A DNA stretch of 51,801 bases from a virus: positions 1 to 51,801 of IMG/VR virus record IMGVR_UViG_3300011118_000008, one strand, 5' to 3'. Position numbers and translations under genes: made by a program. Shown here one piece after another: positions 1 through 51,801 of the stretch (its first letter is position 1; each line of letters starts with the position of its first letter). The notes under the pieces were generated by a model. The model ran no database searches. It was not told the origin of the DNA and saw only the letters and a program-made list of their open reading frames with translations.

Positions 1-12
1 AAATTAAGGATA

Positions 13-288
13 ATGAAAATGGCTGATATAATTGATGATATAAAAAAGAAGCAAAAGCGAATTGAGGAACTTGTGAAAGAGCAAGCAAATCAGGAAGGAC
101 AAGAAAAACAATTGCTTAAGCAACTAAAAGATGAAACTAAAGTAGATACAGTAGAAGAATCTAAAAAAAAATTGGAAGAATTAGGTCAGGAGCTTATAGA
201 GAATGAAAAATTTCTTAAAAATCTGGATAAAGAAATGGATCAAATTATTTCTACAGCTACAGCTGGAAGTGTCTCAGAATCAGAGTAG
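13..288 (+). CDS. Small coiled-coil protein
   Basis: 91-residue, highly charged protein, almost entirely predicted helix (runs of K/E/Q with leucines spaced as in coiled coils), ending in a Ser/Thr-rich tail. The ATG at 13 is preceded by AAGGA; an in-frame ATG lies two codons on. It sits three genes upstream of an SMC/Rad50-like ATPase half, so it could be a helper or detached coiled-coil piece of that machine, but this is inference from position only. No family recognised. Confidence 0.65.
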   Translation: MKMADIIDDIKKKQKRIEELVKEQANQEGQEKQLLKQLKDETKVDTVEESKKKLEELGQELIENEKFLKNLDKEMDQIISTATAGSVSESE

Positions 289-493
289 AATAAAGAAAAG
301 ATCTTTTCAAAGGGTGATAATAGGTTCAGCAGTTCTTAAAAAAGATCATCTTACAGGAAAGAAATTCTGGGTTTCTTGGGATGGACAAGGAAATAGTGAA
401 GTAACTTTTAGTGGAGGGCAACCTCTTGTGTTTCCTCCAGAACAACTTCAAATTGGAACTACTATTCAGCTTTTGTCTCCGGAGGAACAATAA
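269..493 (+). CDS. Hypothetical protein, GTG start, beta-rich
   Basis: The frame is open further upstream, but the likely start is the GTG at 269, preceded by GGAA and overlapping the end of the upstream gene. This gives 74 residues. The protein looks beta-rich (GKKFWVSWDGQGNSEVTFSG), with a basic N-terminus and an acidic end (LLSPEEQ). Its stop lies just inside the Shine-Dalgarno-like GGAGG region before the zinc-finger frame, so the two could be translationally coupled or could once have been one protein. Family unknown. Confidence 0.5.
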   Translation: MSQNQSRIKKRSFQRVIIGSAVLKKDHLTGKKFWVSWDGQGNSEVTFSGGQPLVFPPEQLQIGTTIQLLSPEEQ

Positions 494-653
494 GGATAAA
501 TTTCGTTGTGCTACTTGTGAAATAACATTTTCTTCATGGACAGATATGAAACAACATTTTTTGTCCAAAGAACATAAGGATAAAGCAAAAAAGGGAAATG
601 TTGAATCACTTATGGAGAAGTTTTTAGAACATTTCAAAGAGGTAGGTAAATGA
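411..653 (+). CDS. C2H2 zinc-finger protein (start uncertain)
   Basis: The C-terminal 50 residues carry one clear C2H2 finger: CATCEITF...H..SKEH, followed by a lysine-rich helix. Such fingers in small phage proteins usually bind nucleic acid. The start is unclear: the frame opens with GTG at 411 (no convincing ribosome binding site) and TTG at 453. A strong GGAGG at 481-485 has no ATG/GTG/TTG behind it in this frame. The finger may therefore be reached by frameshift or coupling from the upstream gene. The stop overlaps the ATG of the ATPase gene. Confidence 0.55.
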   Translation: MEGNLLCFLQNNFKLELLFSFCLRRNNKDKFRCATCEITFSSWTDMKQHFLSKEHKDKAKKGNVESLMEKFLEHFKEVGK

Positions 654-1282
654 ATATAGTAAAATATGAAAAATTTTTAAATCAGAAAAAAGCTACTAGA
701 GAACTTCTTGAGAATGAAGTTGATACTTTACAAATTGAAATTAAGGAGCATCAAGATTGCTTTGCAAATTTTGAAGAAGCTCTAGATATAATGAATGTTG
801 TTGGTATTCTGGTTCAGCAAGAATTTGAAGAAGTAGTTAAAGTATTAGTTACTCAAGCTCTTCAGTATGTATTTGGTGATAACCATTCATTTGAGATAGA
901 TAGCAAGATAGAGCGAAATCAACCTGAAGTTCACATGTTTGTTGTTATTGATGGAGAAAGATTTTCTCCAAGGGATGATGAACTTAGTGGAGGGCAAGCT
1001 GATGTAGTTTCTTTTGCTCTTAGAATAATTTTATGGGCTATTCAGTATGAAAGAACAAGAGCTACTTTAGTTTTTGACGAACCTTTCCGATGCTTACATG
1101 GTTTGAAAAATGGTGAATCTGTGAGAGAGATGATTCAGTATCTTTCTAAAATGTTAAATTTACAATTTATTATCATCACCCAAGATGAGGAACTAACAAA
1201 AGTAGCAGATGCATCTTTCTTAGTTGTAAAGGAAAAAGGGATTAGTAGAGTTGAGTTGATGAAAAAAATGGGAGGTATTTAA
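650..1282 (+). CDS. SMC/Rad50-like ATPase, C-terminal half (ABC signature and Walker B, no Walker A)
   Basis: 210 residues. An N-terminal helical stretch of about 70 residues is followed by the C-terminal lobe of an ABC-type ATPase of the SMC/Rad50/RecF group: signature DELSGGQADVVSFALR (about residues 113-128), Walker B TLVFDEPF (about 142-149), then a D-loop-like region and FIIITQDEEL, where the family has its switch histidine (here Q/D). There is no P-loop, so the protein cannot bind ATP alone; the Walker A lobe must come from another polypeptide, probably upstream of the window. The likely role is DNA-end processing or recombination, as with T4 gp46. The ATG overlaps the stop of the zinc-finger gene and the stop overlaps the next ATG, so this is one operon. 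Confidence 0.8.
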   Translation: MNIVKYEKFLNQKKATRELLENEVDTLQIEIKEHQDCFANFEEALDIMNVVGILVQQEFEEVVKVLVTQALQYVFGDNHSFEIDSKIERNQPEVHMFVVIDGERFSPRDDELSGGQADVVSFALRIILWAIQYERTRATLVFDEPFRCLHGLKNGESVREMIQYLSKMLNLQFIIITQDEELTKVADASFLVVKEKGISRVELMKKMGGI

Positions 1283-1848
1283 TGAATGTTGAACTTAAAC
1301 AAGTAATGGATAAAATATCTGTAAATTCTACTATGATAGAGATGGCTCGGAAGATATATAAAATTGGATTTCCTCTTGCCATTATTGCTATACTAAAGGG
1401 AGGAGCTTATACAGCTTATGAAATATTAAAACTTTTGGATGATGTAAGAGAAGATCATTCTAATGAAAGGCCAGATGTAGTAATAGGTCATATAGGTCTT
1501 GAGTCTTATGGGAAGGAAATGAAATCACAAGGTGAAGTGAAGCTGATGACGCCTTTAGACTTATCGAGAAAAGATATTTGTGGAAGAACAGTTGTTATAT
1601 TAGATGATTGTATAGAAACAGGGAATACTATTAATGAAGCAAAGAAAATTATATCAGGATATAATCCTCATCAAATATACACAACTGTTTTAGTAGATAA
1701 AGTTTCTTTAAGAATTGATGCAGGAGTTGATCCACCAGATATTGTTGGGTGGCGATATTATGGTAAGGGTTTTTTGGTGGGTTGTGGTATGGGATCTGGA
1801 GAAAGATATCGAGGACTTCGAAATATATGTGAGGTGGTTGAAAGTTAA
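1282..1848 (+). CDS. hpt: Hypoxanthine-guanine phosphoribosyltransferase-like enzyme
   Basis: 188 residues matching the purine PRTase (HPRT) pattern in order: AILKGGAYTAYEIL (PPi loop), HIGLESYG..MKSQGEVK (flexible loop), the PRPP-binding motif VVILDDCIETGNT (about 107-119), and the C-terminal purine-binding part PDIVGWRYYGKGFLVGCGMG with a following YRGL. The family converts hypoxanthine or guanine plus PRPP to IMP or GMP in purine salvage. It starts on the last base of the ATPase gene. With QueD two genes downstream, its substrate could instead be a modified purine; that is inference. Confidence 0.85.
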   Translation: MNVELKQVMDKISVNSTMIEMARKIYKIGFPLAIIAILKGGAYTAYEILKLLDDVREDHSNERPDVVIGHIGLESYGKEMKSQGEVKLMTPLDLSRKDICGRTVVILDDCIETGNTINEAKKIISGYNPHQIYTTVLVDKVSLRIDAGVDPPDIVGWRYYGKGFLVGCGMGSGERYRGLRNICEVVES

Positions 1849-1868
1849 CAAATTTTAGAGGAGTAAGA

Positions 1869-2060
1869 ATGTTTATTGATTTTGATTTGAATATTAGAGA
1901 ATGTAATGTATGTGGAGTTGTGTGCGAGAGTTGTAAAAAAGAGAAAAGGCAGAAGAACTTAAGAATTATTAAAATTTTAATAGGTGATCATCACCTTACA
2001 CAGGTAATTCTTTGTAAGAAGTGTTTGACAAGCACAAATTCTGTTAGGCTTCGTAAGTAA
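1869..2060 (+). CDS. Small four-cysteine zinc-ribbon protein
   Basis: 63 residues with CNVCGVVCESC near the N-terminus and CKKC near the C-terminus, a treble-clef or zinc-ribbon arrangement. A good ribosome binding site (GAGGAG) precedes the ATG. It lies between the HPRT and QueD genes. The function is not recognisable; a nucleic-acid-binding or regulatory role is typical of such phage proteins. Confidence 0.65.
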   Translation: MFIDFDLNIRECNVCGVVCESCKKEKRQKNLRIIKILIGDHHLTQVILCKKCLTSTNSVRLRK

Positions 2061-2076
2061 TTAGAAAGGATGTAAA

Positions 2077-2439
2077 ATGTATGAAATAAAAAAGACTTTT
2101 GAAATATCAGCAGCTCACAAACTGGATCTCTCTTATCAAAGTAAATGTAATCGACGTCACGGTCATAATTATTTTGTAACTGTTTACTGTCGGTCTGAAG
2201 AACTTGGTACGAATGGTATGGTAACTGATTTTTCTTTGATAAAGAAGTTGGTTGATGATATTCTTGATCATAGAGATATAAATGATATACTTGCTATCAA
2301 TCCTACTACTGCAGAGCATATAGCTCATTGGATATATATGCAAGTACCAAAATGTTATAGAGTAGATGTTCGAGAATCAAGAGATAATATTGCATCATAT
2401 TTTGAGGATACACCTCAGTTTATATCAAGTCCTCTATAA
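2077..2439 (+). CDS. queD: QueD-like 6-carboxytetrahydropterin synthase
   Basis: 120 residues, the normal length for QueD/6-pyruvoyl-tetrahydropterin synthase. Landmarks: FEISAAHKL (first zinc His), CNRRHGHNY (catalytic Cys and the HxH zinc pair), MVTDFSLIK, LDHRDIND (catalytic His region), NPTTAEHIA, and the final RESRDNIASY, where the family usually has a substrate-binding Glu. QueD makes 6-carboxy-5,6,7,8-tetrahydropterin from dihydroneopterin triphosphate on the way to preQ0. With the QueC-like gene at 13.5 kb it gives two steps of 7-deazaguanine synthesis; QueE and FolE are not seen in this window. Confidence 0.9.
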   Translation: MYEIKKTFEISAAHKLDLSYQSKCNRRHGHNYFVTVYCRSEELGTNGMVTDFSLIKKLVDDILDHRDINDILAINPTTAEHIAHWIYMQVPKCYRVDVRESRDNIASYFEDTPQFISSPL

Positions 2440-2458
2440 AAAGCTGGAAGGATAAAAA

Positions 2459-2677
2459 ATGAAATATGATATAGAGATAAAATACACAGCTGAGTTTTTA
2501 CGGGGATTAGAACAAGATGAGCTTGAAGAACTTTTGAACACAGCCAGGATGAAATCTTTTGAATTTCGTGAACAAAAATCAATTCTTAACACAGCTTCTA
2601 AACCTCACTTTTTTGGTAAAATGAAAAAGGATATTGCACGAATTAAAACAATAATGAATGAATTGCATATAGGATAA
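2459..2677 (+). CDS. Ribosomal protein uL29-like protein
   Basis: 72 residues, the length of bacterial uL29, with its pattern throughout: AEFLRGLEQDELEELL (family: KELR..s.eEL..eL), FEFREQKSILNTASKP (family: fnLRfQ.a.gqL.n), and the diagnostic end KKDIARIKTIMNE (family: rrdIARvkTll.E). uL29 sits at the polypeptide exit tunnel and contacts trigger factor and SRP. Similarity to uL29 is my reading of the motifs; incorporation into host ribosomes is inference. An AAGGA site precedes the ATG. Confidence 0.72.
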   Translation: MKYDIEIKYTAEFLRGLEQDELEELLNTARMKSFEFREQKSILNTASKPHFFGKMKKDIARIKTIMNELHIG

Positions 2678-2681
2678 GAAA

Positions 2682-2927
2682 ATGGATAATGTAGTTCAAG
2701 TGTTAGATGTAGCAGCAGCAATTTTAATTATTATATCTTTGAATATGGTTACCCGAAATTATAAGTGGTGGCTTTTGTATTCAGCTGCTGATGTTATTTT
2801 TTCAATGGTGACTATTAGTAAAAGATTACCTGGACTTACTGTTATGGGTTTAGTATTATGCGTTACGGGAATTATAAATTATCGAAGAGAGAAAAGGAAA
2901 AAAGAGAATGAAAACCCCATTTCATAG
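2682..2927 (+). CDS. Small membrane protein, two or three transmembrane segments
   Basis: 81 residues: hydrophobic segments at about 8-24 (AAAILIIISLNMV), 30-46 and 50-68 (TVMGLVLCVTGII), followed by a lysine/arginine-rich cytosolic tail, so the C-terminus is probably inside. The layout (a tryptophan-rich loop, then VMG and GIINYRR) recalls small PnuC-like or sugar-flippase-like phage membrane proteins, but I do not assign a family. It overlaps the start of the GroES-like gene by 20 bases. Confidence 0.6.
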   Translation: MDNVVQVLDVAAAILIIISLNMVTRNYKWWLLYSAADVIFSMVTISKRLPGLTVMGLVLCVTGIINYRREKRKKENENPIS

Positions 2928-3270
2928 AGAGAAAGATAAGAAATTAGTATTTCCATATAGGCCACTCAGGGATTTAGTTTTTATCTGGCCTGTTCCTCCT
3001 CCGGAGAAGTTGGGACAGAAGCAATTGATAAGCATCCCTGAGGAGTATAGGAAGAAGTATCACAATGGTGTAGGAATTATTTTAGCAATAGGTTCAGGAT
3101 ATATGGATGATAAAGGAAAATTTCATCCAACCCCATTTGATTTGAAATCTGAAGTTAAGATAATGTTTGATATTAGTGTTCCTTGGGGGCAATACTTCAA
3201 AGGGCAAGATGGGAAGAAGTATTATGTATGCATTTGTGGTGTTGCTGATATATTTGGATTAGCTGATTGA
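2908..3270 (+). CDS. GroES-like co-chaperonin (divergent)
   Basis: 120 residues with a Cpn10-like framework: PLRDLVFIWPVPPPEK at the N-terminus, a hydrophobic mobile-loop-like segment KQLISIPEEYRKK where GroES has its GroEL-binding GGIVLP loop, then GVGIILAIGSGYMDDKG (family: G.VvavG.G), VKIMFDISVPW (family: GD.Vlf....G) and KKYYVCICGVADIFGL at the end (family: e.yli..e.DIla). Phage co-chaperonins such as T4 gp31 replace GroES so that the capsid protein can fold in GroEL. A second, canonical GroES gene lies at 8.7 kb, so this one may serve a different client. Confidence 0.7.
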   Translation: MKTPFHREKDKKLVFPYRPLRDLVFIWPVPPPEKLGQKQLISIPEEYRKKYHNGVGIILAIGSGYMDDKGKFHPTPFDLKSEVKIMFDISVPWGQYFKGQDGKKYYVCICGVADIFGLAD

Positions 3271-3350
3271 TTTTTATTGTAGTAGAGGATGTTAGATAGG
3301 TTGTAGTAGGATAGATTGGTAGTATATGAGGCAGTAAAGGAGGAAAATAA

Positions 3351-3575
3351 ATGCCTAAAGAAACAATAATAAAATGCGATAGATGTAAGAAGAAAAAAGC
3401 TGGAGAGCGGGATTGTCATTGGGCTACTGTTCATTATCATGATACTTTTGGAGGTAATGATGGTGCAGGTTCAATTATTGAATTAACTGATATAACGTTT
3501 TATTTATGTCCTTCTTGTAAAAGAGTTGTTTTCAATATTGCTAACGGTTTATTTGGAAAAGATCTTAAGTGTTGA
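3351..3575 (+). CDS. Small zinc-binding protein
   Basis: 74 residues, N-terminal CDRCKKKKAGERDCHW and C-terminal CPSC, giving two CxxC pairs plus histidines. A strong AAAGGAGG site sits before the ATG. It lies between the GroES-like gene and the putative small terminase. No family recognised; many short phage proteins of this shape are uncharacterised zinc ribbons. Confidence 0.65.
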   Translation: MPKETIIKCDRCKKKKAGERDCHWATVHYHDTFGGNDGAGSIIELTDITFYLCPSCKRVVFNIANGLFGKDLKC

Positions 3576-3610
3576 GGTAGTAGAGAAGAAATGTAAGAAA
3601 TGGGAAATAT

Positions 3611-4351
3611 ATGAGTAGTTCACTTCAAAAATTAGAATGGGAAAATACAACTAGGCTGCTGTTTTTTAAGCATAGAGGTGATCTATCGAAAGTTTTGAAA
3701 GACCTCAGAGCTAAGTACGGAAGTGAGGTGGATAATGTTGATGAGAGAATTACTATAGATTTTGTTGAAAAGGTTATTAAAAAGTTTAAGAGGCAACAAA
3801 AAGCAAATGATCCTTTTGTCGCGTCTCATATTATGGAGTATGTATTTATGGGAGCAAAACAAAGGGAAGTACTTTTAGATATTGATGATCAAGAGCTTGA
3901 AGAGCATAAATTTTATTATCGGTCGGCTTGTTGTGATGCTGTAGCAAGAGGACGGATTAATGATAAAGAAGAAGTAGTATTTGTTTGTTTGAAATGTGAA
4001 AAGATATGTAATGTATATCGAGTTCCAAATCTTGATATATTTGAGATGAAGAGAAAACTTAGAACAGAGCGAAGGAAAGATGAAGAACAGTTAGTTAAGG
4101 CTGCAGATAGTCTTGGATTCGGAGGAGAAAAACCTCCTGCAGTTAAGCAATACATTAATCAAATTGCTTTAGGTAATAGTAAGAAAATTTCAGCACGAGA
4201 AATAAAGCAATTGCCTCCTGGTGATCAGCAGTTGATAGAAAATATGGATACTATGAATGCTCGAGATAGAGAGACAATAAGAAAACAATTAGAAATGATT
4301 AAAAGGGATGAACAAGGTGATGGCTGGCCAAAAGAGAATAGATCGAGTTAA
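3611..4351 (+). CDS. Putative terminase small subunit with zinc ribbon
   Basis: 246 residues directly upstream of, and overlapping, the large terminase gene, the usual place for the small subunit. The N-terminal 70 residues look helical, with a possible helix-turn-helix (LFFKHRGDLSKVLKDLRAKY, then IDFVEKVIKKF). A central ribbon CCDAVARGR...CLKCEKIC could bind zinc. The C-terminal half is charged and helical (RKLRTERRKDEEQLVKAAD). Small terminases recognise packaging sites and stimulate TerL; the assignment rests on position and architecture rather than a recognised family. The ribosome binding site is weak (GGGAAA). Confidence 0.5.
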   Translation: MSSSLQKLEWENTTRLLFFKHRGDLSKVLKDLRAKYGSEVDNVDERITIDFVEKVIKKFKRQQKANDPFVASHIMEYVFMGAKQREVLLDIDDQELEEHKFYYRSACCDAVARGRINDKEEVVFVCLKCEKICNVYRVPNLDIFEMKRKLRTERRKDEEQLVKAADSLGFGGEKPPAVKQYINQIALGNSKKISAREIKQLPPGDQQLIENMDTMNARDRETIRKQLEMIKRDEQGDGWPKENRSS

Positions 4352-6332
4352 TACTGTTTCAGAAGCGTTTATGAGAAAGGATTATAAGGAGATACCTGTT
4401 TCTATAGGCACATTTTTATCTGATCCTGAGTATTTGGGAAAAATTACTGATAATGGAAAAACTATTTTTCCTTTCTGGAGGCCAATTTTAACTGATATAT
4501 CTTTAGATGATTCTAGATATTTACTAGTACTTACAGGGGCCATAGGGACGGGAAAGACAACTACAGCTATTAAAGCAATTTGTTATGGGATGTATCGTAT
4601 TTTGTGCCTCAAAAATCCTTGGTCATTTTATGAAAAAGATGCTGGCGGTAAAATGGCAATAGTCTTTTTCAATTTGACTAAAAGTTTAAGTGCAAGTAAG
4701 GGATATAATCTTCTCCAAGCATATTTAGTATCTTCTCCTTGGTTTAGAAAACGTGGATTTTTAGTTGGATCGGAAAGAAATCCAAGAATTGATTTCCCTA
4801 TTTTTGAGTATAAATCTGCTTCTCCTTATGCTAAGGGATTTGGATTTACTGGAGAAGATGTGATTTTTGCAATAATGGATGAAGTTGATTCTGAAATAGA
4901 ATCTGAAAGGCAAAAAATTAGAGTTCTTCAGGCTTATGAGGCTGCAGTGACAAGATTTGAGACACGGTTTGTTAGAATTGGTATGCATTCAGGAAGCCGT
5001 GAATCATTAGGTAGATTTTTCCTTTGTGCTTCCAAACAAGAGAAGTTGTCGTTTCTTAACACTTTTATTGTTAAGATGAAGAATTCACCAATAATTAGAA
5101 TTATTGATGCTGCATTTTGGGAAGTAAGAACTGATTTAAATTTTTCAGGTCAAACCTTTCCTATCATGTTAGGGGATACATATACTCCTTCTAAAATTCT
5201 TGGTCAGGAAATTAAAGGGGGATTTGAAGTAGATCAAAAGGGTATTGATGAAGCTAATAAAAATGGGTTTAAGATGATAGAAGCTCCCATAGAACTTTTG
5301 GAAAGGTTTCAGAAAGATCTTGTGGGAAATTTGAGAAGGTTAGCTGGGATATCTATTGATCAACTTAGAAAATCGAAATTGTTTCCATCTGAGAAACTAT
5401 TGGTGGATTGCTATGATTCAACTAAAAGAGATCCTGTTAAAATGTTAACTATTGAAGTTGGATTAAATGATGATGTTGATTTTACTAATTACATAGATTT
5501 TAGTGCTTTTCGAATTCCAAAACATCGACCTAGATATATACATGTTGATATAGCTTATTCAGGGAATGGAGATGCTTTAGGTTTGGGTATGTCTTGTATA
5601 AGTGGTTGGACAGATAAGTCTGTTGAAGATATTACGGATGGTGGATCTATGAGAGTGGAAAAGCTTCCTATAATTGAAACAGATTTTGGGATGAGAATAA
5701 AAGCAAGACCTGGTGATAAGATTCCACTAAATAAGATTAGAAAATTTATTGGAGATCTTAAAATAACATATGGATTTAATATAAAGTTGGTTACTTATGA
5801 TTATGATGCTCTTAGTGAAGAGTCAAAACAAATTTTGACTAGGTTTGGAATTCAATGTGGTAGTCTTTCATTGGATAAAAGTCCTCAGATATATAGAAGC
5901 TTTAGAGCTATTGTTAACGAGAAAAGATGGTGCTGTCATAGAAATAATTATCTTCACTTTGAATTAGCTAACCTGGAGGATGATAGTGAAAAAAATAAAA
6001 TAGACCATCCAGATGAAGTGGTAGATATCGAAGTTTTAGGGGATGGAAGTACAAAAGATATTGTATTAAAAGGCTCGAAGGACTTATCAGATGGAGTTGT
6101 TGGATCAGTTGAAAATGCTCTTAGAGATGCTGAAACTTCTATACCTATTGAGTTTGCAAATAAAATAAAACAAATTATTACTAAACCAGAGCAAACTAAT
6201 CCAGTAAATGTTCTATTAGATATAGAAAGAAAATCAAGTAATGTTTCTAATAAAGAAAAGAATGATCAGCCAAGTGATCCTTCGAACATATCATTTAAGG
6301 ATATTTTTAATAAGTCACAAAAGAGATTGTAA
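4308..6332 (+). CDS. terL: Terminase large subunit (ATPase-nuclease)
   Basis: 674 residues. ATPase domain: Walker A GAIGTGKTT (about 77-85), Walker B VIFAIMDEVD (about 185-194, with DE at 191-192), followed by a coupling segment RIGMHSGSRES. C-terminal RNase H-like nuclease: first acidic motif IHVDIAYSGNGDALGL, second VTYDYDALSEES, third KDLSDGVVGSVENAL, where the last Asp binds metal. It cuts concatemeric DNA and pumps it through the portal. The ATG at 4308 overlaps the upstream gene by 44 bases; an in-frame ATG at 4320 is an alternative and neither has ideal spacing to a ribosome binding site. Full length, no intein. Confidence 0.95.
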   Translation: MNKVMAGQKRIDRVNTVSEAFMRKDYKEIPVSIGTFLSDPEYLGKITDNGKTIFPFWRPILTDISLDDSRYLLVLTGAIGTGKTTTAIKAICYGMYRILCLKNPWSFYEKDAGGKMAIVFFNLTKSLSASKGYNLLQAYLVSSPWFRKRGFLVGSERNPRIDFPIFEYKSASPYAKGFGFTGEDVIFAIMDEVDSEIESERQKIRVLQAYEAAVTRFETRFVRIGMHSGSRESLGRFFLCASKQEKLSFLNTFIVKMKNSPIIRIIDAAFWEVRTDLNFSGQTFPIMLGDTYTPSKILGQEIKGGFEVDQKGIDEANKNGFKMIEAPIELLERFQKDLVGNLRRLAGISIDQLRKSKLFPSEKLLVDCYDSTKRDPVKMLTIEVGLNDDVDFTNYIDFSAFRIPKHRPRYIHVDIAYSGNGDALGLGMSCISGWTDKSVEDITDGGSMRVEKLPIIETDFGMRIKARPGDKIPLNKIRKFIGDLKITYGFNIKLVTYDYDALSEESKQILTRFGIQCGSLSLDKSPQIYRSFRAIVNEKRWCCHRNNYLHFELANLEDDSEKNKIDHPDEVVDIEVLGDGSTKDIVLKGSKDLSDGVVGSVENALRDAETSIPIEFANKIKQIITKPEQTNPVNVLLDIERKSSNVSNKEKNDQPSDPSNISFKDIFNKSQKRL

Positions 6333-6333
6333 A

Positions 6334-6924
6334 ATGAAAAGAAATTATTCTTTACTTAAGAAGTTAGCTCTTGAATTTGTAAGAACTAATAATCCATCTA
6401 TTTTCACTGAAATAGTAAAAAAAGTAGATAGATTATTGTTATATACTATATATAAAGAAAGGAAGAGAAGATATCATTTAAGGAATGCAGCATTGCAGGA
6501 TCTTTATCATTCTACTATAGTGGGTTTGTACCAAGCTTTGTTCAAAGTTAAAGAAGATGAACCAGGAAGCAAAATAATTACTAAGATAATAAGATATGCT
6601 ACTAATGAAATGTTGAAGGATAATAAAGGTTCAAAAGAAAAATCCTTTACTCCTTTTGATGAGGATAGGTTAGTTGATAATACATTAGTTTATAAAGATC
6701 TTGAGATGGAATTTATTAGACAAAGATTTTGGAAGCTCATAGATGAAGGTGTTATTAGTTTTGAAGAGTTTGAAATGATAACTATGCGTTTTACTAATGA
6801 TATGTCATATAAAAGTATTGCTTCTCAATTTGGAATTTCAAAAGATACTGTTTCAAAAAGGATAAAAAATGCATTATGCAGAATGAAATATGAATTTATA
6901 AAAAGAGGCTGGCAGGAATTTTAA
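6334..6924 (+). CDS. Sigma-70 family RNA polymerase sigma factor
   Basis: 196 residues from the ATG two bases after the terL stop. The N-terminal helical part (AALQDLYHSTIVGLYQALFK, then KIIRYATNEM) corresponds to sigma region 2. The C-terminus is a typical region 4 helix-turn-helix: MITMRFTNDMSYKSIASQFG followed by ISKDTVSKRIKNALCRMKYEF. The small size is like ECF or phage late sigma factors. It probably redirects host RNA polymerase to phage late promoters; its position just downstream of terL fits a late-gene switch. No anti-sigma gene is recognised nearby. Confidence 0.8.
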   Translation: MKRNYSLLKKLALEFVRTNNPSIFTEIVKKVDRLLLYTIYKERKRRYHLRNAALQDLYHSTIVGLYQALFKVKEDEPGSKIITKIIRYATNEMLKDNKGSKEKSFTPFDEDRLVDNTLVYKDLEMEFIRQRFWKLIDEGVISFEEFEMITMRFTNDMSYKSIASQFGISKDTVSKRIKNALCRMKYEFIKRGWQEF

Positions 6925-6925
6925 T

Positions 6926-7090
6926 ATGGGACAGAAAAAGAAAATGAGGTCAGCTGAATTTCTTCAGCATCAGGTTGATGAAGAGATAGCAAAGCGTGTA
7001 GCCTATCAAGTGAAAAAGATAAAAGAAAATCTTATGCAAGATTATCTTGCTCGAAAAAAGAAAAGAAAGGAAAACAAGAATGGATATTGA
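6926..7090 (+). CDS. Small basic protein (54 aa)
   Basis: 54-residue frame opening one base after the sigma-factor stop: lysine-rich ends (MGQKKKMRSAEF... and RKKKRKENKNGY) flank a helical middle. It overlaps the next gene by 11 bases. The ribosome binding site is only GGCAGGAA. The composition suggests nucleic-acid or RNA polymerase binding; no family recognised. Confidence 0.5.
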   Translation: MGQKKKMRSAEFLQHQVDEEIAKRVAYQVKKIKENLMQDYLARKKKRKENKNGY

Positions 7091-7433
7091 ACGATCTATA
7101 ACTGCAGAAGATTTTTTGAGATTGAGGTCTTTTGCTGATGGTGGGACTTTAATAGATGGAAAAAGATATGCTGTAATGCCATCTGAAAAGTTTAGTCCTA
7201 GAAATCAATTGGAGAATTTAGGTAAAGTAGATAAAACTGGTGAAGGAATAATGGATAGGGTTTTCTTTTTTGAGGTTTTGGAGGATTCGTTGAATGAGGA
7301 TATCAACTTTCAAGTAGTATCAGCGAAGATAGTTGATCATTACAGATTTGTTTCTAAGCAAGAAGCATGTAAAGAGATATCTCTAATAAGGGCGAAGATA
7401 AGTATAAAAAATAGAGAGGAAAAAAGAAAGTAA
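7080..7433 (+). CDS. Hypothetical protein
   Basis: 117 residues from the ATG at 7080, chosen because AAGGAA lies at the right distance; the frame stays open upstream only to a TTG at 7047. Mixed alpha/beta content with a lysine-rich end. No recognisable motif. Its stop overlaps the ATG of the P-loop kinase gene, so the two are probably co-translated. Confidence 0.65.
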   Translation: MDIERSITAEDFLRLRSFADGGTLIDGKRYAVMPSEKFSPRNQLENLGKVDKTGEGIMDRVFFFEVLEDSLNEDINFQVVSAKIVDHYRFVSKQEACKEISLIRAKISIKNREEKRK

Positions 7434-7918
7434 TGAAAGCTTATATTCTTATCGGGATGGTTGGTTCTGGAAAATCTTCTTGGGCTAAAATGACTGCAGG
7501 CACTGATTTTAATACTATTCGAGTTAGTGGTAATGATATTAGGAGTATGATTAAAGATAGATATACTTTTGATTTTCAGCTTGAACCTTTGGTTAATCAG
7601 ATGAAGATGGGAATGATTAGAGAAGTATTGCTTGCTGGAAAAGATGTAGTCATAGATGATTGCCATCTTACTTTTAATAGTAGATTAGAACTTTGTGAAA
7701 ATCTTGTTGAGATGGCAAGAACTGGAGTTGATATTATTTATGTTTGGATGCACTGTTCTGATGAAAGTGCAAATGCAAGAAGATTAACTGATTTAAAAGG
7801 GAGAACTACATTTGAGTGGCAACAAGTTATAAAGAAACATAGAGGGATGTTTGAACCTCCATCAATGGATGAAAATACATTTGATTTTAGTATAATTGAG
7901 GTGTCTAATTATGAATAA
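7433..7918 (+). CDS. P-loop kinase, polynucleotide kinase-like
   Basis: 161 residues. The P-loop GMVGSGKSSWAK starts at about residue 8, followed by RVSGNDIRSMI (acceptor-binding Asp region as in T4 Pnk kinase domain), VVIDDCHLTF (Walker B-like, DD), and a lid-like RRLTDLKGRTTFEWQ. The fold class is zeta-toxin/Pnk-type 5'-kinases, acting on nucleic-acid 5' ends or nucleosides. No phosphatase domain is attached, so it is a kinase-only version. It overlaps the MazG gene by 8 bases, placing it with nucleotide metabolism. Confidence 0.8.
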   Translation: MKAYILIGMVGSGKSSWAKMTAGTDFNTIRVSGNDIRSMIKDRYTFDFQLEPLVNQMKMGMIREVLLAGKDVVIDDCHLTFNSRLELCENLVEMARTGVDIIYVWMHCSDESANARRLTDLKGRTTFEWQQVIKKHRGMFEPPSMDENTFDFSIIEVSNYE

Positions 7919-8621
7919 ACACATAGAAGAAGATTTTAGTAAAATGGTTGCTAATTTATTACAATCGGAATTTTGTAAGGATTTTGAACCTGCTCTACTT
8001 CATGGATTTATGGGTATCGCTAGTGAGGCTGGTGAGCTTCTTGAGAAGTATTTGGAATCTATACAATACCCAGGTGCAATTTTTACTAGAACTGATACAT
8101 TGATTGAGTTATCTGATTTACTTCATTTTATGCAAATGATTTTGGGTAGACTTAGTTTATCTATAACTGAAGTTACACAGATTAGTGTTTGTCATCCAAG
8201 CACGTATTTTTATGATAAAATCCTATTGGACCAATGTACACATTTTAATTCTACATTGCTTCGAGGGTTTGCAGGAATATCTAGTAAGAGTGGGGAACTT
8301 CTTAATAGATACAAAAAGTTTATGTTTTATCATGGGGAATCTTATACTAGAAGTGAAATATTAGAAGGATTGTCTAAGCTATTTCATTATATGCAAATGA
8401 TTATTGATGAGTATGATTCGTCTATTGAAGAGGTTATGTGTATTAATATGGCAAAACTTAGAACTCGCTATCCAGAAGGATATACTCATGCTAAAGCTAT
8501 AACAGGTAATCGTGATAAAGAAGCAGAGAAAGCCAATGTTGAAGCTGCTATTGATTTATTTACAACAATGCGAGAAAGGAAAGCTTCTGGTTTGGGTATG
8601 GATATAGATAGAGATGATTGA
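7911..8621 (+). CDS. Tandem-duplicated MazG-like nucleotide pyrophosphohydrolase, second copy degenerate
   Basis: 236 residues. Two MazG-like halves: residues about 30-95 (GIASEAGELLEK..LIELSDLLHFMQMI) and about 117-200 (GISSKSGELLNR..ILEGLSKLFHYMQMI), the second ending with the usual LRTRYPEGYTHAKA and NRDKEAE tail. The first half keeps the metal-binding E39, E42, E66 and D69. In the second, the equivalents are K126, E129, G153 and K156, so it is probably structural. MazG-type enzymes hydrolyse (d)NTPs to monophosphates. MazG usually works as a dimer or tetramer, so a fused dead half may act as a built-in partner. The start is set by GAGGTG seven bases upstream. Confidence 0.85.
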   Translation: MNKHIEEDFSKMVANLLQSEFCKDFEPALLHGFMGIASEAGELLEKYLESIQYPGAIFTRTDTLIELSDLLHFMQMILGRLSLSITEVTQISVCHPSTYFYDKILLDQCTHFNSTLLRGFAGISSKSGELLNRYKKFMFYHGESYTRSEILEGLSKLFHYMQMIIDEYDSSIEEVMCINMAKLRTRYPEGYTHAKAITGNRDKEAEKANVEAAIDLFTTMRERKASGLGMDIDRDD

Positions 8622-8714
8622 TATATGATTTGATTGTCGGGACTTTTATCGGAGTATTGATTGTTTTTATATGCGAGAATATTACAAAATAGATTATAAC
8701 TAAAGGAGAAAAAA

Positions 8715-9005
8715 ATGAAACTTCATCCATTAGTAGATAAAGTAGTTGTTAAACGTTTTGAAGCTGAGACTAAAACACCGGGTGGAATAGTTTTACCAGG
8801 TAGAGTTAAAGAGAAATCGCAGAGAGGCAAAATTGTAAGCACAGGTAATGGTAAAGTGCTTGATAATGGAGTAGTGAAAAAGATGCAGGTCAAAAAAGGA
8901 GATGTTATACTTTTTGTAAGTCACGCCGGAACAGAAGTAAAGATAGATGGTAAAGAATATTTGATTATGAGTGAAAGAGATATTATTGCGGTAATTGAAG
9001 AATGA
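8715..9005 (+). CDS. groES: GroES co-chaperonin
   Basis: 96 residues, the normal GroES length. LHPLVDKVVVKRFEAETKTPGG begins the domain; the mobile loop KTPGGIVLP is intact, followed by KSQRGKIVSTGNGKVLDNG, VKKGDVILFVSHAGTEVKIDG and the final YLIMSERDIIAVIEE. It forms the heptameric lid of GroEL; a phage copy can retune the host chaperonin for capsid folding. A perfect AAAGGAG site precedes the ATG. This is the second Cpn10-type gene in the window and much the closer to bacterial GroES. Confidence 0.95.
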   Translation: MKLHPLVDKVVVKRFEAETKTPGGIVLPGRVKEKSQRGKIVSTGNGKVLDNGVVKKMQVKKGDVILFVSHAGTEVKIDGKEYLIMSERDIIAVIEE

Positions 9006-9036
9006 TGTAACTCAATTTTAAGAAAGGTATATTATA

Positions 9037-9450
9037 ATGGTAGGCAAAAAGAAGGATAATAAAAAGAAAGTTGTAATGAGAAAGTTTGACTCCGGGGCTA
9101 CTCGTGATAGTACTGAAAATAAACTAAGTTTTATTAAAGCTCTTAGTCCACTTGTACTAAAGCGATATGTTCAATATATTGGAAAACATCGGATACAAGC
9201 AGATGGTAATTTGCGAGATTGGGATAATTGGAAACATGGAATCCCAGAAGAAGTGTATATGGATAGTAAAGGACGTCATTTTATAGATGCTTGGATGCAT
9301 CATGATGGGTATGGGGAGGAAGCTGAAGTTGGTGATATAGAAGATGTTTTATGCGCTGAGTTATTTAACACTATGGGTTACTTACAAGAGATACTCGTGA
9401 AGAAGTTACGAAAAAAGAAGGGAATAGTTAAATTGAAGGATAAAAAATGA
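9037..9450 (+). CDS. DUF5664-like protein (dATP/dGTP diphosphohydrolase N-terminal type)
   Basis: 137 residues. The pattern FDSGATRDSTENKLSFIKAL, LKRYVQYIGKH, a DWDNWKHGIPEEVYMDS segment, GRHFIDAWMHHDGY and a final D..CAELFNTMGYLQ matches the phage domain named DUF5664 or dATP/dGTP diphosphohydrolase N-terminal domain. The conserved RD, NW, SxxRH and FN positions are present. A role in purine dNTP pools is inferred from the family name and the neighbours. A lysine-rich N-terminal tail of about 15 residues precedes the domain. Confidence 0.75.
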   Translation: MVGKKKDNKKKVVMRKFDSGATRDSTENKLSFIKALSPLVLKRYVQYIGKHRIQADGNLRDWDNWKHGIPEEVYMDSKGRHFIDAWMHHDGYGEEAEVGDIEDVLCAELFNTMGYLQEILVKKLRKKKGIVKLKDKK

Positions 9451-9884
9451 ATAAAGTAACAGCTTATTTTTCACATCCTATCAGAGGAAAAAAGGGTAAG
9501 GATGCTACTGATGAGGAATTGGAAGTAAATTGTAGAAAAGCTATAAAGGCTGCTCTATGGATTCGAGAGAATGTTCCTGAGGTTGATTTATATGTTCCAG
9601 CGGAGCATGAAGATTTTGTCCATATATCATACAAAGATAAATATCTTACTGAGAAGCAGATTCTTGAAATAGATTGTAAAATTTTGGAAAAGAAGGATTT
9701 TCATATAGTTTATGAAGTAGATGGATGGCTTGGTGGTGGAATAGCAGTAGAAATTGCTCATGCAAAGAGAGTTGGAAAGGTGATTTTTTGCATAAGTAGT
9801 TTGGATGAAGTGCATGCTGCTGCACTGAGGGTAATAGTTAGAAATTTGTTAAGAGGAAAAAATATTAAGGAAGACGGGAGGTGA
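9447..9884 (+). CDS. DUF4406/nucleoside deoxyribosyltransferase-like protein, copy 1
   Basis: 145 residues. Begins with a Rossmann-like strand and glycine loop (VTAYFSHPIRGKKGKDAT), has an acidic pair near VPAEHEDF, ILEIDCKILEKKDFHIVYEVDGWLGGGIAVEIAHA (the GG..vEi segment typical of the nucleoside 2-deoxyribosyltransferase superfamily), then a KVIFCIS strand. The superfamily cleaves or transfers bases on deoxynucleosides; many phage DUF4406 members are uncharacterised. It overlaps the DUF5664-like gene by 4 bases and is followed by a diverged paralogue. Confidence 0.7.
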   Translation: MNKVTAYFSHPIRGKKGKDATDEELEVNCRKAIKAALWIRENVPEVDLYVPAEHEDFVHISYKDKYLTEKQILEIDCKILEKKDFHIVYEVDGWLGGGIAVEIAHAKRVGKVIFCISSLDEVHAAALRVIVRNLLRGKNIKEDGR

Positions 9885-9887
9885 GAA

Positions 9888-10325
9888 GTGATTAAAGTAA
9901 CAGCATATTTTTCGGCTTCAATAAGAGGTAAGAAAGGAAGTAAAGCTACTAAAAGAGATATTCGAAGAAATATAGAAGCTGGCAAAAAAGCAGCAGCTCA
10001 AATAAGAAGTTTTTTTGGTTCTATGTTGGAGATATATTGTCCTCATGACCAAGATGAGTTGATACAAATTCTTTGGCATAATAGAAAAGTTACAATATGG
10101 GATATTCTTGATGGGGATTGTGAAATAGTTTCAAAGAAGCAGATCCTTTTGGTATGGGCTCCTAAAGGATTCATTAGCAATGGAATGGCTGAGGAAGTTA
10201 AAACAGCAGAAGTGTTGAATATACCTATTGTTATGTTCGAGCGGTTTGATGATGCGACGGCTCTAATTGTTTTGAAACTAATTTTTCAAATTTTTATGGG
10301 AGAGAAAAGTAGTGGGTCTTCCTAA
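9888..10325 (+). CDS. DUF4406/nucleoside deoxyribosyltransferase-like protein, copy 2
   Basis: 145 residues, same length and layout as the upstream gene: VTAYFSASIRGKKGSKAT, IYCPHDQDELIQ, ILDGDCEIVSKKQILLVWAP, then NGMAEEVKTAEVLNIPIVMF. The central GGG of copy 1 is NGM here and the catalytic Glu-type position is AEEV, so activity may differ. The GTG start at 9888 follows a near-perfect GGGAGGTGA. The pair probably arose by tandem duplication and could form a heteromer. Confidence 0.7.
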   Translation: MIKVTAYFSASIRGKKGSKATKRDIRRNIEAGKKAAAQIRSFFGSMLEIYCPHDQDELIQILWHNRKVTIWDILDGDCEIVSKKQILLVWAPKGFISNGMAEEVKTAEVLNIPIVMFERFDDATALIVLKLIFQIFMGEKSSGSS

Positions 10326-11085
10326 AGATATTTCAAGTTTACAGTGTATAGAAGATTGGTGTATACTTCTAGGATATAGAGGATCTATAGCTCACGGAAC
10401 ATATAGGCCAAATAATGAATCTAATTCAATTGATGATAAGGATTTGATGGGAGTTTGTATTCCTCCTATTGATTACTACTATGGTTTGAAGACTTTTGGT
10501 TCTAGAGGAACAATGGAAATCAAGCAGAATGAATGGGATATCATTTTATATGAACTTATTAAAATTATTCAACTTCTGGAGAAAGGAAACCCAAATGCTT
10601 TATCTCTTCTGTGGCTACAACCTAAGTATTATTTGAAGGTAACTGAATCGGGACAGCTACTTATTAATAATAGAAACTTGTTTGTTGGTAAGCATGTTTA
10701 TCATAGTTATGTTGGATATGCTCGTGGTCAGTTACATAGGATGACTCATTTATCTTATAAAGGTTATATGGGCGCTAAGAGAAAGAGACTTGTTGAGAAG
10801 TATGGGTTTGATACTAAAAATGCTTCTCATCTTATTAGAATTCTCAGACAAGGAATTGAGTTTTTAAGTGATGGAGAAGTTCGCGTTTTAAGAAATGATG
10901 CTCAAGAACTTTTGGAGATTAAAGCAGGTGAATGGTCTTTAGAGAAAATTAAAGTTGAGGCTGAAAGATTATTTACTGCTGCTGAGACAGCTTATATTCA
11001 TTCTAAACTTCCAGTTAAACCTGATCATGAAAAGATAAACAAATTATGTATTCAGATAGCACGATGTCGGATTGGAAGAATGTGA
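10312..11085 (+). CDS. Nucleotidyltransferase, DNA polymerase beta superfamily (RlaP-like)
   Basis: 257 residues. Classic minimal nucleotidyltransferase signature: LLGYRGSIAHGTYRP then DDKDLMGVCIPP (GS...D.D), followed by YYGLKTFGSRGTMEI and EWDIILYELIKIIQLLEKGN, as in RlaP-like phage enzymes, and a helical second half with a HLIRILRQGIEFL segment. The family transfers nucleotides to RNA, protein or small molecules; the substrate here is unknown. GTG start overlapping the upstream gene by 14 bases, with a GGAGAG site. Confidence 0.75.
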   Translation: MGLPKDISSLQCIEDWCILLGYRGSIAHGTYRPNNESNSIDDKDLMGVCIPPIDYYYGLKTFGSRGTMEIKQNEWDIILYELIKIIQLLEKGNPNALSLLWLQPKYYLKVTESGQLLINNRNLFVGKHVYHSYVGYARGQLHRMTHLSYKGYMGAKRKRLVEKYGFDTKNASHLIRILRQGIEFLSDGEVRVLRNDAQELLEIKAGEWSLEKIKVEAERLFTAAETAYIHSKLPVKPDHEKINKLCIQIARCRIGRM

Positions 11086-11130
11086 AAGGAATTAGTAAAA
11101 AGATATTGAATTTTGTAGAAAGGAGAAAAA

Positions 11131-12000
11131 ATGATCTGCTTTTATCACAATGATGCAGATGGTAGAGCTGCAGCAGCTATAGTTAGAAAATATGCTCAAG
11201 AACTTCATCCAGACATAAAACAAAGATATATTGAAGTTGACTATGATCAACAAAATGTTCTTCCAGCAGAAATAATGAAGAATGAAGTAGTTTTTATAGT
11301 TGATTTTCATTTTACTCCAAATGTTATGAAATTGATGTGTGAAGTTTCTTCTGATATATATGTATTTGATCATCACAAAACTGGTAAAGAGGTAATAGCT
11401 CAATATCCAAAAGAAGTAGAATGCCATTGTGATCCTGGAAATAAATTTGCTGGATGTGAATTAGTTTGGAATTTTTTGTATCCTACAACAGAGATGCCTA
11501 GAGCTGTGAAACTTATAGCAGATCATGATAAGTGGGCTTGGAAGTTTGGTGAGATGACTGCTCAGTTTAATGAAGGATTAAAGCTATACTCGCATCAACC
11601 TAAGGATCTAATTTGGAGCGAACTACTTAGTAATCATCAACTCTTCCTAGATGAAATCATACGTGAAGGAAAAACTTGTTTGCAATATCGAGATAGGATA
11701 TGCAAAGAATTTCGTAATGACTGGGGTTTTGAAGTAGAATTCATGGGATATAGATGTTATGTGATGAACCTCAGACTTAAAGGTAGTGAAAGTGAAATGT
11801 TTGCCGAGAAGTTAGAAGAGTATGATATTTGCATAAGTATAGTACTTAAAAATGGCTTATGGAAGATATCATTGAGATCAAATGGCAAAGTAGATGTATC
11901 CGAGTTTGCTAAAAAGTTTGTTGGTGGGGGAGGACATGCAAATGCAGCGGGGGCAAATGGCTTGAAAGAATTACCTTTTAAGATTTTGAAGAAGGAGTGA
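11131..12000 (+). CDS. DHH/DHHA1 family phosphoesterase
   Basis: 289 residues. DHH domain motifs: FYHNDADGRAAAAIV (Asp pair), VVFIVDFHF, VFDHHKTG (the name-giving DHH), GCELVWNFL and LIADHDKWAWK; DHHA1 end VGGGGHANAAGANG. Family members include RecJ, NrnA-type oligoribonucleases and c-di-nucleotide phosphodiesterases. At under 300 residues this resembles NrnA-like enzymes more than RecJ, suggesting degradation of short oligonucleotides to recycle nucleotides. Strong AAAGGAG start. Confidence 0.85.
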   Translation: MICFYHNDADGRAAAAIVRKYAQELHPDIKQRYIEVDYDQQNVLPAEIMKNEVVFIVDFHFTPNVMKLMCEVSSDIYVFDHHKTGKEVIAQYPKEVECHCDPGNKFAGCELVWNFLYPTTEMPRAVKLIADHDKWAWKFGEMTAQFNEGLKLYSHQPKDLIWSELLSNHQLFLDEIIREGKTCLQYRDRICKEFRNDWGFEVEFMGYRCYVMNLRLKGSESEMFAEKLEEYDICISIVLKNGLWKISLRSNGKVDVSEFAKKFVGGGGHANAAGANGLKELPFKILKKE

Positions 12001-12002
12001 AG

Positions 12003-12230
12003 ATGATAATTTCAATAATTTTATTATGTTTATGTAGTTTTATCATTGGATTTGCTCTTGCTGCCTATATATGTTTAAAACTACTTGCAACTGCTTTTTT
12101 GAGGCTGATGAATATTCAAGAAGTTGCTCAAAATATGCTTGATGGTAAGTACGGTGAAGATGGTTTACTCGCTGCACTATCTTTTGTTTTATGTGAATCT
12201 GATACATCATTAAGAAAGGAGAAAAAATGA
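12003..12230 (+). CDS. Small membrane protein, one transmembrane helix
   Basis: 75 residues from the ATG at 12003, six bases after GAAGGAG (a GTG at 11997 lies inside that site). One long hydrophobic helix (IISIILLCLCSFIIGFALAA, about 3-30), followed by a soluble helical part of about 45 residues. No family recognised; it lies between the DHH enzyme and a small soluble gene it overlaps by 4 bases. Confidence 0.6.
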   Translation: MIISIILLCLCSFIIGFALAAYICLKLLATAFLRLMNIQEVAQNMLDGKYGEDGLLAALSFVLCESDTSLRKEKK

Positions 12231-12463
12231 GACCTGAATTTGTTATGTTTGAAGTGATTGGTGAAAATGGTGTTGCCCATAAAATCCCGGTTAATGTAAA
12301 TATGGTATGTATGGTTGTTCCTGCAGTTGTTTCTGGTATGATAGATGGACCGAATGGAGAGAAGATAGGAAAAGCTGCAGCTGGACTTGATTTTGGAGTA
12401 AAATTGCTTCCAGTTAATTGCAGCATGAGAGAGGCTGTAGAAAAGTTGGAAGGGAAGTTATGA
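12227..12463 (+). CDS. Hypothetical protein
   Basis: 78 residues, beta-rich N-terminal half (FVMFEVIGENGVAHKIPVNV), central valine/methionine-rich region and helical end (MREAVEKLEGKL). Strong AAGGAG start, stop overlapping the next ATG (ATGA). No family recognised. Confidence 0.65.
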   Translation: MRPEFVMFEVIGENGVAHKIPVNVNMVCMVVPAVVSGMIDGPNGEKIGKAAAGLDFGVKLLPVNCSMREAVEKLEGKL

Positions 12464-12681
12464 ATAAATCCTGCTTTTTAAGGGATAATATACCAACAAA
12501 GATTTATCCTGCTGATTGGAAAAAATATGGAAAAGCCTCAGGTTTTATAAGAAATGATGATATAGCAAAGGATTCTGATGTTTTAATTGCTTGTGTTGCT
12601 GATGATAGAAAAGGTGGTACTGAAGATACTATCAAAAAATTTAATCATATGCATTCTAATCCTTTGGTAATTCTTGTGTAA
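12460..12681 (+). CDS. SLOG/YspA-like small Rossmann protein
   Basis: 73 residues from the ATG that overlaps the upstream stop. The pattern DSDVLIACVADDRKGGTEDT followed by IKKF..MHSNPLVILV matches the C-terminal part of SLOG-superfamily (YspA/DprA-like) domains, which bind nucleotide-derived ligands through the GGT loop. The protein is shorter than the full domain (usually 110-150 residues), lacking the N-terminal strand-helix pair, so it may be a truncated version or a minimal ligand binder. Confidence 0.55.
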   Translation: MNKSCFLRDNIPTKIYPADWKKYGKASGFIRNDDIAKDSDVLIACVADDRKGGTEDTIKKFNHMHSNPLVILV

Positions 12682-12684
12682 AAG

Positions 12685-13470
12685 ATGAATAATCTACTTA
12701 ATACTATTCAAAATGCTGATTGTTTTTCTATATTCTCACAAATACCAGATGATAGTATAGATTTAATTCCTCTTGATCCTCCTTATGGAATTGGATATGG
12801 AGGAGCTTGGGATCATTTTGAAAGTAAAGAGCATTTTCTACATTTTTCAGAGAAATGGATTTCAGAATGTTTTAGAGTACTAAAACCTACAGGAACAATG
12901 TGGAGTTTTATGGGATATGAGAATATAATTGAGTTCGTTCCCATACTACGAAAATATGGAAATGTTCATTTAGAAAACTGGGTAATTTGGGCTAGAGCTA
13001 AAGGAAGAGGCAGTTCAAAACATTTGAAATCTCAAAGGGAAGATATAATTCATATTACAAAATCTGATAAGTTTACTTGGAATAGTTTGAAAGTTTTACG
13101 AGAAGTAATTTGTCCTTATATGAAAGATGGGAAACCAAGAGGATGGTTTGTAGATGAGAATGGTAGGAGAGTTAGATGGACAGGCCTTGGAAATGTTTGG
13201 CCTTATACTTCTCCTTTTTGGAATAGTAAAGATAATAAACCTATTCATCCCGCTCAAAAACCAGTTATGATAATTGAAAGGCTTGTTCTTCTTTCTAGTA
13301 ATGAAGGAGATGTAATATTAGATCCGTTTTCAGGTTCAGGTGTTACTGCAGTTGTTTGTGAGGAGTTAAAAAGAAAATATATTTGTATTGAAAAAGATGA
13401 GAAGCATTATAAGGATTCAGTTGAAAGGTTGAAGAAATTTAAGAAAGATGCTAAAGCAAAGATTTTTTGA
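12685..13470 (+). CDS. DNA methyltransferase, N4/N6 type (beta-class order)
   Basis: 261 residues. Catalytic motif IV DPPYGIGYGG near residue 31 precedes the SAM-binding motif I ILDPFSGSGVTAVVCEEL near the C-terminus, the beta-class order of small N6-adenine or N4-cytosine methyltransferases. A PIHPAQKPVMIIERLVLLSS segment is typical. It modifies phage DNA, most likely to escape host restriction; the target sequence cannot be read from the protein. The last 21 residues reappear in diverged form beyond queC (see 14120-14182). Confidence 0.9.
   Translation: MNNLLNTIQNADCFSIFSQIPDDSIDLIPLDPPYGIGYGGAWDHFESKEHFLHFSEKWISECFRVLKPTGTMWSFMGYENIIEFVPILRKYGNVHLENWVIWARAKGRGSSKHLKSQREDIIHITKSDKFTWNSLKVLREVICPYMKDGKPRGWFVDENGRRVRWTGLGNVWPYTSPFWNSKDNKPIHPAQKPVMIIERLVLLSSNEGDVILDPFSGSGVTAVVCEELKRKYICIEKDEKHYKDSVERLKKFKKDAKAKIF
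13405..13467 (+). repeat. Direct repeat, copy 1: 3' end of methyltransferase gene
   Basis: 63 bases encoding the methyltransferase end (HYKDSVERLKKFKKDAKAKIF). A copy with 53 of 63 matching bases, counted by eye, lies at 14120-14182 on the far side of the QueC-like gene, so queC is bracketed by direct repeats. Confidence 0.85.
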
Positions 13471-13485
13471 TGTGGAGGTTATCAA

Positions 13486-14118
13486 ATGAAGCGGAAGAAA
13501 TTAGTAGTTTGGTCAGGAGGTATGGATTCTACTCTTTTATTGACTGACATAGCTAATGAGTTCTCGACAAAGGAAGACCCTATTATCGCTTATTCTTTTA
13601 TTACTGATTTTCTTGATGGTAACAAAAGAGTTATGGAAAGAAGAGCAAGAAACAGATTCCTTAAATGGGCAAATAAAAAAGGTTATAATATAGAGCATAA
13701 AGAAGTAAGTGTTTCTTGTGGAGACAATGTTTCGCCTAATGGTTGGGCACAGGGATTGTTTTGGTTTTCTTTTATTGTTCCTTTTATTCCAGATAATTGT
13801 GATGTTTATTTTGGATACGTTCAGGGAGATGGTATTTGGTTAGCTGTAAATGAATTTTATAAGGCTTATGGTAATTTAAGTTATATTGGCAAGAAGAAGA
13901 ATTCTGAATTACATTATCCTTTTGCATATAAAGATAAGTGGGAGGTTATACAGGGCATTCAGAATTACAGAATCCCGAGTAAGTGTTTTTGGACATGTGA
14001 AACTCCAATTAAGAAAAATAATAAAATAAGAGCGTGTGGAAAATGTGAACCATGTATAACTCTTCAAGTTGCTAAGTACGATTTTCGCGTAAGAAGAAAA
14101 TTAAAAAATAAGATATAA
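13486..14118 (+). CDS. queC: QueC-like 7-cyano-7-deazaguanine synthase
   Basis: 210 residues, normal for QueC. The PP-loop ATP pyrophosphatase motif VVWSGGMDSTLLL is at about 7-19; the zinc site near the C-terminus is CFWTCETP...CGKCEPC, matching the four-cysteine pattern of QueC. GYVQGDGIWLAVNEFYKAYG is the family's central loop region. QueC converts 7-carboxy-7-deazaguanine to preQ0. Some phages use such enzymes to make 7-deazaguanines for insertion into their own DNA. It is bracketed by repeats of the methyltransferase 3' end, and a broken relative lies at 32.5 kb. Confidence 0.85.
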   Translation: MKRKKLVVWSGGMDSTLLLTDIANEFSTKEDPIIAYSFITDFLDGNKRVMERRARNRFLKWANKKGYNIEHKEVSVSCGDNVSPNGWAQGLFWFSFIVPFIPDNCDVYFGYVQGDGIWLAVNEFYKAYGNLSYIGKKKNSELHYPFAYKDKWEVIQGIQNYRIPSKCFWTCETPIKKNNKIRACGKCEPCITLQVAKYDFRVRRKLKNKI

Positions 14119-14119
14119 A

Positions 14120-14182
14120 CATTATAATGATTCAGTTGAAAAGTTAGAAAAGTTTCAAAAAGATAGTAAAGCAAAGATTTTT
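14120..14182 (+). pseudogene. Remnant of a second methyltransferase C-terminus
   Basis: Immediately after the queC stop the DNA again encodes a methyltransferase tail (HYNDSVEKLEKFQKDSKAKIF), without the rest of the gene. It is open and in frame with the following gene (14207-14512) but has no obvious start. It looks like the scar of a duplication or insertion that placed queC between two methyltransferase 3' ends. Confidence 0.75.
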
Positions 14183-14206
14183 AATTTTGTAAAAGAGGTT
14201 TGCCAG

Positions 14207-14512
14207 ATGCAAAATTTAGATTTAGTTGGAAATACTAATATTGATATAACAGAGGGAACTTTTGTATTTTCAACCAATCCTACTATGGAGGATCTTAAAC
14301 AAGTAGAAGCTGCTGGCAAGATATTAGTAGTTTATTCTAAAGATATAAAAAAATGCATAGAATTTCGAGAGAGGTTGGGAGAATCGTGTAATTTAAGCAT
14401 TTGGTTGGATCAATCTCCTATTAAAATGTATGATGGTAGAGAACTTGATTTTAAAGAATTTTTTCTCAGTCCTTATTTAGAAGTGGTAAAAAAAGGCATA
14501 AGGTTATTTTAA
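14207..14512 (+). CDS. Hypothetical protein, paralogue of the C-terminal domain at 19.7-19.9 kb
   Basis: 101 residues. Its main part (TFVFSTNPTMEDLKQVEAAG, VYSKDIKKCIEF, LSIWLDQSPIKMYDG, DFKEFFLSPYLE) is about half identical to the last 90 residues of the protein at 19103-19924. The alpha/beta pattern and the D-Q pair suggest a small enzyme-like or ligand-binding domain, but I recognise no family. The ATG at 14207 follows AGAGG; the frame is open upstream into the methyltransferase remnant. Confidence 0.7.
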   Translation: MQNLDLVGNTNIDITEGTFVFSTNPTMEDLKQVEAAGKILVVYSKDIKKCIEFRERLGESCNLSIWLDQSPIKMYDGRELDFKEFFLSPYLEVVKKGIRLF

Positions 14513-14514
14513 AA

Positions 14515-15324
14515 TTGTGTACTAAAACAAAAAACATTGTTCTGTGTGGTAAAACAATAGATGAGTTAGAAAAATTTTCTAACAATAGTTTCGATTTAAT
14601 AATTGCAGATCCTCCTTTTAACAAAGATAAAGATTATGGGAAGCTTGTAGATGATAACATCAGCTTAGAGGATTATTATACATGGATAGAAACTTGGGTA
14701 AGATTATCATTTCAAAAGTTGAATGAAAATGGTAGTTTTTATGTTTATATAAATAGTCAGCATTTAGGAAGGTTTCAAACAATATGTGAGAAGTATGGGA
14801 TTTGGAGAAATACTATTGTTTGGCATTATACAAATCCTACTCCATCAAAAAAGAGTTATCCCAAAACCTGGTCAGCTTTTTTGTTTTTCACTAAGTCAGA
14901 TAATTACAAGTTTTTTACAAATGAAAGAATGCAATTACATCAAACTTCTTTGGAACGAAGAGAAGATAGATTAGTTAGATTATATGATTGCTGGTCAGAT
15001 ATTTCAAAATTGGTATCTGGATATTTATCACAGCAAGAATGTATTTATTATCCTGGAACGAAAAATAGAATTTTTACATATCAATTACCTTTTGAATTAG
15101 TTAAGAGAATAGTTTTAACATCTTCTGAAGAGGGAGATACAATTCTTGATTTGTTTTCACACTCAGGAACGACTTCTTGTGTTTGTAAAGAGTATGGTAG
15201 AAATTCAACAGCTATTGAGATTCATCCAGACTATTGTTTATGGATACGGAATCGTTTAGATAAGCTTCATCGATGGCGGATAGATAAAGCTCCACTTCGG
15301 CGGCAGGATAAAAAGATATTATAG
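14515..15324 (+). CDS. DNA methyltransferase, N4/N6 type, variant SAM motif
   Basis: 269 residues. Motif IV DLIIADPPFNKDKDYG (about 29-44) precedes motif I ILDLFSHSGTTSCVCKEYG (family: lDpFxGSGTT), so this is another beta-class N6/N4 methyltransferase. Pro and Gly in the SAM loop are replaced by Leu and His (DLFSHSG), which may alter binding. It starts with TTG at 14515, right after the preceding stop, with only a weak TAAGG upstream. It differs from the first methyltransferase except at the motifs and probably recognises another sequence. Confidence 0.85.
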   Translation: MCTKTKNIVLCGKTIDELEKFSNNSFDLIIADPPFNKDKDYGKLVDDNISLEDYYTWIETWVRLSFQKLNENGSFYVYINSQHLGRFQTICEKYGIWRNTIVWHYTNPTPSKKSYPKTWSAFLFFTKSDNYKFFTNERMQLHQTSLERREDRLVRLYDCWSDISKLVSGYLSQQECIYYPGTKNRIFTYQLPFELVKRIVLTSSEEGDTILDLFSHSGTTSCVCKEYGRNSTAIEIHPDYCLWIRNRLDKLHRWRIDKAPLRRQDKKIL

Positions 15325-15334
15325 AAAGAAGACC

Positions 15335-15604
15335 ATGCAATTTTTTAAGGTAACTTCATCTGATAGGAAAAGTCTAGGGCTTAGAAGAAATCCAACAATT
15401 TTATCATTTCCTTTAGGAAAGTGGGTTGAATCGAGTTTAGTGAAAAAAGGAAATTCTGATGATGGAGGAATATGGTTAGCTGCAACTTTATCAAATGCTA
15501 AACGTCTTAAAAAATATATGTTCAAACATTATGGAAAACAGCGTAGAATTTTAGAGCAGTTATTGGTCAAATTCTTTTTAAGAATAGCTATCGTGTTAAA
15601 GTAG
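15335..15604 (+). CDS. Hypothetical protein
   Basis: 89 residues, basic, with a beta-rich N-terminal half and a helical RLKKYMFKHYGKQRR region; the last 20 residues are hydrophobic. AAAGAAG precedes the ATG. It follows the second methyltransferase by ten bases. No family recognised. Confidence 0.55.
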   Translation: MQFFKVTSSDRKSLGLRRNPTILSFPLGKWVESSLVKKGNSDDGGIWLAATLSNAKRLKKYMFKHYGKQRRILEQLLVKFFLRIAIVLK

Positions 15605-15639
15605 AGTAAAATGTGAAGTTGAAATAAAGTAGGAAGTGA

Positions 15640-15930
15640 ATGATGATTTGGCAAGATGGTGTCAATGGACTGCTCGAAAGACTTGGTGGTGTATTTATTC
15701 TTCTCCATTGTTATCGATTATTTCGTCAAAAAAAAGTAAGAGGAGTGAGTATCATAGCTTGTATTTTCTTTGCCTCCTGGGGAGTATGGAATTTTTATTA
15801 CTATCCATTTTTGAATCAGTGGTGTAGTTTCATTGGAAGTATAGGAATTGTTCTTGGGGAAGTTTTGTATATATCAATGATAATTTACTATTTATTGAAA
15901 GAGAAAAGAGGAAACTATAATGGAATTTGA
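15640..15930 (+). CDS. Membrane protein, three transmembrane segments
   Basis: 96 residues with hydrophobic helices at about 13-27, 34-55 (SIIACIFFASWGVWNFYYYP) and 62-86 (IGSIGIVLGEVLYISMIIYYLL), ending in KEKRGNYNG. The ATG is preceded by AGGAAGTGA. The layout resembles short PQ-loop-like or SdpI-like phage membrane proteins, but I do not assign a family. It overlaps the next gene by 11 bases. Confidence 0.65.
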   Translation: MMIWQDGVNGLLERLGGVFILLHCYRLFRQKKVRGVSIIACIFFASWGVWNFYYYPFLNQWCSFIGSIGIVLGEVLYISMIIYYLLKEKRGNYNGI

Positions 15931-16147
15931 AAAATGGTGGAATGAAAAGTATTTAGATAGAAAGGGAAATGATAATTCTTACGTTGGATACCCTGAGGCA
16001 TCAACAGCATGGGAAGCAGCTTTAGAGTGGGCATTGGAAGTAATGGATGATGATAAAAAACATGGATGGCCTATTAGTGCCAGCAAGCACACTATTGAAA
16101 ATGAATTGAAAGCAAAGGAAAACAATAATGAAACAAGAAAGATTTAA
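15920..16147 (+). CDS. Hypothetical protein with aromatic-rich helix
   Basis: 75 residues, starting MEFEKWWNEKY; the AWEAALEWALEVM stretch is typical of short phage proteins of unknown role. Overlaps both neighbours (start inside the membrane-protein gene, end 20 bases inside the Cas4-like gene), supporting coupled translation. Confidence 0.65.
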   Translation: MEFEKWWNEKYLDRKGNDNSYVGYPEASTAWEAALEWALEVMDDDKKHGWPISASKHTIENELKAKENNNETRKI

Positions 16148-16748
16148 TCCCTATATTTGGGTCACTTGGCTTACAAAATTGATTTCAGGTGAGCAGCAGT
16201 GTGAATTCCAATCTTGGTTTAAAGCTCATTACAAATATGATAAGAAACCAACTGACTTTAATTTGACTAAATGGATGATAAGTCATAATCAGCTTTTACA
16301 TAAGCGTAGGAATGAACTTGAGAAAAAAGGTTATACAGTAAAGATTGAAGATCAAAATAGTTTTTGCTTATACCATCCGAGAGGAATTACGATTTCTGGT
16401 AAAGCAGATATAGTAGCTTTAGGTAATATGAATAGAAATACTGTAGAAGATTGCAAAACTGGGAAATATAGAAATAGTGATCAGGTTCAAGTGATGCTTT
16501 ACATGATGTTTCTTCCCAAGTGTATTAAGGAATACAAAAAAATTAAATTTGATGGTACTGTTGTATATAAAGATGATGTAAAAGTTCCTATCTTTTGGAC
16601 AGACATAGATAGTAATTTGAAAACAGTAGTTTGGGATGTTATAAAAAGGATTGGAGCTGATAAGCCTTGTAGAAAAACTCCTAGTCGTAGTGAATGTAAT
16701 TTTTGTGATATAAGTAAAGATGATTGTCCTGAAAAAGTGGAGGAATGA
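16128..16748 (+). CDS. Cas4/RecB-like PD-(D/E)XK nuclease with C-terminal cysteine cluster
   Basis: 206 residues. Nuclease core: GKADIVALGN, then VEDCKTGKY (the D..EDxK catalytic pair) and a following QVQVMLYMMFL helix (QxxxY-type motif). The C-terminus carries CRKTPSRSECNFCDISKDDC, and one Cys (GEQQCEF) lies near the N-terminus, the arrangement that holds a 4Fe-4S cluster in Cas4/AddB-type nucleases. Expected role: 5'-3' DNA resection or recombination. There is no CRISPR array or cas1 nearby, so it is a phage recombination nuclease rather than an adaptation factor. Confidence 0.8.
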   Translation: MKQERFNPYIWVTWLTKLISGEQQCEFQSWFKAHYKYDKKPTDFNLTKWMISHNQLLHKRRNELEKKGYTVKIEDQNSFCLYHPRGITISGKADIVALGNMNRNTVEDCKTGKYRNSDQVQVMLYMMFLPKCIKEYKKIKFDGTVVYKDDVKVPIFWTDIDSNLKTVVWDVIKRIGADKPCRKTPSRSECNFCDISKDDCPEKVEE

Positions 16749-16957
16749 TGCTTATTATTATAATATTATTAGCAGTGATTGTTATAGAACTGTGTTGTAT
16801 AAGAGGTGCTATTACAGTTGCAGAAAAACATTATAAGGAACTTCGAGATGAGAATAAAAGGTTGAGGAGAAAGCTATCTGGTTGGAAGCATATTCTTGTA
16901 AAATGTTGGGTTATACTAAATGATTTTGTAGTTGATGCAAATGAGGAGAAAGAATGA
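16745..16957 (+). CDS. Small membrane-anchored coiled-coil protein
   Basis: 70 residues: N-terminal transmembrane helix (LIIIILLAVIVIELC, about 3-17), then a charged helix KHYKELRDENKRLRRKL with heptad spacing, and an acidic end. The size and topology resemble small inner-membrane spanins or phage anchors, without proof. GGAGGA precedes the ATG; it overlaps both the nuclease and kdsA genes. Confidence 0.6.
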   Translation: MMLIIIILLAVIVIELCCIRGAITVAEKHYKELRDENKRLRRKLSGWKHILVKCWVILNDFVVDANEEKE

Positions 16958-17766
16958 GTTTCAAGATTGGACAAATAGAAATAGGATTGGACAAACCTTT
17001 GTTTGCTATAGTTGGGCCTTGTGTGATTGAAGGTGAATCTTTCTGCTTGGAGATTGCAAGGAATCTTGTTGAGGTAAGTAAGAGAACAGGAGTACCTATA
17101 ATTTTCAAAGCAAGCTTTGACAAAGCAAATCGTTCTAGTATAAAGAGCTTTCGTGGAGTTGAGATGTATGAGGGATTGAATATTCTCAAATCAGTTCGTG
17201 AAGCGACTGGTCTACCTGTTTTAACTGATATTCATGAACCAAATCAAGCTGGTCCAGCCAGTAGGTTTGTTGATGCTTTGCAGATTCCTGCTTTTTTATG
17301 TCGCCAATCAAATCTAATTATGCGTGCTGCAATGACTGGATTACCTATTAATGTAAAAAAAGGTCAATTTCTTTCTCCAATGGAAATGCAAAATGTAGTT
17401 GAAAAAATTACTAGTTTTAATAATGATAAAATAATACTTACGGAACGAGGTACGTTTTTTGGATACAATCGATTAGTTAATGATATGACGGCTATTGAAT
17501 ATATGCAAAGGTTAGGATATCCAGTTGTTTTTGATGCTACTCATAGTATACAAAGACCTGGATTAAATAGTATTCAAGAACTGATGCGTAGAGAAAATGC
17601 TGCTGTATTGGCAAAAGCAGCTACTGCAGCAGGAGCGAATGGACTTTTTGTTGAAGTTCATCCTGATCCAGAAAAATCAAAATCGGATAGTACTACTATT
17701 ATGCCAATAGATTGGCTGGAAAATTTACTAAGAATGTGTAAAAAGATATGGGAGGTAGTGAGATGA
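16954..17766 (+). CDS. kdsA: 3-deoxy-8-phosphooctulonate (KDO-8-P) synthase
   Basis: 270 residues, full length. Family landmarks in order: AIVGPCVIEGES, IFKASFDKANRSS, LTDIHEPNQA, QIPAFLCRQSNLI, INVKKGQFLSP, LTERGTFFGYNRLVNDM, VVFDATHSIQRPG, GLFVEVHPDPEKSKSD. The Cys in GPC suggests the metal-dependent class (E. coli has Asn there). The enzyme joins PEP and arabinose-5-phosphate to give KDO-8-P for lipopolysaccharide inner core. No other KDO gene is in the window. A GAGGAG site precedes the ATG, and it overlaps its neighbours by 4 bases on each side, so it is integrated in the phage operon. Confidence 0.93.
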   Translation: MSFKIGQIEIGLDKPLFAIVGPCVIEGESFCLEIARNLVEVSKRTGVPIIFKASFDKANRSSIKSFRGVEMYEGLNILKSVREATGLPVLTDIHEPNQAGPASRFVDALQIPAFLCRQSNLIMRAAMTGLPINVKKGQFLSPMEMQNVVEKITSFNNDKIILTERGTFFGYNRLVNDMTAIEYMQRLGYPVVFDATHSIQRPGLNSIQELMRRENAAVLAKAATAAGANGLFVEVHPDPEKSKSDSTTIMPIDWLENLLRMCKKIWEVVR

Positions 17767-18119
17767 CTTATCCGAAAGATTTTATTTCATCATTAACAAA
17801 GCTTCCAGAAATTAATGTAACAATGGAGCGATGGATGTATAGAATGAAAGAACTGGAATGTCAAATGGCCAGTCGCACGGTTTTTTTATGTCTCTACTTT
17901 GATAGAATACCTGAAGAATCCTTGGTGAGTTATGCAGATTCCTTAATTGAAGCGTTAAGTAGTGAGGAGTTGACTGTTGAATTTATCAAATCAGCGCCTC
18001 TTTATATAAGCATACTAAATTATGTTAATTATCTTAAAAGTTCAGATGTTCCGATAAGAATAGAAAAAGCCAATTTAATATTTGAAAAGGTTAATGAGAA
18101 ATTTCAAGTTGTTGAATAG
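17763..18119 (+). CDS. Hypothetical protein
   Basis: 118 residues from the ATG at 17763, which overlaps the kdsA stop and follows GGGAGG. Mostly helical; a repeated helix-rich pattern (ECQMASRTVFLCLYF, IEALSSEELTVEFIKSAPLY). No motif recognised. Confidence 0.6.
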   Translation: MTYPKDFISSLTKLPEINVTMERWMYRMKELECQMASRTVFLCLYFDRIPEESLVSYADSLIEALSSEELTVEFIKSAPLYISILNYVNYLKSSDVPIRIEKANLIFEKVNEKFQVVE

Positions 18120-18155
18120 TATTAAAATATGTGGAAGGATACTTGAGGTGATAGA

Positions 18156-18321
18156 ATGAAATGGTATTTTAAGACTTTTAGAATTTTTGATAGTTTAGAT
18201 AAAGATATTCCTGATTCAAGAAAGAGAAAAATTGCTTAATGCTTTAGAAGCAGCGGGAGTTGATAACTGGGATGGGTATGATGAAGCAATGGATAATTTG
18301 AAAAAGATTGATGGGAAATAG
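18156..18321 (+). pseudogene. Frameshifted small gene (AGVDNW protein)
   Basis: The ATG at 18156 (behind GAGGTG) opens 27 codons ending in TAA at 18237. Removing one A from the A5 run at 18227-18231 joins it to a second open stretch reading LLNALEAAGVDNWDGYDEAM..LKKIDGK to the TAG at 18319. The second half has the AGVDNWxGYdeAM pattern I know from many small phage proteins, so the original gene was about 54 residues. Either a real mutation, a slippage site, or an assembly error in the homopolymer. Confidence 0.6.
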
Positions 18322-18325
18322 TAAG

Positions 18326-18829
18326 ATGAATGAAGAAGAGGAAATGTTTTTTAAGCAGGTACATCCTGTTATTGATTTAGATGTAAGGAATTTATGTTTT
18401 TGTCCTTACGGTTTGGATGAAAAGACTAAATGTTATAGTCATCCAAAAGGTTGTCCAAATTATGGTAAGAAAAAAGGATGTCCTCCATTAACTCCTATTA
18501 TATATGAGATTCTTGATTTAAGTAAACCTGTATTTGCTATTTGGAATGTATTTGATTTTGCTGAACATTGTAAAAGGATGCAAGCAAAACATCTTCAATG
18601 GAGTAAAAGGCAAATTGAATGTTGTCTTTATTGGCAACCAAAGGCAAGAAAGCAATTAAAAAATAAAATTACAAAATTTTTATCTGAATGGCCTAATTAT
18701 ACTATTGTAGGAAATCCAGAAGGAGCAGGAGTTAATCTTACTGCAACAATGAAAACTATATGTATAGAATTAGAGTGGCCACCAGTGACAAGAACTTATC
18801 AGATTGTTTTAGGAGGAGTACGAAAATGA
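18326..18829 (+). CDS. Cysteine-rich metal-binding protein
   Basis: 167 residues from the ATG at 18326 (earlier TTG/ATG at 18308 and 18311 are possible but overlap the preceding remnant). Near the N-terminus: LCFCPYGLDEKTKC, GCPNYGKKKGCPP, at least six cysteines in 35 residues, resembling DUF2284-type predicted metal-binding or Fe-S proteins (CPP end). The middle is helical and the C-terminus has VGNPEGAGVNLTATMKTICI. The function is unknown. The stop overlaps the next ATG. Confidence 0.6.
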   Translation: MNEEEEMFFKQVHPVIDLDVRNLCFCPYGLDEKTKCYSHPKGCPNYGKKKGCPPLTPIIYEILDLSKPVFAIWNVFDFAEHCKRMQAKHLQWSKRQIECCLYWQPKARKQLKNKITKFLSEWPNYTIVGNPEGAGVNLTATMKTICIELEWPPVTRTYQIVLGGVRK

Positions 18830-19062
18830 GTGAAGTCAGTATTGCATTCTCAAGGGCAGTTTACAAACTTATGAGGAAAGATACAGGCTGTCCTCCAGTT
18901 ATAGCTATAAAGTTAAGCCCTGCTCATTGGGGTTGGTATGTTGAAATGAAGGATGGTTCTTTTAGTATAGATCAAGTCAAGGCAGCAGATGTATGGGAAG
19001 CTAAATGCAAGTGCATAAAAGGCTGGATTGCTTTTAAGAATAAGAACAATGAAGAAGAATAA
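18826..19062 (+). CDS. Hypothetical protein
   Basis: 78 residues from the ATG at 18826, which follows AGGAGGAG. Beta-rich (VIAIKLSPAHWGWYVEMKDG) with KCKCIKGW near the end. 19 bases of its 3' part (19004-19022) recur at the end of the next gene. No family recognised. Confidence 0.65.
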   Translation: MSEVSIAFSRAVYKLMRKDTGCPPVIAIKLSPAHWGWYVEMKDGSFSIDQVKAADVWEAKCKCIKGWIAFKNKNNEEE

Positions 19063-19102
19063 ATGTCTAATCTGACAAGTTAGGCAAATGGAGGACAAAC
19101 AA

Positions 19103-19924
19103 ATGACAGATGAAGAAATTAAAAATATGGTTTTAAGGATTGTAGATGAAGTTGATACGGATATCTATAAGAAATATTATGACAAAGAAACTGCTGAAGA
19201 ACCAGATTTGGTAGAGGTTAAAATTGCCATTTTGGTACGAGCGGCCAAGAGTCATTTAGGATTGGATGATAAATATGTTTTGGATATGAGAGGTACTTTT
19301 GCTTCTATAAAAGCTATAGATGAGTATAGATTGCAAAATCCTGGAGCTAATGGTGAAGTTTATTCTCGCAGTGGTCATATGATAGATGAAGACTTCGCTA
19401 GAATTTGTGAGGAGTTAACCTGTGCACTTGAGAATTATACAGGCAAAGAAGATTTACTTCAATCTATTAGAGTACAAGAAGCAAAATTACTTTTGTTGAT
19501 AGAAAAGAAAAAAGACTGGAAGATTTTTATGAAAAATTTGGATGAGGTTAAAAGTGATGGAAAACTTCCAAAAGATGTGTTACTAAGGGAAAGAGCTAAA
19601 ATGAGACTGGAGGAGGAGAAAGAAGTAAAACTAAAGGAAATAAGAGATATAGATAGAAAACTACTTCAAGGAAATTTTGTATTCTCAACAAATCCTACTA
19701 AGGAAGAACTTGAACAAGCAGAAGCTAAAGGATTGCTAATGGTGGCTTCTTCGAAGGATATTAAAGAATGTGTTAAATTTCAAGAAAGATTGGGTTCATC
19801 TCCTAATCTAACTATCTGGTTAGATCAAACTCCTGTTAAGATGGCGGATGGAACAATGCTTGATTTTGAAGAATTTTTTCTTGGTCCCTATTTGGATATG
19901 ATGAGAAAGAATGCAAGTGCATAA
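19103..19924 (+). CDS. Two-part hypothetical protein with C-terminal domain shared with 14207-14512
   Basis: 273 residues from the ATG at 19103, set by GGAGG seven bases upstream. The N-terminal 180 residues are acidic and mostly helical (a coiled-coil-like RAKMRLEEEKEVKLKEIRD near 165-183). The last 90 (NFVFSTNPTKEELEQAEAKG, SSKDIKECVKFQERLG, LTIWLDQTPVKMADG, DFEEFFLGPYLD) match the whole protein at 14207. The stand-alone and fused forms suggest a mobile interaction or enzyme domain. The stop lies within a 19-base copy of upstream sequence. Confidence 0.7.
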   Translation: MTDEEIKNMVLRIVDEVDTDIYKKYYDKETAEEPDLVEVKIAILVRAAKSHLGLDDKYVLDMRGTFASIKAIDEYRLQNPGANGEVYSRSGHMIDEDFARICEELTCALENYTGKEDLLQSIRVQEAKLLLLIEKKKDWKIFMKNLDEVKSDGKLPKDVLLRERAKMRLEEEKEVKLKEIRDIDRKLLQGNFVFSTNPTKEELEQAEAKGLLMVASSKDIKECVKFQERLGSSPNLTIWLDQTPVKMADGTMLDFEEFFLGPYLDMMRKNASA

Positions 19925-19954
19925 AAGGGTGGTTGAATATGAAAGGTAAATGTG

Positions 19955-20239
19955 ATGGCTAAAAACCTACCTGAAGAACTTACGGTACAAACTATCTTGG
20001 GCGTACGGACAATAGTAGATAATTATAGCCTCCATCAAATGCCTATAGAAGTTTTTGATGAAATCATCTATCGATGTAAAGCCTATGAGAGTTTGGTAGA
20101 ACATTTGAAAAACATCGCAAGAAAGCAAAAAATGTATGAGTTAAATCCAAATTGGGGAGAAGGAGTTGCTTTAAAAAAACAAATACATGAAGCAACAGAA
20201 GAATTTTATCCAGAAATGAAATGGGTTAGGGAAACATAA
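19955..20239 (+). CDS. Hypothetical protein
   Basis: 94 residues from the ATG at 19955 (AAAGG upstream; the GTG just before is less likely). Helical, acidic at the end. No motif recognised. Confidence 0.6.
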   Translation: MAKNLPEELTVQTILGVRTIVDNYSLHQMPIEVFDEIIYRCKAYESLVEHLKNIARKQKMYELNPNWGEGVALKKQIHEATEEFYPEMKWVRET

Positions 20240-20252
20240 GAAATAGAGTATT

Positions 20253-20387
20253 ATGAATATTATGGATTATGTTAAAATACACAATTGGCTAATAGTAATA
20301 AGACAAGAATCAAATCTTGGGATTGTTAATGATACATATTCTCAAGAAGAGCTGAAGAAGATGAAAGAACATACGGGTAGATTATAA
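20253..20387 (+). CDS. Small hypothetical protein (44 aa)
   Basis: 44-residue frame: MNIMDYVKIHNWLIVIRQES, then a charged helix SQEELKKMKEHTG. It follows the upstream gene by 13 bases with only AAATAGAG as ribosome binding site. It reads like many short phage ORFs (…vi.e.s.lgiv…sqeeLkk). Moderately supported. Confidence 0.45.
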   Translation: MNIMDYVKIHNWLIVIRQESNLGIVNDTYSQEELKKMKEHTGRL

Positions 20388-20627
20388 CAAAAGGGAAAAA
20401 GAGCCTAATTCTATAACCTAATCTTATATCTCTTTTGGTTATTTTAAGATTAATAGAAGATGAATGACTAGTATTATTAATGTAAAGGGATATGTATGTG
20501 TTCTTTGGTATTCTATTCCTTTCTATTTGAATATTTAATAATCTGGAATTGTAGTTTGTAAGAAGGAATGATTTACTAATCCATATATATTCATTTATTC
20601 AAATCAAAAGTACACTTAAGAAGAAAG
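20388..20627. other. Non-coding gap before the portal gene
   Basis: 240 bases without a convincing gene, the largest such gap in the first half of the window. It is very AT-rich. A loose inverted repeat (AAAAGAG near 20396 with CTCTTTT near 20432) encloses about 30 bases and is too weak to call a terminator. A phage late promoter is plausible here because the portal gene starts a new block, but I see no confident -35/-10 pair. Confidence 0.5.
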
Positions 20628-23621
20628 GTGCAAACTAATATCATGCCGGGTAATCCATTTCAACAATTAAATAATTTATATACTAAAGTGGAAATGCTTC
20701 CTGGAGAGTTATCCCAGTTAAAGCATTTAACCCCAGAAGATAAAAAGCTACTTCAAAGGATTGGGCTTACTACTACTCAGGTTAAGAGAGACCTTTTAGA
20801 AGATGTGCAAATACAATATGATCGGATGAGTTTGTATCATCAAGTAGAACGAGCTCTTGAACATCCTCTCGTAGGATCAGCAGCTGAATTGTATGGAAAT
20901 GCAACATCAGTATTTAGTCCACTTCACAATGCTACTGTTTGGATCACATCTGAAAGTCCTACTTATCAAAGAGAACTTACGAAGTTATTGGATAGGATTG
21001 GGATAGAAGAAAAGATATTTGATTGGGCTTATACAACTGGCACCTATGGAGATATGTTTGTTAAAATTAATGGGATCCCGGGTAAGGGTATATTGTCTAT
21101 AAAGGATGATGAACATCCTTTGAACATAAGTAGAGTAGATCATGAAGGAATTTTAGTAGGTTTCTACAAAACACCTTTGGGTCAAGTTAGTGAGCAGCAG
21201 AAGCTACAGGCTCCATGGGAATATGTACATTTTAGATTGCTGGGAGGCAAGAAGAAAAGACCAAGGTTTGGAGATCCAAAGTATTCCGAGTTTAGGTCAA
21301 TGCATTTATTAACTGGGATGGATGTAAAGCAAGTTACTACAAAATATGGGACATCTTTACTACTTAATGCTCTTCCTTCTTATAGAAGATTACGTTTAGC
21401 AGAAGATAGTTTGTTGTTAGCCAGATTGAGTAGAGGATTGATTCGATATATTTGGAAGTTGAAGGTCAGCGGGTGTTTTCGAGGAAATACTCAAATTTCT
21501 TTAATGGATGGAACTAATCCTACAATTAAAGAAATGGCAGATGATCCAGAGACGTTTATAGGAAAATCTGTTCTTACAGTTAATGAGAAAACAAAACATT
21601 TGGAACCTAAGAAGATTAAGAATGCAAAGAAGACACATAAGAATGTTGAATTAGTTAGAGTACATCTTGATAATGGTAAGTATATAGATTGTACGAGCAA
21701 CCATCGATTTATGTTGCGTGATGGAAGTTATAGAGAAGTACAGGATTTGAAACCTAATGATTCTTTGATGCCTTATTATTGGTATATATCTGAGAAGGAA
21801 CGGGATGTAATTGAAGGTTATAGATTAGTATACGATCCAGGTGATGATAGATATCATCGTGAGCATAGAATTGCTGTAGGGAAGTTGGAAAAAGGCCAAA
21901 TTCCTCATCATGTAGATTTTAACAAATTAAATAATGATCCTTCTAATTTTAGAATTTCTTCTTCACAAAGTGAACATATCAAATTTCATCATGAGCATAG
22001 TAAGAAATATGGTTGGGCTATTACTGGGTCAAAACCTAAAACTAAAGAACATAGTAGAAAAGTGGTAGAATCAAGGCGAGCTAATGGTGGCCCGTGGCAC
22101 AGTAAAGAAACTAGAGCTAAAATTAGTAAAGCACATCAAATTGAAAAAGAAGTAAGAATTTGTGCTTATGATAAGTGTGATAATACTTTTGAAGTAATTC
22201 CTAGTAGTAATCAAAGATATTGCAGCATTTCTTGTAACAATAAATCGCGGATGTCTCCAAGGGAAACAAGGGTATGTGCTTGTGGTAAGTGTGGTGAAAC
22301 TTTCGAGTGTGCAGTAACTAGCAAGCAAAGATATATTTATGGTCATCATATGTATGGAAAGACAGCTTGGAATATAGATTTAACAAAAGAAACGGATGAA
22401 AGAGTAGCTAAACAAGCATGTAAGGGTGAGAAAAATGGAATGCATATAAGAGTAGAGAGAGAGATAGCTCAACCAGTAGAAAGTCTTATTAATCATAAAG
22501 TTGTTCAAGTAGAATGGTTAAATGTAAAAGAAGATGTATATGATCTTGAAATAGAAGATACTCCTAATTTTCCGCTAACTGCTGGAGTATTTGTTCATAA
22601 TAGTAATATGGAAGCTGTTGGGGAACTGGTAGATCAGTATTCTAGAGTGCTTAGAGAGGCAAGGGCTCTTAATACAAGAGATACAGAAGCAAATTTTGAG
22701 AGTAAGGAAAATCCAATGTCTTGTATAGAAGATATTTTCTTACCTGTTTGGGGTGACACAGGAGACCTTACTTTTGATAAGATAGGAGGCGAAGCAGATA
22801 TTAGATGGATACGAGATATTGAAGACCTTAGACAACAGCTGGCTGCTGCACTGAGAGTACCTTTACAATTGCTTGGAGCGTATCTTAAAGAAGCTACAGG
22901 ACCACTTGGTAATTCAGCAATGGAAAAGCTGGATATAAATTTTGCCAGGATTGCTCGTAAACTACAAAGAACTGTTCGAACAGGAATTAAGCGTATCTGT
23001 CAGATACATTTAGCATATATGAATATGGATCCGGATCCAAGTCTTTTTGATGTACAGATGGCAGAGATGAGTACAGCAGAAGAAGAATCCTTAAAAGATT
23101 CACTTTCAACAGGGATGGATATTGTATCTTCAATGATGGATACAGTAGATAAAGCTATTGAAGGAGGCGATAGACAAGTAGATAAAATTGAGATTTTCAA
23201 TTACTTAAATGAAAAAATTCTAAAACTCGAAGACTTTGATCTTAAAGAATTCATAATATCAAAGGAAGCACTTCCTGAATGTAAACGAAGAAGAGCACGG
23301 ATGGACCAAGAACAGAAAATTAAAGCACTTCTTGAGAAGGCTATAACCAAAGCTGATGGGAATCGTACATATCGAAAACCTCCTTTGTTTAGCATGGATT
23401 TATTGTCTTATGTTCCAACTACTATTTATAAAGAAGATGGTGCAGTAGATGAAAAGATAATGAAAAAGGTAAGTGAAAGAGGTGGATGGCTTGGTGTTGA
23501 ACGTAGTAGTGAAGTATGGGAATCCAAATTTGGTAATAGTATAGTGATAGAAGACGAGTTTTTTGATGAGGATATAGTAACTGGTAAGCAGTTAGCATTG
23601 CCATTTAAGAAGGATAAGTAA
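20628..23621 (+). CDS. Portal protein precursor containing an intein
   Basis: 997 residues. N-extein 1-282, intein 283-658, C-extein 659-997, giving a mature portal of 621 residues. Portal features of the T4 gp20 group: SAAELYGNAT, an ARLSRGLIRYIWKL stretch just before the insertion, and after it SNMEAVGELVDQYSRVLREA, CIEDIFLPVWG and DIEDLRQQLAAALRVPLQLLG. The portal forms the dodecameric ring through which DNA is packaged and to which the tail binds. The GTG at 20628 follows AAGAAG; an in-frame ATG at 20643 is an alternative. 68 bases of the N-extein recur downstream at 23695. Confidence 0.9.
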   Translation: MQTNIMPGNPFQQLNNLYTKVEMLPGELSQLKHLTPEDKKLLQRIGLTTTQVKRDLLEDVQIQYDRMSLYHQVERALEHPLVGSAAELYGNATSVFSPLHNATVWITSESPTYQRELTKLLDRIGIEEKIFDWAYTTGTYGDMFVKINGIPGKGILSIKDDEHPLNISRVDHEGILVGFYKTPLGQVSEQQKLQAPWEYVHFRLLGGKKKRPRFGDPKYSEFRSMHLLTGMDVKQVTTKYGTSLLLNALPSYRRLRLAEDSLLLARLSRGLIRYIWKLKVSGCFRGNTQISLMDGTNPTIKEMADDPETFIGKSVLTVNEKTKHLEPKKIKNAKKTHKNVELVRVHLDNGKYIDCTSNHRFMLRDGSYREVQDLKPNDSLMPYYWYISEKERDVIEGYRLVYDPGDDRYHREHRIAVGKLEKGQIPHHVDFNKLNNDPSNFRISSSQSEHIKFHHEHSKKYGWAITGSKPKTKEHSRKVVESRRANGGPWHSKETRAKISKAHQIEKEVRICAYDKCDNTFEVIPSSNQRYCSISCNNKSRMSPRETRVCACGKCGETFECAVTSKQRYIYGHHMYGKTAWNIDLTKETDERVAKQACKGEKNGMHIRVEREIAQPVESLINHKVVQVEWLNVKEDVYDLEIEDTPNFPLTAGVFVHNSNMEAVGELVDQYSRVLREARALNTRDTEANFESKENPMSCIEDIFLPVWGDTGDLTFDKIGGEADIRWIRDIEDLRQQLAAALRVPLQLLGAYLKEATGPLGNSAMEKLDINFARIARKLQRTVRTGIKRICQIHLAYMNMDPDPSLFDVQMAEMSTAEEESLKDSLSTGMDIVSSMMDTVDKAIEGGDRQVDKIEIFNYLNEKILKLEDFDLKEFIISKEALPECKRRRARMDQEQKIKALLEKAITKADGNRTYRKPPLFSMDLLSYVPTTIYKEDGAVDEKIMKKVSERGGWLGVERSSEVWESKFGNSIVIEDEFFDEDIVTGKQLALPFKKDK
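21340..21407 (+). repeat. 68-bp direct repeat, copy 1 (inside portal gene)
   Basis: Encodes KYGTSLLLNALPSYRRLRL and three more residues in the portal N-extein, 66 bases upstream of the intein. An exact copy by eye lies at 23695-23762, read in the same frame by a small ORF downstream of the portal gene. Confidence 0.9.
21474..22601 (+). mobile_element. Intein with HNH homing endonuclease in the portal gene
   Basis: 376-residue intein. Splicing blocks: A at the start (Cys1 in CFRGNTQISL), B with IDCTSNHRFMLRDG (TxxH-type), F VYDLEIEDTPNFPL and G AGVFVHN followed by Ser as +1 residue. Between B and F lies an HNH endonuclease core: HREHRIAVGKLEKGQIPHHV, DFNKLNNDPSNFRISS, HIKFHHE. Two zinc-finger-like cysteine sets (CAYDKCDNTF..YCSISC and CACGKCGETF) follow and probably bind DNA. 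All key splicing residues are present (Cys1, His in block B, final His-Asn, Ser+1), so splicing should work. Confidence 0.93.
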
Positions 23622-23624
23622 GAG

Positions 23625-23804
23625 ATGAAAACAAATAGAAGTTTTATGCAGAAAACGTTTGTTGGGCTTGGTGCAATTCTAATTCCGGGAACTTCAAAAT
23701 ATGGGACATCTTTACTACTTAATGCTCTTCCTTCTTATAGAAGATTACGTTTAGCAGAAGATTTAGTATGTTTAGTACGTAAAGAGAAGAAAGATAGTGG
23801 TTGA
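23625..23804 (+). CDS. 59-residue chimeric ORF carrying an exact portal peptide
   Basis: Opens at an ATG three bases after the portal stop. Residues 1-23 are new and partly hydrophobic (FVGLGAILIPGTS), residues about 24-46 are identical to portal residues KYGTSLLLNALPSYRRLRL plus AED, and the tail is basic (VRKEKKDSG). It is in the same reading frame as the portal copy. It could be an inert recombination scar or a small peptide that interferes with portal assembly. The ribosome binding site is weak. Confidence 0.5.
   Translation: MKTNRSFMQKTFVGLGAILIPGTSKYGTSLLLNALPSYRRLRLAEDLVCLVRKEKKDSG
23695..23762 (+). repeat. 68-bp direct repeat, copy 2 (downstream of portal gene)
   Basis: Exact copy of 21340-21407, 2.3 kb downstream and outside the portal coding sequence. 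No mismatch seen, so the duplication is recent or kept by gene conversion. Confidence 0.9.
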
Positions 23805-23805
23805 T

Positions 23806-23937
23806 ATGAAAAAGTTTATTTGTACTGCAGAGGTAGTGGTAGAAGCTGAGTATGAAAATGATGCTTGGATTGAGTTATTATGTATGATGGATGCTCATGA
23901 TATTAGTTGGGAAGTTGAAGAGAAAGAGGATAAGTAA
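23806..23937 (+). CDS. Small hypothetical protein (43 aa)
   Basis: Acidic 43-residue frame: MKKFICTAEVVVEAEYENDA, then WIELLCMMDAHDISWEVEE. It starts one base after the chimeric ORF. The short beta-alpha-beta-like pattern is common in tiny phage proteins. No family recognised. Confidence 0.5.
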   Translation: MKKFICTAEVVVEAEYENDAWIELLCMMDAHDISWEVEEKEDK

Positions 23938-23960
23938 GAGATGAGAAGTTAGGTGACAAA

Positions 23961-24377
23961 ATGAGCAGAGAGATAAAATTCAGAGGTTTAACAAAAGACG
24001 GTAGGTTGGTGTATGGTTGCTTGTACGAATTTCGCAATTCAAGCTATATCACCATAAATAAAGCACACCCAAAATATAACGCAGGATTTCAGACGAAATC
24101 TTTTAATTATGGGTTATTAATACACCCATCTTTTGAAGTCATCCCCGAAACCGTCGGCCAGAGCACCGGCCTCTGCGACAAGAACGGCAAAGACTTGGGC
24201 TGGTACGCAGGCGATATAATACAAAAAGGGGAAATCATACGAGCCATCACTGTTGATTGGGAACACGGCCGAAGATTTATGCTGGGAAAACATATATTGT
24301 GTAAACAAGACGGTAGATGTGGAACGAAAATCGGCAACGTCCACAACAATCCAGAGCTAATAGAGGAGAGTAAGTGA
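23961..24377 (+). CDS. YopX family protein
   Basis: 138 residues with the YopX pattern: REIKFRGLTKDGRLVYGCLY, FEVIPETVGQSTGLCDKNGK, WYAGDIIQKGEIIR, VDWEHGRRFM and the ending IGNVHNNPELIEE. YopX proteins are widespread in phages and prophages and their function is unknown. Good AGGTGA start. About 24130-24260 is clearly richer in G and C (CCGTCGGCCAGAGCACCGG) than anything nearby, so the gene looks recently acquired. Confidence 0.9.
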   Translation: MSREIKFRGLTKDGRLVYGCLYEFRNSSYITINKAHPKYNAGFQTKSFNYGLLIHPSFEVIPETVGQSTGLCDKNGKDLGWYAGDIIQKGEIIRAITVDWEHGRRFMLGKHILCKQDGRCGTKIGNVHNNPELIEESK

Positions 24378-24523
24378 AAACTCACAGCAAATCTCCAAGG
24401 TGGTTGATACAAGAAGGACACTTTTTTGATATACTTTGTGTAAAGATTGGAGATAAAAATATTACAGCAATTACTGAATTAAGAGGTATGAAAGAAAAGT
24501 TACTTGATTGTATAAATGTATGA
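24374..24523 (+). CDS. Small hypothetical protein (49 aa), GTG start
   Basis: 49-residue frame opened by GTG inside the YopX stop region, behind GAGGAGAG. Reads VKTHSKSPRWLIQEGHFFDI, then LCVKIGDKNITAI and a helical end. The overlap and strong ribosome binding site support it. No family recognised. Confidence 0.5.
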   Translation: MKTHSKSPRWLIQEGHFFDILCVKIGDKNITAITELRGMKEKLLDCINV

Positions 24524-24540
24524 GAATTAAGAGAGGAGAG

Positions 24541-24639
24541 ATGAAAAACTATTATTTAGCCGCTGCAGTATGGATATTTATTGTAGTAATGTTGGGTACA
24601 GCTGCACTTTTTATCCAATTTGCACTGCCTACAAAATGA
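24541..24639 (+). CDS. Single-helix membrane micropeptide (32 aa)
   Basis: 32 residues, nearly all one transmembrane helix: YYLAAAVWIFIVVMLGTAAL. A strong GAGGAGAG precedes the ATG and its stop overlaps the next gene (ATGA), both favouring translation. Small phage membrane peptides of this kind can act in lysis timing or superinfection exclusion, but nothing specific is visible. Confidence 0.5.
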   Translation: MKNYYLAAAVWIFIVVMLGTAALFIQFALPTK

Positions 24640-24833
24640 GTATGAAAAGAATTGATCCATTCTGTTTGATTCATGGCAAGAAGATGTCAGAGCATGTTTG
24701 TTTATACTGCTGCCTATGTTTTAAGCCTCTAACTCCTGAACAATGTAATGTTCGAGAAGATGGTCAAAAGGAGGATGTTTGTAAATCTTGTGCAGAGAAA
24801 GAAAAGAAGATATTAGGAGAGAAAGATGGATGA
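24636..24833 (+). CDS. Small cysteine-rich zinc-binding protein
   Basis: 65 residues from the ATG overlapping the micropeptide stop (an ATG two codons later is possible). CLIHGKKMSEHVCLYCCLCF, then EQCN and DVCKSCAEKEKK: several CxxC/CxC pairs in a ribbon layout. It overlaps the next gene by 8 bases. Confidence 0.65.
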   Translation: MSMKRIDPFCLIHGKKMSEHVCLYCCLCFKPLTPEQCNVREDGQKEDVCKSCAEKEKKILGEKDG

Positions 24834-25281
24834 AAGTAAACAGATAGGTACCAGGCAATCACTTGGTCCTGAATTCCTTGGAGCAGAATTAGAAAGAGTT
24901 CATTACATTCCTGTTAGTGGAATTGGTTATAAATCTGTAACCCTTTGCTTTAGTAATGATAAAACTATTCATCTTGAGGTAGAGCTAGATATGAGCAAGC
25001 AGGGAGTGCGGCCTGTTATTAGGATGACAAAAGGACAATGGGAAATGATAAAGGCTGCACCAATAATTCCAGTAATTGATGAGCAAGATATTTCTCCACT
25101 GCCTCCTCCACCTGATAATGAGTATCTAAAAGAGGGAGATACAAAGTCAAGAGTGCATCTAATATCTGCTGAAGAAAGCCTAAAGGATCTGATGCAAGAC
25201 CTTGCAAGTCATTTGGGAAGGATGTTTAATGAAAAGATGGATGGATTAATCCGAGAGTATAAGTTTTCAAATCGGGTATGA
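24826..25281 (+). CDS. Hypothetical protein with proline-rich linker
   Basis: 151 residues: a beta-rich N-terminal half of about 75 residues (GIGYKSVTLCFSNDKTIHLE), a linker DISPLPPPPDNEY and a helical C-terminal part (SLKDLMQDLASHLGRMFNEK). It overlaps the preceding gene by 8 bases. No family recognised. Confidence 0.7.
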   Translation: MDESKQIGTRQSLGPEFLGAELERVHYIPVSGIGYKSVTLCFSNDKTIHLEVELDMSKQGVRPVIRMTKGQWEMIKAAPIIPVIDEQDISPLPPPPDNEYLKEGDTKSRVHLISAEESLKDLMQDLASHLGRMFNEKMDGLIREYKFSNRV

Positions 25282-25338
25282 TGGATATCATAGTTTTGAT
25301 GTTGAGGTTTTTGAACCAAGAATTATAGAAGGATGAGA

Positions 25339-25596
25339 ATGAATGTCGGAGATATAATAGGTAATGTTTTTATGTACACTGGTCTTGTAGGATTAGTACT
25401 TGCTCTTCTTGTTAAGCTACTTACTTATTCTTACAAACAATATATGGTGCATTGTAAGCGATTAGATGGTAGTCCAACTTATGATATGATAAAGGCTTTT
25501 AGCAAAAGAGGTGCGAAGATAAAGGCTATTCAGAAACATTTGGGTGAGTTTACTGCAGTTACTAAAGTAGTAAGGTATAGAGAAGAGAGATTGTAG
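25339..25596 (+). CDS. Small membrane protein
   Basis: 85 residues from the ATG at 25339, six bases after GAAGG (an ATG at 25333 abuts that site). One N-terminal transmembrane helix (VFMYTGLVGLVLALLVKLLT, about 9-28), then a basic soluble part with KRGAKIKAIQKHLGE. No family recognised. Confidence 0.6.
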   Translation: MNVGDIIGNVFMYTGLVGLVLALLVKLLTYSYKQYMVHCKRLDGSPTYDMIKAFSKRGAKIKAIQKHLGEFTAVTKVVRYREERL

Positions 25597-25600
25597 GAGA

Positions 25601-26026
25601 ATGAAAATACAGATAAGAAAGATAAAGAAACTTACTGCTCAAGCACGTAAAGAACTTCAAAGAAGAGAAAGTGAGGAAGAGATGAAAGCAGTATGTTGGA
25701 AGTGCATACATCTTAAATCAGCAGAGGAACAATCTCATATTGAAATTAGAGGTTTGAATGTTTCTGGAAAACCAGCTAAGTATAGAATATGGGATAAGCA
25801 TCGTTGTAAATTAGAACAAGAAGATAGGTATCCAAAACATTGTGATTTTAAGTTGAATGTAAAACTTATGGAGGAGTTGGATAGAAGGTATCCTGATTTA
25901 GTAGCAATAAGTAAGAAGATAGATGATTCAAGAAAGAGAGTGGAAATTGTTTCTGATGAATTCAATATTGTAATGCAGATAAGGAAATCTTTTGATAAGA
26001 TTAAAGAGATAGCAGGAATTGCATAA
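25601..26026 (+). CDS. Hypothetical protein with cysteine/histidine cluster
   Basis: 141 residues: basic N-terminus (KIQIRKIKKLTAQARKELQR), then CWKCIH, HRCKLEQEDRYPKHCDF, which could bind one zinc ion, and a helical C-terminal half of about 50 residues with coiled-coil character. Good GGAG start. Role unknown. Confidence 0.65.
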   Translation: MKIQIRKIKKLTAQARKELQRRESEEEMKAVCWKCIHLKSAEEQSHIEIRGLNVSGKPAKYRIWDKHRCKLEQEDRYPKHCDFKLNVKLMEELDRRYPDLVAISKKIDDSRKRVEIVSDEFNIVMQIRKSFDKIKEIAGIA

Positions 26027-26157
26027 GAGGTAAGAAGTTTGGATGAGGATAGAAGAATAGATGTTGGGTTGATGGTTGAGCAATGAATGATAAAGATGCT
26101 AACAAATTCATGGTTGCTTTTGCAAAGAAGATTATAGGATAAGTAGGAGAAATAGAA

Positions 26158-26643
26158 ATGATTGAACATCCTGCAAAAATATTTCCTTGTGACTGTATGG
26201 GCGAAGGCCTTGTTGTAGTTAGGCAAGATGAATTATTAGATGATTGCATTGAGTCTTCCTATATTGAGATAGGGTTCTGGAACTTTGGCCATATATCTGA
26301 AAAGAGAGATTGGAAATGGAGATTACGAACTTGTTGGCTTATTCTTCGAAAAGGAACTTGCTGGACAGATATGGTTATGTTCAAGAAGAGAACAGCTAGA
26401 AATTTTGCCAATCATATTCTTTATTTACTAGGTAAGAAGCCTAAGATAAATGTGGGAAATTTATTGGTGAAGACTGGTTTTGAGAAAGTTACAGCAATGG
26501 ATAATGAGGAAGAACCTCATCCAATGCTTTGTGTTCAACATGGTGGTAGCCCTACTGGTGAAGTAATCAATGAGAAATATGGATTTTATTGTCCCAAATG
26601 CAAAGAATTTGAAGAGGATGCCAATATAATATATGATTTGTAA
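26158..26643 (+). CDS. Hypothetical protein of a common phage type, with C-terminal zinc ribbon
   Basis: 161 residues. CDCMGEGLVVVRQDEL, IEIGFWNFG, DWKWRLRTCWLILRKG and DMVMFKKRTARNFANHILYL form a pattern I know from many uncharacterised phage proteins; here it has an added C-terminal piece with CVQHGG...CPKCKEFEED. AGGAGA start. Function unknown. Confidence 0.7.
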   Translation: MIEHPAKIFPCDCMGEGLVVVRQDELLDDCIESSYIEIGFWNFGHISEKRDWKWRLRTCWLILRKGTCWTDMVMFKKRTARNFANHILYLLGKKPKINVGNLLVKTGFEKVTAMDNEEEPHPMLCVQHGGSPTGEVINEKYGFYCPKCKEFEEDANIIYDL

Positions 26644-26658
26644 ATTAAGGGAAAGAAA

Positions 26659-26886
26659 ATGAAATCTTTTTTAACACTATCAGAAATGAAAGGGAGCAGA
26701 GCTATTAAGTGTAGCTGCAATAATCATGGAAGATATGTAAACAAGTATGGTAGTAAAGTTGTTTCTATCTGCCGAGGTAAGGCAAAACATTTCCAAAAAG
26801 TAGATGGTGCAATGAGAGTAGGAGATACTCAATGCCAAAGTCATTTTAAAGTTTTCCAACTATATCAAAAGTATTCCATAATGTAG
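26659..26886 (+). CDS. Small basic cysteine-containing protein
   Basis: 75 residues, CSCNNHGRYVNK and later CRGKAKHF and CQSHF; basic, possibly nucleic-acid binding. AAGGGAAAG precedes the ATG. The 3' end overlaps an alternate frame that runs on towards the next gene. Confidence 0.55.
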   Translation: MKSFLTLSEMKGSRAIKCSCNNHGRYVNKYGSKVVSICRGKAKHFQKVDGAMRVGDTQCQSHFKVFQLYQKYSIM

Positions 26887-26942
26887 AAGTACCTGAGGAA
26901 GTTGAAGAATCTAAACTTAATGAAGAGGATGAAGGGATAGTG

Positions 26943-27215
26943 ATGGATAACTTGATTGAGAGTTTATTGAATTCGGACGAGAAAGATTTTGTAGAAAGTT
27001 GTAAGTATGGTTTGGTAGTTGTGGATGAAACCTCTGAAATTTTTCATTTTTGTGCATACTTAAATAAACCTACAGAGGTGGATAAACAAAATCTTTACTA
27101 TGAGTTAAAGACAGATGAATCATTTGGTCTAACAGATAGGATTGATAAGTTGACAATAGAAGAAGCTTCCCAAGAAGTGTTAGATCAATATATCCGGCAA
27201 CTGGCTGATGAATAA
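26943..27215 (+). CDS. Hypothetical protein (start region possibly disrupted)
   Basis: 90 acidic residues from the ATG at 26943. The frame is open upstream for about 30 more codons with sensible sequence (KVFHNVEVPEEVEESKLNEE) back to a TAA five codons after an ATG at 26832. One base change would therefore give a longer protein. Family unknown. Confidence 0.6.
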   Translation: MDNLIESLLNSDEKDFVESCKYGLVVVDETSEIFHFCAYLNKPTEVDKQNLYYELKTDESFGLTDRIDKLTIEEASQEVLDQYIRQLADE

Positions 27216-27254
27216 GTAGCTTAAACTATTTTGAGTTTACTAGAGGTAGATAAA

Positions 27255-27461
27255 ATGTCTGACTTACCTAAGAAAATAAATCTATTGCTTCAACAAGCAA
27301 GCCTTCTTCCTTTAGAGAATGCAACTATGCTTTCCAAAATTGAAGATTTATCAGTTGAAGTCCGTGAGTTTCTTATTCAAGCAATAAAAGATAAGAAGTT
27401 GTATAAGGTGTTGGATATTTTAGGTATTGAATTTGGAAAAGATATTAGTAATGAAGAATAA
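27255..27461 (+). CDS. Small helical protein
   Basis: 68 residues from the ATG at 27255 behind AGAGGTAG. Amphipathic helices (LPKKINLLLQQASLL, LSVEVREFLIQAIKDKK). No family recognised. Confidence 0.6.
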   Translation: MSDLPKKINLLLQQASLLPLENATMLSKIEDLSVEVREFLIQAIKDKKLYKVLDILGIEFGKDISNEE

Positions 27462-27518
27462 TTGGTTATTCATTGAAAGGAAGCGAAGTTAGAAAAGATT
27501 TGGAGAAAGGAACAAAGG

Positions 27519-28328
27519 ATGAAAAAGTGGTTTAATCCAATAGTAGTTTTTATTATTATAGTAGCTCTTCTAACAATTGGATGGATTCTTAATACTTCTC
27601 AAAGTTCTAGTAAAGTTACTATAGGAAGGACTTTACCTTATGTAGTAGCAGAAGTTAGATCTGCTGTTGTAAAGATTAGGGTAGAAGGGATTGGTTCTGG
27701 CTCTGGAGTATTCATTAGACCTAATCTTATTCTTACAGCTGGACATATACTTAGTATGGATAGGGAGAGTAAGTTAACTAATTGGTTATGTATGAATGAT
27801 GAGGGATGGGATGAACCAACTAAATTTATTATCACTTGCGACAATGGAGTTAAATTAATAGCAACAAAATATTATCGAGAACCCAATCTTGATGTAGGTT
27901 TTCTTGAAGTAAATATAAATGATCCAAATTGCTTTTATGATTCAAATAGTGTAAAAAGTTTGGATATACCATTATTAGAATTTTCAGATGTGATTGTAGG
28001 AGAAGAAGTTTTTGCTATAGGAAGTCCTTTGGGTGTTTTGTTCAATTCAGTAACATTTGGTATTGTTTCAGCATTAGATAGAAAGGATATATCTTATTTC
28101 TGGAATTCTCCTTTGATACAAACAGATTGTCCCATAAATCCTGGAAATAGTGGTGGACCACTTTTCAATATGAAAGGTAATATTGTTGGTATAGTTGTAG
28201 GAGGATATGACTATACAGATGGATTAAGTTTATGTATTCCTGCAAAAATTATTCAATTTGTTATTAAGAAATACGATGCTTTCAAAGAGTTAGAAGAAGC
28301 GATAGGAGCTCAACAAATACTGAGGTAG
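27519..28328 (+). CDS. Membrane-anchored trypsin-like serine protease
   Basis: 269 residues. An N-terminal signal anchor (IVVFIIIVALLTIGWIL, about 8-24) with a positively charged start places the rest outside the cytoplasmic membrane. The chymotrypsin/HtrA-like domain has the full triad: His76 in LILTAGHIL, Asp125 in NLDVGFLEV and Ser211 in NPGNSGGPLF. There is no PDZ domain, so it is shorter than DegP/DegS. A periplasmic role is likely, such as cleaving envelope proteins for lysis, exclusion or receptor change. The AAAGGA site is 5-6 bases from the ATG. Confidence 0.88.
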   Translation: MKKWFNPIVVFIIIVALLTIGWILNTSQSSSKVTIGRTLPYVVAEVRSAVVKIRVEGIGSGSGVFIRPNLILTAGHILSMDRESKLTNWLCMNDEGWDEPTKFIITCDNGVKLIATKYYREPNLDVGFLEVNINDPNCFYDSNSVKSLDIPLLEFSDVIVGEEVFAIGSPLGVLFNSVTFGIVSALDRKDISYFWNSPLIQTDCPINPGNSGGPLFNMKGNIVGIVVGGYDYTDGLSLCIPAKIIQFVIKKYDAFKELEEAIGAQQILR

Positions 28329-28368
28329 ATAGTATGATAGTCAGGATTGGGAAAAGAAAGAATAAATC

Positions 28369-28821
28369 ATGAAAAAAGCAGATGGAATTTCTTTATCTTT
28401 AAGTTCATTTGAAAAGGGTCTTTGGTATGATCATGATGAGTGTGAGTATCATCCTGAGGGTTACGGAATTAGATTCCATATTGTGTGGGGTAAATGGTTA
28501 ATGCCTATTCCTTGTTTTCATAAGTTAGATTTTTGGAAGCAAAAATTAGGATTGAAGAATAGTGGTACTAATTATAATTATTGGCATGGCGGGGAATGGT
28601 GGTTTGTTTTAAGAGTTCCTTTTATGATAGGACCATTTTTAGCAATAGCTTTTCGTAATTATGGAGTATACTTTGGATTTAAGACGTATGGTGCTACTTC
28701 AAGATTAAATACTCCAGAACGATATGGTAAGTGGATGAGGCCAGAAGAATTTGGACCTATTGGTGATGAAGCAAGATATTTACAGTTGTCGGCTACTATT
28801 AGAAGTACAAGATGGGAGTAG
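28369..28821 (+). CDS. Aromatic-rich hypothetical protein
   Basis: 150 residues with many Trp, Tyr, Phe and Gly (WHGGEWWFVLRVPFMIGPF, FRNYGVYFGFKTYG). Beta-rich with one weakly hydrophobic stretch; probably soluble or membrane-associated. I have a sense of a recurrent phage protein with RPEEFG near the end, but do not assign a family. Confidence 0.65.
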   Translation: MKKADGISLSLSSFEKGLWYDHDECEYHPEGYGIRFHIVWGKWLMPIPCFHKLDFWKQKLGLKNSGTNYNYWHGGEWWFVLRVPFMIGPFLAIAFRNYGVYFGFKTYGATSRLNTPERYGKWMRPEEFGPIGDEARYLQLSATIRSTRWE

Positions 28822-28873
28822 AATACATTTTGTTGTATTAGAAAGTAATTTGAAGAAGAAAGAGAGGTAGAAG

Positions 28874-29434
28874 ATGAGTGGAAGTAGTTCATTTATTGGA
28901 TTGATAGTAGTTGCTTTGTTATGTTTAGTTGTAACTTTATCAGTATCTGGATGCCATTCAGCATTCAAACAGAAGGAAGCAAAGATTGTACAAGAACCAA
29001 CTACTTCAACAGAACGATTGTGGGCAATAGCTAAGAAAAGTAGTGCACTGACCTGGTTGGCTATTCCAATCATAGCTTTGGGTGCTGTGGCTATGTTCAA
29101 TGGAGCTGTTAAACTTGGAATGTCTGCTATTATCTTTGGTTCTGTTAATTTGTTTATGGCATTAGCAACGGCACGATTTGCTCTTATTATGGCTACGTGT
29201 GGATTGATTGGTTCTGTGGCTGCTGTTGCTGCTAGTATCTTGGCCAAGAACAAAGCTTTGAAAGAAGTTGTTTTTGGAGTACAGAAGATTAAGGATAATG
29301 CGGATGAGAATAATGTTGATTTGGTGTTTCAGGATAAGATGAGAGAAGTATTACAGAAACAAACAAAGTCAACAAAGAAGTTTGTGAAGAAGATTAAATC
29401 CAAACTAAATAAGAAAGAAGAAGGGAAAGCATAA
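28874..29434 (+). CDS. Putative lipoprotein with extra membrane helices
   Basis: 186 residues. The N-terminal hydrophobic segment ends in LSVSGC, a lipobox, so Cys27 may be lipidated after signal peptidase II cleavage. Two or three further hydrophobic segments (LTWLAIPIIALGAVAMF, MSAIIFGSVNLFMALATARF, IMATCGLIGSVAAVAASIL) follow, then a lysine-rich coiled-coil tail. The combination suggests an envelope protein, possibly in lysis or exclusion. Its stop overlaps the next ATG. Confidence 0.6.
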   Translation: MSGSSSFIGLIVVALLCLVVTLSVSGCHSAFKQKEAKIVQEPTTSTERLWAIAKKSSALTWLAIPIIALGAVAMFNGAVKLGMSAIIFGSVNLFMALATARFALIMATCGLIGSVAAVAASILAKNKALKEVVFGVQKIKDNADENNVDLVFQDKMREVLQKQTKSTKKFVKKIKSKLNKKEEGKA

Positions 29435-29682
29435 TGTGGAATTGGATAATTTTAGTTCTACTAACAGCAGTGGGTATATATGATTTGTATTTATATGCCT
29501 GGGCTAAAGTTCTTACTATTACTCAAAGAGTTCATGCAGTAGCAAAGAAGTATCCTAGATGGATAAGAATAGTATTATCATTTATCCTTCTTGGATTTAG
29601 TTGGTATCTTGGTGGTCCAAGGATATTCGTACCAACATTGTTAGGTTGGTTATTGTGCCATCTAATTGGATGGGATTTTTAG
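29434..29682 (+). CDS. Small membrane protein, holin-like size
   Basis: 82 residues. Helix about 2-20 (WNWIILVLLTAVGIYDLYLY), a basic stretch, and a second hydrophobic region about 48-80 (IRIVLSFILLGFSWYLGG and onwards). Size and topology would suit a class II holin, but no endolysin is next to it, so this stays open. Overlaps the putative lipoprotein gene by one base. Confidence 0.55.
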   Translation: MWNWIILVLLTAVGIYDLYLYAWAKVLTITQRVHAVAKKYPRWIRIVLSFILLGFSWYLGGPRIFVPTLLGWLLCHLIGWDF

Positions 29683-29732
29683 TCATTTATTTTGGCAAGA
29701 ATAAAGAGAGAATTTAAGTAGGAGAGAAAGAA

Positions 29733-30410
29733 ATGAGTAGAGTAATAAATAAACTTGTGCAAGCTTCAGGAGGATGGGAGAAGTTTCTTTATCAGATTTT
29801 GAAAGATTTGCTTGTTGAAGTAGATCCTACAAATGCTGGAACTGAATTGCAACTTGCTTATGATGAGGCTAAAGAAGTTCTTGAAGCATATGAAGAAGTA
29901 GATGAGGAAGATATGAAGGATAAGTGGATTGAGCAGACAAAACATCCACATCAACAGTATGAGCCTCCGATACATATACCAAGTAGTCAAGTTCAACCAG
30001 TTGTAGAAGGAGGTAGTAAGGTAGTAGAGGCTCATAAACCTGCTTTAGTACCAGAATCTCCTAAACCTAAACCAATAAGGCAAGTTAGGAATTTGACAGC
30101 TCGGGTACATGTGGATGCAGAAATTGGTTCAAGTCAGGGAGATCTTCCAATTCCTGCAGGTTATTCATTACATAATAGGGATCATATGACTGTTGAAACT
30201 CAAGGTAGAGCAGAACTTGGAAGAGGTAGCTCAGATGGCCAAGTTAGAGGACCAGGTGCTTCTGGGTATATTTCATTAAATGGGAAATATAAATTGGTAT
30301 TTACAGATACTAATTTGGGTTCTGGAATAGTACATTTCACAGTAATACAGGATAAGAAGAAAGAAGTAGAGAAGAAAGATATTCAAGAAAAACAAGAAGA
30401 ACTTTCATAA
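29733..30410 (+). CDS. Hypothetical protein with proline-rich linker and beta domain
   Basis: 225 residues: helical acidic N-terminal 65, a proline-rich linker (PPIHIPSS, PESPKPKPIRQ), then a beta-rich domain of about 90 residues (HVDAEIGSSQGDLPIPAGYS, SGYISLNGKYKLVFTDTNLG), and a lysine/glutamate tail. The domain could be virion-associated. AGGAGA start. No family recognised. Confidence 0.65.
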   Translation: MSRVINKLVQASGGWEKFLYQILKDLLVEVDPTNAGTELQLAYDEAKEVLEAYEEVDEEDMKDKWIEQTKHPHQQYEPPIHIPSSQVQPVVEGGSKVVEAHKPALVPESPKPKPIRQVRNLTARVHVDAEIGSSQGDLPIPAGYSLHNRDHMTVETQGRAELGRGSSDGQVRGPGASGYISLNGKYKLVFTDTNLGSGIVHFTVIQDKKKEVEKKDIQEKQEELS

Positions 30411-30441
30411 TTATTACCGTGTATGAACACAATGAGACTAG

Positions 30442-30475
30442 TATAATTATAGGAGCTCTAAAGATGTTTAAGAGC
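30442..30475 (+). promoter_or_regulatory. Possible -10 box and leader hairpin before 30489
   Basis: In the 78-base gap, TATAAT occurs at 30442-30447, but no good -35 lies 16-18 bases upstream. An 8-bp stem with one bulged A (GCTCTAAA / TTTAAGAGC, 30455-30475) ends four bases before the GAGGAG site. Could be a weak promoter with a structured leader; AT-richness makes chance likely. Confidence 0.2.
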
Positions 30476-30488
30476 GAGGAGAATAACT

Positions 30489-30893
30489 ATGGCTCCATCA
30501 TATCCATCTAATTTTGAGTTAATGAATAAATGTGAGAGTGCAGAGGAAACTCCAGAACTTACTCTGGAGGAGTTAAGAAGAACTACTTGGGATTACTCTG
30601 CAGAAGGTGCTATTGGTTTATATAATGAGAAACCTATTTTGTTATACATGTTTGAAGTTAAAGAGTGTGGAGATGTGAATCCATTTGTTGTTGCAAAGTG
30701 TAATGTAGCGGAAGGATGGGTTGAACATATAGAAGTTGAGGGTGATCCTCTTAGAAATAAAGATGGAAGTGTGTTCTTTCCTGGTAAGCCAAAACGTGAT
30801 GTTAATGATGATGTTGTAAGAACAAAAGTAAATTGTAAAGTAGTAGTAGATGTTATTGATAGAAAAGGAAATGTTATTGTTACTTTGAGTTAG
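30489..30893 (+). CDS. Hypothetical beta-rich protein
   Basis: 134 residues: an acidic helical start with ELTLEELRRTTWDY, then strands (KPILLYMFEVKECGD, NCKVVVDVIDRKGNVIVTL). Strong GAGGAG start. The C-terminal part resembles a small immunoglobulin-like or OB-type fold, but no family is recognised. Confidence 0.65.
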   Translation: MAPSYPSNFELMNKCESAEETPELTLEELRRTTWDYSAEGAIGLYNEKPILLYMFEVKECGDVNPFVVAKCNVAEGWVEHIEVEGDPLRNKDGSVFFPGKPKRDVNDDVVRTKVNCKVVVDVIDRKGNVIVTLS

Positions 30894-30905
30894 TCGAGGA
30901 GTAAT

Positions 30906-31040
30906 ATGACTGTTAAAGAGCTAAAGGTGTTGCTGGAGAGTGTTCCAGATGATTATGATGTTAAGTATGAGGATGAACTTAAGATTACTCAAATAGAAGT
31001 AGATCATGAATATCAAGAGGTAACTTTAGAAAGTATATAA
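30906..31040 (+). CDS. Small acidic protein (44 aa)
   Basis: 44-residue frame behind GAGGAG: MTVKELKVLLESVPDDYDVK, then YEDELKITQIEVD. This matches a very common pattern of tiny phage proteins (tvkeL...L..vpddyeV), which supports it being real. The function of those proteins is unknown. Stop overlaps the cupin ATG. Confidence 0.65.
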   Translation: MTVKELKVLLESVPDDYDVKYEDELKITQIEVDHEYQEVTLESI

Positions 31041-31381
31041 TGTCTGAACAATGGCCAAAGTGCTGGGGAAGAAATACTGAGATTTTTAAGAATAGTTCTG
31101 TTAGTGTGAACTTTCTTGAACTTATCAAGGGTGGAGTTTGTTCTTGGCATTTTCATAGACATAAAGCTAATACATTTTATTTGGTATCAGGAAAGGTTTT
31201 GATAAAGACAGAACATAATGAAACAATATTGGAACCTGGAAATTCAATACTAGTGCAAGCTCCAATGAAACATCAGTTCGAGGCATTGGAAGATTCGAAG
31301 ATGATTGAGGTTATGCATATAGGCTATGATCCTTCTGATATTGTTCGAGAGACACAAGGATACATGAAGAAGAATACTTAA
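31040..31381 (+). CDS. Cupin-fold protein
   Basis: 113 residues. Cupin motif 1 GGVCSWHFHRHKANTFYLVSG (HxHxH kept, the usual Glu replaced by Asn) and motif 2 EPGNSILVQAPMKHQFEAL. Closest in shape to the cupin of type II mannose-6-phosphate isomerases or small sugar-binding cupins. Metal binding is likely through three His. A sugar-related role would fit a phage that also carries kdsA, but this is a guess. The ribosome binding site is weak, so it is probably coupled to the upstream ORF. Confidence 0.75.
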   Translation: MSEQWPKCWGRNTEIFKNSSVSVNFLELIKGGVCSWHFHRHKANTFYLVSGKVLIKTEHNETILEPGNSILVQAPMKHQFEALEDSKMIEVMHIGYDPSDIVRETQGYMKKNT

Positions 31382-31397
31382 CGTATTAAAGGATAGA

Positions 31398-32486
31398 ATG
31401 TTCATACGGTTGTTTGAAAAACTCAGGAAGGTTTCAGAAGTAGTAGCAACAGCAAATCCTCAGAAGATAGTAAAGGATTACTATAAAGATAAATCTACAA
31501 AGTTAGTATTAAGTACCTGGCCTTCAGAGAGAGAAAGCCATCAATATAAATTCTGGATTCTTCAAGATGGGACTATAATCCCAGTTGTTTATTCTCATGC
31601 TAAAACAATAGCTGAAGCACTTCCAGAAGAGATGATGGACGAACTTGGATATGGTCCAGTGACAGGCAGGAAATTTACCAATACTGGGGCAGTTGCAGCT
31701 CAAATTAATGAACTTACAAAAGAATTGGGTATAGATGCTTCTAAGAAATTAACAAGTAAACAAATATTCGCGCTTAGAAATCTGGGTATAGAATATAAAG
31801 TTGCTTCTATTGTTGCAGAAATTGGCAGGAAGGATTGGGAAAGTCCTGTAAAGTCTTCTGATCATTTGGATTATTTACTTACTTATGGTAAGGATGTTGA
31901 TGAACATCAAACAGAAGAGGATGAAAAGTTCAAATATTTTCTTGATAGAACTAACAAACACATTCAACTAGTGCAGAATGCTGCTGCTAAGATAGTAAAA
32001 GCTTATCCTGAATTTGATGAACTTCTTAAGCAGGTAGAAGTTCATGATGCAAGTAAGTTTGAAGAGCCTGAGTTAAATCCTTATATTCAAATAACCTGGC
32101 GACATAAGTTAGAAAAGGAAAAAGGTGAGTTTGATCCTTACAATGGTAAAGGATATCAGACTCCAGGTAATTTAGAAAAGGAAGAAGAGAATCAAGCCGC
32201 GCTCTATCATATAACAACAAACTCACATCATCCAGAATACTGGTTGGAAGATAAGTCAGATGCTAATGTAAATAAAGATGATAGAGATAAGTCAGATAAA
32301 GTAATAGATGCTTCGTGTATGCCAGATATAGATGTAGCTGAGATGGTTGCTGATTGGGTGGCCATGGCAGAGGAACTCGGTACAAATACAGCTAGAGAAT
32401 GGTTTAATAAACAAAAAGATGTTCGTTGGCATTTTTCTGAACATCAGGAAGAGTTAATCGATAGACTATTAAAAGTGTTTGAATAA
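31398..32486 (+). CDS. DUF5662-like protein with extra N-terminal domain
   Basis: 362 residues. The C-terminal 200 show a DUF5662-like pattern: RTNKHIQLVQNAAAKI, VEVHDASKFEEPELNPY, a histidine pair TTNSHHPEYWLE, and VAEMVADWVAMAEELG. The conserved His/Asp set is arranged like a small metal-dependent hydrolase, but its activity is unknown. The N-terminal 110 residues (STWPSERESHQYKFWILQDG, then VPVVYSHAKTI-like strands) form a separate alpha/beta domain. AAAGGATAG start. Confidence 0.75.
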   Translation: MFIRLFEKLRKVSEVVATANPQKIVKDYYKDKSTKLVLSTWPSERESHQYKFWILQDGTIIPVVYSHAKTIAEALPEEMMDELGYGPVTGRKFTNTGAVAAQINELTKELGIDASKKLTSKQIFALRNLGIEYKVASIVAEIGRKDWESPVKSSDHLDYLLTYGKDVDEHQTEEDEKFKYFLDRTNKHIQLVQNAAAKIVKAYPEFDELLKQVEVHDASKFEEPELNPYIQITWRHKLEKEKGEFDPYNGKGYQTPGNLEKEEENQAALYHITTNSHHPEYWLEDKSDANVNKDDRDKSDKVIDASCMPDIDVAEMVADWVAMAEELGTNTAREWFNKQKDVRWHFSEHQEELIDRLLKVFE

Positions 32487-32503
32487 GAAGAAGAGTAGAT
32501 AGT

Positions 32504-32700
32504 GTGAAAATAGTATATCCTCTTGAATATAAATCTAAATATGAGGTTCTTCAAGAAGTAAATGCTTTAAAAATTTCTAAGAAATGTTTTTGGACATGTG
32601 AAAAACCTGTGCGTAAAGGAAGAAGATATTAAGATGTGGAAAATGTAATCCATGTATAAATTATAAACTAGTATTGTATGAGAGTGAGTTAAGAGAATGA
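32504..32700 (+). pseudogene. Broken C-terminal fragment of a queC-like gene
   Basis: From a GTG at 32504: VYPLEYKSKYEVLQEVNALK then SKKCFWTCEKPVRKGRRY and a TAA; one frame over the text continues RCGKCNPCINYKLVLYESEL to the TGA at 32698-32700. Placed together these match the last third of the QueC-like protein at 13486 (YPFAYKDKWEVIQG, CFWTCETP, CGKCEPC) with one frameshift and no PP-loop half. A remnant of a second queC, or of a replaced ancestral copy. Confidence 0.85.
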
Positions 32701-32728
32701 AAGATTTTCAGCATTTTTTAAAAATATA

Positions 32729-33079
32729 ATGATTAGACTTGGCTATCATGATTGGTCATTAAGGCTTATTTCAAATTCTTCAGAAGGATATTGTTGGATA
32801 AAGAGAAAAATTATTGATTTAGGTTTAAGTAATAAATGTCCTGAAGAATTATTAATTCATGAGATTGCTCATATTGATACCTGCCGATTTTGTAATAATA
32901 AACATCATTTGGAATTTTGGAGACGTTATAAAGAGTTGATGAGAAAGTTTTTACCAGAATATAAATTGAGTGCAGGTTATAATGAGAATGGTGGTTTTTT
33001 AGAAGATGCTATGATAACAAGGAGCAAGAATGAAGAAGTTTTTATATTTAACTTGGCTTTGGCGAAAATTAACCTATAA
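32729..33079 (+). CDS. Small zinc metallopeptidase (HExxH)
   Basis: 116 residues. LLIHEIAHIDTCRFCNNKHHLEFWRRY contains the zinc motif HEIAH, then a second histidine region HHxxFW, as in SprT/WSS-like or M48-type minimal peptidases (HExxH...H..eFw). The start ATG has no good ribosome binding site but overlaps the stop of a ten-codon minicistron beginning at 32698, which may couple its translation. Substrate unknown. Confidence 0.7.
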   Translation: MIRLGYHDWSLRLISNSSEGYCWIKRKIIDLGLSNKCPEELLIHEIAHIDTCRFCNNKHHLEFWRRYKELMRKFLPEYKLSAGYNENGGFLEDAMITRSKNEEVFIFNLALAKINL

Positions 33080-33206
33080 AAGATTTTATTTTAGTTATCA
33101 ACAATGGCTTTGTTGTAGAAGAAGCTGCCAATTGATACTAAAATCTACTGGCTCTTATGATGTAGATGATTGGGAAAGAGGAGTAAGAGATGAACATCCG
33201 TCTTAA
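33030..33206 (+). CDS. Small basic protein (58 aa) overlapping two genes
   Basis: 58-residue frame with an excellent AAGGAGCAAGA-ATG start. It overlaps the metallopeptidase 3' end by 50 bases and the next gene's start by 17. Aromatic and basic: LTWLWRKLTYKRFYFSYQQW, then CCRRSC and an acidic SYDVDDWERG. It fills the gap between two genes, which supports it. No family recognised. Confidence 0.55.
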   Translation: MKKFLYLTWLWRKLTYKRFYFSYQQWLCCRRSCQLILKSTGSYDVDDWERGVRDEHPS

Positions 33207-33516
33207 AGAACGGCAAATAAAAAAACTTATTGAACTTGAAATTAAAACTACATTCAAGATACTTGAGAGTAGTTTTGTATTCATGAAGGTAGATGTGGAA
33301 GGCTTAACTGTTCAACCTAATAAACTTCCTGATGCTCAAGAGGATCCAAAACCAATTATAGTACTTATACCTGAGGGGAAGACATCAGTTCTTTGTTTAA
33401 GTACCGGGAAAGCTCAATTCTTAAATCTAAATGAGAAAGTTCAAATAGTAGAGCTGGAAGCAGTAGAAGTAGTTAGAGAGAAGGAAGATGAAGTAACTAA
33501 AGGAAAGGAAAAATAA
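33190..33516 (+). CDS. Hypothetical beta-rich protein
   Basis: 108 residues: basic N-terminal helix (LKERQIKKLIELEIKTTFK), central strands (KPIIVLIPEGKTSVLCLSTG, VQIVELEAVEVV) and a charged tail. AGAGGAG start. No family recognised. Confidence 0.65.
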   Translation: MNIRLKERQIKKLIELEIKTTFKILESSFVFMKVDVEGLTVQPNKLPDAQEDPKPIIVLIPEGKTSVLCLSTGKAQFLNLNEKVQIVELEAVEVVREKEDEVTKGKEK

Positions 33517-33693
33517 ATGACTCGGCCTTGTCAAATTTTAGGTGATGAATATGTTTGTCCTGATTGCAAGGCTATCATTGAGAGAGACATTGATGTTGGA
33601 GATGGTTTCCTACATGATGTTTGCCTTTGGTGTGGATTTAAGAGAAAGAGAAAGATAGATGCTGGAACAATTGTTAAAGCAGAGAGTAAATAG
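33517..33693 (+). CDS. Small zinc-ribbon protein (58 aa)
   Basis: 58 residues with CPDCKAII and CLWCGFKRKRK: two CxxC pairs 20 residues apart, the spacing of a zinc ribbon. AAAGGAAAGG start right at the preceding stop. Role unknown; nucleic-acid binding is plausible because of the basic tail. Confidence 0.65.
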   Translation: MTRPCQILGDEYVCPDCKAIIERDIDVGDGFLHDVCLWCGFKRKRKIDAGTIVKAESK

Positions 33694-33694
33694 A

Positions 33695-33793
33695 ATGGAT
33701 TTTGTAATTATCTTGTGGCTCACCGTAAAGCTCATAATTGATACAGGTGCATTTATCTATATTATCTGGCGACTTACAAAACATACTCAGTAA
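33695..33793 (+). CDS. Single-helix membrane micropeptide (32 aa)
   Basis: 32 residues dominated by one membrane helix: FVIILWLTVKLIIDTGAFIY. It begins one base after the upstream stop, with AGAGAG as a moderate ribosome binding site. Same length and type as the peptide at 24541, but unrelated in sequence. Confidence 0.4.
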   Translation: MDFVIILWLTVKLIIDTGAFIYIIWRLTKHTQ

Positions 33794-33802
33794 TAAAGGT
33801 TT

Positions 33803-34225
33803 ATGGAAATGATGAAAGATGATATTTGCAGTGTAAAACTTATGATTAGATTGCACGAAGCTACTAAATACTTTACTAAGAAAAAGTATAATGGTATAGT
33901 TGGGCGTGCTAATGAATTTTTTGAGCATAGGCAGTTTAACTTATGTGAAAAAGAATTAGCAAAGCTTCCTAATCATTTTCAACTGCTGGAGAATCTAGTT
34001 AAGAAACTCAAAGAGAAAAGATTACATAAGACTTTGAGAAAGATCCAGGAAGGTAAAGTTGAAAATAGTTGGGTTACCTTAAAAGGGCTAATGAGTCTTG
34101 GGGTCCACATGGTTATTGAATGTGAGCATGGAAATTCTGAGTATGGAATTTTAATACCAACTATATTGGAAAAAATTAATGAAATTAGTTATAGCTTACT
34201 GAGTAAGAATGAAAGTAAATTATAG
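33803..34225 (+). CDS. Hypothetical helical protein
   Basis: 140 residues, strongly helical and basic (KLMIRLHEATKYFTKKKY, LLENLVKKLKEKRLHKTLRK). AAAGG precedes the ATG. No motif recognised. Confidence 0.65.
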   Translation: MEMMKDDICSVKLMIRLHEATKYFTKKKYNGIVGRANEFFEHRQFNLCEKELAKLPNHFQLLENLVKKLKEKRLHKTLRKIQEGKVENSWVTLKGLMSLGVHMVIECEHGNSEYGILIPTILEKINEISYSLLSKNESKL

Positions 34226-34227
34226 TG

Positions 34228-34311
34228 ATGGTAGAGGATTGGGAACAGTATAAGGATTTAGAATACTATCCAGACAGAGTCTGTAAGTGTGGATGTGGTA
34301 TAATATTTTGA
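34228..34311 (+). CDS. Tiny cysteine-containing ORF (27 aa)
   Basis: 27 codons: MVEDWEQYKDLEYYPDRVCK followed by CGCGIIF. The RVCKCGCG end resembles the start of phage zinc ribbons, so this may be a truncated one. No clear ribosome binding site. Weakly supported. Confidence 0.3.
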   Translation: MVEDWEQYKDLEYYPDRVCKCGCGIIF

Positions 34312-34324
34312 AGGGATAAAAACA

Positions 34325-35422
34325 ATGTATACAAGTAACGATCCTATGTTTGAAGATAGTATGAAAGATTTTGAAGCAATAGAGAATGATAAGAATAAGA
34401 ATGTAGATGAGCAGGAAGAAGTGGAAGAGGATAAGATAGATGAAAAAGAGTGGATATGGACTAAACGGAAACTTCAAAATGCAATAAATGATATTAAAAT
34501 TAGATTGCAACGTATAGATCCTGCTTCCTTTAAGAGTAAAGAATCATATAATGATACAAAGTCATCTTGGGAAGCTCAAATAGAAGAATATGAAGCTGCT
34601 ATGGAGAGTCCTGAAACTATAGAGCAATTCAATCAAAAGGAAAAAGAAAAGAGGTATGCGGAAGTACGAAAGATGGCTACAGAAGAATCCAAATCCAATG
34701 AGCAGGAAGAGGTGAAGGAGCAGAAGGAAATTCCTGTTGGATTTGATATCAATGGAGTTGAGATAAAAAAAGGTGATGAAGTTTCTACTTCTGATGCTCA
34801 TCCTATTCAGGGTACAGTTAGTACTGTTTGGGATAATGGCTGTGTTGATATTGAATATACTAGTGGTCCTGGAGGCCCTCTTGCTGATACTTTTGATATT
34901 AAAGGTCATGGAGTTCAGAAACTGGATGTTGAAGAGAAAACTAATGAGCAGGAAGAGGAGAAAATACCTCCTGGAGCAGTTTCTAGAGCACGTGGAGCAG
35001 AGGTTGTAACTGCAGGTGAAATAGAACGTTATAGAGAAAGAGCTGAAAACTCGATGGGAACTCCTTCTGAATTATTAATTCAAAGAAGTCAGCTGTTGAA
35101 AAAACCATTAACCAAAGATCAGCGTGAGTTGGTAACTGGGGGAGATAAATATTTGAAGGAATGGATTGGTGATTTATCCGTACGAAGCGGGAGAGATAGC
35201 CCTTATGAAACTATGTGGATTATTTCAGGTCTTCCTGATGATATTTTGAAGATGTGTGAGGAAGCTAGTATAGAAATGGGAAAAGGAGAGGGGATTCCTT
35301 CACATGAATTTGAGGATATGCTTTCTTCACTTCAAGAATTATATGATCTTTCTGAGGATGTTCTTGATTCTTCTGTTGAGCTTTCTGGTGAAAATGATGT
35401 TGCTTTTGATATAGGTTATTAA
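34325..35422 (+). CDS. Acidic modular protein with EQEE linkers and SH3-like domain
   Basis: 365 residues, very acidic. Modules: N-terminal region, linker NVDEQEEVEED (about 26), a helical stretch to about 115, linker ESKSNEQEEVKEQKE (about 121), an SH3/KOW-like domain (GVEIKKGDEVSTSDAHPIQG, about 140-200), linker KTNEQEEEK (about 207), and a helical C-terminal domain (SELLIQRSQLLKKPLTKDQR, IISGLPDDILKMCEEAS). The linkers match those of the large proteins at 40134 and 43681 at protein and DNA level, so this is probably a head-assembly protein of the same system. AAGGGA start. Confidence 0.7.
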   Translation: MYTSNDPMFEDSMKDFEAIENDKNKNVDEQEEVEEDKIDEKEWIWTKRKLQNAINDIKIRLQRIDPASFKSKESYNDTKSSWEAQIEEYEAAMESPETIEQFNQKEKEKRYAEVRKMATEESKSNEQEEVKEQKEIPVGFDINGVEIKKGDEVSTSDAHPIQGTVSTVWDNGCVDIEYTSGPGGPLADTFDIKGHGVQKLDVEEKTNEQEEEKIPPGAVSRARGAEVVTAGEIERYRERAENSMGTPSELLIQRSQLLKKPLTKDQRELVTGGDKYLKEWIGDLSVRSGRDSPYETMWIISGLPDDILKMCEEASIEMGKGEGIPSHEFEDMLSSLQELYDLSEDVLDSSVELSGENDVAFDIGY

Positions 35423-35519
35423 GGAATAACAAATGAGTTTATTTGAGTTTATGGAGAAGAGAAGGTGGATGAACTTCAAACTATAGTAGAAATGAATAGG
35501 AGGACAAATCATTAGTTGG

Positions 35520-35759
35520 ATGGTCTATTTAGTTGAGTGTAGGGATGGTTCAATCTATTGTGGAGCTACCAATAATATTATAAAACGTATAAAAGTGCAC
35601 AATGCTGGGAAAGGTTCTAAATATACAAAGTCAAGGTTGCCTGTAACCTTATTGTTAACAAGTAGGATGATGTCTAAGAGTGAAGCCCTTAGGTTAGAAC
35701 ACAAAGTAAAGAAACAAAAGGCAATAGCAAAAGTAAATTACTTAAAACAGATTACATAG
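35520..35759 (+). CDS. GIY-YIG nuclease domain protein (UPF0213/Slx1-like)
   Basis: 79 residues, a minimal GIY-YIG domain: VYLVECRDGSIYCGATNNII (the two motif halves VYL and YCG), RIKVHNAGKGSKYTKSRLPV with the catalytic Arg, and SKSEALRLEHKVKKQK with the metal-binding Glu. As in YhbQ-like proteins, it may cut branched DNA. The ATG at 35520 is 17 bases from the nearest GGAGG; an ATT at 35511 (giving ISW before the Met) sits at normal distance and could be the real start. Confidence 0.88.
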   Translation: MVYLVECRDGSIYCGATNNIIKRIKVHNAGKGSKYTKSRLPVTLLLTSRMMSKSEALRLEHKVKKQKAIAKVNYLKQIT

Positions 35760-35774
35760 TTGTACTAAAGACTT

Positions 35775-36020
35775 ATGACTAAAGATGAAAAAAAAGAATT
35801 CAAAGAAATTTGGTTGGAAATTGAGAATGTAATAACTACAATCGATCCTCACTTTCATCCAGTTTCGCAATTTAAAAGGCCTGATAAAGTTGGGGCTGGA
35901 GAACTTAAACTTCTTCTTCAATTTTTAAGGATACAAATTAAATTGTTACTCCACGATAATGAGTCAATGAGAAGAGAACAAGATTCTCTTAGAATTATGA
36001 TAGAGAAACAAGCAAATTAG
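35775..36020 (+). CDS. Hypothetical helical protein
   Basis: 81 residues, KDEKKEFKEIWLEIENVITT followed by a helical C-terminal LKLLLQFLRIQIKLLLHDNE with leucine heptads; probably a coiled-coil dimer. No family recognised. Confidence 0.6.
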   Translation: MTKDEKKEFKEIWLEIENVITTIDPHFHPVSQFKRPDKVGAGELKLLLQFLRIQIKLLLHDNESMRREQDSLRIMIEKQAN

Positions 36021-36032
36021 TAGGCGGATACT

Positions 36033-36248
36033 ATGGATGAAATAATGGATGTGGGATCATTAACTGACAGAGAATTACTTTTGGTAATATACACACAGTT
36101 AAAAAATCATCTTCATCATCATGATGATTCTACAAAAGCAGCATGGGCTGTAGCTAAGATAGCTTTGGCTGCTGCATTAACTGGAACTACTACGTTTGTT
36201 GTAGGAGTTTTACTTATACTAATACGATTTGGTTTATTTGCACAATAG
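36033..36248 (+). CDS. Small protein with C-terminal membrane helix
   Basis: 71 residues. A soluble N-terminal part SLTDRELLLVIYTQLKNHLH with a His cluster (HLHHHDD), then a C-terminal transmembrane helix (LTGTTTFVVGVLLILIRFGL). Common phage type (ltdrELLl.vy..l.nHlhhh) of unknown role, in some phages linked to lysis modules. Confidence 0.65.
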   Translation: MDEIMDVGSLTDRELLLVIYTQLKNHLHHHDDSTKAAWAVAKIALAAALTGTTTFVVGVLLILIRFGLFAQ

Positions 36249-36294
36249 GAAGATTAAATAATTTATTGTTGATTAAAGGAATAAAAATAATATA

Positions 36295-36519
36295 ATGATT
36301 ACAATAGCATTTGACATAAAAGATTTAGATTATCTTGATTTTAAGGAAAGTTTTTTAAGAGAAAATCCTCTGCCAGGAGATTCTTTTTTAACTGAAGATG
36401 AATGGATAAAGGAATGGGGTCGAATGCAATATTTATCTGCTGTAGAAAGAGGAAAGAAACGATTAGCAGAAAATGTTGTAGTAGATCCTGGTATTATATC
36501 ATGTTCGTTCAAGAGTTAA
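36295..36519 (+). CDS. Hypothetical protein
   Basis: 74 residues, acidic N-terminal half (FDIKDLDYLDFKESFLREN) and a helical AVERGKKRLAENV. It overlaps the next gene by 19 bases. No clear ribosome binding site and no family. Confidence 0.55.
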   Translation: MITIAFDIKDLDYLDFKESFLRENPLPGDSFLTEDEWIKEWGRMQYLSAVERGKKRLAENVVVDPGIISCSFKS

Positions 36520-36887
36520 GACACGAAACGGAACAAACTGTAAGAGTTGGAGTATTGCTTAAAAAGACTAATAATAATCCTTTAGAACCAATATATGGAG
36601 CTTTGTTAAATTGGTTTTATTGGAGGTATCTGGTAAAAGCAGATGAGGCACTAGTTGATATTGTAAATCATGAGTGGAGTGATATTCCATGTTGTGAAGG
36701 TTTATATTATTTGACATTTACTGTTTTGGATACAAGTATTAAAGGACCATTAACTCTTTATATTCATGATGATAATGTATTAGGTAAACCAATACTAATG
36801 CATTTTATGGTAATTGATAAGAATACTTATGATTCAAAATATGGAAATAATTTATTAAAAACAGAGCCTGAGGCTCAATTAAGTTAA
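36501..36887 (+). CDS. Putative virion protein, beta-sandwich type
   Basis: 128 residues from the ATG at 36501 (the open frame upstream is out of keeping with it). The pattern VRVGVLLKKTNNNPLEPIYG, CCEGLYYLTFTVLDTSIKGP then LTLYIHDD resembles the two following proteins: a beta-sandwich unit with a conserved G(L/I)Yxxxf turn. I read the three as related structural modules of the head-to-tail block. Confidence 0.55.
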   Translation: MFVQELRHETEQTVRVGVLLKKTNNNPLEPIYGALLNWFYWRYLVKADEALVDIVNHEWSDIPCCEGLYYLTFTVLDTSIKGPLTLYIHDDNVLGKPILMHFMVIDKNTYDSKYGNNLLKTEPEAQLS

Positions 36888-36902
36888 AGGAAGGGTTATG
36901 TT

Positions 36903-37319
36903 ATGGCGGAAAAGATTTACAAAGTAAATGAACCAACTACAATAGTGTATCAAGCTCCCAATGCAGAATCTGGATTGGGGGGGGTCGTTGCTGAGTTAGT
37001 TCTCCCAAATGATTTAAAAGATTCTAATTTTCCTGATGAAATACTTGCAGAAATAGGAAACTCTGGGATTTATAAAGGTTCGTTTACTCCTGATCAGGAG
37101 GGTGAATGGAAAGCTATTTGTCATAAAGCTGATGGAGATGGTCAAGTTGTGAAACGTTTTTCAGTAGGTCTTCATAATGTTCATAGTGTTGGTCAAGCGG
37201 TAGGTGGATTGAATGCTGGAATTGATATATTAGATGACAAAGCTGATACAACTCATTCTAAGTTGGATGATATCAACACTAAAGTAAGTTCATTAGATAC
37301 TCCTCCTATGGTGAGTTAA
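36903..37319 (+). CDS. Putative virion protein, Ig-like beta domain
   Basis: 138 residues. VNEPTTIVYQAPNAESGLGG, then NSGIYKGSFTPDQEGEWKAI, the GIYxgsFtPdqeGeW pattern of small Ig-like or decoration domains in phage virions. The C-terminal part (IDILDDKADTTHSKLDDINT) is helical and could form a trimeric stalk. AAGGAAGGG start. Confidence 0.65.
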   Translation: MAEKIYKVNEPTTIVYQAPNAESGLGGVVAELVLPNDLKDSNFPDEILAEIGNSGIYKGSFTPDQEGEWKAICHKADGDGQVVKRFSVGLHNVHSVGQAVGGLNAGIDILDDKADTTHSKLDDINTKVSSLDTPPMVS

Positions 37320-37350
37320 GATAACTTCCAAGAAAGTTTAAGGTGGAGTT

Positions 37351-37662
37351 ATGGCTGAAATATATCCTCTTGGGAAAAATAGAATTTTTTATAGACCTCA
37401 AGGTTTTATAGTGGGTTTGTTACTTACTGTTGATATGATAAATCCAAGATTAAAACTGGATAATCAAAATAGTAATAATGATAAACTTGAACTAATTGAA
37501 TTTGGCGATGGATTATACTATTTTGATTATCTTTTCTCATTAGAAGGAACATACATTGGTACGTTTTATGAGAATGGAGTGAAAAAAACATCCCAGGCTT
37601 TCAGTACTAAAAGAATTCCAGCATTTTCTGAACCTTTTAGAGGACCTCAAGTAATTGGATAG
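37351..37662 (+). CDS. Putative virion protein, Ig-like beta domain
   Basis: 103 residues with the same plan as its upstream neighbour: GKNRIFYRPQGFIVGLLLTV, GDGLYYFDYLFSLEGTYIGT. Likely a one-domain member of the same structural family. AAGGTGGAG start. Confidence 0.6.
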   Translation: MAEIYPLGKNRIFYRPQGFIVGLLLTVDMINPRLKLDNQNSNNDKLELIEFGDGLYYFDYLFSLEGTYIGTFYENGVKKTSQAFSTKRIPAFSEPFRGPQVIG

Positions 37663-37692
37663 TTAGATTAATTTATTGGTTAAAAGGATGTA

Positions 37693-39576
37693 ATGGCTGA
37701 ATATACAATAGATAGTGTACAAGATTTAATTGATTTTACTTTACTTACTGGAAAGTTCTACGGAATATTATGGAAGGATAATATATTTAATCTCACTACA
37801 GATTTAGATATTAAAGATGCAGATCCTTTAGGTGATGGTTCTGGATGGTTGCCTATTGGTGATAATAATAAAGTTTATTTTAATGGATTTTTTAATGGGC
37901 AGGGTCATGTTATATCTAATATGACTATAAATCGAAGTGCCAACTTTCAGGGATTTTTTGGTTCAATTGATCCTGTTAGTGGAAATGGAATTGACACTTT
38001 TACTAATGCAGCAGCAACAAATGAGGGTGGAAGTGTTAAGATTACTGAAGCAAGTAAATTTGATAGAACAAGAGTTGGAATGGAAGTGAGTGTAAGTTGG
38101 CATGATGCTACCTATGCTGATGGTTGGTATGATGTAATTGATGTTGATTCTAATGAGAATTATATAGTAATAGATTTAGCTTATGTTGGAGATATAGCTT
38201 CTGGAATTACTGGTTCAGTGGGTAGAGGTGATTCTTCTCTTACTGATAATCCTATTAAGAATTTAGGATTGGAAGATATCAACATCACTGGAGGTAGCAC
38301 TATTGGAGGAATGATTGGTAGCTGCCTAGGTTTTAATATAATTGCTGGTTTTCCTGTAAAGAATTGTTATGTTACTGGAAGTATAATAGGTACGCGGCAG
38401 GCCGGCGGCTTTATAGGTGGTTCTAATAACGGTTATTTTTTGAATTGTTATACTGATGTTGGTATAACTATTAATTCGATAGATGGTCGTTGTGGGGTAG
38501 GTTCTTTCGTTGGTTCAGATTATATAAATACTGATTGTGTTAATTGCTATGGTATAGGTTTAATCACACATAATGGAGATATAAGAGATAAAACTTTTAT
38601 TGGAGGTTTGTGTGGTGAAGTTGATTATGATATAGTAGATCATACTAATGATGGTGTTGTGACAGAAGGAGCTGGAGGAAAGGTTTTGATTACCAAAGCA
38701 GGAATATTTGATGAAGCTGCAGTGGGAATGCATGCTGGAATAGATTGGAATGATGTTAATTATACAAATGGTTGGTTTGAAATACTTGCTAGTGATGATA
38801 ATGATACTGTTCTTATTGACGTAGATTTTAATGGTAATATAGCTTCTGGAGTTGATGTTGATATTTGCGATCCTTCCGGTATAGATTATGCTACAAATTC
38901 ATTTTGGGATAAAACAACTACAGGAGTAGATGTTGATGGAAGAGGAGATGGAGATGCTACTGGTAAAACAACTGCTCAGATGAAGAAGGAGGCAACATTT
39001 ACTAATTGGGATTTCTCCACTCCTATATGGTGGATAACAGAAGATTCGTCCTATCCTCAGCTACAAGTGTTTGGAAAAAATCCTGGTCTTCCATCACAAG
39101 CAACTAATCCAAGTCCTATAGATAATGCAACAGATGTTGCTGTTGATACTATGCTATCCTGGATAAAGGATTCTGGAGATAATGTTCTTGTATATTTTGA
39201 TAAGAAAAGTGAACATAATCCTCCTACTACTAAAGTGATAGATGATTCAGATGAGATAATATATGATCCTCCAGTTGATTTAGCTGTTGATACTGTTTAT
39301 GTTTGGAGAGTAGATACCAAAAATGAGAATGGAACAACTACAGGAGACCAATGGGAGTTTACTACAATAGGTGGTGAATTGGCTATTCCTAGATTAGTAA
39401 AAGGAGATTTATTAAATTCTGAACAAGGCAAATCTAAATTAGTGAATGATATAGATTTAACGGGATATATTTGTCCAAGTGAGGAGGATTGTAATAAAGA
39501 TTGTAAATTAATGAATGTTCCAAATGCTTTTCATCCTGGAACAATAGATACAATAATTGATTTTAGTAATGATTAG
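37693..39576 (+). CDS. Adhesin-like virion protein: GLUG repeats, two inserted domains, FN3-like end
   Basis: 627 residues. GLUG-type adhesin repeats (FNGFFNGQGHVISNMTINRS, IGGMIGSCLGF, AGGFIGGSNNGYFLNCYTDV, FIGGLCGEV) build a beta-helix. It is interrupted twice, at about 101-178 and 316-393, by the same 78-residue domain (GGSVKITEASKFD... and GGKVLITKAGIFD..., each with an adyAdGWyd/tNGWFE turn and IASG end). After a closing WWITEDSSYPQLQVFG come an FN3/Ig-like domain (about 466-555; TDVAVDTMLSWIKDSGDNVL) and a C-terminal tail with CPSEEDCNKDCK. Probably a head fibre or adhesion decoration protein. AAAGGATG start. Confidence 0.8.
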   Translation: MAEYTIDSVQDLIDFTLLTGKFYGILWKDNIFNLTTDLDIKDADPLGDGSGWLPIGDNNKVYFNGFFNGQGHVISNMTINRSANFQGFFGSIDPVSGNGIDTFTNAAATNEGGSVKITEASKFDRTRVGMEVSVSWHDATYADGWYDVIDVDSNENYIVIDLAYVGDIASGITGSVGRGDSSLTDNPIKNLGLEDINITGGSTIGGMIGSCLGFNIIAGFPVKNCYVTGSIIGTRQAGGFIGGSNNGYFLNCYTDVGITINSIDGRCGVGSFVGSDYINTDCVNCYGIGLITHNGDIRDKTFIGGLCGEVDYDIVDHTNDGVVTEGAGGKVLITKAGIFDEAAVGMHAGIDWNDVNYTNGWFEILASDDNDTVLIDVDFNGNIASGVDVDICDPSGIDYATNSFWDKTTTGVDVDGRGDGDATGKTTAQMKKEATFTNWDFSTPIWWITEDSSYPQLQVFGKNPGLPSQATNPSPIDNATDVAVDTMLSWIKDSGDNVLVYFDKKSEHNPPTTKVIDDSDEIIYDPPVDLAVDTVYVWRVDTKNENGTTTGDQWEFTTIGGELAIPRLVKGDLLNSEQGKSKLVNDIDLTGYICPSEEDCNKDCKLMNVPNAFHPGTIDTIIDFSND

Positions 39577-39587
39577 AGGATATTTAA

Positions 39588-40082
39588 ATGAGTTATATTG
39601 ATCAAATTATGTATGATGCCGGTGGGCATACTGGGAATGAATATTACATTAGGATTATTAATCGTGGAGGAGGCATTTGGGATCCAAATGATAAAGAATT
39701 GAAAGATGAGGCTGATATTACTTGGGATGAGTCTGTTGATGATTTGGTAGAAGAGGGTCTTACAGGAGCATTTCCAGTTATTATTCCACATGATTCGAGG
39801 ACGAGGGATGATATATCATTTGCAGACTATGGTAAAGCCTATGCAGATTTAACTCCTGAATATGGTGAAGACTATGATGATCTAACAGATCCTGAGAAGG
39901 CTATTGTTGATGCACAGGTAGCTCAGAAGGAAGCTGTTGATGCAAAGTTTGATTTAATAAAAAATCTTCCTGGAGGTTTATATGATGTTATTGTTTATAA
40001 ATATGAAGGGAGTACTGCTCAGAATACCGACAATGTAGAAAAACAATACAGTTTGAAGCATGGTTCAATCTTTGGTTTTTAG
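39588..40082 (+). CDS. Putative virion protein
   Basis: 164 residues, acidic. TGNEYYIRIINRGGGIWDPN is followed by a helical acidic part and LPGGLYDVIVYKYEGSTAQN, a beta unit (GlYdvivYk) seen in phage structural proteins. GAGGATATTTAA-ATG start. It lies directly behind the adhesin-like gene and before the giant modular protein. Confidence 0.65.
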   Translation: MSYIDQIMYDAGGHTGNEYYIRIINRGGGIWDPNDKELKDEADITWDESVDDLVEEGLTGAFPVIIPHDSRTRDDISFADYGKAYADLTPEYGEDYDDLTDPEKAIVDAQVAQKEAVDAKFDLIKNLPGGLYDVIVYKYEGSTAQNTDNVEKQYSLKHGSIFGF

Positions 40083-40133
40083 AATATAGATTTAAATCTT
40101 ACTTAAATTTTTTACTTAAATAGGTGGATAAAA

Positions 40134-43100
40134 ATGGATAAAAGAAATTATTTTGATTTGTTAAAATCATCTGATGGGGCTAATAAGGATAATCAGGAAA
40201 CTGATTTTAGCAACTTGATAGATGAATGTAGAGAGTCTGCTAAGAAAGAGATAGATGAAGGTATAGATTATGGAGATTACTCTGCAGTGGATGAGCAAGG
40301 GGAAGAAAAATTAACAGCCAGTTTGGTGATGGATATCGCCGGAAGCCTATCTGGCGAGCAAGGAGAGAAAGTCAGAATATCTGCCATTACTCGAGAGGTG
40401 CAAAGAAGTACAGGTGTTGATTCTGAGAAGGTAAGTAAATTTGTTCGAAAGATTTTAGCAAGACAAGGTTGGGATGTTTCTCCAATGGAGTCTAAAGTAG
40501 ATGAAGATGTCAAATCTGATTTAATAGATATTGGTAAATCAAAGCTTGGATGGGCTGTTGCTGAGCAGTTGAAAGATATTCTTGATGATCCTACAGTAGA
40601 TGGTATTGAGAGTGCGGAATTAAATTCTAATGCTGTTAGGATGATTTACCAATTCTTAAAACCTAGGCCAGAAGAAGAAGCTAAAGAAGCTACCGAGGCT
40701 ATTGAGGAATGGGTTGAAGAAGGATATGGAGATCCTGATGTTCTTGAATCCAAAGTAGATGAACAGGAATTTCCTGAAGAAGAATTAGAGAGGCCGGAGA
40801 AGCCTCGTAGAGCAGAACCTAAGGAAGAACCTGATCCAGATGCTCCTCCTGCTCCTCCTGAAGAAGTAAAAGAAGAACCTCGACCTATGGAGATGAGAAA
40901 AGAGTATCTTGGTAAGACAGATGATACCCATTTTTACTTTCTTACTGTTGAAGGAGATACAGGTGAAGTAGATGATTTTGTGATTACAGATCAGGAAGGT
41001 GTGAAGAAGTACTCTGCTAAGGAACAGAATATTGAGGTTACTGGAGAAAGTACAGCAGAGTTTCTTATTAATGCTATTCGAGATATAGATATTATGCAGA
41101 TAGAGCGTAGTATTTTCATGAAATATATTTATCCTGAACTTATCAAAGAAGGACCTGAAGAGGAGATTATAGAGGAACCAGAAGAGGAATCAGAAGAAGA
41201 ACTTGAGAAGAAACCATTGGGTCCTGAGGAGGAAGAGGAGGAACTAACAAAAGAATCTAAAGTAGAGGAAAAGAAGCCCATTCCTACATGTCCTAAGTGT
41301 GGCAAGAAGCATTGGCCATTTCAAAAGTGTAAGGATGTTAAGGAAGTAGATGAGCAGGAAGAGGCAGAACCAAGATATCCAGGGGATGTTTGGAAATTAG
41401 AAACTGCAGAAGAAGATTCAGCTATAACTTCATTAGGATTTATTTGTGAAGAAGCACTTGAAGGAGATGTTGAACAGCAGAAATTATTAGAGGAGATTTT
41501 TGAAGAGAAGTGGGAATATATTAAATCTAAATTAGAAACAGAAGGTAGTGCTCATTATGTTTGGTGGATGGATGGAGTGCACAAGTTTGTGAAAATGCAT
41601 GAAGGTGAATTTAATGAGATGAAGGAAAATGCTGCTAACTGGCGGGAGGTAGTAGACAAAGCTAAACTATATAAGATGAAAGTGGAGGATGAAGAAAGTT
41701 CTGGATCCAAGAAAGAAGTGGAAGAGAACTATCTTATTGAAATGAAAGTAACAGATGATGGAGGAAATGCATTTGATGTTTATCTTATTGATGATGGAAC
41801 ATTAGACACTGTTATAACTATTAGTGGAAAAGAGTTTAGATTTAGTCCCGAGTTTGCTTCTATGTGGAGGAGTGAAGAAGGGGATTTGTCTGAAGAAGGT
41901 TTAAGAGAACTTGCGCTTGATGCTCTTTCTAATCTTGAACAGGAAGAATATGATGAGCTAATTGGTATGGCAGCAGCAGAGAAGATAGAAAAGGAAAATG
42001 CTGCTGAAAAGGAATCTACCGGGGATGAAAGTCCTGAATCTTATATTGAGGGAAAGGATCAACTTGGTGTAAGAGATGGATCAGGACCTCCTGGTGGAGG
42101 TATTGGAAGGAGAAAACAAGCTGATGAGGAATGCCCTTATGAGAGTGAGGAGACTAATGAAGTAGAAAGTTCTGTTAAAGATATTGAAGCAGAACTTGAT
42201 ATACTCGATCAGATGAGTGTGAAAGAACTTATGGATGAGGTTGGAGAAGGAAGTAAGACAATGCCTGAAAAAGATGATCTTATTGATGCTGTGATGTATC
42301 GTAAGTTTGGTGATGAATATAAAAGTTATGTCAAGCGGCAGGTTGGATTAGAAAAGAAAACTAATAAAGATAAAGTAGAAGAACAGCATCTTGATGTATC
42401 AAGAGTTGAAGATGATGAACTTGTTGCTAAATATAAGGAGTATCAAGAAGTAATAAATTCAGGCCGTTCTGATGCTTGGCTTGAAACAGCAGTGGCTGAT
42501 ATGGCTGAAGAGATTAAGAAAAGAGGATTAGATATAGAAGAATTAAAGAATGAAAACAAAGATAAAGGGGATAGTAATATGAATGAAAAGAAAAGTCCTG
42601 AAAGTTTAGTTAAGGATGCTGAGAAGTATGAGGCAGCAGCTAAGAAAGCTCGTAAAGATGCTGCAGACTTAGTAAAGGATGAAAAGGCAAGAGCAAAGGA
42701 TGCGAAGAAAGTTGAGGATGAAAAGGCAAAGAAGAAAGCTAAAACTGATGAAGGTAAAAATCCAAAAGCAACTGATAGTCCAGAGAAGAAGATTAGGAAG
42801 TTGGCAGAAGATGAGGTTAAGGGAAGCACATTAGCTGATTTACAACAGCAATTGAATAAGGAGGATGGAACAAAAAAAGTTTATGTTTTTGATTTTGATT
42901 CTAGTAATTACTATTATGTTGATAGTGTAACTGATGAGGAAGGAGTTGTTTTAATCTATGTCGAACTAACAGATAGACCAGAAGAACTTGAGGAAAAAAA
43001 GCTGGTAGAAGGTGAAGATAAAGTTAATGAAACAGATGTTGCCAAGGGAGTGAAAGCATTAATCAAGTTAACAAAGGAAGCTCTTGCTGCTGGTGAGTAT

Positions 43101-43460
43101 AATAAAGCAGCTGAATGGTGCCAGAAGTTAGCTGAGGTAGAGAATGTAGTTCCTTCGGAAGCTGAAAGAGAAGCTGATAAAGTAGAATTTGATAAGGATG
43201 AAAAACCAGAGGATAAGGAAGCAGAAGTACCTACTGAGGGTAAGGATCAACCTGGTGTGAGAGATGGGACAGGCCCAGCTGAGGGTTCTTTCCAAAGGAA
43301 AACAAAAGGTGATTTAGGTAAAAGAAAAGAAGCTGGTGAAGAGTGCCCGAATGAAAATAAGGATAAGAAAAGCAAGATCCAGGTAGAAAATTCTATGGAT
43401 ATTACTGAAAGGAAGAGTATGGAAAGATTACATGGTTTATCCGATCATCTAATATCATAA
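40134..43460 (+). CDS. Giant acidic modular head protein with SKVDE linkers
   Basis: 1108 residues, strongly acidic. Modules are separated by linkers: ESKVDED (119), ESKVDEQEFPEEE (205), ESKVEEKK (374), EVDEQEE (404). Recognisable pieces: two small helical domains in the first 200 residues; an alpha/beta unit (TDDTHFYFLTVEGDTGEVDD); a zinc knuckle CPKCGKKHWPFQKC (near 384); two glycine-rich units EGKDQLGVRDGSGP and EGKDQPGVRDGTGP, each followed by an EECP stretch; and long alanine/lysine helices. No enzyme motif is seen. Position just before the protease-scaffold gene and the shared linkers suggest a capsid or internal-head protein processed or assembled with it. AGGTGG start. Confidence 0.7.
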   Translation: MDKRNYFDLLKSSDGANKDNQETDFSNLIDECRESAKKEIDEGIDYGDYSAVDEQGEEKLTASLVMDIAGSLSGEQGEKVRISAITREVQRSTGVDSEKVSKFVRKILARQGWDVSPMESKVDEDVKSDLIDIGKSKLGWAVAEQLKDILDDPTVDGIESAELNSNAVRMIYQFLKPRPEEEAKEATEAIEEWVEEGYGDPDVLESKVDEQEFPEEELERPEKPRRAEPKEEPDPDAPPAPPEEVKEEPRPMEMRKEYLGKTDDTHFYFLTVEGDTGEVDDFVITDQEGVKKYSAKEQNIEVTGESTAEFLINAIRDIDIMQIERSIFMKYIYPELIKEGPEEEIIEEPEEESEEELEKKPLGPEEEEEELTKESKVEEKKPIPTCPKCGKKHWPFQKCKDVKEVDEQEEAEPRYPGDVWKLETAEEDSAITSLGFICEEALEGDVEQQKLLEEIFEEKWEYIKSKLETEGSAHYVWWMDGVHKFVKMHEGEFNEMKENAANWREVVDKAKLYKMKVEDEESSGSKKEVEENYLIEMKVTDDGGNAFDVYLIDDGTLDTVITISGKEFRFSPEFASMWRSEEGDLSEEGLRELALDALSNLEQEEYDELIGMAAAEKIEKENAAEKESTGDESPESYIEGKDQLGVRDGSGPPGGGIGRRKQADEECPYESEETNEVESSVKDIEAELDILDQMSVKELMDEVGEGSKTMPEKDDLIDAVMYRKFGDEYKSYVKRQVGLEKKTNKDKVEEQHLDVSRVEDDELVAKYKEYQEVINSGRSDAWLETAVADMAEEIKKRGLDIEELKNENKDKGDSNMNEKKSPESLVKDAEKYEAAAKKARKDAADLVKDEKARAKDAKKVEDEKAKKKAKTDEGKNPKATDSPEKKIRKLAEDEVKGSTLADLQQQLNKEDGTKKVYVFDFDSSNYYYVDSVTDEEGVVLIYVELTDRPEELEEKKLVEGEDKVNETDVAKGVKALIKLTKEALAAGEYNKAAEWCQKLAEVENVVPSEAEREADKVEFDKDEKPEDKEAEVPTEGKDQPGVRDGTGPAEGSFQRKTKGDLGKRKEAGEECPNENKDKKSKIQVENSMDITERKSMERLHGLSDHLIS
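42048..42144 (+). repeat. Coding repeat GKDQ-GVRDG-GP, copy 1
   Basis: Encodes EGKDQLGVRDGSGPPGGG and a following ADEECPYE. A diverged second copy lies at 43236-43354 near the end of the same gene. Confidence 0.75.
43236..43354 (+). repeat. Coding repeat GKDQ-GVRDG-GP, copy 2
   Basis: Encodes EGKDQPGVRDGTGPAEG and, after an insertion, AGEECPNE. Matches copy 1 at 42048 in layout and in most codons of the core. Confidence 0.75.
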
Positions 43461-43566
43461 TCCATTCTTTAAAGTAAACTGATTACAGTAAAGATGTAGA
43501 AGATAGTAGTAGGGATGTAATCTTTGGATTGTAGTAGACGGTCGAGGGCTCAATTCCTTTGGCTTT

Positions 43567-43640
43567 GGGCCAGTAGCTCAACTAGGGAGAGCACAGCACT
43601 TGCAATGCTGATGTTGTCGGTTCGAGCCCGGCTTGGTCCA
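43567..43640 (+). tRNA. tRNA-Ala(UGC)
   Basis: 74-base cloverleaf read by eye: acceptor GGGCCAG with TTGGTCC (two G-T pairs), D-stem GCTC/GAGC, anticodon stem CAGCA/TGCTG around loop CTTGCAA (anticodon TGC), five-base variable loop, T-stem GTCGG/CCGGC around TTCGAGC, discriminator A. The 3' CCA is not encoded. It lies in the 220-base gap between the two giant head genes. It would support translation of GCA/GCT-rich alanine codons. Confidence 0.92.
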
Positions 43641-43680
43641 TTTAGATAATTAGATAAACTAATATCGGAGATAATAAAAA

Positions 43681-46600
43681 ATGATACTTAATGAACGAAT
43701 TTTATCAAAACCAATTATCGAGGAAGTATCAACTGAGGAATTACCTGAAGGTGTACTTAGTCGAGTGTCCTATCTCATCTGCAACATAGGCAAAAGGAAT
43801 GCTAATAACAGAGTTTATGAAAGAGCTGTTTGGGATAAAGTATTTGGAAAGGATTTACAAGAGCAGATGATAAGGAGGGCACTTTTTGGTCATGCTGAAC
43901 ATCCTGATCAGACTCAATCTAATCTTGAAAAAACTAGTCATGTTATTTTCGAGATGAAGATAGATGATAAAGAGGTTTGGCAGAGAATGGATATTCTTGA
44001 TACTCCCGGTGGACGTATTGTGGATACTCTTATTAGAGCTGGATGTCAGGTTGGTGTAAGTACCCGAGCAGAAGGAGATCTAGAAGAAGCAGAGGATGAT
44101 ACTGGTTCTTATCAGCGAGTTATTCCTGAAAGTTATAACTATGTGACTACAGATTTTACAGCTGATCCGAGTACTTTTGGAACTGTCCCTGTTGATGTGA
44201 AGAGGAATATTGTATCTGAAGTTAGTAAAGAGTTGCAGGATAAAAAGTTAAATGGATCTGAAAGACAGTTTGCTCAACTTATTCTTGAGTCTATGAATTG
44301 TCAAGGTAGTGAATGTGTGGTAGAAGGAGCAAAAAAGATAGCTAAGAGGATGAAGGAAATAAAAGAGGGTGTTTGGGCTTTGCCAAATACTGTTGCTAAA
44401 GCAAAGAAACTTGCTGAGTTAATGAAGGAACCTTTGAGTAGTGAAGTAGCAGTAGAAAATTTATATGATGTACTTGGTGATGATGAACTTTGGGATGACT
44501 TTAAGTATAAAGGAGGTACTCCAAGAATTGATGATGATGTAAGGCCTTTGGTTAAAAAGAGAGTTAGGCAATATCTGAAAGATTATAAAGAAGATCCAAA
44601 AGGTTTCAAACAGAAACTTGATCCTGAAGCAGAAAAAATATTGAAAGGCTTGGTTGTGGAGCAGAAGACTATAGAAAGTTTGGTTAGGGATAAGTTGATT
44701 AAAATTGGTACTGAACTTAAGTATGGTAATAAGGATGCTAAGGTAGAGAAGATAGAAGAAGGTAAAGTATCTATTTCAATGCCTGGAGCAGATTCAAGTG
44801 GAGGTAAAATAATAGATATTGATGGTGCAGCATATGTTACAATACAACCTGATAATTCTATAATTATACAACCTGACCGAGAACCTCCTTTACCTACACC
44901 TGCTCCAGATGAAATACCAGAAGAACCTCCAAGAGTTGTTCCTGATTCAGCTGATGCTATTGTAGTTAGTGATGATGAAATTCCTGAAGGGAAGAAACAA
45001 TTTGGTAAAGAGAGCATTGTAGTAGGGGATATTGTTAAGATAGAAGAAGGAGAATATAAAGGAAGAGAAGGTAAAGTAACTAAAGTTGATGAAGGATCGA
45101 TAGGAATAATTCTTGATACTGGAGTAGCAGTTCAGATTGAAGATTCTACGTCAATTAGTATTACTATAGCTCCACCGCCTGTAGAAGTTCCAGAGGAAGA
45201 AATAGAAGCTATGGAAGCTGCTGGTCCTCTGCCTATTGAGAAAGATATTCCTGAAAGAAAGGTTGTTATGGGAACTGAAGAAGAGAAGTTTGATGATGAA
45301 TCAGAAAGTGGTTGGTCTACTCTAAAGGATATTTCTGGATTATCTAATGATGATCTTATGAATTATATTGATTATTGGGAAAAAGCTGTAATGTCAGGAG
45401 ATTCTCTAAATGTTGATCAGGCAAAGGCAAATCAAACTCGAGCTCGTAAAGAGTTGAGGGTTAGAGGAATTACACAAGCTACTGAGTCAAAAGTAGATGA
45501 AGCTAAAGTAGTTCAAAAGGATGATGGATGGTATGTTGTATCTCCTGCTGGTAAAGATCTTGGTGGGCCTTATCCATCAGAAGGAGCAGCTAATTTAAGA
45601 AAGAAGGATGTTGAGTTTTATGCAGCTAGTAGAGAATCTAAATTAACTGAAACAGAAGATATCAAAGCGATGTATAAAGCTGCCAAACTTCCTACTCCTG
45701 ATGGTAAAGGAATTCATACGGAAGCTTTTCATGAGCTTGCTATTAAAATAGCTAAAGGATATGTTGAGAGTGGGGATAGCCCAGAAGAAGCTCTTGATAA
45801 AGCATATCCTACTGCAATGAAGCAACTTGGAAAAGAAAAGGCAGTGAAGAAAGCTCATCAAAGCAGTGAAGCTAAAGTAGAGGAAGCAGTTAGGGTTGGG
45901 GATAAGATTAAGTTTAGTAAATTTTCTTATCCAAATACTGCTGGAGGAACTGGAAGTGGTGATACTCATCCAATTTCTGATTTAGATACTTATTTTGATG
46001 GAGTAGCAACTGGTGTTGTTGTAAAGGAGTGGGATGATTATGAGATTGGTCAAGTTATCCATGTTGAGCTTGATGATAAAACTTGGGATCTTATTAAGGA
46101 TAAGGCTAAAAAGAACATTGCTTATATAAGTGAGTTTGATCTTGTTGAGTTCAAAGTAGATGAAGTAGATAAAGAATTCAATCTTGGAGATAAGTTTGAA
46201 TACAAAGGTAAAGAGTATAAACTTGTATATCAGGATATTCAACAAAAATATGTAGATGCTCCCCCGAGTATTGTTGGGATTGATGGAGAAGATTCTGAAG
46301 GAAATGAGGTTCATATTGATTCAGATGATTTTGGTAAAGTAAGAGTAAAAGAATCAATCTCTACTACAGTTAAAGAAATCAAAGATTTACAAGTTAAAGA
46401 AGCTTCTATAAGAGCTGAAAGAGATAAGGCAATTGAACTTCTTGAGGAACTTACAAATGAGAATCAACAACTTCAGGAAAAGGCTAGAAAAGAAAAAATA
46501 CTTGAAGTTAAAATTCTTATTAATAAGATGAGTAAAGTTTTGGAAGATAAGGAGCAGGAGATAAATGCTCTTATATCTAAACTTGAAGAGAAGGTTAAAA

Positions 46601-47187
46601 TTGCTGCTGATTTAAAAGAACAACTTGAAGAGAAGGTTAAAATTGCTGCTGATTTAAAAGAACAACTTGAAGAGAAGGTTAAATTAGTTTCTAAAGTAGA
46701 TGAGCGATTAAATAGAGTAAAAACTAATTTGTCAAATAATGTTAAGAGCTTAAAGAAATCTGCTATAGTTACTAATGATAAACATGAAAAGACTTTGTTA
46801 GAAGTAAAGGAAAATCATCAGAAGAAATTAAATGAAACAGTTAAATTGTTAGAAGAAAAAATAGAAATATCTAACAAGGAGACAGAAAAGAAGGTAAAGG
46901 AAGAAGTTACTAAAGAAGTTACAAAAGAGTTTGTTAAGAGTTTTATTGAGTATAGGCTTTCTGAAACTGGTCTAAAGGTTGATGATAATTCTCGAGCACT
47001 TCTTGAGAATTGTAAGTCACTGGAAGAGGTGGATGATCTTTTGGATGAGGTGGTGGATGCCAGTAGGAGGAGTGCACTTCACTCTGAATCAATAACAGGT
47101 ATTCATGTTGCTAAGCAAGTAGTTGTTGATCCAGAAGAAGAGAAAGCTAGGCGTCAAGTAAATAATGTATTTGAAGGTATGGGATAA
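43681..47187 (+). CDS. Prohead protease-scaffold giant fusion protein
   Basis: 1168 residues. About 1-185 is a T4 gp21-like prohead serine protease: CNIGKRNANNRVYERAVWDK, catalytic His in LFGHAEHPDQT, DTPGGRIVDTLI, catalytic Ser in GVSTRAEGDL, and YVTTDFTADPS. Then come a helical domain (about 195-310), an SH3/KOW-like domain (VVGDIVKIEEGEYKGREGKV, about 446-490), further small modules with linkers ESKVDE (602), EAKVEE (730), FKVDE (824) and SKVDE (1004), and a long coiled coil (about 890-1060) like the T4 gp22 core scaffold, with a 14-residue tandem repeat. In most phages protease and scaffold are separate or nested genes. It is followed directly by the capsid protein. GGAG lies 11 bases from the ATG. 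Confidence 0.85.
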   Translation: MILNERILSKPIIEEVSTEELPEGVLSRVSYLICNIGKRNANNRVYERAVWDKVFGKDLQEQMIRRALFGHAEHPDQTQSNLEKTSHVIFEMKIDDKEVWQRMDILDTPGGRIVDTLIRAGCQVGVSTRAEGDLEEAEDDTGSYQRVIPESYNYVTTDFTADPSTFGTVPVDVKRNIVSEVSKELQDKKLNGSERQFAQLILESMNCQGSECVVEGAKKIAKRMKEIKEGVWALPNTVAKAKKLAELMKEPLSSEVAVENLYDVLGDDELWDDFKYKGGTPRIDDDVRPLVKKRVRQYLKDYKEDPKGFKQKLDPEAEKILKGLVVEQKTIESLVRDKLIKIGTELKYGNKDAKVEKIEEGKVSISMPGADSSGGKIIDIDGAAYVTIQPDNSIIIQPDREPPLPTPAPDEIPEEPPRVVPDSADAIVVSDDEIPEGKKQFGKESIVVGDIVKIEEGEYKGREGKVTKVDEGSIGIILDTGVAVQIEDSTSISITIAPPPVEVPEEEIEAMEAAGPLPIEKDIPERKVVMGTEEEKFDDESESGWSTLKDISGLSNDDLMNYIDYWEKAVMSGDSLNVDQAKANQTRARKELRVRGITQATESKVDEAKVVQKDDGWYVVSPAGKDLGGPYPSEGAANLRKKDVEFYAASRESKLTETEDIKAMYKAAKLPTPDGKGIHTEAFHELAIKIAKGYVESGDSPEEALDKAYPTAMKQLGKEKAVKKAHQSSEAKVEEAVRVGDKIKFSKFSYPNTAGGTGSGDTHPISDLDTYFDGVATGVVVKEWDDYEIGQVIHVELDDKTWDLIKDKAKKNIAYISEFDLVEFKVDEVDKEFNLGDKFEYKGKEYKLVYQDIQQKYVDAPPSIVGIDGEDSEGNEVHIDSDDFGKVRVKESISTTVKEIKDLQVKEASIRAERDKAIELLEELTNENQQLQEKARKEKILEVKILINKMSKVLEDKEQEINALISKLEEKVKIAADLKEQLEEKVKIAADLKEQLEEKVKLVSKVDERLNRVKTNLSNNVKSLKKSAIVTNDKHEKTLLEVKENHQKKLNETVKLLEEKIEISNKETEKKVKEEVTKEVTKEFVKSFIEYRLSETGLKVDDNSRALLENCKSLEEVDDLLDEVVDASRRSALHSESITGIHVAKQVVVDPEEEKARRQVNNVFEGMG
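46580..46683 (+). repeat. 42-bp tandem repeat, about 2.5 copies
   Basis: Encodes QLEEKVKIAADLKE repeated in the scaffold coiled coil; the first two units are identical apart from the first base. 42 bases equal 14 residues, two heptads, so each copy lengthens the coil without breaking its register. Confidence 0.95.
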
Positions 47188-47200
47188 AAGGGGTAAAAAA

Positions 47201-48721
47201 ATGACTGATATGGAATTAGTACAGTCTCAGTTAAAGTCCCTACAGGATCAGCAAGAAGCGCTGATGCGTATTCCTCGAATTAAAAAGTATCTGGGCGTGG
47301 TTAATGAACACGTTAAAAATAATCAGGGTCGTGATATGACGATCTATGAGAAGCGTAACGTGGCTCAGTGTCTTTACAATGCTGTTATTGATACAGGTCT
47401 GAAAGCAGGAACTCGGTTGTTTGAGACTACAACTGAGGATAATGTTGCCTTTTTAGGTATTCAGCTCCCTGTTATTGCAGCGTTGCTGCCGTCGCTAGCT
47501 CTTAATGAGATAGCGGTTGTACAGGCAATGGATCGAAGAATTGCAGCTGTGTTTTATCTTGATGTGAAGTATGGGTCAGTGAAAGGTAATGTTAATAGAG
47601 GTGAAGATGCGGATACGATGCTAGGTGCAAAGTCCGGTCATAATGTTGGTAAAAGTGGCCGAAGATTTGCAATGGCTCGTGTTGTTCATGAACCTATTGA
47701 TGCTGGTGATGGTTTTTGTAGTGGTACTGTTGAGTATGCTCCCGGGCTGATCAATCTTGAAAATGTTAAGGTTGAGACGGTTGCAGATATTGGTACTATT
47801 GATGAGGCTGCAACTTTACTGGGTTCTAGTAATGCTAGTGGAGCAATTACTGGTACTGGTATTACTGGTACTGGTTCAATTGATGCTGCTGGTGCTTATA
47901 GCATGACTATTACAGGTACTACTAGTGCTGATGTTATCTACATCACTTATGATTATCAGTATGACCTTCCTGTAGATTCTTCAGGTAATAAAGATGGCGT
48001 TCCTGAAGTTGATGTGTCTGTAACTCAGTCTACAGTGGAAGCAATTGATTTTCCGTTGAGGGCAAAGTACAGTATTGGTGCCCAGATTGATATGATGAAA
48101 GCTCACGGGATTGATCTTGAGTCGGAGCTCGTCAAATACCTCGGGGGAGAAGTCAAATTTACTATCGACCAGGTAGGTTTGGACATGATTGATGATGCAG
48201 CAGCAAGTGATGATGCTGCACATGGAATTGATGATTGGGATGCTCGCCCAGGTTTGGGTGAACCGTGGCTGTGGAAGAAAGTTGAAATCAAAGACCGTTT
48301 CGAGCAAGGCTCGAACTACATCATTGAGAAAACAAAACGTGGTATTGGTAACTTTATTCATTGCGGTAATGATGTTGCTCGTGTGATTCGACAACTTGAT
48401 TCATTTAAACCGCGTAGTGCTGCTGGCAATATTCCAACAGGTCCAATGGTTATTGGTGATCTTGATGGCCGGGTTGTTATACAGAATCCATTCAAGGCAA
48501 GGGCTGCTTATACAATGGGATTTAGAGGTTCTTCATATCTCTATGCGGGCTTTATCTACGCTCCATATATTCCATTGTTCACCACGCCGACTCTGATTAC
48601 TTCTGACTTGATTGCTCAGAAGGGTTTTCTTTCGAGTGCAGGTTTTAAGGTGACCAATGCAGGTATGTTCACCGAGGGTGCAATCACAAGTCTTGGTACT
48701 GGTTATGTCAATCCAGCATAG
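47201..48721 (+). CDS. Major capsid protein, T4 gp23-like
   Basis: 506 residues from the ATG at 47201 behind AAAGGGG (the open frame extends 12 codons upstream). FLGIQLPVIAALLPSLALNE, VVQAMDRRIAAVFYLDVKYG, FPLRAKYSIGAQIDMMKAHG then IDLESELVKYLGGEVKFTID are the HK97-fold landmarks of the T4 group. An insertion at about 210-255 (AITGTGITGTGSIDAAGAYS) replaces the usual loop and could be a surface domain. The N-terminal 60 residues may be removed by the prohead protease. Codon choice here is more GC-rich than in the neighbours, as expected for a highly expressed gene. A strong terminator follows. Confidence 0.93.
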   Translation: MTDMELVQSQLKSLQDQQEALMRIPRIKKYLGVVNEHVKNNQGRDMTIYEKRNVAQCLYNAVIDTGLKAGTRLFETTTEDNVAFLGIQLPVIAALLPSLALNEIAVVQAMDRRIAAVFYLDVKYGSVKGNVNRGEDADTMLGAKSGHNVGKSGRRFAMARVVHEPIDAGDGFCSGTVEYAPGLINLENVKVETVADIGTIDEAATLLGSSNASGAITGTGITGTGSIDAAGAYSMTITGTTSADVIYITYDYQYDLPVDSSGNKDGVPEVDVSVTQSTVEAIDFPLRAKYSIGAQIDMMKAHGIDLESELVKYLGGEVKFTIDQVGLDMIDDAAASDDAAHGIDDWDARPGLGEPWLWKKVEIKDRFEQGSNYIIEKTKRGIGNFIHCGNDVARVIRQLDSFKPRSAAGNIPTGPMVIGDLDGRVVIQNPFKARAAYTMGFRGSSYLYAGFIYAPYIPLFTTPTLITSDLIAQKGFLSSAGFKVTNAGMFTEGAITSLGTGYVNPA

Positions 48722-48743
48722 TAGTTGGTAAGATTGTTGAATT

Positions 48744-48780
48744 GTATAGGGGGAATTTTCTTCTCCCTATACTTCTTTTT
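48744..48780 (+). terminator. Rho-independent terminator after major capsid gene
   Basis: Twelve-pair stem (GTATAGGGGGAA with TTCTCCCTATAC, one G-T pair) around a five-base loop TTTTC, then TTCTTTTT. The best hairpin terminator in the window, 22 bases after the capsid stop. Confidence 0.93.
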
Positions 48781-48806
48781 GAATTTTGATAGTTGAGGAG
48801 AGAAAG

Positions 48807-49109
48807 ATGATTGAGAAAAAAGTTAAAGTGTTACGGGATTACAAACTAAAAACTTATTTTGGGTATCATTATTTATCAAAAGGAGAAGTGAAGAGAATAA
48901 GATTTAAAGATCATTTTACATTTGAAGCTCAGGTAAGTTTTGGTAATCTGGTTGAAGCAGAGAGAGATGAACTTGAAGCAAAAAATCTTTCTGTTGTGTT
49001 ACCAGAATTAAAGCCTGGAGAGTCAGATGAAGAAATTCCTATTGAAGAGCAGTTAGTTAATTTACCAGAATTAAAGCCTGGAGAGTCAGATGTAGTTGTG
49101 GGTGATTAA
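48807..49109 (+). CDS. Hypothetical protein with duplicated LPELKPGESD
   Basis: 100 residues from the ATG at 48807 behind GAGGAG. KKVKVLRDYKLKTYFGYHYL, a beta-rich body, then LPELKPGESDEE and again LPELKPGESD near the end. The decapeptides come from a 31-bp direct repeat. First gene after the capsid terminator; perhaps a head-completion protein, unproven. Confidence 0.65.
   Translation: MIEKKVKVLRDYKLKTYFGYHYLSKGEVKRIRFKDHFTFEAQVSFGNLVEAERDELEAKNLSVVLPELKPGESDEEIPIEEQLVNLPELKPGESDVVVGD
48999..49029 (+). repeat. 31-bp direct repeat, copy 1
   Basis: Encodes LPELKPGESD; identical by eye to 49062-49092, 63 bases apart and in the same frame. Confidence 0.93.
49062..49092 (+). repeat. 31-bp direct repeat, copy 2
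   Basis: Second copy of the decapeptide coding repeat near the end of the same gene; the spacing of 63 bases keeps the frame. Confidence 0.93.
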
Positions 49110-49112
49110 GTA

Positions 49113-49313
49113 GTGAAAAAGCTAGATAAAAAATTTGCTCGCAAAGTACTAAATGAACTTAATAGAAAACTTTTGCTATTAAGTGCTGAACAGAAAACTG
49201 TGAAAAGGATGGATATTGTTGATAGTATTCTGGAAGAGAGAAAAGGTGCTTCTATAGAGCAACAGGGAGAAGAAAAACAATTGAAGTTATTATTTGGATT
49301 AGATAAAAAATAA
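49113..49313 (+). CDS. Small helical protein, GTG start
   Basis: 66 residues from GTG at 49113. Helical and basic (KKLDKKFARKVLNELNRKLL) with an acidic middle. No clear ribosome binding site. No family recognised. Confidence 0.55.
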   Translation: MKKLDKKFARKVLNELNRKLLLLSAEQKTVKRMDIVDSILEERKGASIEQQGEEKQLKLLFGLDKK

Positions 49314-49337
49314 ATAGTAGAAGAAAAGGAGAATAAT

Positions 49338-49751
49338 ATGGCAGGTAGTTTTAGTAATTATGCAGAAGATAAAATATTAGATCATATTGTGGGTAAAACT
49401 TCATTTACGATGCCTACTGCTTATGTAGCACTTTGTACTGCAGATCCTACGGATGCGGGAACAGGAGCTAGTTGTAATGAAGTATCTGATACTAATAATT
49501 ATGCAAGAGTTGCTACGGATGGAGATGATTGGGATGCATCTTCAGGTGGAGCAACTGCTAATGCGGCTGCTATAACTTTCCCTGAAGCAAGTGGTTCTTG
49601 GGGTACTATTACACACTTTGCAATTATAGATAGTACTACTCATGGTGAAGGTAATATGATAGCACACGGCACAGTGAATGTAGAAAAGGTTATAACAACT
49701 GGAGATACACCTCGATTTGCAATTGGAGACTTGGACATTACACTTGACTAG
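49338..49751 (+). CDS. Phage structural protein (tail-fibre associated type)
   Basis: 137 residues in a pattern common in phages: SNYAEDKILDHIVGKTSFTM, PTAYVALCTADPTDAGTG, NNYARVATDGDDWDASSGG, ITFPEASGSWGTITHFAII, HGEGNMIAHGTVN. Usually annotated as tail-fibre or decoration protein next to fibre genes; beta-rich. AAGGAG start. Confidence 0.75.
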   Translation: MAGSFSNYAEDKILDHIVGKTSFTMPTAYVALCTADPTDAGTGASCNEVSDTNNYARVATDGDDWDASSGGATANAAAITFPEASGSWGTITHFAIIDSTTHGEGNMIAHGTVNVEKVITTGDTPRFAIGDLDITLD

Positions 49752-49766
49752 TAAAGGAAAATAATC

Positions 49767-50846
49767 ATGTCTAACTTTTATGGAGCAACATCTCTTGTAG
49801 GTGGAGGTGCTGGAGCACTTGATAACATTGATGGTGCAGGTTTATCTGATGGTGATGGGGCTGTTGTTATTACTGACAGTACTGCTTATTTTTATCATCT
49901 TGATGCAACATCAGGACAAGAGGAATCTTCTCCTGATATAATTGCTCCAGATTCTAATCCTGGAACCAAACGGTGGATTTTAGATGAGGTGTACAATGAA
50001 CATACTCATGCTAACAAAACAGAACTAGACAAAGTCACTGATGGTGACCATGATGTAATAAGTTCTGGTAATCCACATAGTGTTACTCCTACAGAATTAA
50101 GTTTAGTAATTGGGGCAGATGTTGAAGCTCATAGTGCTAAACTTGATGATCTTGCTACTACAGGAGCTACAGGAGCAGAGTTAGAAGAACTAACAGATGG
50201 AAGTCAAACTGCATTGCATAGCCATGTTGATCCTGATAAAGCATTTACTGATTTAACAGATGTTGATGAAGTAAGCATTGCCAGTGCAGATATAGGTAAA
50301 GTTGTCAAAGTAGGAGATGATTTAAAACTTGAGTTTGCCGAAGATATTAGTGGAGGAGGAGTGGATACACTAGTTTCTTTTACTCCGCAGTGTAATGAGC
50401 CTCCGGCATCAAATTTTGCTACTTTAGATACAAGAAATGGCCATCCAATTTTAGATTTTGATGACACAACAAATGAATCAGCTATATTTAGAGGAGTTAT
50501 GCCTCGATGTTATGGAGGTGGTGGAGTAACTGTTTATCTGCATTTTGCTATGACTAGTGCAGAAGCTGATACAGTTGATATAGATGTAGCTTTTGAACGA
50601 ATAGGAGATCAGCAGTTAGATATTGATGGTGATAGTTTTGCTGATGTTAACTCTGTTGATAATACTACAGTACCAGGAACAACTGGTTTGGTAGATATTG
50701 TGTCTATTCCATTTACAAATGGAGAGGATATGGATAGTGTTGCAGCCGGTGAAGGATTCAGATTGAAAGTAACAAGAGATGCAGCAAGTGATGATGCAAC
50801 AGGTGATATGGAGCTACTGTTTGTTGAAATCAAGGAGACATCATAA
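49767..50846 (+). CDS. Tail-fibre-like or head-fibre-like structural protein
   Basis: 359 residues. N-terminal AVVITDSTAYFYHLDATSGQ ...PGTKRWIL unit, then NEHTHANKTELDKVTDGDHD and GNPHSVTPTELSL (the NPHxVT motif of phage fibres), a linker with TGATGAELEELTDGSQTALH, and a C-terminal beta domain of about 150 residues (VYLHFAMTSAEADTVDIDVA) that may bind a surface ligand. Its stop shares one base with the next ATG. Confidence 0.75.
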   Translation: MSNFYGATSLVGGGAGALDNIDGAGLSDGDGAVVITDSTAYFYHLDATSGQEESSPDIIAPDSNPGTKRWILDEVYNEHTHANKTELDKVTDGDHDVISSGNPHSVTPTELSLVIGADVEAHSAKLDDLATTGATGAELEELTDGSQTALHSHVDPDKAFTDLTDVDEVSIASADIGKVVKVGDDLKLEFAEDISGGGVDTLVSFTPQCNEPPASNFATLDTRNGHPILDFDDTTNESAIFRGVMPRCYGGGGVTVYLHFAMTSAEADTVDIDVAFERIGDQQLDIDGDSFADVNSVDNTTVPGTTGLVDIVSIPFTNGEDMDSVAAGEGFRLKVTRDAASDDATGDMELLFVEIKETS

Positions 50847-51532
50847 TGAGCCGCCTTTTTGATGATGCACAAGAAGAATATTTGGAAAGAAGTGGAGCAA
50901 TCCTCTCCGCTGCTCCTTTAGCTATGGCTGCCTGGTTTAATGCTGATGATATAGATAATCAAGGGGTATTGCTTGGATTTCATGATGCGAGTGTAAATAA
51001 TGAATTATGTATGTTGCAAATTTATTCTTCAGAAGTGAAAGCCCATACTTGGTGTGATGATACTGGTGGGGGATTGGCATCTTCATCAATAACTTGGTTA
51101 GCAGACGTTTGGAATCATGGTACTGCTGTTTTTGCAAGTTCAACTGATAGGCGGGCTTTTTTGAATGGTGGAAATAAGGGTACTAATGCTGCTGCTGCAA
51201 TTCCCATAAATTTAGATGTAACTACTATAGGCCAAGAAACAAGACCATCTCCAGATAAAAATTCCATGTCTGGTATGATTGCAGAAGTAGCTCTTTGGGA
51301 CTTATCAGATTGGCCTGGAGCATCTGGTGCTGATAAAGCAGATAATTTTGAGAAAATAATTCCAAGTTTAGCCAAAGGCTTTTCACCATTATTTTATCCA
51401 CTTGGACTTAAAGCCTATTGGCCTTTGGTACGTGGGCTGAATGATAGAGTTAATGGATATAATATGACTGCATATGGACCTACTGTTTCCCCGCATTGTA
51501 GAGTTCTACTACCACAAGGAGCAAGATATTAA
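50846..51532 (+). CDS. LamG/concanavalin-like lectin-domain protein
   Basis: 228 residues. The beta-jellyroll pattern of LamG or ConA-like lectins: LSAAPLAMAAWFNADDIDNQ, VLLGFHDASVNNELCMLQIY, NHGTAVFASSTDRRAFLNGG, SGMIAEVALWDLSDWPGAS, then LKAYWPLVRGLNDRVNGYNM. Such phage proteins bind glycans at the host surface or decorate the virion. AAGGAGA start; one-base overlap on both sides. Confidence 0.85.
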   Translation: MSRLFDDAQEEYLERSGAILSAAPLAMAAWFNADDIDNQGVLLGFHDASVNNELCMLQIYSSEVKAHTWCDDTGGGLASSSITWLADVWNHGTAVFASSTDRRAFLNGGNKGTNAAAAIPINLDVTTIGQETRPSPDKNSMSGMIAEVALWDLSDWPGASGADKADNFEKIIPSLAKGFSPLFYPLGLKAYWPLVRGLNDRVNGYNMTAYGPTVSPHCRVLLPQGARY

Positions 51533-51801
51533 TGTCAACATTTTGGCGTGATACTGAAGCTACATTTAAAGATGGTGATGTTGTTTGGACCCCTGGTTAT
51601 GCGGAGATATTAGGTTTAATTGAAATTCAATCAGTATTATCAGGTTTATTAAATAACCCAAAAGAATTAGCTGGTTTAATTGAATGCCAATCAGAACTAT
51701 CAGCTCAGCTTGATGTAATCAAAGAACTAGTAGGATTAGTTGAAGCACAGCTATCTTTGACAAGTCAACTTGCAACAACAAAGAGATTAATTGGTTTGAT
51801 T
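51532..51801 (+). CDS. Partial virion protein with 20-residue helical repeats (runs off the window)
   Basis: First 90 codons only. After MSTFWRDTEATFKDGDVVWT the text repeats every 20 residues (60 bases): ILGLIEIQSVLSGLL, LAGLIECQSELSAQL, LVGLVEAQLSLTSQL, LIGLI. This forms an amphipathic helix array, perhaps a stalk. The unit keeps L.GLiE.Q..L at fixed places. The full length is unknown. Starts on the last base of the lectin gene. Confidence 0.7.
   Translation, partial: MSTFWRDTEATFKDGDVVWTPGYAEILGLIEIQSVLSGLLNNPKELAGLIECQSELSAQLDVIKELVGLVEAQLSLTSQLATTKRLIGLI

Follow-up and report, generated by a model that had tools for sequence, protein, structure and literature searches.

Head genes of the window

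The window, by which we mean the whole stretch of DNA analysed here, comprises 51,801 nt of viral sequence on one strand (positions 1-51,801 of IMGVR_UViG_3300011118_000008) and shows the T4-like gene order portal - core proteins - protease/scaffold - capsid. The genes considered here, g34 (34325-35422), g40 (40134-43460), g43 (43681-47187) and the major capsid gene that follows g43 (47201-48721), lie on the plus strand, as do all features described within them. The capsid protein was assigned to the Gp23 family by its match to PF07068 (E = 1.1e-31), and a profile search retrieved T4 gp23 chains.

g43 encodes a 1168-aa fusion of a prohead protease, a module cassette and a coiled-coil scaffold. 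Its N-terminus (first 205 residues, 43681-44295) matches Peptidase_S77 (PF03420, E = 1.6e-10, above the curated cut-off) and the head maturation protease family phrog_207 (6.7e-30), and His74 and Ser127, positions which we take to be the catalytic residues of a gp21-type protease, are invariant in an alignment with T4 gp21 and LIS04; as judged by homology, this domain is a prohead protease of the T4 gp21 type. The remainder of the protein comprises a KOW-like module (45001-45168), the folded island Md (LPTPDGKG..HTxAFH, 45652-45861), a window-only module flanked by two linkers (45886-46146), a second window-only module (46165-46350) and a scaffold-like coiled-coil region of about 280 residues that is conserved in relatives (46351-47184). 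When g43 was searched for an internal start of the scaffold preceded by a ribosome-binding site, a single candidate emerged, which lies inside the protease; none was found for the scaffold. The scaffold coiled coil also holds three tandem 42-base repeats (EEKVKIAADLKEQL, 46580-46705), two of them identical and the third (76%) ending in an SKVDE linker. A tRNA-Ala (TGC) gene is located between g40 and g43 (43566-43641).

g40 encodes an acidic, modular head-core protein of 1108 aa between the portal and protease genes, the position of T4 gp67/gp68. Its family core is the folded island Ma (40863-41144), which has no flanking strict linkers and was found in 18 relatives, in a g40-type gene every time. 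It is followed by a zinc-ribbon-like module (CPKCGKKHWPFQKC, 41289-41330), the folded islands Mb (41733-41972) and DDELVAKY (42390-42533), the module Mc (43020-43154), and two copies of a module EGKD..RDGxGP (42048-42152 and 43236-43370). A Foldseek search of the g40 model against PDB and viral models gave no match at E<=0.001, and Pfam scans of the single modules gave none above cut-off. g34 encodes an acidic protein of 365 aa with VDEQEE, SNEQEE and TNEQEE linkers.

Upstream, the portal gene (20628-23621) codes for two halves (residues 35-275 and 686-888) on either side of a probable intein, a stretch of about 400 residues that gave HNH-endonuclease-like matches. Probable inteins were likewise seen in the prohead protease genes of four relatives (L007 970-3666, L011 7315-9972, L012 6528-9893, L065 199-2073), as in-frame inserts of about 350 residues directly 3' of a GELDHP-type motif.

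Relatives were collected by capsid protein searches, which gave L004, L005 and 25 further loci and then L118, and by a search with module Md; L102 is the same contig as L087. Searches with whole proteins found no relatives for g43 or g34 among viral contigs, nor for g40 among phage records. L118 (JAHQJS010000001.1), the nearest relative of the window with 79% identity in the capsid protein, is a T4-like virus contig of 179 kb and for the most part collinear with it; the gap matching that between g40 and g43 holds tRNA-Thr and tRNA-Leu genes, and two related DNA methyltransferase genes of the window (phrog_67, 12685-13470 and 14515-15324) have homologues at 72-73% identity which adjoin each other there. 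The contig is binned in a MAG of the Asgard archaeon Ca. Borrarchaeum weybense, but as it encodes a family A polymerase and RecA-like, gp32-like and DnaB-like proteins, a mis-binned bacteriophage is likelier, and the idea that the window belongs to an Asgard-archaeal virus was not adopted.

A linker motif in the core proteins

The first-pass annotation had listed eleven sites with a recurring linker in g34, g40 and g43, and a linker was indeed present at all 11 positions. Full forms (ESKVDE, ESKVEE or EAKVEE) occur in g40 at 40488-40505 and 40746-40763 (both ESKVDE, in predicted disordered segments) and at 41253-41270 (ESKVEE), and in g43 at 45484-45501 (ESKVDE) and 45868-45885 (EAKVEE, opening a module missing from L004 and L118). 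Partial forms are EVDEQEE in g40 (41343-41363), EFKVDE (46147-46164) and SKVDE (46690-46704) in g43, and NVDEQEE in g34 (34400-34420). The other two linkers of g34, ESKSNEQEE (34685-34711) and KTNEQEE (34937-34957), carry S or T in place of V, a weaker motif that fits a protease site less well, and as relatives of this gene were not found its membership of the linker system is uncertain. At least five further linkers were detected: AVDEQ (40284-40298); EVEE at 41715, within EVEENYLIE (41715-41741), which ends where Mb begins; KVEEQ at 42372, its KVEE (42372-42383) preceding the DDELVAKY module; KVNE/T at 43020, where Mc opens; and ESKLTE/T opening Md (45634-45651), the slash marking the module start. 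TKVDE at 45082, within the KOW-like fold, probably matches the motif by chance.

In g40, 9 of 11 motif matches fall inside segments of low AlphaFold confidence and the other two lie one residue outside. The g43 linkers at residues 604, 825 and 1005 are also of low confidence, those at residues 652 and 732 lie a few residues outside such segments, and the KOW-like match (residue 468) is inside a fold; SKVDE (residues 1004-1008) coincides with a predicted break of the scaffold coiled coil (residues 1002-1010). Taken over the whole g43 protein, motif matches show no preference for disordered segments, and this restricts the argument from disorder.

Motifs were counted in 458 non-overlapping reading frames (155,606 residues) from the window and 27 loci, i.e. 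28 sources. ESK[VIL][DNTASE]E was observed 48 times, compared to 0.3 in shuffled and 4 in reversed proteins, and is present in 15 of the sources searched. The family consensus is E-S-K-V-N-E, V being commoner than L and I, and N commoner than D; as ESKVNE/ESKVDE is the consensus across the family, we dropped the idea that each virus has a uniform linker of its own. K[VIL][DEN]E gave 15 matches against 2.5 in 60-residue block shuffles (p<=0.001). Counts of plain [VIL]xE are hardly informative, as it is common in such acidic proteins.

Modules in related viruses

Comparison of the relatives indicates, at the level of sequence, that they gain, lose and reorder modules and exchange them between genes. 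Upstream of Mb the sequences fail to align, yet in all 11 viruses examined the module starts with [LV]xE, and in 8 of them ES[KR] stands just before it. Twelve viruses carry Mb in the g40-type gene, L103 in the protease gene instead. Md starts with [LVI]xE/T in 6 of 6 viruses, a seventh, partial match (L100) being without the Md start, and its linker reads ESAVDE/T, ELEE/T, DLEE/T, ESKVNE/T or EIDE/T in relatives. In Bacteroides phage BS162P1, Md is a stand-alone reading frame of 111 aa. The DDELVAKY module follows Mb in the window and precedes it in L004, where the zinc-ribbon-like module, unlike in the window, forms the C terminus of the g40 homologue. The EGKD module occurs in g40-type genes and, in L102 and L005, in a gene located 3' of the capsid gene.

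In g43, the protease, KOW-like, Md and scaffold parts are conserved between the window and L118, with differing, mostly linker-bounded module sets between them: from the KOW-like module to Md there are about two modules in the window and about six in L118, mostly joined by x[VIL]DE, and after Md the window carries two modules more. A stretch specific to the window, g43 residues of about 226-324, has edges without a strict linker. Some relatives (L004 14471-17233, L099 9844-12189, L097 16821-19397, L102 17170-19449, L109 19335-20999) have a third long gene with linkers, which contains zinc-ribbon-like and DUF5661 modules and lies about 5-8 kb 3' of the capsid gene, past the end of the window.

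The first-pass annotation had proposed comparing related phages for module gain or loss exactly at the joints. Right ends of alignments lie near linkers in 38 of 367 cases versus 18.8 for random Glu (maximum of 32 in 500 draws), the enrichment of left ends is weaker (28 of 422 versus 17.6; maximum of 29 in 500 draws), and the majority of alignment ends fall away from strict linkers.

A putative cleavage site shared with the capsid protein

The capsid protein contains a putative maturation site, L73-F74-E75 (47417-47425), followed by T76. E75 is invariant in 28 homologues within an otherwise variable leader, the residue two positions before it is L, I, M or V, and the residue between is nearly always F. 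Measured by the distance to a conserved Pro (when T4 gp23 was added to the capsid alignment its E65 was placed unreliably), E75 is about 17 residues nearer to the fold than E65 of T4. Several capsid sites read SKLFE, SKMFE, SKVFE or TRLFE and so resemble the linker SK[VIL]xE; the putative site [LIVM]-F-E/ matches the linker end K-[VIL]-x-E.

From the homology of the protease and the capsid protein, the enrichment of the motif, the likeness of linker and capsid site, the disorder at many linkers and the transfer of modules, we consider it rather probable that the linkers are cleavage sites of the virus's own prohead protease between small, mostly folded modules of head-core polyproteins. The first-pass annotation had named a repeated protease site as one option, and the encoded protease, the like-formed capsid site and the [VIL]xE module starts speak in its favour. 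For cleavage itself, when it takes place and what becomes of the fragments, we infer the following course. The g40 protein and the protease-scaffold fusion would be built into the prohead core, and once the shell is complete the protease would cut after the last Glu of K-[VIL]-x-E/ and, likewise, the capsid protein at L-F-E75/. The freed modules might be retained as internal or ejected head proteins, or else be removed so that the DNA has space. Because each joint would carry its own cut site and is disordered, a core gene could take up a module, drop it or pass it to another core gene cheaply, and the relatives show that such changes have been frequent.

Several observations count against this reading. 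Published T4 sites have L or I at the third position before the cut rather than V; acceptance of V is suggested by its presence in the capsid sites of three relatives (L110, L113 and L114) and by the exchange of V, L and I at the same linker. The ES prefix is not needed by T4 gp21, and the linker motif is longer than a minimal site. Linkers also occur in the third long gene downstream of the capsid gene, the edges of Ma and of g43 residues of about 226-324 lack a strict linker, and [LV]xE at the start of Mb may be conserved as part of this module's first strand and not as a cut site. The S or T in two g34 linkers and the offset of capsid E75 from E65 of T4 also count against it.

Comparison with known head-processing systems

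According to the first-pass annotation no system of this kind had been described, which is too strong a statement. T4 gp21 cleaves after L/I-x-E, and gp22, gp67 and gp68 are cut by it into several fragments (PMC9026906); in giant phages, cuts occur at S/A-x-E, with several sites per propeptide (PMC5694885, PMC10052503). Several prohead-protease sites per core protein are therefore already known, as is the fusion of protease and scaffold, from Bacillus phage SP-15 and Listeria phage LIS04 (Thornevirus).

With the T4 prohead core the window has in common the protease family S77, the gp23-type capsid protein and core proteins with several sites, in the window predicted ones, ending in Glu. Unlike in T4, protease and scaffold are one protein with exchangeable modules between them, the joints share the longer ESK[VIL]xE, and the core proteins are modular and several times longer. 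phiKZ, 201phi2-1 and SPN3US also have many sites after Glu in long head proteins, but these mostly remove N-terminal propeptides, whereas the predicted sites of the window sit between modules along the whole chain, with S/A as the third residue ahead of the cut in the former and V/I/L in the latter. SP-15 and LIS04 encode a protease-coiled-coil scaffold fusion beside a related capsid protein, as the window does; their protein has about 560 residues, and its protease and coil are not separated by a module cassette. Herpesvirus UL26 and gpC/Nu3 of phage lambda also combine protease and scaffold in one reading frame, and we know of no module cassette or shared joint in them comparable to that of the window. 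In the open-licence papers searched, we found no description of a cassette of exchangeable modules that share a joint sequence.

Alternative readings of the linkers

The linkers might instead be recombination joints acting at the DNA level, with near-identical short sequences exchanging modules and the protein sequence being secondary. The linker DNA is indeed more uniform than expected: AAAGTAGATGA with <=1 mismatch occurs 19 times in the window versus 3.5 in dinucleotide shuffles, and in the count against codon-shuffled sequences that had been proposed as a check, within-gene synonymous shuffles were exceeded by AAAGTAGATGA (5 versus 1.36, p=0.003), AAAGTAGA[TG]GA (7 versus 1.66, p=0.0005) and GAGCAGGAAGA (4 versus 0.64, p=0.0025). 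Lys-Val of the motif is encoded by AAA-GTA in 8 of 10 copies, and elsewhere in 14 of 56 Lys-Val pairs. Pairwise comparison of the window linkers gave the same codon in 36 of 49 cases (73%) versus 24 expected (50%; p=0.007, or p=0.011 with the following base fixed). The codons, said to be nearly the same each time, are thus alike to a moderate degree, about two thirds of the sameness being expected from codon usage alone. Sameness exceeded expectation in five of nine virus sequences (p<0.05; combined p about 3e-5), which would suit a recombination joint, as would the change of modules between genes and in order, the clustering of right alignment ends at linkers and the RecA-like and gp32-like proteins encoded by L118. 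Yet the codon excess is absent in the other four sequences, and the motif is kept at the protein level across viruses with different codons, Val in the linker being encoded by GTA in the window, GTT in L102 and mostly GTC in L099. Moreover, the DNA identity spans about 11-18 bases only, recent copying of a module with its linker would yield equal codon sameness, and the left-end enrichment is weak. Of the proposed joint for domain swapping, the shuffling of protein modules near linkers stands, while its DNA half gains little from these data since recent copying could account for the sameness, and we regard recombination as the main role of the linkers as unlikely.

Alternatively, the linkers could remain uncut and serve as a docking or head-targeting motif, as in the T4 capsid targeting sequence, or as plain spacers. 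The disorder of many linkers would agree with any of these roles, and for docking or targeting one may point to ES-K, whose constancy goes beyond the needs of a minimal gp21 site, and to T4, where targeting peptides adjoin the cut site (PMC9026906). Acidic spacers alone would not give a fixed hexapeptide, as is evident from the excess over shuffled proteins given above, the last four linker positions match the capsid maturation site, and one would not expect a targeting signal to recur several times within one protein and to coincide exactly with module starts, so that we consider this reading, too, improbable. That the linkers are functionless traces of recent module duplication, kept by descent, is very improbable: true duplications exist (the EGKD module twice in g40, the 42-base tandem repeat in the scaffold) and would account for codon sameness within a virus, but the motif persists between unrelated modules and across viruses with capsid identities of about 45-79%, and at a given joint Glu is retained though V, L and I replace one another. 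Some constraint on the linker is already apparent.

Implications for head assembly

A farther-reaching version of the prohead-protease reading, which we put forward as a tentative possibility, is that one large and so far undescribed group of T4-like viruses employs a standard joint with a protease site as a plug-in system: small proteins would enter the head as polyprotein cassettes, be set free by the prohead protease and move between genes and viruses through recombination in the joint DNA. If the prohead-protease reading itself is true, a tailed virus would process modular head polyproteins with its own maturation protease, and the joints would ease the exchange of head contents. Many small internal or ejected proteins would then have been missed by annotation, hidden inside long 'hypothetical' genes, and ESK[VIL]xE/ would provide a sequence rule for finding and testing such hidden proteins.
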